Source: Chrysophaeum taylorii
Taxonomy: Eukaryota; Sar; Pelagophyceae; Pelagomonadales; Pelagomonadaceae
Direction: 5' to 3'
Length of the DNA stretch: 41,982 nt
Assembly (NCBI GenBank): GCA_029834535.1
Contig: JAQMWT010000180.1
Location: forward strand, 1 to 41,982
The notes beneath the pieces were generated by a model. It saw only the letters and a program-made list of their open reading frames with translations. It searched no databases and was not told the origin of the DNA. The stretch's first letter is position 1; each line of letters begins with the position of its first letter. Positions 1 to 41,982 of the stretch are shown piece by piece. The translations under genes were made by a program, and so were the position numbers.

Positions 1-1101
1 AGCGGACTCGCTGCCTGACTAATCACCAACATAAAGATTGGATATCACTGCTGGGTGAATGATGATCTAATTGCAGCATTTGTATTCTCCCTGGACCCGG
101 TTCAAGAAATGACTGCAGAAAATCTCGATGCCCAAAAGGCTTCGAAGCTGAAGCGTCATGAAGCCGCTAACACCTGACGATGCAGAAACTCAAGAAAAGC
201 ATTCCCTCCGTGCCACCAAGCTTTCTGAGTACCAATGAGTGTGACTACCAAATCGTCCGAAGCGCAGGCTAATCATCCCCGCCGTGTGTCCCAATCTCAA
301 GGCCAACTCACAATTCTCTCGCTGAGATCGGCGACCGTTCGACCACTGACTTTTGCTACGCCACCAACGCCATGCTGCAAATTTCTGTGAGTGCTGAAGC
401 GGCCCGAACGGCCGTGCATCGCGAGCAGCAACTAATCCGAAACAACCGCGACACGCCCTGGAACGCCCAAGCCGCCGGCCTTCCGCGGCGGTTGAACAAG
501 TGGTGACATTTGACAATGATAGTGAGTAACAGCTCACCCTTAATCAGCACTGAGAACGACCTGTCTGCCTGACTCGATTCCGTGATCAAGTCCTTCAGTC
601 GCCATGATCAGGCCGCGACAAGTATGGATCCATCTACCAAACTCCTACAAGCCGGCAGCTGATCCGCCTTTGTTTCGAATAAGCGCTTCTAGCGCCGCGT
701 AGGTGCCGAGACACCGAGGCCCACAAATCCGCCGGCGGCGGTGATCGGAGATCTGCCACGGCGCTCCGAGGGCTCCACTGCAGTCTCAGGCGCCCTGACC
801 ACAGCGGTGCAAGGCCAGTGTCGCGTATCTCTGCTCTGGCGGCGTGCGTCACCGTCTGCGCCGCAGACAAAGACTGGTGGGCCCTCGCCTTTGGCGGCTG
901 GAAGGGTCGGCTCCTTGTGGCGCGTCACTAAGGCGCCATCAGGAACCCCCAAAAGATTGGCTATACGCGTACGGCTCGATCCTCCATCGTTAAAGGCGCC
1001 TTCGGCGTCTCATCGGATTACGCTGACAGGTGAAGCTTTGTGGCCTTTCCTATCTCTCCGCGCACCAGTACTCACTTTCATGGCGCTCTGGAGGCCCTTT
1101 T
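1..1101. other. No recognisable gene
   Basis: I see no convincing gene here. Open frames exist on both strands but none shows a recognisable domain, and those past about 740 are driven by GC-rich low-complexity sequence. Composition is intermediate, becoming GC-rich towards the right. It may be old transposon or intergenic DNA. Confidence 0.5.
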
Positions 1102-1182
1102 CCGCCACCTTTTCGCGCCTTCGGCGCCTTCGGCGCCTTCAGCGCCACCTTTTCGCGCCTTCGGCGCCGGCGCCTCGGCGCC
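1102..1182. repeat. GC-rich TTCGGCGCC microsatellite
   Basis: Imperfect tandem copies of ttcggcgcc, arranged as two blocks each opening with ccaccttttcgcgcc. The GGCGCC palindromes make it self-complementary. A run of T follows at about 1187-1200. Probably non-coding simple sequence. Confidence 0.8.
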
Positions 1183-1266
1183 GTACTTTTTTTTTTTTTT
1201 CCGGCCGGGGGTCCGTAAACGTCCCGTTTTTTTTTCTGTTTTGTCTGTTCTGTCCCTCGATTTAGG

Positions 1267-1312
1267 GTAAGGATCAGGTAGGCGCGAGAGTAAGGATCAG
1301 GTAGGCGCGAGA
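1267..1312. repeat. 23-nt direct repeat, two copies
   Basis: Two perfect tandem copies of a 23-nt unit beginning gtaaggatcaggtaggcgcg, immediately upstream of the helicase remnant. Function unknown. Confidence 0.9.
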
Positions 1313-1320
1313 GCCAGACA

Positions 1321-1830
1321 GTGATCCTCCAAGCCGTCTACGGCGACCTCGCAGACTATTTCCACGACCCGCGGCGGCTCTTTCAGCGCGCCATTCTCAC
1401 GCCCCGTCGAAACGATGTTGTCGATGCTGACAACGCGCGCATGACCGCGGCCTTTTTCCCGGAGACGAGGCGTCGGAGTTCTTTTCGGCTGGCTATGGTG
1501 GGTTGGAAGCCGACGCCTTGCTCTTTACAGTCGAGGTTTTCAATCCCTGACAACCAACGGCATGCTGACTTTGATCGCGAGCTTAAAGTCTTCGCAACCT
1601 CGACCCGTCGCACGGCCACTGCAACGGTACCAGATACATGATCGATCGTGTCGTTGTCACCGAGGCTCCTCCAACCTGTATCCCGTAAGGCCCGCCGACG
1701 CCAAACGATCACCAAGAGCCAGGGCCAGACGCCCCGCGAGGTCGGCGTCCTCTTGGCGAAGCCCGTCTTCTGCCACGTCCAGCTCTACGTGGCTCTCTGT
1801 CGATGGCAACCCCGAGATATCCTCTTCTGA
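1321..1830 (+). pseudogene. Degenerate Pif1-type DNA helicase, C-terminal part
   Basis: The C-terminal half of a Pif1-family (SF1B) helicase is readable only by changing frames, so this is a broken copy. In order: YGDL then RAILTPRRNDVVDADNARM (from 1321, resembling the R-AILTP-N--V--IN segment); SLTTNGM at about 1542; LRNLDPSHGHCNGTRYM at 1590-1640 (the family's LLRNLD--GLCNGTR signature); TKSQGQTPREVGVLLAKPVF and LYVALCRWQP at 1711-1810 (the NKAQGQT--RVGVYL--PVF--GQLYVALSR signature). The frame closes at a tga at about 1828. Such helicases occur as host genes, in Helitrons and in some DNA viruses; no Rep domain or N-terminal Walker motifs are visible in the window, so the source cannot be fixed. 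A mobile-element origin is favoured by the repeats that follow it. Confidence 0.75.
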
Positions 1831-1846
1831 GTCGACGACTCCACCC

Positions 1847-1962
1847 TACCCCAACGTGCTGCGCAATACCGATAAGCCCCCTCCGGCGTCTACACGCGCA
1901 CTGTAGGTGAACTTACTGGGACCAGGTGAACTTACTGGGTTTGAGGTTAAACGTAAACTGGA
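1847..1962 (+). repeat. Dispersed repeat, copy 1 (NVLRNTDKP end plus gtgaacttactggg)
   Basis: About 95 nt here are nearly identical to 3017-3115. Both copies encode an open tail ending VLRNTDKP..ASTRAL before a tag stop, and both run into tandem gtgaacttactggg units. Copy 1 directly follows the Pif1 remnant, so the shared block may be the 3' end of the same mobile element. That link is inference. Confidence 0.7.
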
Positions 1963-3016
1963 CCAGGTAAGTTGTGAAAATTGAAATGGGGCTTTGAAAA
2001 AACCGGAAATGAGTCGGAACGACTTCATAAAGGCGAGTGTATTGTACCGAATTGGCACCTGGAAGGTGAGGTGGCGGGCGAGGTGTGAACCAAGTTTACA
2101 GAAGTGGGCTTAAATTGGGTGGTGAACTTACCTGGAGCTTGGCAAGTACTAGCTAGGGAATAGAAAGGCATAGGCACCGTGATGAGCTTGCCCGCCACTT
2201 GGTTTAAGACCTGTAGCTCAGCGGACTCCCGGAAGCCATAGCCGTCTATTCGGCGTCGGCGCGTTGATAATGCGCCTTCGCCGTTATCCGCCACTTTCGG
2301 TCCTTGGTCGGCGCGGTCGCGCTGCGGCTCGCATTTCGGCGCCTTCGGGCTCCGGTGAGTTCGGGATTTTCGAATGCTTGCCCGGGACGAGTGTAAGCAT
2401 ATACTGGCCGCTTGTGAAAGGTCGGTCAAAGCTGATTGGATGGCAGCCGTGCGCAATTAGGATAAATAACTGCGATGAACGGAACGCTCCAAAAGTTCTG
2501 TTGGTCTACTATCCAAACCGTACTAGTGTCGGGTAACTAATCAAGCGGCCTACGATGTGTCATGGGCGTCGACCTTAACAAGGATCATATTTTTGGGAGT
2601 GATGCGACGAACGCCTACATGACCGATAAGCCTTTACGCCAACCCACGAATAGGGTCGAATTTTTATCCGGAGGTGAGCATGCGAAACGATTTCGGAGAA
2701 ATTTCCAAAAGCCCAACAAAAACTGGGCGGGGGGGGGGGGGGGGCGCAGCTACAAGATCGAGTTACAGAATCTACCCAAACCAATAACGCAAATGGGTAA
2801 GAGGATCGGAATCCTGTGAATCCCGAAACCCTCCACGGTTGCCGATGGCTTTGTTTCAGACGATCTGAAAGTGTTCGTATCAAAAACGAACTTGACTCCA
2901 AGAACAGTTGTTGGCGAAAAACCTTACCAGAGTCTTGCTGCTATTACGAAGGCACTCGAACGAGCTTGGTGGTTGTTATGAGCACCGAGGTGTATCGAGG
3001 GGGGATGGGACTTCCA
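1963..3016. other. No recognisable gene; contains a poly-G run
   Basis: Open frames are short and show no recognisable domain. A run of about 18 G sits at 2729-2746, followed by cgcagc. The stretch probably belongs to the same decayed repeat region as its flanks. Confidence 0.5.
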
Positions 3017-3130
3017 CCATACCCACACGTGCTGCGCAATACCGATAAGCCCCTCCTGGCGTCGACACGCGCACTGTAGGTGAACTTACTGGGACCAGGT
3101 GAACTTACTGGGGTTTGGAGTGGGAAGGTG
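3017..3130 (+). repeat. Dispersed repeat, copy 2
   Basis: Second copy of the block at 1847-1962, starting at the ccatacccac segment and ending in aggtgaacttactggg units. It carries the same peptide tail VLRNTDKP..ASTRAL. No helicase signature is visible upstream of this copy, so it looks like a truncated 3' end. Confidence 0.75.
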
Positions 3131-3432
3131 AACATCTGGGGTTTGAGATGGGACTAGGTGAACTTAGTGACAGGTGAACTTACTGGGATCAAGTGAACTT
3201 ATGGGTTTTTAGAGTGAAAACGCTACGGCTACGGATGATGATCTAACTTAGGGAGGTGAGACGACGAGCTCGAAGGAGAGTGGGGTGAGTAGATGTGAGC
3301 ACGAGTGGGCTTACGCCGAACTTACTGGGGTTAGAGATTGGGACTAGGTGAACTTACTGGGACCAGGTGAACTTACTGGGGTTAGAGATTGGGACCAGGT
3401 GAACTTACTGGCGAACTTACTGGCCTGCACTT
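3131..3432. repeat. Irregular array of (ag)gtgaacttactggg
   Basis: At least seven perfect or near-perfect copies of the 14-16 nt motif, several joined by 'accag' or by 'ggttagagattgggac', with degenerate spacing and a non-repeat stretch at about 3205-3310. The array stops about 30 nt before the stop codon of the exonuclease gene, so it may lie in that gene's 3' UTR. Spacing is too irregular for CRISPR and the genome is eukaryotic. Confidence 0.8.
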
Positions 3433-3461
3433 GTGGTTATTTATTTTTATTTTAATAAGAA

Positions 3462-5495
3462 CTACTTGCCGCCGCGCTTGGTGCGCTTCCGTTCTCGGCG
3501 GCGCTTGGTGCTCCTAAACTCGTCGGCAATGGATGTCGGAAGGTTGGCCGGGTCGTCGTCTTCTTCTTGAGAAGAAGAAGCAGCAGCAGCAGCAGCAGCA
3601 GCCGGCGAGCAAAAAAAATCGTCTTGTTCGCGGCGAGGTCGTTTTTGGTTCGAGTTCTGGATGCCGCGAATGATGTCGGAGGGGTGGGGGGCGGCGACGG
3701 GCGGTTCGGGGAGCGCGGGCGGCGCGGGTTCGGGAAGGACGGGCGCGGCGAGGAGCGCGCGCCAGATGGCGAGCGGCTCTCCTCGGAGGGCCGAAGGGTC
3801 GGAGAACCAGCCGGCGCGCGCGGCGAGATTCATTATCGGGTGGTCCGTCGTCGTCGTCGTTTGGTCCGTCGTCGGCTCGAGGTCGAGGGGCGGGAGGCGA
3901 CCCAATAAAGCGACCGTAGGAGAGGGGTTCTGGACGAGAGTTCGTCGGTGGGGCGCGGACTGGGGTCTGATGTTGGGGTCCACGAGGACGGTCTCGAAGA
4001 AGAAGGGGCGAACATCCTCGTCGTCGTCGTCGTCTATAGGCGGCGAAAGACTCCCGGGACCGTCGTCGGGAAGATCGTCGAGGGCTCGTCGGACGAGATC
4101 GGCGATGGCCGCGGCCCAGAGATGGCGGTCGGGGTGCGCCGGCAGGAAGCCGCGGGGTCCGGCGACGTGGTGGACGCGGTCGGGCGTGGTGGGCCGGGAG
4201 GTGGCGACGGCGACGAGCTTGTCGAGCGACAGGACGTAGCCGGGGGATTCGTCGAGTTCTCGCGCGGTCATATCGCGCCAGTCCCAGAGGGCCTTCGCGA
4301 CGGCCTCGTGAACGTTGCCGCCGCGTTTCGCAACGTGGGAGCGCCAGGCGTTTGGATCGAAGCGCGGCATCGAAAAGCGGCGACGGCAGACGCGTCGCGA
4401 GGCCTCGAGGACGGCCAGCGTCTCGGTCGGGCCGAGTTCTCGGCGGAGGACGTCGTAGACGAAGAGCAAATAATGGGTGTCGCGGCGCGCGTAGGCCCGC
4501 ATCGGGGTCGGAAGCGGACGTTGGCGCCAGTCGGCGCGCTGGAAGTGGCGCTTGGCCGCGCGGCCGTCGAACCCCGCGTGGCGTCGCAAAAGTTCGGCCA
4601 GCGACTTGGACGCGTACCCGAGGCGATCGCAGGCGACGGCCGTGTCGAAGAGGTTGACGACGTACAATCCGAGGTCTCTTTCGAGCCACACGATATCCGA
4701 ATCGGCGCCGTGGAGCACCTTGACGACGCCGGGATCGGCGAGGTAAGGTCCGAGGACGCGCGGTAGGCTCGCGCGGACGTCGCTCGCGAGAACGTCGACG
4801 AGATAATCCTTCCGCGGAGAGCGTCGCGTCACTTGGACGAGACACAACAACCCGTGGAAGGACCGCCACGAATGGTGTTCGAGGTCGACCGCGAGCTCGG
4901 TGGCGCCCTCGAGCTCGCGACCCATGGCCGCGACCCCGGCAGCCGTGTCTACCCATCGCCACTCGGAGTCGTCCGAATCGCCGCACTCCGAGTCGTCGAA
5001 GTGAGACGGAGACGCTTCGAGAGGCGCCGGCGGCGGCGCCTGGAGCTGGGAAACCGGGGCCGTCCACTCCCGGAGCTCGGCGTCGAACGGGTGCTCATCC
5101 TCCGAACGACTCTCGCGCCCGTCCCAAGGACGCGGAGAGAAGATCGCCGTCCTCGCCCGTTCCGTCAGAAACGGCTCGGGCTTTGTCGTTGTCGAGTCGA
5201 CGACCTCCACATCGGGCGCGCCGGCCTTCTCGCGGCGCTCCGCGCTCATCGCGGCGTCGGCGTCCTCCAGCAGACCCTCCACAAAGTCGAGAGCCCGGTC
5301 GAAGAGCTGGTCCTCATCCTCGGTCTCCTCGCCGCCGACGACGAGCGCCAGCACCTTTCGCACGCCCTCGGCCGCCGCGTCGGCCTCGACACCCCATTCG
5401 GCCGACATTGCCGTCGCGAAACCGAACTCGGACGCACCCGGCACCTTGTTCGCCGCCTGCGTCGTCCTCAACATCGCGCCCAGCAGCTCTTCCAT
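3462..5495 (-). CDS. RRP6: Rrp6/EXOSC10-type 3'-5' exoribonuclease
   Basis: Nuclear exosome-associated 3'-5' exonuclease acting in rRNA, snoRNA and nuclear RNA processing and decay. The 677-residue frame is continuous. Residues 1-85 resemble the PMC2NT (Rrp47/C1D-binding) region. The DEDDy exonuclease domain spans about 185-370: Exo I LAVDLEHHSW (D204, E206), Exo II HGADSDIVWLERDLGLYVVNLFDT (D267), Exo III YARRDTHYLL (Y335, D339). All catalytic acids are present. An HRDC-like helical domain follows at about 380-445. The C-terminus is low complexity, with an Ala run encoded by cag/gca triplets and a basic KRRRERKRTKR tail suited to nuclear localisation. The start at 5495 lies about 100 nt from the divergent sulfotransferase start, implying a shared promoter. 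No introns are needed. Confidence 0.93.
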   Translation of the reverse strand: MEELLGAMLRTTQAANKVPGASEFGFATAMSAEWGVEADAAAEGVRKVLALVVGGEETEDEDQLFDRALDFVEGLLEDADAAMSAERREKAGAPDVEVVDSTTTKPEPFLTERARTAIFSPRPWDGRESRSEDEHPFDAELREWTAPVSQLQAPPPAPLEASPSHFDDSECGDSDDSEWRWVDTAAGVAAMGRELEGATELAVDLEHHSWRSFHGLLCLVQVTRRSPRKDYLVDVLASDVRASLPRVLGPYLADPGVVKVLHGADSDIVWLERDLGLYVVNLFDTAVACDRLGYASKSLAELLRRHAGFDGRAAKRHFQRADWRQRPLPTPMRAYARRDTHYLLFVYDVLRRELGPTETLAVLEASRRVCRRRFSMPRFDPNAWRSHVAKRGGNVHEAVAKALWDWRDMTARELDESPGYVLSLDKLVAVATSRPTTPDRVHHVAGPRGFLPAHPDRHLWAAAIADLVRRALDDLPDDGPGSLSPPIDDDDDEDVRPFFFETVLVDPNIRPQSAPHRRTLVQNPSPTVALLGRLPPLDLEPTTDQTTTTTDHPIMNLAARAGWFSDPSALRGEPLAIWRALLAAPVLPEPAPPALPEPPVAAPHPSDIIRGIQNSNQKRPRREQDDFFCSPAAAAAAAASSSQEEDDDPANLPTSIADEFRSTKRRRERKRTKRGGK

Positions 5496-5597
5496 CTTCT
5501 TGCTCTGCGTAATATAGTAGTAAGGATAATTAATAACCCTCTACTTTTTTAACAATGGGGTCTAAATAAATAAACCCTCGAGATGAGATGAGATGAG

Positions 5598-6665
5598 ATG
5601 ATGCTCTCCTTGTCCTTGGTCGTCGTGGCTAGGGCGTCGTCGTGCGAGATCGGACCCGGGCGGCCGGACGTGCTGATCGTGGGCGCCGTCAAGGCCGGCA
5701 CGACGGCGCTCTTCGGCGCGCTGTCGCGCGGGAGGAAGGAGGTCTACTACTTCAACAACGACGATCGCTACGAGCGCGGCGTTGATTTTTACGCCGATCA
5801 GCTGCGATGCGGGGACGTCGATGCGACCCCGCTCTACCTCGTGCACCCGGTCGCGCTGCAGCGCGCCGCCTTGGACGTGCCGTGGGCTACCTGGATCGTC
5901 CTCGTTCGCGAGCCCGTCGACCGAGCGTTCTCTCATTACAACATGCTGCTGCGGTTCGCGGCCAACGAACGTCGACGAAAAGGAGCGACCGGACCCGACG
6001 ACTCGGAGTTCGAGGAGGTTATTGCGCCCGAGGTTGCCTGTTACCATGCGACGAGAGCGGGCTTCGAGGACTGCGTTCGAACGCGGGTCGGGGGAACCTT
6101 CGCCGAACTATTACCCCCCGAGGGAAAACTCAAGGAGTTCGGCGCGCTCAACGGCCTCCTCTCGCAGGGTATGATGGCGCCCCAGCTCGAGCGCGCGAGG
6201 GCCTTCGGCCCCGCAAAACTCCTCGCCGTGTCGCAGCGCGCCCTCTACGACGACGGATCCGCCGTTCTCCGCGCCCTGCTCGCGCTCCTCGGCAGAGAGC
6301 CTACCGGCGCGCCCTTGCGCCGCTACGAGTCGCTCTCCGACCACACCCACTTCGACACTCACGGTGCTAGTAGCTATTATTTATCGTGCGTCGTCGTCGG
6401 TTCACTTCGCTTCGCGCGCAGATGGAGCAGGCCCCTTTGGCGGCCACAGACATCGCGTCAACGCCACGACCCTCGCCCGCTTAGACGCGCTCTTCGAACG
6501 CCCGAACCGCGCGCTCGCTCGTATCCTCTTCTCGTGTGGCACTACGACCGTCGTCGACGCTACCGTCGGCTTCCGCGACCGTGAGTCTCGTCTCTTTTTG
6601 TTCAAACTCCGCCCCCAGACGACGCGCACTGGCTCCCCCAATGCCCCGACCCGCCGGACCTCTAG
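5598..6665 (+). CDS. Sulfotransferase (PAPS-dependent), spliced
   Basis: Transfers sulfate from PAPS to an unknown, probably carbohydrate, acceptor; most similar in style to heparan-sulfate-type Golgi sulfotransferases. The N-terminus MMLSLSLVVVARA could be a short signal or anchor. The 5'-phosphosulfate loop is VGAVKAGTTAL (residues 28-38) and the 3'-phosphate site is VLVREPVDRAFSHYN (101-115). The frame runs openly to 6584, but a GT-AG intron at 6364-6421 (58 nt) restores a better C-terminal frame containing LARLDALFERPNRALAR. A second intron is needed to reach a stop: either 6581-6618 (38 nt, gtgagt..cag) or 6521-6618 (98 nt, gtatcc..cag). Both give the ending HDAHWLPQCPDPPDL and a tag at 6663-6665. 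The longer intron is the more usual size. Exon ends are therefore uncertain. Confidence 0.8.
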
Positions 6666-6865
6666 TCTCCCTCGTATCTACTACTCGAATCAGTACTATA
6701 AGCTGGCATCGGTGGTGCGGGATTCATGGCTTGGGTGGAGGAATGCACCTCGCGCGTTGCACGCCGTCGTCGTCGAATGTCTCGGGGAGGTGGCCGGAGA
6801 TGATGGTCGCGCCCCCGTCATAGACTAGAGCGAGTGGGCCACAACATGTCCCGCCACTCCTAACC

Positions 6866-7393
6866 TCAGCCGCCGCGGTCCTCGCCGTACTTCCCGCGGA
6901 AAGTGTCGATCGCCTTCCCGCCTTTGACGCCGGCGGCGGCGGGCTTCCAATTTGGGTCTTCCTTGCGGTTCCGTTTGTCGAACTCAATCTGCTTGCGGGT
7001 CTCCTCGCGCTGGCGCTTGGCCTCGGCCTGCTCGGCAGCGCGGCGGCGCTCGGCGTCGCGCCGCGCTTGTTGCTTGAGCGTGAGCTTCTCTTCACCCCTC
7101 TCGAGCTTGCGCTCGAGGGTCGCGAGAGCGACGCGCGCGGCCGATGCGTCGACCTCGGGGGCCACAAGGAAACGGCCCGCATCGGTTACCTCTTCCGCAA
7201 ACCCGAGCGCATGCAGGAGGGCCATCGCTTCGGGGACAGCAGCGAGCTTGGTCCCCGCGTTGCCGTCGAGGCGGATGCGCCGGAATTTTGGGTTTCCGGG
7301 TTCCGAGGCGAGGTTCCCGACAACGGTCCGGAGGACGCCCGCCGCCGCGGCCGCAGGCACGGCCTCGGAGGACCGGAGGACTAAGTCCGACAT
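6866..7393 (-). CDS. PUB-domain protein (p97/Cdc48 cofactor-like)
   Basis: A 175-residue protein. Residues about 15-85 fit the PUB/PUG fold found in peptide:N-glycanase and UBXN6-type proteins, which binds the C-terminus of the AAA ATPase p97/Cdc48: LRTVVGNLASEPGNPKFRRI, then GNAGTKLAAVPEAMALLHALGF. Residues about 88-145 form a highly charged helix (RRDAERRRAAEQAEAKRQRE), probably coiled coil. The C-terminus GGKAIDTFRGKYGEDRGG is short and basic. No UBX or transglutaminase domain is present, so the specific partner is unknown. The start codon at 7393 is the first ATG of the frame. It is convergent with the sulfotransferase gene (about 200 nt apart) and co-oriented with the gene upstream. Confidence 0.75.
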   Translation of the reverse strand: MSDLVLRSSEAVPAAAAAGVLRTVVGNLASEPGNPKFRRIRLDGNAGTKLAAVPEAMALLHALGFAEEVTDAGRFLVAPEVDASAARVALATLERKLERGEEKLTLKQQARRDAERRRAAEQAEAKRQREETRKQIEFDKRNRKEDPNWKPAAAGVKGGKAIDTFRGKYGEDRGG

Positions 7394-7532
7394 GACGAGA
7401 CTGGAGAATTAAAATTCACTTCTTAAAAAAAACGTGGGGCACTGGGTGCCCCATGGCGGCCGTTGCAACAACCACAACGGAAAAAAAAATGGATCCTCTG
7501 CTCTTACAAAAAAAAGGTAGTCGGTCTATACT

Positions 7533-8111
7533 CTACTGCTGCGCTTCGGTCCGACGCCGTCGATGGCGACGCTTGTGGTGCCGAGGGGGTGAGATGCCGT
7601 GGATAATGCGGTGGAAGGTCGTCTCATCCTTGACGTCGCCCGGGTCGACGAAGACGAGAAAGGAGCGGCCGACGTCATCGGGGAGCGCGAAGGTCCGGAG
7701 TCGCGAAGGGTCATTCGGCGGCGTCAGGGGAATGACGTCCGTGGGCGGGGCGTCGCGGTGCTGCTCGGCGCCGAAGGGGGTGTAGGTGGTAATACGGAGA
7801 CGGTCCATCTTGTCGTCGCTGGAGATGAGCTCGAGGCGGCCGACTGTCTTGCTCGAGAAGGTCTTGAGGAGGTACGCACCGACGGAGAGGGAGGAAACAC
7901 CAATGAGGCCGACGAGGGGGGCGTTACTCGCGATGGCACCGTCGGGATTGACCATCAGGGCGTCGACGCCCACGTAGCTCATCCAGCACGCGGTGTAGAC
8001 CCCGCCGAGCGCCGATATGTACTTGAACTTGTAGCTCTGGTCCGCTTCGTATAACAGTTTTTTCGTCGTCGTCGAAGCGAGTCGCCGCTGGAACGCGGCG
8101 CGAAGCATCAT
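7533..8111 (-). CDS. TMEM223/TMEM70-like mitochondrial membrane protein
   Basis: A 192-residue protein starting with an amphipathic basic segment (MMLRAAFQRRLASTTTKKLL) typical of a mitochondrial presequence. Two hydrophobic segments follow at about 31-52 and 64-83 (ISALGGVYTACWMSYVGVDA; PLVGLIGVSSLSVGAYLLK), then GRLELISSDDKMDRLRITTYTPFG, which matches the TMEM70/TMEM186/TMEM223 superfamily pattern of two helices followed by a beta segment ending in 'T-PFG'. Animal family members act in assembly of respiratory complexes; that role here is inference. The tail is very basic (HHKRRHRRRR). Its start is only 54 nt from the divergent dioxygenase start, so promoter elements must be shared or overlap. 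Confidence 0.6.
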   Translation of the reverse strand: MMLRAAFQRRLASTTTKKLLYEADQSYKFKYISALGGVYTACWMSYVGVDALMVNPDGAIASNAPLVGLIGVSSLSVGAYLLKTFSSKTVGRLELISSDDKMDRLRITTYTPFGAEQHRDAPPTDVIPLTPPNDPSRLRTFALPDDVGRSFLVFVDPGDVKDETTFHRIIHGISPPRHHKRRHRRRRTEAQQ

Positions 8112-8165
8112 CGCTGCTCACACCACTTCCACTTATTATTAGGATTAGGGTAGGGAAGAGAGCGC

Positions 8166-9020
8166 ATGGAGGAGCGGCGGCAAAAGAAGCTTGCAGCGCT
8201 CGTCGCGAAACGCAACTGTGCCGAGCTCCAAGACAAGCTCCAGCTCAAACTGTGGCTCGAGGGCCTCAAGGCGCGTACGCGCGTCCCCAAGGATGAGGCC
8301 CAGGGCGTAGTCGCCGCCTTCCGGCGCGACGGCGTGTGCCGCATCCCAGGGTGCGTCGACGCTGCGACGGTGCGCAAATGCCGGGAGCACGCGAGCGAGC
8401 GGGTCGCTCGCATACTCGGCGAAGTGTCGCGTCGCGGCCTGAATCCCGAGGGCCTCAAGACCCGCGAGATTGTGAGTCGGTCGCGCGGCCGCTTCGACGT
8501 CGCCTTGGACGACCGGCTCGCCTGGACCGGCGGTTGGGTCGGTATCGTGCGCCGGATCCTCGGCGCCGCCTGCGAGCTCCTCAAGTCGGGCGTCGTCGTC
8601 GCTTTGCCCGGCGCTCAAGCCCAGCAGATCCACGTCGATGGTAAATCGTTGTTCGACGGAGACGACTTCGTGCCTCTCCCGCCCCACTGTCTCACCGTTT
8701 TTGTCCCCCTTGTCGACCTCCGACCCGAACTCGGCCCTACCGAGTTCTTTCCCGGCTCTCATCTCGCCGACTCGACGGTCTTTGACGCGGCGATGCGCGG
8801 CGACGCCGACTCCGTGACCTTCGACGACGCCGTAGCCGGAGATGCCATCCTCTTCGATTACCGCATCAAACACCGCGGCCTCGCCAACACGCACACCCAC
8901 CCGCGCCCCCTCCTCTATTTTACTTATGCCAAGCCCTGGTTCAGAGATGCAACGAACTACTCCTCCCTCCCCCTCGCCGATGATGATGATGATTCGTCCA
9001 TTATGGGTATGATATCCTAG
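8166..9020 (+). CDS. Phytanoyl-CoA dioxygenase-family protein (PhyH)
   Basis: An Fe(II)/2-oxoglutarate oxygenase of the PhyH family, 284 residues. The iron ligands are visible as H156-V-D158 in QQIHVDGK and H236 in YRIKHRGLAN, and the 2-oxoglutarate-binding Arg is R247 in HPRPLLYFTY. FVPLVDLRPELGPTEFFPGSH is the family's conserved central strand. The first 45 residues are a charged helix with no targeting signal. The substrate cannot be told from sequence; members act on branched acyl-CoA and many secondary metabolites. The last 20 residues include an Asp run. The start ATG lies in 'gagcgcatgga', 54 nt from the divergent gene. No intron required. Confidence 0.85.
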   Translation: MEERRQKKLAALVAKRNCAELQDKLQLKLWLEGLKARTRVPKDEAQGVVAAFRRDGVCRIPGCVDAATVRKCREHASERVARILGEVSRRGLNPEGLKTREIVSRSRGRFDVALDDRLAWTGGWVGIVRRILGAACELLKSGVVVALPGAQAQQIHVDGKSLFDGDDFVPLPPHCLTVFVPLVDLRPELGPTEFFPGSHLADSTVFDAAMRGDADSVTFDDAVAGDAILFDYRIKHRGLANTHTHPRPLLYFTYAKPWFRDATNYSSLPLADDDDDSSIMGMIS

Positions 9021-9509
9021 TACGAGCAGCAACGAAAAGCGGCCGCGCGGAATACTTATTGGTTTGAATTATTATTTTCGTCGCGACTATCGTCCACGGA
9101 TGGTCGTCCGCGGATGCTCGCGCCTGCTTACCCCATCACGTCGCTCGCGGTGGATCAATCTTCGGAAATGAATGGTGCGGTAAGATGTAGATAGAGCCAG
9201 AAAGAAGAAGAAAAGAAGGCGGTCTTGAAGAAGAAAGCGAACAACAACAAACGGCGGAGCCGAGTTTTGATAATAGGGCGAGATCGCTGGCGCAGACATA
9301 CACGGGTGGTAGGTCGCTCACCTCACGAGGTGGTCGTTAGGAGGAAGGAGTATATGGAGGAGAATAAGAAGATAAAGAAGAAGAAGAAGAAGGAGAACCA
9401 CGGCACGTTGTAAAGAGAGACGTCGTCGTGCACGGTGGCGAGGGGTCCCACCACGAGAGGTGAGTACGTACTCGTTTGAGACAATTGGCGCGTCCCCAAA
9501 GCGAGCACG
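9021..9509. other. Intergenic / UTR, no gene seen
   Basis: Between the ends of two convergent genes. It holds purine-rich AAGAAG runs at about 9200-9240 and 9361-9395. Open frames here are short and lack domains; the apparent minus-strand frame at 9323-9509 is an out-of-frame continuation of the SR-protein tail. Probably 3' UTRs. Confidence 0.6.
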
Positions 9510-10486
9510 TTAGAGGCGGTCGTAATCTTCGTCGCGGTCCTTGTCGCGGTCCTTCTTGTCGCGGTCCTTGTCTCTGTCGCGGTCCTTGTCTCTCTCGCGG
9601 TCCTTGTCTCTCTCGCGGTCCTTGTCCCGGCGAGTGCGGTCGCGGGAGCGGTCGCGGGAGCGGTCGCGGGAGCGGTCTCGGTCTCGTTCGCGGTCTCGTT
9701 CGCGGTCTCGTTCGCGGTCTCGTTCGCGGTCTCGTTCGCGGTCTCGTTCGCGGTCTCGTTCGCGGTCTCGTTCGCGGTCCTTGTCCCTTTCGCGGTCCTT
9801 GTCCCTTTCGCGGTCCTTGTCCCTTTCGCGGTCCCTTTCGCGGTCCTTGTCCCTTTCGCGGTCCCTGTCGCGGTCCCTGTCCCGGTCCCTGTCCCGTTCG
9901 TAGTCGTCTTCGCGGCGGCGGCGGCGATAGTCGTAGTCGTCGTCGCGGTCGCGGCGCGAGGAGCGGCGGTCGTCGTCGCGGCGGCGGCGTCGTCGTCGTC
10001 GTCGTCGCGGCGGCGGCGGTCGTAGTCGTCGTCGCGACGAATTGTCTTAGTCCGGCGCTCGATCTCCGCCATTTCCTCCGGTCTCTTGCGCTGCTGCTGC
10101 GCGTAAACCACACGCATCTGACGACCGTCGATTGTCTGCCCGTCCATGGCGTCGACGGCGTTGGCGGCACCCTCGGCGTCGGTAAACTCTACGAACGCGA
10201 AGCCGCGCGGCTCGCGCGTCTTGTAGTCGAGGGGAATGTACACGTCCCGCACGCCTCCGTGCTTCTCGAAGGCCTCGCGGAGGTCGTACTTGTTGGTCCG
10301 AAAACTTAAGTTCCGCACGAGCAGACTCTTCTTGCCCTCGCGGCGACCGTCGTCCTCGTGCCTTCGCCGCCGCGACTCGCGCCGCGACGATTCTTCCTCC
10401 TCCGCATCCTCCCCGTTCTCCTCCGCATCCTCCCCGTTGGTGGCCCCGTTCGCCTCCTTCACGCCTCCCTCCTCCTCGGCCTCCAT
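9510..10486 (-). CDS. SR-type splicing factor (one RRM plus RD/RE/RS tail), apparent frameshift
   Basis: One RRM followed by an arginine-rich tail, as in SCL/SRSF10-type splicing factors. The start chosen is the ATG at 10486, giving MEAEEEGGVKE; upstream in-frame sequence looks like 5' UTR. After an acidic/RS-like segment the RRM shows RNP2 SLLVRNLSF and RNP1 RGFAFVEFTDAEGA, then DGQTIDGRQMRVVYAQQQRKRPEEM, a close match to SCL proteins. The RRM frame then turns into Ala/Thr repeats, while another frame of the same strand reads RRSSRRDRDDDYDYRRRRED.., then long DRERDRER, DRSRDRS and RDKDRERDK runs, ending DRDEDYDRL with taa at 9510-9512. The frames differ by one nucleotide within the GAC/GCC run at about 9980-10010. 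A real lesion, an assembly error, or an unlikely GT-AG intron (about 130 nt) would each explain this. Confidence 0.75.
9670..9780. repeat. 12-nt tandem repeat encoding the RERD tail
   Basis: About nine copies of a 12-nt unit (cggtctcgttcg on +) encode consecutive R-E-R-D tetrapeptides of the SR-protein tail on the minus strand. Related units (tccttgtccctttcgcgg) flank it to the right. Length is likely to vary between strains. Confidence 0.85.
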
Positions 10487-10665
10487 CCAACCGTCGCCCG
10501 GCCACTCTGGCGACGTTCGCTGTCTGTCAATCGACGTTTGAACCGACCGACGCCGGGGACTTTTTTTTAAGGGGGAAGCAAAAAAAACAACGGAACCGAA
10601 CCAAACCAAAAGGGCCTGCTTCTTCTTCTTCTTCTTCAATAACTCCTTCCTTCCTACTAATAGCA

Positions 10666-11700
10666 CTAGTCGGCGGCGAGGCGGGCATGGAGACGCGAGT
10701 TGAGGTTGCCCCGCCTGCGGGCCTCGCGGACGTACTCGACGGCGCGGGGCATCGGCACGAATATCATCCGGTCCCAGTCGCCGGGGGGCATGTCGGGCTG
10801 CTCGGAGGCGAGGACGATGTCAATGAGATTATAGCATATCACCTTCTCGGGCTCGGCGTTCTTGGTGGTGGCACCGGGTGAAATGCCGGGGAGGCCACCC
10901 TCCGGCTTTTTCTTCTTAGACTCGGGCTTGGCGTCGTTCAGGAGCTGCCAGGTCTCCCGGAGGTCCTCAATGGCCAGGAAAATCGGCGTCGTCTTGATGC
11001 CGCCGCGCGTGACTTCGAGCTGGGGCGACAAAAAACAAGGGAGGATCGTCGCGCCGCGCGGCTTGCCGACTTTTTTCTTGGCCGCGGCAACCTGGTTGTC
11101 GGCGGGCTGGATGCGGTACCGGAGGTACAACTCGCGGCCGTTGCGGTCGACGTTTCCCGAGGGGCTCGGCTTGCGCTGCGCCATCGCGAGCGCGCGGTCG
11201 AGACCGACGCAAAATACCCGAGCGTCCGAGACCTGGGGCGACGCCTGGGACATCTCGTTCAGCAACGTCTCGGCGTCCGTGGGGTCCATGAAGATGACAC
11301 ATTCCTGCACGGCCTCCTTCTCGCGGTTCAACAGGTACGGCGAGCCGCGCGCGTTGGCGACGTAGAAGCACGGGATCGACGCCAGTCGCTCGCGAGGACT
11401 GAAGTCCTTGAGATCACGCCGCCCTTTTGGGAGCGCCTGCGCGGCCTGCGGCACCAATCCGAGCGCCACCGCCACCCACATGTGGTCCCTGCGCCGGGAC
11501 TCGTCGTCGTCGTTATTATTATTGTTATCGCGACGCCGACCCCAGAACCCCCCCCCGCCGCTGGATCCGCCGCCGACGTCGCCGCCGCCGTGCGCGAGAA
11601 CCGGCGTGCTGGTGCACCGAGGCGCGATGCAGGCGAACCCGTGCGCCGTCGCCCCCAGCAGCATGGCGACGACGGCGACGACCCCCCAGGACGCACGCAT
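10666..11700 (-). CDS. Tic22-like plastid protein-import factor
   Basis: Tic22-family proteins act between plastid envelope membranes during protein import; in secondary plastids they are nuclear-encoded. The signature RLASIPCFYVANARGSPYLL (residues 105-124) followed by CVIFMDPTDAETLLNEM matches the family's IPVF-VTN--G-P and F-DP-DA--LL blocks. Residues 1-21 form a signal peptide ending GATAHG before F22, an A-x-G|F variant of the heterokont plastid cleavage motif. A Gly/Asn/Asp-rich linker (38-72) and a second hydrophobic segment ending QAAQA at about 88 follow, resembling a further processing site. The frame is 344 residues and open. It opens a run of five same-strand plastid genes. It starts about 235 nt from the stop of the next gene. 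Confidence 0.8.
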   Translation of the reverse strand: MRASWGVVAVVAMLLGATAHGFACIAPRCTSTPVLAHGGGDVGGGSSGGGGFWGRRRDNNNNNDDDESRRRDHMWVAVALGLVPQAAQALPKGRRDLKDFSPRERLASIPCFYVANARGSPYLLNREKEAVQECVIFMDPTDAETLLNEMSQASPQVSDARVFCVGLDRALAMAQRKPSPSGNVDRNGRELYLRYRIQPADNQVAAAKKKVGKPRGATILPCFLSPQLEVTRGGIKTTPIFLAIEDLRETWQLLNDAKPESKKKKPEGGLPGISPGATTKNAEPEKVICYNLIDIVLASEQPDMPPGDWDRMIFVPMPRAVEYVREARRRGNLNSRLHARLAAD

Positions 11701-11934
11701 CGCTCAACTAGAAATAAGTGACCTGGCCAGATTGAACTTGATCTTCGCGACCTTTCCGTTGTAGTAAGGTGAGGGGGTTCAAGTACCCTAACCCGGCCTA
11801 CGATCGGACGAACGAACGTTATATGAAAACCATAGGGTGCGTCATGGCTGGCTGGATGCGGGCATGGCGGGCGGCGACGGCGGCGGCGGATAGATATGAG
11901 AAGGAAGAGAGAAATAAATAAATAAGTAAATTAA

Positions 11935-12579
11935 TTACCACGTCGGCGGCAAGAGCGGGACGGACCCATCAATATAGGAGGCAGCGAAAAAGCCCATGAC
12001 GGCGATCATGGCGAGGCGGCCGTTGTTAAGTTCCTTGTTGCGAAGCTTCGCGAGGGCGGCCTCGTCGTTGGATTTGTACACAAAGTCATTGGGGTCGAAG
12101 AGTTTGCCGTAGCGAGCGGGACCGGGGCAGTAGCCGAGCTTGCCTCCCATCATGTAGTGGGGCTTCTCTGTCTCGATCCCGAGCTCGAGGAGGCCGACGA
12201 AGGCAATCATCTGGGCCTTACCGGCGTCGGGGACGGCGATCCACGCGTCGACGCCCTTGCCGAGCGACGCGAACGGCACGCCCGTAGCGATGTTTCCGGG
12301 GAAATGGATGCCAAGCTCGTTGACAATCCAGCCGACGGTCGCGAACATGGCGACGCGGCCGTGCTTGATCTCGGCTTGCCGGTACCAGGCGATCGTCTTC
12401 TCGGAACCGATCTCCGCGAGGCCGAGGGGGTCCCATAAACCCATGGGGGGGGTCGCGCCCTCGAGGCCTTCGAGCAGGGACTCCTTCAATGCGACCTGCC
12501 TCGGGGTCGCGGCGGGGACGGCCGCCATGAAGGCCGATGCCGCGGAGACGAACGAGAGGAGGTGCACGACGCGCGACAT
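11935..12579 (-). CDS. Fucoxanthin-chlorophyll a/c light-harvesting protein (LHC)
   Basis: Thylakoid antenna protein binding chlorophylls a/c and fucoxanthin. The ATG at 12579 is chosen because it opens a signal peptide MSRVVHLLSFVSAASA followed by F17, the ASA|F motif that directs proteins into heterokont plastids; the frame extends further upstream but reads like 5' UTR. The mature protein begins with GLWDPLGL. Helix 1 carries the chlorophyll-binding AEIKHGRVAM (69-78), helix 2 is at about 122-137, and helix 3 carries KELNNGRLAM (182-191). At 214 residues it has normal FCP length. A second family member lies two genes away. Confidence 0.93.
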   Translation of the reverse strand: MSRVVHLLSFVSAASAFMAAVPAATPRQVALKESLLEGLEGATPPMGLWDPLGLAEIGSEKTIAWYRQAEIKHGRVAMFATVGWIVNELGIHFPGNIATGVPFASLGKGVDAWIAVPDAGKAQMIAFVGLLELGIETEKPHYMMGGKLGYCPGPARYGKLFDPNDFVYKSNDEAALAKLRNKELNNGRLAMIAVMGFFAASYIDGSVPLLPPTW

Positions 12580-12756
12580 AATGATGTGTGGCAGCAGCAG
12601 CACCTCAAGATCGCAAAAAGAAAGACGCGTGCGAGTAGAAGAGAATGTACGTACGTGATAATAACGGTCCCAAAACACGGGGGGTTGTTTGTTTGTTTGC
12701 TGAGGTAGTAGTACCAAGGTGGTGTTCCCCTGTCGGGGAAAGCGCCAAGTGTGGAG

Positions 12757-13428
12757 CTAGTCCGCGGTCTTCTCGTCGGTGGTGAAATAGTTGGTAGTCT
12801 CGAGGACGGTCTTGACGTCGGGGAGAAACTTGGGGACGTTGGACTGGTAGGCTTCGTAGGCGGGATGTATGGCGCCGAGCTTTTCCTCTTCGAGGGAGAC
12901 CTTATAGTTCATGAGGAGGTAGAGGAGGCCGGCAATTATGAGGCGCTGGAAAGAGTTGGTGAGGACGGCCGCGCCGATCCCGAAGAGCATTATGCCCGTG
13001 TACATGGGGTGGCGCGAGAAGGCGTAAACGCCGGTGGTCTTGAGCTCGTTCTCCTGGACGGGAGTCGCGAAGGGCGAGAAGTTTGTGGGGCCGAGTTCGT
13101 AGAGGCCGGCGCCGAGGAGGCCGAGTCCGCCCAGAATCAACCCGGGGCCCGCGACGAGCTCGAGAAGGTCGCCGACGATCGGTACAATGCCAACCAGGAG
13201 AAGCACCACGAGCGCGACCTGTCCCGCCGCAAGGAGCTGGATCTCGCTGTCGGCCTCGGCGAAACCCTTCTCGATGTTCGCCTTGAAAGCGTCCGCGTAC
13301 TCGGCGGCGAGACCAGGGACGTTGTCGAGCTGGAAGCGCTCGGCCTTGAGCCGCAAGAGCCCCCCTCGGCTCACGGGGGGAGGTGCCTGGAAGGCCAACG
13401 AGGAGGCAAGGCACAGGGCCAACAGCAT
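12757..13428 (-). CDS. Plastid-targeted ICMT/PEMT-type membrane methyltransferase
   Basis: A small membrane methyltransferase of the isoprenylcysteine carboxyl methyltransferase / phospholipid methyltransferase superfamily. Hydrophobic segments lie at about 66-86, 92-110, 143-158 and 161-175. The SAM-binding signature is GVYAFSRHPMYTG (133-145), followed by EEEKLGAIHPAYEAYQSNVPKFLP (180-203), the family's EE..L...Y..Y...V..F.P block. The ATG at 13428 is preferred over the earlier one because it gives MLLALCLASSLA|F, a plastid signal motif like those of its neighbours. The substrate is unknown: a plastid quinone, lipid or protein is possible. It sits between two LHC genes and is transcribed with them. 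Confidence 0.75.
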   Translation of the reverse strand: MLLALCLASSLAFQAPPPVSRGGLLRLKAERFQLDNVPGLAAEYADAFKANIEKGFAEADSEIQLLAAGQVALVVLLLVGIVPIVGDLLELVAGPGLILGGLGLLGAGLYELGPTNFSPFATPVQENELKTTGVYAFSRHPMYTGIMLFGIGAAVLTNSFQRLIIAGLLYLLMNYKVSLEEEKLGAIHPAYEAYQSNVPKFLPDVKTVLETTNYFTTDEKTAD

Positions 13429-13705
13429 CGTCTGATTCGCGTTGTTGATCGGAACGAACAAAATATCAACCACGAATCAATCAGGCGAAGATCGCGGGTT
13501 TTTCTTCTTTTACGACAGAAAACTATTTGCTGGCACTGGGGGGTTCCGTCGATGCAACCACGTCCCGACGAAGAAAAAAGGGAAGAACGAACTCAAAAAA
13601 AAAACGGAGTGTCTATCGCGTTCTTTTTCCGACTTCTTTAAAGAACAGAAAACTAGTAATTGCTGGCAGCGGGTGAGGGCGCCGCAATCAAATAACCATC
13701 CTCAT

Positions 13706-14506
13706 CTAGAAGATCGATGCGACGCCGTCGGTGCCGACAAAGGGACCCATAATTTCCATGTCCGGAAGCGGCTTGACCAGGCCGGTAAGGAAAGGAACGG
13801 ATCCCGGGACTTTCTGCTCGGAGAGAAAGCCGAAAATGCCGAGCATGGCGAGGCGGCCGTTGTTGATCTCGACGCGGCGGCCGCGCTCCTTCTTCTCCTC
13901 GGGGAGCTTGGCGACGGTGCCAAAGGGATCAAACAAGTCGAGGGGAAACCCGTGCCAGGGGTAGACGAGGCAGGAGGCCATCTGGTCGTTGGGGGTCTTG
14001 ATGGAGGGGTAGACGCCGGGCTTGCCGCCGACGGCGTAGTGCTCGCCCGCGGGGAAGCACTCGCCCAAGGCCTCGAGGATTCCGATGTAGACGAAGAACT
14101 GCCACTTGGCGACGGGAGGGAGCGCCGCCCACTGCTCTGGCGGGCTTAGGCCTTCGGTGAAGCCCGGGAACGGCGTCCACGGGAAATGGATGCCGTTCGC
14201 CTGAACGCAGTACCCGACGAACGCAGCCATCGCGACACGACCGTGCTTGATCTCGGCGTGGCGCAGGTAACCGATGGTCGCCCCCGCGGGCAACCGCCCG
14301 CTCAACTCGAGGCCGAAGAAGTCCAGGCTCGACGCGCCGAGCGGATCCCAAAACCCAATCGACTTTCCGATCGCGTCCGTGTTGGCCTCGGCGAGCGCGA
14401 CGAGGTCCTCCTTGGCGCCCAATAGGGCCGAGCTCTGCTGCGTCGTCGCCGTCTGCGCGACGAACGCGCTAGCCGAGCCGAACGCGAGGGCCAACACACA
14501 CTTCAT
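13706..14506 (-). CDS. Fucoxanthin-chlorophyll a/c light-harvesting protein (LHC), longer form
   Basis: Second antenna protein, 266 residues. The ATG at 14506 gives MKCVLALAFGSASA|F, again the heterokont plastid motif. After a 35-residue stretch the protein shows IGFWDPLGASSLDFFGL, helix 1 with HAEIKHGRVAM (83-93), helix 2 at about 134-148 (WQFFVYIGILEALGE), and helix 3 with VEINNGRLAM (212-221). It differs from the other LHC by a long lumenal/stromal loop (150-208) rich in Pro and charged residues, giving an Lhcr/Lhcx-like size, although the subgroup cannot be decided by eye. Same strand as its neighbours; about 280 nt separate its stop from the methyltransferase start. Confidence 0.92.
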   Translation of the reverse strand: MKCVLALAFGSASAFVAQTATTQQSSALLGAKEDLVALAEANTDAIGKSIGFWDPLGASSLDFFGLELSGRLPAGATIGYLRHAEIKHGRVAMAAFVGYCVQANGIHFPWTPFPGFTEGLSPPEQWAALPPVAKWQFFVYIGILEALGECFPAGEHYAVGGKPGVYPSIKTPNDQMASCLVYPWHGFPLDLFDPFGTVAKLPEEKKERGRRVEINNGRLAMLGIFGFLSEQKVPGSVPFLTGLVKPLPDMEIMGPFVGTDGVASIF

Positions 14507-14930
14507 CGTCTGCTTCGTGTTAACAAGACGATCTTGAACTCGCCTAGCTTCAAACGCCAATGTGTACTGGTGGTATCTTTACTGTGCCGGTACGAACAAA
14601 TGGACGGCGGCCACCAATTAATAAGTTATTACTCCCCCTTTTCTTCGCAGGCAGTCAGTCGACTTAACTCTAGTAGAGACGATGGCTCTTTACATACGTC
14701 AGAGTTCCTTTTCGACGAACCAACCGGTGCGGCAGCGGAGGATGCAATTTTCTGGGGCGCAACACCGAAGCACCGCCAGTGGCGGCGCGACGACGCAAGT
14801 TTGGCTAGCCACGCGCAGGGATAAGCTGGCTTTAGCACGCCCCGGCGACCCGACAGTTATAAGAGATGTGGCGAGGTGCAATATGAGAGGAGGAGGAGGA
14901 GGAGGAGAAAACCCCACGTCCGTCTTCTTA
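14507..14930. other. Intergenic between LHC and PsbO
   Basis: Holds the presumed LHC promoter/5' UTR and the PsbO 3' UTR. A (gga)n run lies at about 14889-14908. No coding region is supported. Confidence 0.6.
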
Positions 14931-15863
14931 TTAGTCTTTGACAACCTTGCCGTAGAAGATGCCCTTGGACAGGATCTTTTTGGGTTCCTTGGAGCCGAGG
15001 TCGGTGTCGGAAGGCTGGGAGGATACGAAGACCCCCCCGATTTCGCCATCTTCTGGGTTTACCTGGGAAACCGCAAACTCGATAGACCCATCAAAGACGT
15101 CGAAGACCTTGTTGATCTCGTTGGCGAGCTCGTCCTGAGCGTCGGTGCCGGTTTGGGACGCCGGCAGTGCCTGGGCCTGATCGTAACCCGTGGTCATGCC
15201 GCGCCCCTTGGGGTCGAGGAAGAGGCCGGTCCGGTACGAGGGCACCTTGAAGGAGCCGCCAAACTCAAAGCCCGGCTTGAAGGAGCCGCCGTTACCCTTG
15301 GCGACGAGTTCCTTGATGGTGAAGAGGAAAGGGACGCGCTCCCCGCCCGGAAGCTGGACGGTGGTTGGCGCGTAGTCGATGCCGTCTTCCTCCTTGAAGG
15401 TAATGGAGCTGCCGCCCTCGAGCTTGCCCGAGATGCCGTCGAGAGTGTAAGTCTGGCGGGTCATGAGCTTTGTGTTTACAAACTGCTTGGTGACGTCGCC
15501 CTTCTTGTTGGCGACTTCCTCCTCGACCTGCCACGTCTTGGGCTCGAGGCACAAGTCCACCAATTTGTAGCCCGACGACGGCACGTTGATCGAGCCCGTG
15601 CCCACGACCTCGTTGCATCGGTTCGCCAAGCCCGTCCCCTTGATCTGGAGGTACGAGAGCTGGCTCCGCACGTCTGAGGTAATCGCCACCGCGGGCGCAG
15701 TCGCGGCGAACGTGGCGAGAACTGAAGCGACAGCGTTGGCGGCGAGCTGCTTGGCGAGGTGCTGGCTCGATGTGGACGATGACGTCGTCGTGTGGGGATT
15801 TTGCTGCGGCTGCAGCGAGGAGACGCCAAGCGCCAGGCACACCACGAGCTTCGACGTCGTCAT
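14931..15863 (-). CDS. psbO: Photosystem II oxygen-evolving enhancer protein 1 (PsbO)
   Basis: Manganese-stabilising extrinsic subunit of photosystem II in the thylakoid lumen. With the ATG at 15863 the protein has 310 residues. Targeting is tripartite: signal peptide MTTSKLVVCLALGVSS, a Ser/Thr-rich transit segment, then a hydrophobic lumen signal ending TAPAVA at residue 60 (A-V-A cleavage). The mature part shows YLQIKGTGLANRC (C83) and LVDLCLEP (C105), the conserved disulfide pair, VPFLFTIKELVAKG, SFKVPSYRTGLFLDPKGRG and GGVFVSSQPSDTDLGSKEPK, all PsbO hallmarks. Last of the five co-oriented plastid genes. Its start is about 135 nt from the divergent calmodulin ATG, so a bidirectional promoter is likely. 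Confidence 0.96.
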   Translation of the reverse strand: MTTSKLVVCLALGVSSLQPQQNPHTTTSSSTSSQHLAKQLAANAVASVLATFAATAPAVAITSDVRSQLSYLQIKGTGLANRCNEVVGTGSINVPSSGYKLVDLCLEPKTWQVEEEVANKKGDVTKQFVNTKLMTRQTYTLDGISGKLEGGSSITFKEEDGIDYAPTTVQLPGGERVPFLFTIKELVAKGNGGSFKPGFEFGGSFKVPSYRTGLFLDPKGRGMTTGYDQAQALPASQTGTDAQDELANEINKVFDVFDGSIEFAVSQVNPEDGEIGGVFVSSQPSDTDLGSKEPKKILSKGIFYGKVVKD

Positions 15864-15998
15864 GGCGAGCAGGATAGGGTGAGCTAGAAGCTTCAACACG
15901 CGCGATCTGCTACTACTACGAGGGTCAGCGTCTGACGCACGTCCGTTGGCGAAGACGGCCGTTGGACAGCCACGACGTTTCGCAGCTGAGATTTTTCA

Positions 15999-16495
<497 letters not shown>

Positions 16496-17323
16496 ACAAC
16501 CATCTCGACACCCGCCACCCCCCCCTCTTCCCGCGCGGCAAAATCGCCACTCCCGCTCGCGCCGAAGGGCCCTGCATTTGGCCAGGCGACCTTATCCTTC
16601 CAGATATTCTTTTTTGACCGTGTGTCGGACAACTCTCTCCCGTTAGCTTATTGCATCCACTGCAGATATAACTGCGCGTTTGATCCGTCTCTGCCCTTCG
16701 ATGTCTAGGTGGGTTTCCTTGCGCGCTTTGCACAACACGCGTTGCGTGGGGTCACTGTCCAGGCCTAGAAAAAGATTGATTGAGCCATGCTTGATGGGTG
16801 GCGTGGCGGTACTGTAAGTATTGGAAACAAGTCCCAACGTCAACTTAGTGCTAAATACTTGGGTTTCACTTTCTTTGTTCACCATGTGCAACGCCACCTG
16901 CCCCTTTTCTTTTACTTCTCTTGCTTCAAGTCAACAGTCACCCCCCCCCTCTTAGCAGTCGACATTTAAAGACACATCCAATTTCATGGTTGCTCTCTTT
17001 TCTTTTTGCCTCTGTATCATTATGTTAAAAAAGAATAATCGGACGTTTGAGGCGAAATCCGGAAAAGGCCCTACAATTTATTGCGATAAAAACTAGTACA
17101 CTGTGGTATATGCCAAGTGAAAAAATAAGTTCCTTTTTTTTCCTTTTTTTCTTTTTTTCTTCTATTTTTTTATTTTTTCTTTTATTCTTACATATATTTT
17201 TCTTTATCTTTTCTTTATCTTTTATCTCCCATCTTTTTTTTTATCTTTCTCTTTTTTCCTTTTCTCTTTCTTTCCTGTCTGCACTTTCATTTGACAGTGC
17301 TCGAATGCTTAACCTGCTGAACA
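16496..17323. other. Intergenic; long polypyrimidine tract
   Basis: Follows the calmodulin gene. No domain-bearing frame is visible. From about 17110 to 17280 the + strand is nearly pure T/C (tttttctttttttcttcta and similar), an extended polypyrimidine tract just upstream of the transposase. Composition turns AT-richer here. Confidence 0.6.
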
Positions 17324-18685
17324 ATGGTGCTAACATCCTTGCCTCTCGCCGCCTCGCGGCGGCTTGCTGGGCGTCGGACGGTCACCAAAGTCCGCGGATT
17401 TCCATCGAAAGCTGTTTGGCTCGCGTGCGAGGTTTGTTCGACGGCTCCTGGCGAGGTTTGTTCGACGGGACCTAGTAGCGGTCCGGACGAGGACGAGGCC
17501 GCTCGTCGCATAGTCGCGGCCTTCGCGATGTTCATCTCTGACAATCACCAATGGCGAGCTAATCGGAGACGTAACCGCAGGCCATTCAATCAGTTCGCGG
17601 CGACGCTCGACGATCGCGAGTTCGGGCGGCGGTTCCGCTTGAATAGACAGTTGTTTAACCGTGTTCTCTCGAGCGTGAAGAGCGAACTCAAAAAGAACGA
17701 GAGTGCAGCCATTCGGTCCAGTGGATCAGCCATTTCTCCGGAGTGGCGTCTCGCTATCACTCTTCGGATGCTCGCTGTTGGCGATCCATCCGGCGTTGCG
17801 GACATGGCAAACGTCTCTGACGTCACCGTCTGGCCCTTGGTGGCCGAAACGGTGAGAGCAATCAACCGTCAGTTCCCATTCGACAAGTTCGACCCAATGA
17901 ACTCTGAGCACCTTGAACAACTCGAGACGGAGTTCGCGTTGCGGAGCGGAAACGTCGTCCGTGGCTGCGTAGGCGCCGTCGATGGGATGGCGGTTTGCGT
18001 CCGCAAACCGCGGTCTGGAGAGTGCGGCGGCAAACCGTTGCACTACTACAACCGCAAAGGCTTCTACGCCGCCAACCTCCAGGCCGTCTGTGATGCGAAG
18101 GAGAAGTTTCTCTTAGGAAGTATCCGGTGCCCTGGGAGTACTGAGGACTCCACTGCTTTTGGCGTGAGCTGGCTTGGCATGGAGCTCGACGCTGGGCAGA
18201 TGTTGCTGCCGTACTGGATTGCCGGCGACGCCGCCTACCGCGCCACTGAGTTCATGGTCGTTCCGTGGCCAAGGCGCAACCTGGACACCTGGAAAGATAG
18301 TTTCAACTTCTGGCATTCCAAATCCCGCGACACCATCGAGTGTGCCTTTGGCATGCTGACGATGCGGTGGGGAATACTCTCGCGGCCGCTTAGCTGCTCG
18401 TTGACTGTGGCCACGCAGGTCGTCTTCGCGTGCATGATCCTGCACAATTTGTGCATCGACGCACGTCTCGACAGCAGCAAGATTGAGTATATGCGCGGCG
18501 ACGGCAGCAGTCTCTCGGAGCGTGTGCCGATTCTCGAAACGGGGGGCCGGCTATGGGCTGACCAGACCTCGCGGGGTACTCAAGGTCGGCGATCCGATCA
18601 TGAAGTCTGCCCTCGGCGTGCCGAAATCACAAACACCCTGCAGCGTGCCGCCCTGAAACGTCCTGTCTGGTCCATTTCCCGCTAG
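17324..18685 (+). CDS. PIF/Harbinger (HARBI1-like) DDE transposase
   Basis: Open 453-residue frame for a DDE_Tnp_4-type transposase/nuclease. The first 70 residues may be untranslated or a poorly conserved start; MFISDNHQW at 17531 is an alternative. An HTH-like region lies at about 137-180. The catalytic triad is visible: D220 in GAVDGMAV, D302 in AGDAAYRA, E339 in TIECAFGMLTMRWGIL; family motifs CPGSTEDSTAF (269-279) and ACMILHNLCI (369-378) are also present. No internal stop is seen, so the enzyme could be active or domesticated. Terminal inverted repeats were not identified by eye. The second protein usual for this superfamily (Myb/SANT-like) may be represented by the decayed minus-strand region that follows. 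Confidence 0.88.
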   Translation: MVLTSLPLAASRRLAGRRTVTKVRGFPSKAVWLACEVCSTAPGEVCSTGPSSGPDEDEAARRIVAAFAMFISDNHQWRANRRRNRRPFNQFAATLDDREFGRRFRLNRQLFNRVLSSVKSELKKNESAAIRSSGSAISPEWRLAITLRMLAVGDPSGVADMANVSDVTVWPLVAETVRAINRQFPFDKFDPMNSEHLEQLETEFALRSGNVVRGCVGAVDGMAVCVRKPRSGECGGKPLHYYNRKGFYAANLQAVCDAKEKFLLGSIRCPGSTEDSTAFGVSWLGMELDAGQMLLPYWIAGDAAYRATEFMVVPWPRRNLDTWKDSFNFWHSKSRDTIECAFGMLTMRWGILSRPLSCSLTVATQVVFACMILHNLCIDARLDSSKIEYMRGDGSSLSERVPILETGGRLWADQTSRGTQGRRSDHEVCPRRAEITNTLQRAALKRPVWSISR

Positions 18686-18979
18686 TAATGGTCTCGACAA
18701 AAGGCCCGCGCGGCTATTGAGAGTGACAACGCCCATTTATCTAAAAAGAAGGTCGACGCGAGCTGCTCGTTATTGATAAGATCAAATAAAGGAGGAGACA
18801 ACTCCCTTAGATTCGCTATGGACTCAGCAAGAATCTCAGCCGCACTCGCGATTCGCATTCCGGCCACCGCTGGAGCCATGACTGGCGGTGGAAATCGACA
18901 ATCCCCTCCCGCCGCCCATATCGGCAGCAGACGCCTCGGGGACCAGCCTCGTCGCCTGTTCCAGGAACGGCGAGTCCTT

Positions 18980-19800
18980 CAGCGCGAGAAACCATAGGTG
19001 TTGCCGCCGTCAAAGTTGGAGAAACTCAATGGGTCGTTTTGGCCCGGCGTGCCCCGTTTGGAATATGCCCTCACGAGCTCGCTCCGGCGCTTCGTTATCA
19101 GCTTCTTCAGGGCGCCATCCATAAGCGGGTATTTCGGGGGCGATCGCAGGATCAAGATCCCGAAGAGTCCAGTTGTGCTGGGGCTTCCAGTCCTGGTCGT
19201 TGACACAGCGCGCGAAGCTGTTATCGCCCTCCCACATATCTCCGCGGTCATCGTCGTCGTTCGCATCCAGCTATTCCCTCGTCTTTCCCTCTCCGTACTG
19301 TCGAGCGATGCGGATCAGGTTCGGGTCCGTCAGCAGACAAACGAGTCGGCATTTGAGATCGGCGCGGATTACCGACGCGCTCGCTCCAGTCGCCGCGGTG
19401 GTTGGGGAGCGTATGTCGCCGACAGCCTTGATCAGGTCATGATTCAAGCTCGTCTCTGCCATTGAACGGCGAAGGACAGCGAGCTTCGACGCCTTGAACG
19501 GCTCCTCTAGTATGTTGGTGATTGGAAACGCAGAAACCCCTTGTGACGCAGACTTGATCGAAAGCGCGTTTGTAGCCCAAGTAGTCAATCCCCGTCAAAG
19601 ACACTCCCTCGGAGGTAAATCCCGCAGTCGACAGGCATGACCGTCTGGCCGATGGCCCAGTCCTCACAGGTCCCCCGACCATCATGGTCTTCCATTAAAA
19701 TCTTCATCTCTTGCATATTGAACTCGTCCGACTTCTCGCCGTCGCTCATCTCCTTTCGCCGACGCACCACCTTCGCCTTGAGCCATGCATTCGGTCTCGC
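18980..19800 (-). pseudogene. Decayed minus-strand coding region, unidentified
   Basis: Several minus-strand open stretches look coding but need frame changes. Rightmost: AWLKAKVVRRRKEMSDGEKS.. to GIYLRGSVFDGD (19800-19590). Then, one nucleotide out of frame, PFKASKLAVLRRSMAETSLN.. to RQYGEGKTRE (19560-19274), a tag stop, and in the same frame MWEGDNSFARCVNDQDW.. to RPIEFLQL (19237-19010). I do not recognise the protein. Position beside a Harbinger transposase suggests the accessory DNA-binding protein, but no SANT signature is clear. Short unseen introns could also explain the breaks. Confidence 0.35.
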
Positions 19801-20197
19801 GGTTTAAAAAATGGGCTCGTAAAATGCCGGTCATCAGCAGCGTAATTTTATGACTACCTTCGGTTCATCCATAGTGACCTCTTTCTTATGCAGCGCAGCA
19901 AACAGCATGGGAAGGCAGAGGTGACGCTGCTCACTTTTGTCGCCAGACATCGTCATACTTGAAGCCGCCCTCGGTCTGGCGGTTTTAAAAATGGTCTCGT
20001 AAAATGCCTATCATCAGCGGTGTAATATTTTGACTACCTTGTTTATGCAGCGCAGCAAACAGCATGGGAAGGCAGAGGTGACGCTGCTCACTTTTGTCGC
20101 CAGTCATCGTCATACTTGAAGCCGCCCTCGGTCTGGCGGTTTTAAAAATGGGCTCGTAAAATGCCTATCATCCGCGGTGTAATACTTTGACTACCTT
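19790..20197. repeat. About 155-nt tandem repeat, 2.5 copies
   Basis: Full units at about 19884-20040 and 20041-20197, with the right-hand half of a third at 19792-19860. Each unit contains atgcagcgcagcaaacagca, cttttgtcgccag and ggttttaaaaatgg and ends in ttgactacctt. On the minus strand each full unit opens a short frame starting M(T/S)GDKSEQRHLCLPMLFAAL. The array ends one base before the left end of retrotransposon A. Confidence 0.85.
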
Positions 20198-20198
20198 G

Positions 20199-21077
20199 TC
20201 CAGAGCGCTACACTATAATGTGTACGATACTGACATTCCTTACTCCTTTCACACTTCTTCTACTTGAGGGTTTTCTCTCCGTAATACGGCTCTCCCTCTC
20301 CTTCCTTACCCTTCCGCAATTATTTATTTCATGACTGCGAAGAACTAGTCTGAAGCGCTCTTCCAACGAGGAGTAGGCCGCCAGGTGCGTACCGTCAGGT
20401 ATGGGGTTTTCTGTTTAATTAACAGAGGCTTCGTTCCTCGTTGTCAGTGTAAGCTTCTATGGGACCTAATGTCCTTAAGGAGTTAGGGCCTAAATCCCTA
20501 CCTTTTGTAGTAGCATGTGACAAGCGGAATGGTCTGTACACGCCTAAGACTGCACGCAGTCTCTACCATGTACCCGGAGAGGGTCAAATCTCTCCGGGTT
20601 ATGGGCCCAGATGCGTAGGTGTGTCAGCCCAACTGTGTAGTGCGTATAATGGAGTGATCAATTTGCGCCTGATCACGAGTACAACGCGACAATGTGCTTT
20701 GCGGTGGTCTACTGTACATATCTGTTGTGTGACGGTGTGTGTCCACCAGTTAAGTTGGTTCATGACCGAGTTGGGTCGGTCACTGGTCACGTGCACTCGC
20801 ATAACTAATAAAACTAAATTTCCCTACACAAGCCGCGGAAACTTGCGTGGGTTTTTCCTTGCATTCCCCAACAAAAGACTGACTGCTAGAGAATTAATCC
20901 ATTCTTCAGTCTCAAATCATCATGTTTAAATGACATGTTGCTTTGTTTGGTCTTGTGAATAAATCCACGCTTAAATATAGCGTACTGTACATATGTACCC
21001 GCACTCTAGAAACCCTTCATTCTTATGTGTCGAACCTGTTTATCAATCCTCTAACCTACCTCGAGTAGGTCATAACA
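20199..21077 (+). repeat. LTR plus structured 5' leader, copy A
   Basis: Starts at tccagagcgctacactat, the same point where homology begins in the LTRs at 27827 and (inverted) 33394. The LTR/leader boundary cannot be fixed because C's LTR is broken; no clear tRNA primer site was found. It contains several perfect stem-loops: a 10-bp stem at 20572-20599, a 7-bp stem at 20654-20676 and others. gag begins at 21078. Confidence 0.8.
21055..21069 (+). promoter_or_regulatory. Hairpin just upstream of gag AUG, copy A
   Basis: CCTAC-ctcga-GTAGG forms a 5-bp stem 8 nt before the gag ATG at 21078. Copy B has CCTAT-tcctta-ATAGG at the same place: the closing pair changes from C-G to T-A, keeping the stem. 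This suggests a selected RNA structure near the start codon. Confidence 0.5.
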
Positions 21078-23835
21078 ATGGCAAAACTCAAAACAATATC
21101 CACCACGGATACTTACAAACAGGAACAACGTCTAGTTGACAAGTTAAACGCTGGACACGCCGGACTTCGTTTCCAAGACAATTCAACTAAGGTCAGTTTG
21201 CTACTTGAAATGATTCGTAGGCACTTGACGAGCCCATATGCGGATGTGTTGTTTTGTTACGATTCATTCGACGCTTACACGCGGATTGCCCCGGAGTACA
21301 ATCAACTGATCGACCACGAAGTTAATATCATCTTTCTCGTTGGAAATTAGAGAAAGTCAACGAGCCTCATCTTCCAGATGAAGATACACTCCCGGACCAC
21401 CTCAAGACGCGGCATATAAATCACACTCGTCGACTATCTGTCGATGAGCGAAATAATCTTGAACGACTTTTCTTTCAAGAGCCTTTTAATCTTGTTCGTC
21501 CCGAATTAAATGACGATGTTAAACTTGTACTTGAGAATTTAAACGCTCAATTCCCAAAATCAATTGTATATGATCCATCTCTAACCAATATATCCTTCTC
21601 AGGTCTTTCTAACACCGACTGGTATAAGTATGCCGAGACCTACGTGGGGTTCTTGTACAAGTTTTTCAATTTGGAATCTCAAGATCGCCCCGCCCTCGCT
21701 ATGTGGGCACAACTCAAGGAGGTTTATGCCCTAACCGCGCACCCAAACAAGACAAGAGCCATAATGTTATTATCTTATTATTACTACGAGACTGTATCTT
21801 GTACGGATGTTACTGAACTTAAAACACAATTCAATCGAATGTCCTTAAATGTTAATTGGTACGCTCATGTATTTGTTGAACAACTTCTTGCTTTTCAAAC
21901 TCAGGCCAAACAACTTAACAAAGAAGAAGCTGCAATTCAGTTTAACGACTCTATAATAGCCCTCAAGGCTCACGAGGAGATTTATCGTTTATATGCCAAC
22001 CCTTCTGATCATGAACGCTACGCACAAGCTCTATTAGACTGGTGTAAACTATATGAATCACGATCAAGCAACACCTCCACTCGTGATCCTGATGTTTTGA
22101 AATTAGTGGATCCTACTGATGTTCGCCCGTTACTGGAGTTTTTATTGGAAGTGTACAATGAGACGAAGTTTCAACTAACCGACGCTTGGATAAACCAGCC
22201 TCTTGGATTCCGTACATCCCTGGTACTACTGCTTCCAAACCACCCAAGGTACTGCTAATGGACACCATTCACCAGTCCCATGGCTCGTTAAATAATACTT
22301 ACTCATTGTTAGCTACAGTCGCTGGACAATCTGGCTTTAACGCTCGTAAACTGCGCAACGCTAAAGATAAAGCGTCTACAATCTCACCTCGGGACACGTC
22401 TTACTATCGTCCACCTTCAAATTATAATGTTAAAGGCACTAGTTTCGACCGTCCTGTTTATTCACAGTCCACTAACCGCAACTCTCGCTCTAATATGTCA
22501 TTAATGGATCGGGCTACTTATCAAGTTGACCGTCTTCGCCATCTGTTTGGTAAATTACAGGAAGCGAATCCCAATCCTTCTACTGACTCGAAAATGGTAC
22601 AAGAAGAAATGAAGAGCCTACTAAGTACCCTCTGGACTACTGCTTCTCAAGCCTCTACTCAGACTCTTGATCCTGAGGAAGCCACCCAAGTTCACCTATA
22701 CCTATCACGCGTTGATACAATGTCCAACACCATCTCGAACTTTCTAGAGACAGATAAAGAGTCTCAAGAGTCTCACATCGTAGAAGAAAAGGATCAAGTT
22801 GATACTTCTGCTCCTGCAGCGTCCCCCAGTGATGCGGAGCAGAGGGGGACTGCTGAAACGGAAAAGATGTTTCATACTTTTCTTTCTATCAAAGATGAAG
22901 AAATCGATAATATTCCTCAACCGTTACTGCAGCACATAAATGCTAAAGCACAGAATGCTATCGTTCGTCGTCAAGCACGGGAAACTTCTCTTCATTCTGA
23001 GCTTCCCAATAATCAACATGACGGAGAAAACGAGGATGGCACAGAGCCCCCGAGGTTGCTTCCGAAATTAAATAATGGTTTTACACTCGTTGTTGTACCT
23101 TCCGAACAAACGCAAAGTTTTATGACTCAGTATGTTTTTGGTCAAAGCTCTACACATGCGTGTTATGCAACAATGCTTAAGTTGTATAATGAGTACAACT
23201 TACCATTAATGACTACACCTGGGTATGCAGACACATGTGCCTCTCAACACGTGGTTAACTTTAAACGTTATGCTGACCCACTACATATCGTTATGCTGCC
23301 CGAATCCTTGTCACCCGCCATCCAGACGGCTACGGACACTCAAAGTATCACCCATGCAATGATAATAAGAGCTTTTATTCCTGCTCTCCCAAAGCATCCT
23401 AACGTCGGATACGTCAAGCTAGATGCTGCTCTTTTCCTACCTAAGCAAAATCAACATAACGACCCTGATTTGCACATCATCAGCATGACACACTGGGGAG
23501 AAGATAAACTTGGTATTCATCTCTATGGGGTTGAGTCTAAAGGACAATCAAATATCCAGAGCAAGATTGACGACAACGTCACGATTACTTTGTTTAGGTT
23601 AAACAACCTATTACCTACGCTCCCAATCTATTCGCTACAGCAACCTAAAGCTCGAAAGATGGAGCTTCGCTTTTTACAGTTTAAATAAAGTGCTTTCAAC
23701 GAACAACGTGAGATGCTAAATTCGTACTCCAAACTCCTAGAACGTGTAATATACGTCCCGTGGCTTAAAACCATTTTGGAGTCCATGCATTCACAACTGC
23801 CTTATGTGCGCAAGCACTTCTCACCCCCTGTATGA
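21078..23835 (+). pseudogene. gag-protease of copia element A (frameshifted)
   Basis: Capsid-type gag and aspartic protease polyprotein. Reads from MAKLKTISTTDTYKQEQ at 21078; single-base losses near 21340 and 22175 break the frame, and a taa at 23686-23688 replaces the sense codon seen in copy B. Otherwise it is colinear with B to the shared tga at 23833-23835. The protease site reads YADTCASQHVVNF (about 23227-23262): the usual D-S/T-G is D-T-C. I see no CCHC zinc knuckle in the gag part. A 7-bp stem-loop is embedded at 22821-22850. Confidence 0.85.
23833..23835 (+). promoter_or_regulatory. In-frame UGA between gag-PR and methyltransferase, copy A
   Basis: The gag-PR frame ends HFSPPV-tga and continues in the same frame into RMFNPSLL and the methyltransferase. 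Copy B has the tga in the same place with the same flanks (gtaTGAcgca). UGA followed by C is a known leaky context. Either readthrough or re-initiation at the ATG six nucleotides beyond the stop (23839) could express the downstream part. Confidence 0.55.
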
Positions 23836-23838
23836 CGC

Positions 23839-24891
23839 ATGTTTAACCCAAGTTTGCTTCATACCACAACATCCAACTCTAGCTCACGCGTACCCACTGT
23901 AACACTACTTTGTTCCGGGTTGTCTACTCCTGCATTCTTGGCTTGCGCTTCCAATGACTTGCGAATCAACATTAACGTTAAAGTTCTTGTTGAAAGCGAT
24001 GAAAATCTTACGCATATGCTTCGAAGACGGTTTGGCAATTCCATTGAAGTGTTTCCGTCCCTTCCAAAGTTTCTAACCTATCTGCATCGCGCATCAGACG
24101 CAGAACGTGCAAGATACTACTCTGACATTGTGGAATTGACTTCCCCGTGTACTAATCGCAACATAATTAATGGGAGATCTATATCAACTTTCGAGCGAGA
24201 TATGGACGATTCTTTGTTCCCAAGTGCTCTAAGTGTACTTGAGCTTTTAAAACCCCTTGTTCTTTTTATGGAGATGACACCACCACACTCTGCATCCTAT
24301 GAAGATCATATACGAGTTGCTAACCTGATCTTCTCTACAATGCATTATACAGTGGACATTTGCGATCGCTTTCCTTGTTACTTGTGTGGAGACTACCAAG
24401 CACGGGAAAGATGGATCCTCGTCGCCCGCAAGTATAGCACTGGTCCGCTAGACTTGCTTTCTTGGCCCAATAAGCGAGTTACTTCCTTCCTGGACATTGC
24501 GGATCACGCTAATACCATAAGTCGAAAGCTATTAATCGATGAACCATGGACACTAGTCTTCTCTGATGTACCATTTGTTTCCATACCTAGAACTTACAGC
24601 ACCTTCAGTCGCACGGGGTCCGTTCGCCTAACTGTTACCGAGCTAGAAACGCCAACCATGCTGTTTCTCCGGTTACATTCATATAAAACAACCGAACACT
24701 CATCCCAAGACGAAATGGAGGGCATTTCTAACTTTCGCTTGGGATTCTTAACGAATTCAAGGAAGCCCCTTACGTGCATGACTTCGCCCATTGAACTCAA
24801 GGCCTTTGTCATCCTCAAAAACATTATGGGACGCTTGTTCCCAAACTCTCACCTTACCTGTGTCTTTTCGTATTACAACCATCGAATCTAA
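23839..24891 (+). CDS. Cytosine-C5 DNA methyltransferase-like domain in copia element A
   Basis: Open 350-residue frame with the ordered motifs of C5 cytosine methyltransferases. Motif I: VTLLCSGLSTPAFLACAS (21-38, SAM loop); motif II: VKVLVESDE (48-56, E52); motif IV: DIVELTSPCTNRNIINGRS (96-114) with catalytic-type P103-C104; motif VI: LVLFMEMTPP (140-149, E145); motif VIII: CGDYQARERWILVARK (183-198, cf. PQ-RER); motif IX-like: RLTVTELETPTMLFL (263-277); a possible motif X at LTNSRKPL. The closest feel is Dnmt3/Dcm-like but divergent (PCT instead of PCQ/PCN). It sits between protease and integrase, in frame with gag-PR apart from the UGA. Retrotransposon-borne DNMTs are known from dinoflagellates and a charophyte alga. 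The frame breaks after residue 336 by a one-base loss relative to copy B. Confidence 0.8.
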   Translation: MFNPSLLHTTTSNSSSRVPTVTLLCSGLSTPAFLACASNDLRININVKVLVESDENLTHMLRRRFGNSIEVFPSLPKFLTYLHRASDAERARYYSDIVELTSPCTNRNIINGRSISTFERDMDDSLFPSALSVLELLKPLVLFMEMTPPHSASYEDHIRVANLIFSTMHYTVDICDRFPCYLCGDYQARERWILVARKYSTGPLDLLSWPNKRVTSFLDIADHANTISRKLLIDEPWTLVFSDVPFVSIPRTYSTFSRTGSVRLTVTELETPTMLFLRLHSYKTTEHSSQDEMEGISNFRLGFLTNSRKPLTCMTSPIELKAFVILKNIMGRLFPNSHLTCVFSYYNHRI

Positions 24892-25886
24892 CCAACTATC
24901 TCACAGATTATTTTTAAATAAATCCTCGAGCTCCCCCATTATCTACATAACAGGCGGAAGACATACAGGTGGAGACATCACAGTTGCTAATCCTTCTTCT
25001 AAATACCAAGCACACATTAATTCATTTGGTGAAACTTATACCTTCCAAACGCACAATCAGGAATCAATAAGACCGTTACTCTCGATCCTGTGACCGGCTT
25101 TCTTTGGTTGTGTCAAGCTTACCACCATAATAATGAAACCCAAGACACCCGTCGCCTCGTGCAAACACTTGCCTCCTTCACTTCACCTGTACTTCAGGAT
25201 TCTTTTATGTCTTACTCCAAGTTCAACCACGTTGAATTCATCGATAAAATCTTCTATTTAAGGGACATGCATCTGTCTCAAAGCAGGTACCTCGGCTTTA
25301 TTACATCTAGCGATAGAAAGATGGGTGCTAAAGTTCATTCCATCCATACACGGGTTCTTTTCGACACATTTTAGTCTTCAAATGTCTCATCTCTAAATTT
25401 TTGTTAGTGTACTTTTGTCGTACTACTAATGCTAGCGAATTTTGTAATGCCCTCGAGTTTGTTCGTAATTTTTGCTCCACCTATGTTCATGTACAATTAA
25501 AGCAAAATTATTGTGACTCTCTTAAACCCTATTTATCTCAACACATTACTACTCCCTTTCGTGTTGAACATGGCAGTAATATGTCTGCTTTCCCTCCCTA
25601 CTTGCATGTTTTAATTCACGAAGTAGAAGCCGCTGTGGGTCATATTGCAACTGCTGCGTCTACACGACTCCGGCATATGCTCAATGTGTCCTATAAAGGT
25701 CACCCCCTAACAGATCCGGCCCCACACTACCCGTGGGCTGTTATACATGCCATTCAGTCGTACAATCTTCTCCCCAATGTCTCTCTCGAACGCATTCATA
25801 ATAAAGTGCTAAGTCCCCAACAAGTTTTGTTGGACCAATGTAATGTTCCCCAACAAGACTGCCTCAAACATTTTGGTTCTGTTTGA
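24840..25886 (+). pseudogene. MTase-integrase linker and partial integrase, copia element A
   Basis: Continues after a frameshift: FRITTIESNQLSHRLFLNKS.., TGGRHTGGDITVA, GFLWLCQAYHHN, and EFIDKIFYLRDMHLSQSRYLGF, an uncharacterised linker also present in B and C. Compared with C, roughly 0.6-0.7 kb carrying the HHCC zinc finger and the first catalytic Asp is deleted near 25375. The integrase core resumes at LVYFCRTTNASEFCNALEFV; FRVEHGSN occupies the place of the usual second Asp motif (SDNG), and HEVEAAVGHIATAASTRLRHML fits the Glu helix. A tga at 25884 replaces a Cys codon seen in C. Confidence 0.75.
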
Positions 25887-27826
25887 TATTTGCATCTGGA
25901 ATCTAATGAATTTCACAAATATGAACCTCGATGTCGTCCCTACATATACTTATGTGGCGCCAATGTTATTAACCCTCTGGTTACACCCTATGTTAACCGC
26001 TTAGCTGATGTTGTCCTAAATCCTGAGAACGGCCAAGTCCGTGTCTCATCTAAACTTGCCTTTCCTCATCTAGCTTCTAATTCTCCTCCCGATTACGAAC
26101 AACATCCCCCACCTGCACCTTCACCTGAAATACCCTTTTCTGTTCAAAACACCACCAGTGATGCGTTGCAGAGGGGGAATGCTGTGTCCAACGACACTGA
26201 ACACGAGAGGGGGAATACTTCACCTTCCGCACACGCTCCTACTCCAGTTCCAGCCTGTGCTCCCGCTGCTTCTGTCGCCACACCTACGGCATCTGAAGTG
26301 CCGTCCAATGCTTTACCCATTTTACCATCCTATCGGTCCCTATACTCACATGACGTCCTTCGTCTCACCCGCGGTCCTAATCACCCTCAGCCTCGTCGCA
26401 AGACTAATCTCAATGCTGTTCTCACTCGCATTGCCTCGCCAACCGTTGCCGCTTATAAACAAACTGGTTGTGCGCTTGCTGACTTCAAGTATGACCTCTC
26501 AAAGCAATACATTACCCTCTGCGACCCCACCCTCCACTCCCTTCATGCTGCTAATGGCATCCACTGGATGGCCATGCCACCAGAGGGGGAATTTGCACAA
26601 ACTCTTCATCATCATGTTCACCACGCGCTATTCCAGTCTTCTTCTGGTATGTGTCATAGTAGCCTTGGCCATCCGTCGGCAACTGCCACTCCCGTTCATC
26701 TCCTCGACGACTTCAGCCTCTCGGACTTCCACCTTCCTCGTGCTCTTGTTCATCTAATTTCTGAACACGCTCAAGCTTTTCAAGTTCCTCCCGCTCAATA
26801 TGCTTACGCTTTGCTAACGCCCCATTCTGTTATGGATCATAACGATGCTTCTTATGGCGCCTCAGAACCCCGCCTCTCCGCCATTGAAGACTACATCACT
26901 GTCTCATTACATTGATGCACACCCTGGAGATGATCCTTTACTTGTTATTCAGCTTGTCGAAACTCCCGATCCCGATCATACTGCCGTTATTGCTGATTCT
27001 TACACGATCATCCACCTAACTCATGCTCAAGATCCCAGCACTGTTGGTCCGGACGAATATAAAATTCAAGCCAAGGATATCAAGATTGATGAATATGAGT
27101 TAACCTGCCTTAAAGGTCTTTCCGATGCTGATCGCAATGCTTACATCTCCGCAATTTCCAAGGAGATTTTTTATATTGTCAAATTTGGCTGTTTTAAGTT
27201 ATCGTTGCCCACGGTCAACTCCAAGCCTATTGATACCCGGCTGGTATTACTTATAAAGACTAACGCTGCTGGCGAATACATCAAACATAAAGCGAGATTG
27301 GTCCTGCGGGGATTTTTAGCCTCCCTGGGCACCGACTTTTTTGACACATTTAGTCCAATGGCACAGCTCACTGGTATCCGTTGTGTTCTGGCGCTCGCAG
27401 CACACCTCCGACTTCCCGTCTATTACATAGATCTGCCTAACGCGTTTGTTCAAGCCCATATAGATTCTCATGTCTACGTTAAATTGCCACAAGGTATTCG
27501 CCTATTGGATCCAGAAGACGCAAAGTACCAAGGACGACGTCTCCCAAAACTACTCAAATCTCTTTATGGATTACGACAGAGTCCCGCAGTCTGGAACCAA
27601 ACCATAAATGGTTTCTTCGACACGCCAGGCTATCAACGCTTTCGAACAGATACCCGCATCTATGCCAAAGTCCAATCCGACGCTACATTTTTACTTTGTA
27701 CTCTATCAGTGGATGATGTTGTTGTCATCTGTACATCGGAAAGTCTACGTCGTGAATTTCAACAAGCCATCAAGAAAGAATACTCTGTTGAAGACTTCGA
27801 AGAAGTTCATACTCTTCTAGGCATGC
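25887..27826 (+). pseudogene. Integrase C-terminus, linker and truncated reverse transcriptase, element A
   Basis: YLHLESNEFHKYEPRCRPYIYLC is the integrase C-terminal part, followed by a Pro-rich linker and then a copia reverse transcriptase after a frameshift near 26910. RT landmarks: KARLVLRGFLASLGTDFFDTFSPMAQ, YYIDLPNAFVQA (first Asp), LLKSLYGLRQSPAVWNQ, and LSVDDVV (27703-27723), where the usual Y-V-D-D is S-V-D-D. The RT stops at HTLLGM, where the next LTR begins. RNase H is missing. Linker positions 26151-26184 repeat a sequence found in gag. Confidence 0.85.
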
Positions 27827-28724
27827 TCCAGAGAGCCACACTATTATGTGTGCGACACTGGAACATTTCACGCCTATCTCTACACGAGGGTTTTCTCTCC
27901 GTAATACGGCTTTCCCTCGTTCCTCCTGTCCTTCCTTATCCTTCCTTACCCTTCCGCAGTTATATATTTCATGACTATGAAGAACCCAGTCTGAAGCTCT
28001 TTTCCAACATGGAGTAGGCATCCAGGTGCGTACCGTCAGGTACGGGGTGTTCTGTTTAATTAATAGAGGCTTCGTTCCTCGTTGTCAGCGTAAACGCTTC
28101 TATGGGACCTAATGTCCTTAAGGAGTTAGGGCTTAAATCCCTACCTTGTGTAGTAGCATGTGACAAGCGGAATGGTCTGTACACGCCTAAGACTGCACGC
28201 AGTCTCTACCATGTACCCGGAGAGGGTCAAATCTCTCCAGGTTATGGGCCCAGATGCGTAGGTGTGTCAGCCCAACTGTGTTGTACGTATAAATGGAGTG
28301 ATCAATTTACGTCTGATCACGAGTACAATGCGACAATGTGTTTGGCGGTGGTCTACTGTACATATCTGTTATGTGACGGTATATGCCCACCAGTTAAATT
28401 GGTTTGTTGTGACCGAGTTGGGTCGGTCACTGGTCATATGCACTCGCATGGCTAATAAAATTAAATTTTTCCTATACAAGCCGCGGAAACTTGTACGGGT
28501 TTTTCCTTCCATTCCCCAACAAAAGACTGACTGCTCGAGAATTAATCCATTCTTCAGTCTCAAGTCATCCTGTTTAAATAGCATGCTGATTTGTTTGGTC
28601 TTGTTATTAAGCCCACGTTTAAAATAGCGTACTGTACATAGAACCCGCACTCGAGAAACCCTTCATTCTTATGTGTCGAATATGTCTATCAATCATATAA
28701 CCTATTCCTTAATAGGCCACAATC
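27827..28724 (+). repeat. LTR plus structured 5' leader, copy B
   Basis: Colinear with 20199-21077 with many substitutions and small indels. The stem at 28298-28320 keeps both 7-nt arms (GTGATCA/TGATCAC) while its loop has two changes. The 10-bp stem of copy A has one mismatch here (ctctccagg). The pre-gag hairpin at 28701-28716 carries the compensatory pair described for copy A. Confidence 0.82.
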
Positions 28725-31466
28725 ATGTCAAAACAAAAACCAATATCCACTACGGATATCTACAAACAAGAACAAATCCTCGTTGATAAGATTAACGCAG
28801 GATTGCGTTTCCAAGACAATTCAACCAAGGTGAGCTTGCAAATTGAGGTGCTTCGCAGGCATATGACAAGTCCATATGTGGGCGCATTATTCTGCTTCGA
28901 TTCATATGAAGCTTACACCCGGAATGCTCCGGAGTATAATCAACTTCTTGAACAAGAAGTTGATATCATCTTCGCTCAATGGAAAGCTGAACAAGTAAAC
29001 GATTTAAACTTACCTGATGAAGATGCCCTGCCTGATCATTTTAAAACTTGGCATGTCAATTCATCACATCAACTAACAGTTGATGTCCGTAACAATCTCG
29101 AACGACTTTATTACCAAGAGTCCTATAATCTCGTTCGTCCCGAATTAAATGAGGATACTAAACGTGTCCTTAATCTATTAGATACCCGATTCCCTAAATC
29201 AATTGTGTATGATTCTTCTCTAACTAACATATCCTTTACAGGTCTCTCTAATACCGACTGGATCAATCACTGCGAAACTTATGCTGGTTTCTTGTACACA
29301 TTCTTTAACCTGGAATCACAAGACAAACCAGCACTCGCTATGTGGCCTTGATTAAAGAAGATACATGCACTTACTGCACATCCTAATGAACTACGTGCGG
29401 TAATGCTTTTAGCTTACCACTACTATGAGACAGTGTCTTGTACAGATGTTACTGAGCTTAAATCTCAGTTTAATGCAATGTCTTTAAATGTTAATTGGTA
29501 TGCCCATGTATTCGTCGAACAACTCCTTGCTTTCCAATCTCAGGCAAAGCAATTAAATTATGATGAAGCATCAATCCAATTTAATAACTCCATAATCACT
29601 CTTAAAGCTCACGAGGAGATCTACCGTCTATATGCTAATCCCTCGGATCACGAGCGCTATTCTCAACCTTTATTGGAATGGTGTAAACTCTACGAGACAC
29701 GCTCTAGGAACAACTCGATTCACGATCCTGAATTGTTAAAGCTAGTTGATCCTAACGACGTTCGTCCGTTATTGGAGTTCTTGTTAAAGATATACAATGA
29801 AACAAAGTTTTCCTCTAACCGACGCTTGGATAAACCCGCCCCCTGGATCCCTTACATCCCTGGTACTACCGCTACCAAGCCACCTAAGGTATTATTGATG
29901 GATACTATTCATCAATCCCACGACTCTCTAAACAACGCTTACTCGTTATTAGCTACTGTAGCTGGACAGTCTGGCTTCAACGCTCGTAAGCTTCGTAATG
30001 CAAAAGATAAAGCATCGACAATTTCACCTCGTGACACGTCGTACTATCGTCCACCTTCAAATTATAACGTCAATGGTACCAGCTTCGACCGTCCTGTCTA
30101 CTCACCCTCCTCTAACCGTAATGCACACTCTAATATGTCTCCTATGGACCGGGCTACTTATCAAGTTGATCGTCTTCGCCACCTGTTTGGTAAATTACAG
30201 GAAGCGAATCCCAACCCCTCTGCCGACTCTAAAATGGTACAGGAGGAAATGAAAAGCTTACTGAGTACCCTCTGGACAACCGCTTCTCAAGCTTCGACAC
30301 AGTCCTTAGATCCTGACGAAGCCACCCAAGTTCATCTCTACTTATCTCGAGTTGATACTATGTCCAATACCATATCGAACCTCTTAGAAGCCGATAGGGA
30401 ATCTCTTGTTTCAGAAGAAAAGTATCAAACTGAAACATCTGCTCCTAAAGCGTCCCCCAGTGATGCGGAGCAGAGGGGGACTGCTGATACAGAGAAAATG
30501 TTCCACACTTTTCTGTACATTAAAGATGATGAAATCGATAACATCCCTCGGCCGCTATTGCAGCACATAAATGCTAAAGCTCAGAATGCTATCGTTCGTC
30601 GTCAAGTTCGGGAAACTTCCTCGCACTCTGAGCTCCCCAATAATCTACCCAACGAAGATAATGAAGATGGCACAGATCCCCCTGTGTTACTACCAAAATT
30701 AAACGCTGGTTTTACACTCGTCGTTGTGCCTTCCGAACAAACGCAAAGTTTCATGACACAGTACGTGTTTGGTCAAAGCTCAACACATGCATGTTATGCA
30801 ACAATGCTTAAACTGTACAACGAGTACAATTTGCCGCTAATGACTACGCCAGGATATGCTGACACATGTGCTTCTCAACATGTAATCAACTTTAAACGCT
30901 ATGCTGATCCTATTCACATCGTAAAGCTACCCGAGTCCTTATCACCTGCTATCCAGACTGCTACGGATACGCAGAGAATCAAACATGCTATGATTATAAG
31001 GACCGTCATTCCCGCTCTCCCAAAGCATCCAAATGTGGGATATGTAAAGCTAGACGTTGCGCTTTTTCTACCCAAGCAAAACGACCATAACGATCCCGAT
31101 CTGCACATCATCAGTATGACTCAATGGGGAGAAGATAAACTTGGTATACATCTTTGTGGAGTTGAATTTAAAGGACAATCATATATCCAGAGTAAAATTG
31201 ATGATAATGTCAAGATTACTTTGTTTAGGCTCAGCAACCTGTTGCCATCTCTACCAATTTATTCGCTACAACAAGCAAAAGCGCGTAAAATGGAACTTCG
31301 CTCATTACAGTTCAGACTATGTGCTTTTAATGAACAACGCGAAATGCTTAAGCTATATTCCACCCTCATGGAACGCGCAATTTACGTCCCATGGCTTAGA
31401 ACCATCCTGGAGTCACTGCATTCGCAGCTGCCTTACATACGCAAGCATTTCCCACCTCCCGTATGA
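28725..31466 (+). CDS. gag-protease polyprotein of copia element B (one internal stop)
   Basis: Best-preserved gag-PR of the window: 913 codons from MSKQKPISTTDIYKQEQ to RKHFPPPV-tga, interrupted only by a tga at 29349-29351 where copy A has a Gln codon. Gag occupies most of the length; its C-terminal part contains a Ser/Thr-rich region and SDAEQRGTADTEKMFHTFL. The protease is near residue 710 with ADTCASQHVINFKRYADPIH, followed by KLPESLSPAIQT; the D-T-C variant of the active-site triad is shared with copy A. No CCHC knuckle is seen. The length is large for a copia gag-PR. Structural protein plus maturation protease; virus-like particle assembly is the expected role. Confidence 0.82.
31464..31466 (+). 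promoter_or_regulatory. In-frame UGA between gag-PR and methyltransferase, copy B
   Basis: Same site and context as in copy A (gta-TGA-cgca). The frame continues without another stop through RKVTTRLLYKAPATDSDDDD.. into the methyltransferase up to 32384. The reading frame is therefore maintained across the stop in both copies. Confidence 0.55.
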
Positions 31467-32604
31467 CGCAAGGTTACCACACGATTGCTTTACAAGGCAC
31501 CGGCGACCGACTCAGATGATGATGATGATGATGATGACGACGTCGAGCCCGACTGCTGGGCTGAAGCCATTCCTCGGACCGAGGAGGGGCAGCAGCAGGA
31601 GCAAACTGGGGATTCGGAGGGGGCGATGACGGACGTCAACTTCAATGTGGAGTTTGTAACTTCGTCTCCTAGCCCACGAACACCTACTGTAACTCTACTT
31701 TGCTCTGGGATGTCCACTCCTGCATTCTTGGCTTGCGCTTCTAATGATTTGCAAATCAACATCGACGTTAAAGTTCTTGTTGAGAGCGACGACAATATCA
31801 CGCACATGCTACGAAGACGTTTTGGTAATTCCATCGAAGTTTTCCCACCCCTACCTAAGTTTCTGACATATCTCCATCGAGCATCGGACGTTGAACGTGC
31901 ACGATATTACACCGATATAGTGGAATTGACATCACCATGTACAAATCGCAACATAATCAATGGGAGATCCATTTCCACCTTCGAGCGTGATATGGATGAT
32001 TCCTTGTTTCCAAGTGCTCTAAGTGTACTTGAGCTTATAAAGCCGCTCGTTCTTTTCATGGAAATGACACCACCACACTCCGCATCGTATGAAGATCATA
32101 TACGAGTTGCTAATCTCATCTTCTCAACGATGCACTATACGGTGGATATATGTGACCGATTTCCATGCTATCTATGTGGAGATTATCAAGCTAGAGAAAG
32201 ATGGATCCTCGTTGCACGTAAATATAACACCGGCCCTCTTGATCTGTTTTCATGGCCTAATAAACGAGTCACTTCCTTTCTGGACATTGCAGACCACGCT
32301 AATTCCATCAGTCGCAAGTTAATAGTCGACGAACCTTGGACGCAGGTCTTTCCTGACATACCATTGGACGCAGGTCTTTCCTGACATACCATTCGTGTCC
32401 ACACCTAAAACCTACAATATTTTCAGTCGTACAGGATCCGTGCGCTTAACTGTGACTGAGCTTGATATGCTGTTCCTTCGTCTGCACTCTAATAAAACAG
32501 TTGAACATCCTAGTCAAGATGAAATGGAGGGCATTTCTAACTTTCGCCTAGGATTCTTGACTAATTCAAGAAAACCACTTGCTTGCATGCATGAGATCCC
32601 CTAT
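31467..32604 (+). pseudogene. Cytosine-C5 methyltransferase-like domain, copy B (frameshifted)
   Basis: Same domain as in A: TVTLLCSGMSTPAFLACAS, VESDDN, ELTSPCTNRNIINGRS, LFMEMTPPHS, CGDYQARERWILVARK. It is preceded by an acidic, GC-rich segment (31490-31645) absent from A, encoding an Asp run from a (gat)n repeat and EEGQQQEQ. A 28-nt tandem duplication (32337-32364 and 32365-32392) shifts the frame before the motif IX region, which continues in another frame as SRTGSVRLTVTELDMLFLRL; a further small insertion lies near 32588. So B's enzyme is broken although the motifs are well conserved. Confidence 0.8.
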
Positions 32605-33000
32605 TGAACTCAAAGCTTTCGTGCTCCTCTATAATGTTATGGGACGCTTGTTCCCTAAATCTATCACATTACCTGTGTCCTTTCGTATTACAACTATCGA
32701 ATCTAACCAACCATCTCACAGGTTATTTTTAAATAAATCCTCTACTTCCTCCATCATTTACATCACCGGTGGAAGACATACAGGCGGAGACATAACAGTT
32801 TCTAACTGCTCTTCTAAATACCAGGCACATATAAATGCTTTTGGCGAAACCTATACCTTCCTAACACATGATGCCGGAATCGATAAGACTGCTTCTCTCG
32901 AACCTGTTACTGGTTTTCTTTGGCTTTGCCAAGCATACCATAATAATAATGAAAATCAAGACACGCGTCGTTTAGTACAAGCACTGGTCACCTATACTTC
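32605..33000 (+). pseudogene. Post-methyltransferase linker, copy B, truncated
   Basis: IELKAFVLLYNVMGRLFPKS, FRITTIESNQPSHRLFLNKS, GGRHTGGDITVSN and GFLWLCQAYHNNNENQDTRR match the linker of copy A in one open frame. It ends at 33000 where copy C's inverted LTR starts. No known domain recognised. Confidence 0.7.
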
Positions 33001-33394
33001 TGGAGAGATTTGACCCTCTCCGGGTACATGGTAGAGACTGCGTGCAGTCTTAGGCGTGTACAGACCATCCCGCTTGTCACATGCTACTACACAAGGTAGG
33101 GATTTAGGCCCTAACTCCTTAAGGACATTAGGTCCCATAGAAGCGTTTACACTGACAATGGGGAACGAAGTCTCTGTTAATTAAACAGAAAACCCGTACC
33201 CGACGGTACGCACCTAGGCCTACTCCAGGTTGGAAAAGAGCTTCAGACTGGGTTCTTCATGGTCGTGAAAGAAAGGGGCGGAAAGGTAAGGAAAAGGAAG
33301 AAAGAGGGAGAGCCGTATTACGGAGAAAACCCTCGTGTAGAGATAGGTGTGAAAATGTTCCAGTGTCGCACACATAATAGTGTAGCTCTCTGGA
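33001..33394 (-). repeat. 3' LTR of copy C, broken, inverted relative to B
   Basis: Reverse complement of the first about 400 nt of the LTRs at 20199 and 27827. On the minus strand it starts tccagagagctacactatta directly after the tract gaggggg (a polypurine tract), which defines the LTR's 5' end. It breaks off inside the strong hairpin of the LTR, exactly at the junction with B. Confidence 0.88.
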
Positions 33395-33401
33395 CCCCCT
33401 C
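33395..33401 (-). promoter_or_regulatory. Polypurine tract of copy C
   Basis: GAGGGGG immediately before the LTR start, the expected plus-strand primer site. Similar AGAGGGGGA runs occur inside gag and the integrase-RT linker of the same family. Confidence 0.65.
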
Positions 33402-33511
33402 AACGTGTGGAAACGGTTTATGCATTTCAGACGTTCTTGAGGCGGAACTTGTGCAATATACATGAAAACAGTGGACAATGGAACAAACAACAACAGAACA
33501 GGACAAATTAA

Positions 33512-35511
33512 TTATGATGTCGAGCGTGTTGTAATGTTACGCAAAGAAGCTGTATCAGTATCCACATCAGATGTATGGTCCAATTCATCTTCGCTATTAT
33601 CATCCAGTTCCTTTAACTCTGGAGAAGATGAATTATGAACATCAGATGGTGGGTCGTTAGTAGTGTTAGTATTGTGCGTAGTCATTGCATCACTCAAGGT
33701 AACCAAGGGTGATATGACAGATGAAAGGAAAGACATAGCAGAGTCGGGTGTAAGAGCGTGTAGATCCAATGCAGGAATAACACGATCATTTGCATCAGAC
33801 ATAGCTGCATGGAGATGATGAGCTGCTGCGTCGATTTGAACTTGCTGAGCCTCATTATGTATCTGGAGGGTTCTGTCCAATAGATGAGATAAGTGACCGA
33901 GAAATGATATGGACAAATACAGCAGAGGACGGGATTATGATGTCCTGATGCATCTGAAGACTTGACAAGATGTTGTCTAATAGAGACACATGCTTGATGT
34001 TCTCAATCACTTGGGTGTTTAAATTTTCGTAAGTCTCTTGCATCTGTGTGAGAGATGTTAATGCAAGCGATAGTTGTTGATCTTGCGCCATCAATTGCTG
34101 TTCGGTATTAGTGAGACGCAAGGATAAAGACCGAACCTCTTCTTTTAATTGATGTAAAGATTCAGTCATATTATCGTTAGTTTTATCTAGCGTGGGTTCA
34201 GCGGGTGGATTGTCGATCGGCGCTGGTGAAACATCTTCAGAAGAAGTATCATCTGAAAAGACATCACTTATGTCCGAAGGGTAGCCAACCTGGATTAGCA
34301 CATTTTTAAAGGCAGCTTGCTGTACAGGTGATAGTTGACGAAAATAATTAAGCATTGGCGGTAACGTCTCCGAGAGATTGCGTTAAATTGGTGGGAAACA
34401 TCATCAACGAAGCGTTCGACAAGCATTAAGCAGCTCGTCCGGGTTGGTTACTACGCATACTTTATCTTCAACAGAATGTAGAGACCAAGCTGCTACAAGA
34501 ATCTCAAGATTTACACTCGAGATAAAGGGCAGCCGAAGTAAAACATGCTGCTATCGTCAGGGTTAACAATGATTTTGGAGGCATCAACTTTAAGGGATGT
34601 CGCAGTTTGCATGATTGCCTCTTTGAGCTGCTTATTAATAGCAATGGACTTTCCAAGGCGGAGGATTATAGCTCTGGTGTGGGCAGCTGGATCGTTAAAG
34701 CAGGAAAGTTGGAAGGGCTGCTGACTGTTGCGAATTAAAGCTATCCCATGATGTGACCGATCGCACAGCGCACAAATCAACAAGAAGAAAGGGCGCGGTA
34801 CGTCGAAACAGTGGGATGCATGTTGCTCAGACGCGAGGTGATCCATGATTTGGCGAATCCTGTCAGTTTTAAGTTCATCTTCATTACAAATGATGAGGAC
34901 GACTGGTGTGCCTGGCGCATCAACTTTATTGTAGCACTTTGTACACGTCACATGTACTTCGACAACCCCTTTAATGGGTGGGAAGCGATGAAAACGGATA
35001 CCCTCGTTAGGAGATATAGCGGGGGCGTTTCGGTACGCTTAGTCTTGACACACAACACGGAGCTGAGATACTGGACGTTATCTACAAACTCTGTCTATTG
35101 TGCTTCCGTAAGCAGCTGCTGCAAAGACTTAAGCCAGGACTGGGGGTCCTTGTGTTGCGGAATAAGAAAGTTGGGTGGTGATGAGCCAAGAGCAGTAACG
35201 TTCCCGGACATCATCGCTAATACGTCAAATTTGCAATGTTTGAGCAGGAAATACTCAGACTTTGCTGCTTGCGATTTAGACTGTTGTTGGGCAGCTGCTT
35301 TGGGCGCCCTGGGCGTCACGGGCGTCGATTGATGTCCTTGCGCCACCGACAAATAGGTTTGATGTTTCCGATTAGGGGAACTAGTCGGTGCAGCGCTTGG
35401 AGTTAGAGCATTAAAAGGTGGAGACAGTGACAGTATACCACCACCGCGACCACGGTTCATGGTAGAGTGGCGTCGGCTCGCAGCATCTTTGTTTTTAGTG
35501 GGATTCATCAT
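33512..35511 (-). pseudogene. ORF3 region downstream of RNase H in copy C, function unknown
   Basis: About 2 kb between RNase H and the 3' LTR encodes extra protein in several frames. First MMNPTKNKDAASRRHSTMNR then GRGGG (35511-35095, basic, RGG-like). Then a Cys/His-rich stretch (34951-34511) with CTKC, HASHC and CALCDRSHH, spaced like a zinc-binding module. Then a coiled-coil-like part (34355-33855: LHQLKEEVRSLSLRLTNTEQ..) and an acidic Ser/Asp-rich end (33916-33512). No membrane segment typical of an envelope protein is evident. The frames are broken by stops and shifts, so boundaries are approximate. I do not recognise the protein. Confidence 0.55.
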
Positions 35512-35540
35512 GAGGAATCTCCATCATTTTATGTAGCATT

Positions 35541-38432
35541 TCACATTTTAGCAAGCCAGTATCCTGTGCATAGCAGGGTTAGTTTAAAGTCATTTCGGAC
35601 ATAATGGAGGGTAATGATTAACCATCTTGTTGAGCTGGGTTGTTGTAAGCCGAGTAACGTGCGAAATCTGCTGAAGAGTGGAGCTCCAAAGGGTTTGGTA
35701 AATCCATCGGCAATATTATGGGTACCGGAAACATGATGTAGGCGGATTCGTTTTAACTGTACGTAGTCACGTATACGGAACCAGCGTGTGCTGATAGCTT
35801 TAGCCTTAGTCGCGCTGTCGGGGTTATTTGATAGATGAATAGCAGAGGCCGAATCTCCAAGTATAGGACTGTTACGTATGAACGACATGTCCGATGGGAG
35901 GATTGTCGTGAGCATCATAATCTAGTAGCAAATCTTTCCCTGAAGGTTGGCGGAGATAGAAGTGAGGGTTTATAACGAATGCCATTTCCGTTAGCAATTT
36001 GCGTAACCAAACCACATCATCGGCACACATATTGAGGGCGATAAGTTCACTCTCATGCGTAGAAGTAGCTGTTATAGGCTGTAGCTTAGACTTCCGTGAG
36101 AGAACCAAACAAAGATGGCGTAGCCTGTTGTAGATTTGCGGTCTTGTTCATAGGAGGTGCATTATCGGCATCAACGAATGCGACCAGTGGATCAAAATTA
36201 CCTGAATTAACTTGTTCTTTAGTGTAGTCCAACATGGTGGCCATGTCAGTACGATTACCGATAAGAAGTCGAAGATGGTCCATTAGAGCGGAAGAACCAG
36301 AGTAGTACCAGAGGCGAAGATTACGATTTTCGGGCTTACGCAAGTAGCGGAGCGTTCCTGTTAGTACTGAACATGCAGAAATGCTGGATTATGCATTCCT
36401 CGAGAGCAACGACTAAGGCTTTGGGATAAATCAGGGCGAAATAATGGACAAAAAGTTTTGCAGTAAGGTGAAGATCGAAGAATAACTTGTCCATATCAGA
36501 AGATGGCTCTCGAGTTTTATACGTGGTTGATGGTGACATCGGTGTAGAAGTGGGACGTAACTGCATTAAAATGGGGTACTCTTCGAACAATGCGTCAAGT
36601 TTAGCCTGACAATCCAGTGATATAGAGCCATCTGTTGTACGCGTTATGCGCATGCCTAGGAGAGTATGGACTTCCTCGAAGGTGTCGACTGAGTATTCCT
36701 TTTTCAGGGCTTGCTGGAACTCACGACGTAGAGTTTCCGAAGTACAAGTAATGACGACGTCGTCTACTGAGAGCGTGCAAATTAGAAATGTAGCGTCAGC
36801 TTGGACTTTAGCGTAAATGCATGTGTCTGTTCGAAATCGTGTATAGCCTAATGAATCAAAGAAGCTGTTTATGGTTTGATTCCAAAGTGCAGGGCTCTGA
36901 CGCAATCCATAGAGAGATTAAGTAGCTTTGGGAGGCGGCGGCCTTGGTATTTAGTATCTTCGGGATCAAGAAGGTAAATGCCCTGTGGCAGTTTAACGTA
37001 GACATGCGAATCGATGGGAGCTTGAACAAAAGCGTTAGGGACGTCGACGTGATAGACGGGAATGCGCAGATGAGCTGCTAGCACCAAAACACAACGGATG
37101 CCGGTAAGGCTGTGCCATAGGGCTAAATGTGTTGAAGAAATCAGTGCCCGGAGAGGCTAAGAATCCTCGTAGTACCAGGCGTGCTTTATGTTTAATGTAC
37201 TGACCAGCAGCGTTGGTTTTTATACGTAGGACGAGACGGGTGTCAATAGGCTTTGAGTTGACCATTGGCAGCGCTAGTTTAAAGCAGCCAAACTTAACAA
37301 TGTCAAAAATCTCTTTGGAGATGGCAGCAACATAAGCTTTGCGATCAGCGTCTGAGAGACCTTTGAGGCAGTTCAATTCATATTCATCAATTTTGATATC
37401 TTTGGCTTGAATCTTGTATTCGTCCGAACCAACCGTGCTGGGATCATGAGTCGTCGTCAGATGAGTAATTGCGTAAACGACATTATCTGGCAGATGAGCG
37501 TGATCGGGATCTTCGATGAGTTGAACGACTAGTAGAGGAGCATCACCAAGGTGGGCTTCAATGTAATGCGATTGCACGGTGATATAGTCTTCGATGGCGG
37601 AGAGATGATGAGGCTCGGAAGCACCATAAGAAGCGTCATTATGATCCAAAATGGAGTGGGGCGTGAACAAAGCATAAGCATATTGAGCGGGAGGAACTTG
37701 AAAGGCGTGAGCATGTTCAGAAATTAAATGAACGAGAGCTTGAGGAAGGTGAAAGTCGGCAAGGTTGACGTCGTCGTAGAAGTGGACATGAGGAGCATCA
37801 GGCGATGGGTGGCTATGGCTCCTATGACACATAACTGAAGAGGACTGTGAAATCGCTTGGTGCACATGGTGATGAAGGGATGGTGTAAATTCCCCCTCTG
37901 GAGGTATAGCCGTCCAGTGGATGCCATGAGCGATATGAAGGGAGTGGAGGGTGGGGTCGCAGAATGTTATGTACTGCTTGGAGAGGTCATACTTGAAGTC
38001 GGCAAGCGTACCACCGGCTTGTTTATAAGCGGCAACAGTAGGCGAAGCAATACGAGTAAGAACATCCTTGAGATTGGTTTTGCGACGAGGCTGAGGGTGA
38101 TGAGGACCACGGGTGAGACAGAGGACATCCTGGGAATAGAGAGACCGATAAGATGGTAAAAGTGGGAGAGTGTCGGGAAACACTTCAGATGTAGGTGTGG
38201 TGGCGGAAGTAGCGGGTGCAGGAGCAGCTGGAGCACTTGCGGGAGCGGGAGAGGGGGCGTGGAGATGAGAAGAAGGAGTCCCCCTCTCATGGTCAGGGTC
38301 GGTAGGCATAGCATTCCCCCTCTGCGCCGCATCATTGGGGGTGCTGTGAACAGAGAAGGGAATGTCGGGTGAAGGTGCGGGAGGTGGATGTTGTTCATAA
38401 TCAGGAGGAGATTTAGAAATAAGATGGAGCAA
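35541..38432 (-). pseudogene. Reverse transcriptase and RNase H of copia element C
   Basis: Pro-rich linker, then RT and RNase H, with frame changes near 37100, 36900, 36340, 36100 and 35900. RT: KARLVLRGFLASPGTDFFNTFSPMAQ, YHVDVPNAFVQA, RQSPALWNQTINSFFDSLGY, LSVDDVVITCTS (again S-V-D-D), HTLLGMRITRTTDGSISLDC. RNase H: VAFVDADNAP, TATSTHESELIALNMCADDVVWLRKLL, SPILGDSASAIHLSNNP, IADGFTKPFG, the standard copia C-terminal domain. A stem-loop with CCCCC/GGGGG arms lies at about 38310-38345. Confidence 0.85.
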
Positions 38433-38439
38433 AGTCAGT

Positions 38440-40229
38440 TTAGAGGAAACACGGACTTGACCGTTTTCAGGATTAAGGACAACATCGGCTAAATGATTAA
38501 CTAACTAACTAACTAACTTCAGACCTCTCCCGAGCATGGGAGCCAGGCCGGACCGACAGGTGCCAGTCCGGAATCACGGGCCTGTAGACGAGGAGCGCCG
38601 AAAGGTCGGTCGGCGGAGAGTGACCATCAAGCTTGTCGCCATGCGACGAGGAGACCGCGATGTGACTGACAACCAACTCGTCGATAACCTTCCGTCTTCG
38701 CCCCCCGGCCATACCCCGTCCCACTGCGAACGTTCCGGCTGCCAACCGGCCCGCTCGGGATGATTACCATGGGGTGTTATTAAGGGGTTTATAACGTTAG
38801 CACCACATAAGTAGATGTAGGGACGGCATCGGGGTTCATATTTATGAAATTCGTTAGGTTCCAAATGCAAATAACAAACAGAACCAAAAGGTTTGAGGTA
38901 GTCTTGTTGGGGAACATTACATTGGTCTAACAAAACTTGTTGGGGGCTTAGGACTTTATTATAAATACGTTCGAGGAAACGCTAGGGAGGAGATTATATG
39001 ATTGGATAGCATGTATAACAGCCCACGGGTAGTGTGGTGCCGGATCTATTAGGGGGTGACCTTTATAGGATACATTAAGCATATGCCTGAGTCGTGTAGA
39101 CGCGGCAGTGGCTATGTGACCAACAGCGGCTTCGACTTCATGATTAAAGACATGTAAGTAAGGGGGAACGCGGACATATTAATACCATGTTCCACACGGA
39201 AGGGTTGTAACATGCTGGGATAAATAGGGTTTAAAGGAATCACAATAAATTTGTTTTAGTTGTACATGAACATAAGTAGAGCAAAATTGCGGACAAACTC
39301 AAGGGCGTTACAAAATTCGCTGGAGTTAGTGCTACGACAAAAGTACACTAACAAAAATTTAGAAATGAGACACTTTAAAACAATAATATGTCGAAAGGAT
39401 CCCCATTCCGAGAGCACAGAGACGCAACCACCGTCACATGCCCAAGCTTCACCAGGTTGAAAAATTTTTCGAATGATGGTTGCTTGATAAGGTGGTGTGG
39501 ATGAGGAAAGCGTTTTTTTATGAATCGTACAATCCACACAGAACTTACGGTAGGGTACGTCAGATGGGTGGTGTCCAGGACTGGCAATAACCTGAACAGC
39601 ATGGCTAGAATCACTGGAATGGTGAATGTTGTGAGTGATAGTATCACAACATAAGAGTTTTTATTGGAAATGTAGAACATAGTAATGGAACTCTGGTGTA
39701 ATGTTAAAGATGTATCTGTTGGGAATATATTTGTGAAGAAGGTTGACCTATAGTTTTTGGTTAGAGGAGCGTGATCAGGGTCAAACGATGGTGATAGTGT
39801 TAATGTACGCAAGTCGCAAACAAGCTGACGTAAGTGTTTATAAATTGTATGATATGTTCCAGCTGGAATAGCATTTGCGATGATATCACAGCATAGGTCA
39901 GGGGATAAAGACAAAAGAAAATTGATTTGGTATGCTGTTAAGTTATTGGCGCGTGCCAATTCGCGAGTTGAGTAGTGTCGAATGCGATCGAGTCGTGGAT
40001 CGTACACCGGCATACTAGCAAATCCACGAATGGTAAGAGTGGGAGTGTATATAGAATGAATTTTGGCACCCATCTTCCTATCGCTTGATGTTATAAAGCC
40101 CAAATATCTGCTTTGGGACAAATGCATGTCACATAAAGCAAATATTTTGTCGATAAATTCGAGACGGTTTTCCTGAGGGTAGAAGACAAAAGAATCGTGA
40201 AATACAGGAGAGGTATTGGAAACCTGCAG
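38440..40229 (-). pseudogene. Linker and integrase of copia element C, interrupted
   Basis: From right to left: DSFVFYPQENRLEFIDKIF and DMHLSQSRYLGFITSSDRKM (linker shared with A), GFASMPVYDPRLDRIRHYST, then an integrase zinc finger readable as NIHHSSDSSH and FCVDC in another frame (about 39630-39530), ACDGGCVSVLSEWGSF (first catalytic Asp), FLLVYFCRSTNSSEFCNALE, an RVEHG-type segment, and YLHLEPNEFHKYEPRCRPYI at the C-terminal side. Broken by frameshifts and by the retroposon at 38500-38759. Confidence 0.75.
38500..38759 (-). mobile_element. Short retroposon with (AGTT)n tail, copy 1, 5' truncated
   Basis: A GC-rich 260-nt insert in copy C, flanked by the 7-bp target-site duplication ATGATTA (38493-38499 and 38760-38766). 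On the minus strand it ends in a stem-loop (CTCCC..GGGAG) followed by gaggtctgaagttagttagt and further AGTT units. Removing it restores the integrase C-terminal frame seen in copy A. About 80% of copy 2 is present; the missing part is the minus-strand 5' end. SINE or 5'-truncated LINE. Confidence 0.82.
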
Positions 40230-40657
40230 AGAAATCTGCTGCCTCTTACCCTTATCCATCCGTTGAGAATGTGATCTCTTCCTTACCCCTTCTTCTTCCT
40301 TTCTACGCAATCTAATAGTCCTCTGATTTGTGCCTACGCTCATCATCATGGTCTAGCGCGTCCCGAGGTATCTAGCACTATACACTTAACCTTTCTCGTG
40401 TAGTTCTAGATGCCGCCTGTCGTGTTCTGAACATAACTTTCATTCCCCGAATTAACCCGCCAGACGCTCACGATGAGACGGGATGGTTTCCCAGGTGACT
40501 TACCACTGCTTGCTAAATGCTCTGCAGGTTATGGGCCCAGGCGGGTCCCTGAGAAACCATGTGTCAACATGCACGTAACCTATGGGTATTGGGTCGTTAC
40601 CGCGCCGACCTAGCCTCGACATGTGACACGCTTGTCAATATATCGCCATTACCATTG
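40230..40657 (+). other. Left part of element D leader/LTR, boundary uncertain
   Basis: Homology to copy C's coding region ends near 40229. To the right, caggttatgggcccaggcgg (40526-40545) resembles the ggttatgggcccagatgcg segment of the A/B leader, and ggtttcccagg / ccctgagaaacc form a stem around it. So this is probably the LTR/leader of element D, whose left end I cannot fix. Polypyrimidine sequence lies at about 40250-40310. Confidence 0.5.
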
Positions 40658-41017
40658 ACTAACTAACTAACTTCAGACCTCTCCCGAGCATGGGAGCCAG
40701 GCCGGACCGACAGGAGCCAGTCTGGAATCACGGGCCTGTAGACGAGGGGCGCCGAAAGGTGGGTCGGCGGAGAGTGATCATCAAGCTTGTCGCCATGCGA
40801 CGAGGAGACCGCGATGTGACTGACAACCAACTCGTCGATAACCTGCCGTCTTCGCCCCCCGGCCATACCCCGTCCCACTGCGAACGTTCCGGCTGCCAAC
40901 CGGCCCGCCCGAGAGGCGAATAGGTGCCAACCTACGCCGGGAGGGCGGATGCCCTCGCAAGGCTCAGGATTCATGAGGCACCGTCCTCCATAGCAACCAT
41001 GCGGTCGGCGATCAGGG
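40658..41017 (-). mobile_element. Short retroposon with (AGTT)n tail, copy 2, longer
   Basis: A 360-nt GC-rich insert flanked by a perfect 8-bp target-site duplication TACCATTG (40650-40657 and 41018-41025). The left 250 nt are about 97% identical to copy 1. On the minus strand it starts ccctgatcgccgaccgcatg and ends in the same stem-loop and (AGTT)n tail. No clear tRNA-type A/B boxes. A minus-strand open frame spans it, but differences between the copies are mostly amino-acid changing, giving no sign of coding constraint. Confidence 0.85.
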
Positions 41018-41414
41018 TACCATTGGGCTGTACATAATATTTTTAGCACACGTGATCGTGTAACCTTGTGTGCACCTGTTCATAGCATCGTATTGTCATG
41101 TCAATGTTGATGTGTGTGAAATTGGCTAACCTGTACTCTTGCACACATGTTATGGAATATTTTGGGTACGTCCACTCGTACATTCCATGGCAATACACCT
41201 AACAAGCTCCTTGAGAGCACCAAAACTAACCAGCTGCCTGAGTGACTACGCTTAGCGACACTACTCTTGACTCACAGCTTGCACAGTCGTCATATAGACA
41301 CATTTTCCATCGAAAAATCGATGAGTGTACATAGACACCGATAGACAGACCCCCTTAGAATGTCTAGACAGTGTCAACTGCGTGACTGAACCCACAGGTT
41401 CCCCGTCAACTGCT
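41018..41414 (+). other. Right part of element D leader
   Basis: Continues from the left leader part after the retroposon and its target-site duplication, up to the gag ATG at 41415. AT-richer, no coding frame supported. Similarity to the A/B leader is weak at the sequence level, consistent with a distinct subfamily. Confidence 0.5.
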
Positions 41415-41982
41415 ATGGCAGAACACGCAGCACGAGCCGCACCTAAGGCGATCACAGGTGCGGATGTATTGAAGCTCGAAGCTCCTGTAGTTGAGTTCCT
41501 CAATGAGGGGAGCCGCTTCCAGCTTCAGAACCGCAAGGTATCCTTGCAAATCAAGCATATCAAGCAGTTACTACGGTCCAGTCATGCCGATGCTTTCCTC
41601 GAGTACGACTCGTATGACGCATATACTCGGCCATGCAAGGACTACGAAATCCTTCGGAATCAAATTCTCGATCGCGTTTTCCTGGAATGGAAGACCGATA
41701 GGGCTGCTGATCTCCGTTTAACTGTCGATGAGTTACCCCCTGAGTATCAGGAATGGCATTTCACCAACGAAGCTTTCCCCCACTTACCTGATGCAGAAGT
41801 AGCTCAGCTAACTACCGTCTGTTACGACTATGAGGTCAAGGCATTACGTCCTGAAATCAACGCTCGTTTCTTAGAAGAGGAACGAATCTTAAATCGCGCG
41901 CACCCGAAGGCACTAGCTTTCGACACTCGTGTTCGTGCCCCGGTCACCATGTTTCCGTTAACTGCAGGTGACTGGCACACTT
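41415..41982 (+). CDS. gag of a divergent copia element D (runs off the window)
   Basis: Open from ATG at 41415 to the window end (189 codons plus one base), with no stop. It aligns throughout with the gag of copy B: SRFQLQNRKVSLQI against LRFQDNSTKVSLQI, EYDSYDAYTRPCKDYEIL against CFDSYEAYTRNAPEYNQL, FLEWKTDR against FAQWKAEQ, YEVKALRPEINARF against YNLVRPELNEDT. Identity is clearly lower than between A and B, so this is another subfamily, apparently undamaged in the visible part. Protease, methyltransferase and pol would lie beyond the window. Confidence 0.82.
   Translation, partial: MAEHAARAAPKAITGADVLKLEAPVVEFLNEGSRFQLQNRKVSLQIKHIKQLLRSSHADAFLEYDSYDAYTRPCKDYEILRNQILDRVFLEWKTDRAADLRLTVDELPPEYQEWHFTNEAFPHLPDAEVAQLTTVCYDYEVKALRPEINARFLEEERILNRAHPKALAFDTRVRAPVTMFPLTAGDWHT

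Follow-up and report, generated by a model that had tools for sequence, protein, structure and literature searches.

Organization of the locus

The window, i.e. the whole 41,982-nt stretch of Chrysophaeum taylorii contig JAQMWT010000180.1 that was analysed, contains three related element copies, A and B on the forward strand and C on the reverse strand. Copy A runs from about 20198 to 28747, copy B from a shared LTR to about 33001, and copy C from about 40352 down to 33002. They were assigned to the Ty1/Copia elements because the reverse transcriptase (RT) domain RVT_2 is present in copies A (Pfam, E 3.2e-38, profile positions 11–206 of 244, on the frame 26818–28017) and C (two pieces, E 6.6e-7, which is below the cut-off, and E 2.6e-17). 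Long terminal repeats are present, the sequence from 20198 onward recurring at 27827 and 33395 in blastn comparisons in which the right LTR edge is not fixed: 20199–21100 is repeated at 27827–28747 (86% identity), and 20198–20595 is repeated in inverted orientation at 33395–33002 (85%). The parts delimited in this way are the 5' LTR and leader of copy A (20198–21070, forward strand, end approximate), the LTR-leader repeat between copies A and B (27827–28747, forward strand) and an LTR fragment of copy C (33002–33395, reverse strand). A tandem repeat of about 157–180 bp (19791–20197, forward strand) abuts the left LTR edge of copy A, and a DDE transposase-like frame (17321–18685, forward strand; PF13359, E 3.1e-24) represents a DNA transposon beside the Copia cluster.

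In copy A, all parts of which lie on the forward strand, gag-protease (21078–23832) was located by tblastn with the gag pieces of copy B, and a protease-like DTCASQHV was recognized by eye at 23230; the gag and integrase regions are spread over several frames. Gag-protease is followed by an in-frame UGA (23833–23835, in the context GTA TGA CGC) and by the front part of a putative C5-cytosine methyltransferase (MT; 23836–24849), which comprises motifs I to VIII and the start of a long insertion. The insertion continues in other frames at 24851–25350, residues 340–407 and 408–506 of the Pol protein of the genomic copy L002 matching 24851–25054 and 25054–25350, respectively (tblastn). Integrase and linker (25320–26915) and a Copia RT recognized by RVT_2 (26818–27825) follow. 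The RT is cut short by the LTR repeat beginning at 27827, into which its open frame continues up to 28017.

Copy B, also on the forward strand, consists of gag-protease in two frames (28716–31463, tblastn), an in-frame UGA in the same context GTA TGA CGC (31464–31466) and a frameshifted MT (31656–33001) that matches residues 11–247, 225–315 and 312–451 of L002 Pol. Its MT is 91% identical to that of copy A over 236 residues from 31656, after which the frame changes; copy B was thus correctly described before as carrying the same domain. Copy C (reverse strand) retains the rear part of the MT (39660–40271, tblastn), with motif IX at 39969–39986 and motif X at 39858–39881, and linker and RT in two pieces (36336–38504, RVT_2); tblastn gave no match to the MT front part in this copy. 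A complete MT is found in none of the copies in the window.

Several other features lie in or near copy C. Open frames at 33512–35038 (reverse strand) are located between its RNase H-like region and its LTR, and the one at 34511–35038 has no Pfam match. A 257-bp direct repeat (97% identity) occurs at 38504–38760 and 40658–40914. A gag-like frame at 41325–41981 (forward strand), 31% identical to the gag of copy B and with no Pfam match, runs off the window and is probably the start of another Copia family. Pfam also detected two Chlorophyll A-B binding proteins and PsbO; together with the DNMT5-like and DNMT2 genes described below, they make an ochrophyte a plausible host of the elements.

A diverged C5-cytosine methyltransferase in the elements

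The preliminary description, made from the sequence of the window, had proposed a domain with ordered C5-MTase motifs between protease and integrase of a Copia-type element. The six strings that it quoted are all present in the order given: LLCSGLSTPAF (23905–23937), VESDE (23989–24003), ELTSPCTNRNII (24133–24168, the motif IV region, with the candidate catalytic Cys encoded by 24148–24150), LFMEMTPP (24262–24285, the motif VI region, whose Glu is aligned with the Glu of PDB C5-MTases), GDYQARERW (24388–24414, the motif VIII region, QxRxR) and RLTVTELE (24625–24648). The frame of copy A is open from 23836 to the stop at 24891 (351 codons).

The curated cut-off of PF00145, the only Pfam family listed for the domain of either copy, is 22 bits, and copies A and B score 10.9 bits (E 0.3) and 13.2 bits (E 0.059), respectively. 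NCBIfam gave no match to the two domains and PHROGs just E 0.28 and 0.084. As these direct profile matches are not significant, the homology of copies A and B was established through intermediates, so that the profile search suggested earlier fails for the two copies themselves but succeeds by way of the proteins P0003 and L040. A search of 5.8 billion proteins with the copy A domain (P0001; 1203 candidates scored) found the transcriptome proteins P0002 (E 1.2e-71) and P0003 (E 6.6e-16). PF00145 matches P0003 above the cut-off (41.8 bits, E 1.2e-10) and P0002 just below it (20.2 bits, E 4.4e-4), and in blastp against a set of 38 loci P0002 and P0003 match a second lineage of elements (see below) with best E-values of 3.7e-7 and 2.5e-10, respectively. 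L040, a member of this second lineage, is matched by PF00145 (32.1 bits, E 1.1e-7) and by TIGR00675 (E 3.8e-8, below its cut-off); no PF00145 match was listed for L002 or for the front half of L084, the latter from a sister family of the window family. P0001 and P0003 are colinear residue by residue over the catalytic region (P-C, E-M-T-P-P and G-D-Y-Q-x-R-E-R-W), and a profile-profile comparison of lineage 1, that of the window family, with lineage 2 aligned the same motifs with a probability of 83.7%.

Among the sequences listed when the family profile was compared with the PDB, 8 of 10 were C5-MTases, M.HhaI being the best of them (E 0.15) below a ribosomal protein in the top row (E 0.12); with a family profile from a more diverse set, 6 of 7 were C5-MTases and 8yf3 came first (E 0.052). 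The other rows were the ribosomal protein (third in the second search) and a PTS component. The C5-MTases were matched motif on motif at E-values of 0.05 to 1.4, which are weak taken alone, and no DNMT3 was among those listed. Single-sequence phmmer searches of the PDB with P0001, L040, P0003 and L085, an element sequence from outside the genome, found no C5-MTase.

In C5-MTases, motif VI reads ENV and motif VIII QxRxR. Lineage 1 keeps the Glu of motif VI but reads EMT, and lineage 2 reads ENV; QxRxR is kept in lineage 1 and is degenerate in lineage 2, where most of it is lost, and in L085. The front halves of the MTs from separate lineages are 16–56% identical, with the motifs still recognizable. 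A 164-aa protein from an ENA contig (P0004) has the signature EMTPPHSASY but TC instead of PC in motif IV. On these comparisons, the reading of 23836–24860 as the front part of a diverged C5-MTase in a Ty1/Copia element, between protease and integrase, appears to hold, with corrections, its homology being drawn through intermediates and the domain being kept by selection.

Full extent of the domain

The corrections concern the rear of the domain. In L085, a short region after motif VIII is followed by a segment with PTIT, RYLSIAEM and IANAVP; in L004, a member of the window family, PTPTIRG, RIRHYSTRELAR and IANAIPAG occur about 300 residues further downstream than in L085. This IX/X segment of L085 matches that of L004 at E 8e-15 and that of the second lineage at E 3.6e-6 (two-sequence blastp), and in the PDB search with the diverse-set profile this stretch was covered by a second, weak alignment to a solved C5-MTase. 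It was found in L002, L004, L005, L006, L008, L084, L085 and copy C. When the rear segment was submitted to Pfam by itself, none of 4 queries was matched, and hhalign of near-identical sets failed to reveal it, a comparison that was likewise uninformative for the two host enzymes against each other.

The domain had been thought to end at 24860 and RLTVTELE to be motif IX. Longer copies extend about 300 residues further, and RLTVTELE was rejected as motif IX since it sits in the insertion, inside the long region between motifs VIII and IX, the true motifs IX and X being far downstream as aligned in L085 (against L004) and the PDB. The long region between motifs VIII and IX probably serves target recognition, as its position suggests. 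Residues 507–785 of L002 Pol have no tblastn match in copy A, which indicates that this copy is without motifs IX and X. It had been said to keep the domain open while the gag and pol around it are broken; both points were borne out, but the domain that is open is incomplete.

Element families in the genome and relatives outside it

The 70.8-Mb, 697-contig genome contains at least 118 matches to P0001 (78–100% identity), of which 84 are without a stop (counted by hand among the best candidates). With this number of matches, most of them without a stop, and with the strong purifying selection described below, the domain is not a product of chance. Family 1b, represented by L084, has at least 150 copies scored from 933 candidates, and its MT is 56% identical to that of the window family over motifs I to VIII. 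A PF00145 scan of the genome gave 57 matches above the cut-off; among the 30 examined, L009 and L010 are host genes and all of the other 28 (L011–L038) belong to the second element lineage. L040 of this lineage encodes PF00145, rve and RVT_2 in a single 1952-aa frame, together with a protease-like motif recognized by eye.

The domain order is gag-protease, MT, integrase and Copia RT, protease and RNase H being identified by eye and the other domains by profiles. RVT_2 was matched at E 3.5e-42 in L039, 1.6e-38 in L040, 1.5e-41 in L084 and 4.5e-45 in L085, and rve lies upstream of it in all four, each time below the rve cut-off (E 3.4e-4 to 6.1e-3). When the 40 best RVT_2 matches of the genome were inspected by hand, at least 22 had an MT or junction match 3–6 kb upstream on the same strand. 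The remaining 18 had no such match listed, at least 3 of them being at a contig end; Copia families without MT may well exist in this genome.

L085 is a 7673-bp contig with the title 'MAG: Muricauda sp. TMED12', TMED presumably denoting a Mediterranean metagenome set. One open frame runs through the whole contig and encodes MT, rve and RVT_2, with PF00145 just below the cut-off (18.5 bits, E 0.0015). Judged by this content, the contig is probably a mis-binned eukaryotic sequence of marine origin, likely a contamination of a bacterial assembly. Relatives of the MT also occur among the MMETSP transcriptomes, and with relatives in both sources the module is likely to be ancient and to occur in several organisms rather than one. 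No relative was found among viral contigs with the queries P0001, A1 and A3, so that a viral donor is unsupported. A protein search with the second-lineage profile gave nothing at E 0.01 among the 8000 candidates scored.

Selection on the MT

Selection was analysed on 37 domain copies, i.e. 36 of the 118 genome matches and copy B, most of them with a long frame or with RT nearby. The sample was hand-chosen, mostly from better-scoring matches with longer frames, and favours conserved copies. RT was also read for 18 elements (153 pairs; Nei-Gojobori), for which the MT had a dN of 0.0305, a dS of 0.443 and a dN/dS ratio of 0.069, compared with 0.051 for RT; without copy A the ratios were 0.078 and 0.052, respectively. 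Over all 666 pairs of the 37 copies, some of the wider of which are saturated, the median dN/dS of the MT was 0.070. The motif IV Cys is present in 37 of 37 copies and the preceding Pro in a fraction of 0.97; the corresponding fractions are 0.97 for the motif VI Glu and 0.97–1.00 for the Q, R and R of QxRxR. The MT is under strong purifying selection, close to the level of RT. Such a pattern is what a domain needed for the spread of the element would look like.

An in-frame UGA precedes the MT

We found that an in-frame TGA stands right before the MT in 13 of 13 copies (A, B, L002–L008, L039 and L041–L043), including copies that are just 78–79% identical in protein. When the genome was scanned with the stop position left as three free letters, 198 sites were counted; all of the 100 listed read TGA, and the reversed control gave 0. 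In family 1b, the same border reads TGA CTA at 48 of 49 sites and GGA at one, and L084, the one member of 1b examined in this respect, has 182 open codons upstream of the UGA and in frame with it. The 100 and 49 sites share descent and are not independent events. In both sister families the UGA is followed by C (CGC and CTA), and UGA-C is a leaky stop context. The longest invariant run in a 12-copy alignment of the junction is TATGACGCA.

As the ATG that overlaps the UGA is out of the MT frame in all 13 copies, it was dismissed as a site of re-initiation; the frame that it opens reaches a stop after 4 codons in 9 copies and after 16–41 codons in the other 4. In 10 of the 13 copies, the first Met codon in frame behind the UGA encodes residue 29 or 61, which lies inside or behind motif I, and a protein begun at this Met would lack part of the domain. 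Three copies differ, with the first such Met at residue 2 in copy A, at residue 7 in L003 and, within a longer leader, at residue 54 in copy B. A read-through hairpin on the 3' side is unsupported, as local folds of two single sequences gave no stable RNA structure 3' of the UGA (z -0.92 and +1.36). A stop that would abolish Pol is carried by all copies of a family that has become this widespread, so that it must be passed, and read-through is the simplest reading of the conserved UGA. The MT would accordingly be the leading domain of a Pol produced by readthrough of the stop codon.

The UGA seems to be characteristic of lineage 1, since L085 has no stop at the corresponding position and L040 uses a -1 overlap. 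In L040, the copy of the second lineage that was read, the gag and pol frames overlap at 1090–1140 and are offset by -1, which amounts to recoding of another kind than at the UGA of lineage 1.

The closest precedent for the UGA appears to be Tca2 of Candida albicans, which we take to be a member of Copia. As here, a UGA lies between its upstream gag frame and Pol; however, the UGA of Tca2 follows gag, whereas that of the present elements follows gag-protease and precedes the MT, and no methyltransferase is mentioned for Tca2 in the portions of that report consulted (PMC2194720). By analogy, Tca2 may also serve as a warning, the flanking sequence alone being insufficient in yeast according to the same portions (PMC2194720).

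Proposed role of the MT and alternative readings

The reading that we favour, and consider fairly probable as a whole, is that the MT is the first Pol domain in a large Ty1/Copia clade and is made by read-through, co-packaged and directed at the element cDNA. Most ribosomes would stop at the UGA and yield Gag-protease, and a minority would read through it to produce a Gag-protease-MT-integrase-RT fusion, from which the MT would be packaged together with RT and integrase. It might then methylate cytosines of the double-stranded cDNA of the element or of the new insertion, and the region of about 300 aa between motifs VIII and IX would determine its target specificity. The methylated incoming DNA could resemble host DNA or be shielded from nucleases, and the host DNMT5 might maintain the methylation of the element. 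The sequence data suggest in this way that hundreds of elements bring their own DNA-marking enzyme along.

No excess of CpG mutation was found: C-to-T changes amount to 3.61% at CG and 3.52% at CH, and G-to-A changes to 1.94% and 1.69%, respectively. The observed/expected CpG ratio of the elements of this genome (0.91–1.02) is below that of the host part of the window (1.29 at positions 1–17000) but not depleted in absolute terms; that of L085 is 1.34. CpG self-methylation that leaves a mutation trace is thus unsupported by mutation rates or CpG ratios, and either the methylation is in a context other than CG, or it is transient, or there is none.

In another reading, the C5-MTase fold has lost its activity on DNA and serves as a nucleic-acid-binding or integration-targeting module, which would fit the missing CpG excess as well as the atypical motif VI (EMTPP) of lineage 1 and the degenerate motif VIII of lineage 2; this is nevertheless unlikely, as the sampled copies keep the Cys (37 of 37), the Glu (0.97) and the Q, R and R of QxRxR (0.97–1.00), the motifs are recognizable across lineages whose front halves are 16–56% identical, and pure binding would presumably not need a catalytic Cys. 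An RNA m5C methyltransferase acting on the element RNA or the tRNA primer would equally leave no CpG trace, and DNMT2 methylates tRNA. However, the rear halves of the MTs gave nothing better than E 0.63 against the host DNMT2 (L009), and their large region between motifs VIII and IX is unlike that compact enzyme (360 aa), so that we regard this role as quite unlikely, even if RNA methylation was raised for a LINE-borne enzyme inactive on DNA in yeast in the portions of the 2018 survey consulted (PMC5890265). That an unrelated polyprotein segment resembles C5-MTase motifs by chance, as the scores of copies A and B below the Pfam cut-off, the missing NCBIfam match and the PHROGs E-values of 0.28 and 0.084 might have suggested, is scarcely conceivable, being already contradicted by transitive homology with strong E-values and by colinear rear motifs.

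A further alternative leaves the enzyme as it is and concerns its expression: the UGA may be bypassed otherwise (internal promoter, splicing, internal initiation or re-initiation, or a suppressor tRNA), with MT-Pol made separately. The missing 3' RNA structure would be in keeping with this, as would the case of Tca2, in which, according to the portions of the report consulted, the flanks of the gag UGA directed no read-through in yeast and a minor promoter is present in the junction (PMC2194720). On the other hand, the reading frame is the same on both sides of the UGA, C follows it in both families, the overlapping ATG is never in the MT frame and its frame closes after 4 codons (9 of 13) or 16–41 codons (4 of 13), and in 10 of 13 copies the first in-frame Met comes no earlier than within motif I. 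On balance we hold such a bypass to be somewhat unlikely and retain read-through at the UGA as the preferred reading.

Comparison with known retroelement and host methyltransferases

Two of the 30 PF00145 matches examined in the genome are host genes. At E 3e-143, L010 matches PDB 7r76 ('DNA repair protein Rad8'), an entry that we take to be the DNMT5 of Cryptococcus; the match of L009 is to DNMT2 (1g55, E 3.9e-39). DNMT5 is a maintenance-type methyltransferase. Both are C5-MTases too, but the MT of the elements was close to neither in the comparisons made. DNMT5a has been reported in pelagophytes in a study whose consulted portions report no retroelement DNMT of its own there (PMC9998398).

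LINE, DIRS and Gypsy elements are known to carry DNMTs, and the DIRS enzymes methylate CG in yeast (PMC5890265, de Mendoza et al. 2018, as far as the portions consulted go, which also hold for the following comparisons). Like the present elements, KnitGypsy-Dnmt3 of the charophyte Klebsormidium nitens is an LTR retrotransposon with a C5-MTase encoded within its Pol frame, numerous copies and purifying selection, but its backbone is Gypsy and its DNMT of the Dnmt3 type, whereas the backbone here is Copia, and no UGA border is described for it in those portions (PMC5890265). SymbioDIRS-Dnmt3 and SymbioLINE-Dnmt of the dinoflagellate Symbiodinium are likewise present as hundreds of retroelement DNMT copies but belong to retroelement classes other than Copia, and the Copia elements of Symbiodinium are stated to lack a DNMT (PMC5890265). 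A sentence in a 2025 paper names DNMT3 in 'LTR Copia and DIRS' and credits it to streptophytes and dinoflagellates (PMC12344493, in the portions consulted); it cites the 2018 paper, whose own section says Gypsy (PMC5890265). The words stramenopile and pelagophyte are absent from the main text of PMC12344493. The open-licence literature, in the portions consulted, describes no ochrophyte Copia-DNMT case and no UGA-MT arrangement. The in-frame UGA-C between gag-protease and MT in two sister families is a new observation.

It is puzzling that retrotransposons should carry an enzyme of the type by which they are usually silenced, and few such cases have been described; the Copia backbone sets the MT elements apart from the known LINE, DIRS and Gypsy retrotransposon DNMTs. 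The module is found in several deep Copia lineages, its copies number in the hundreds, and the selection on it almost equals that on RT in strength. The UGA border makes a concrete prediction on the amount of MT made. Since only the DNMT5-like and DNMT2 host genes were found among the 30 PF00145 matches examined, it is conceivable that retroelements are the main source of de novo cytosine methylation of the alga, the read-through enzymes seeding marks that the host DNMT5 would copy, an extension of our reading that we consider very doubtful at present. A genome that has both a DNMT5-like gene and MT elements makes such parasite-supplied de novo methylation testable.
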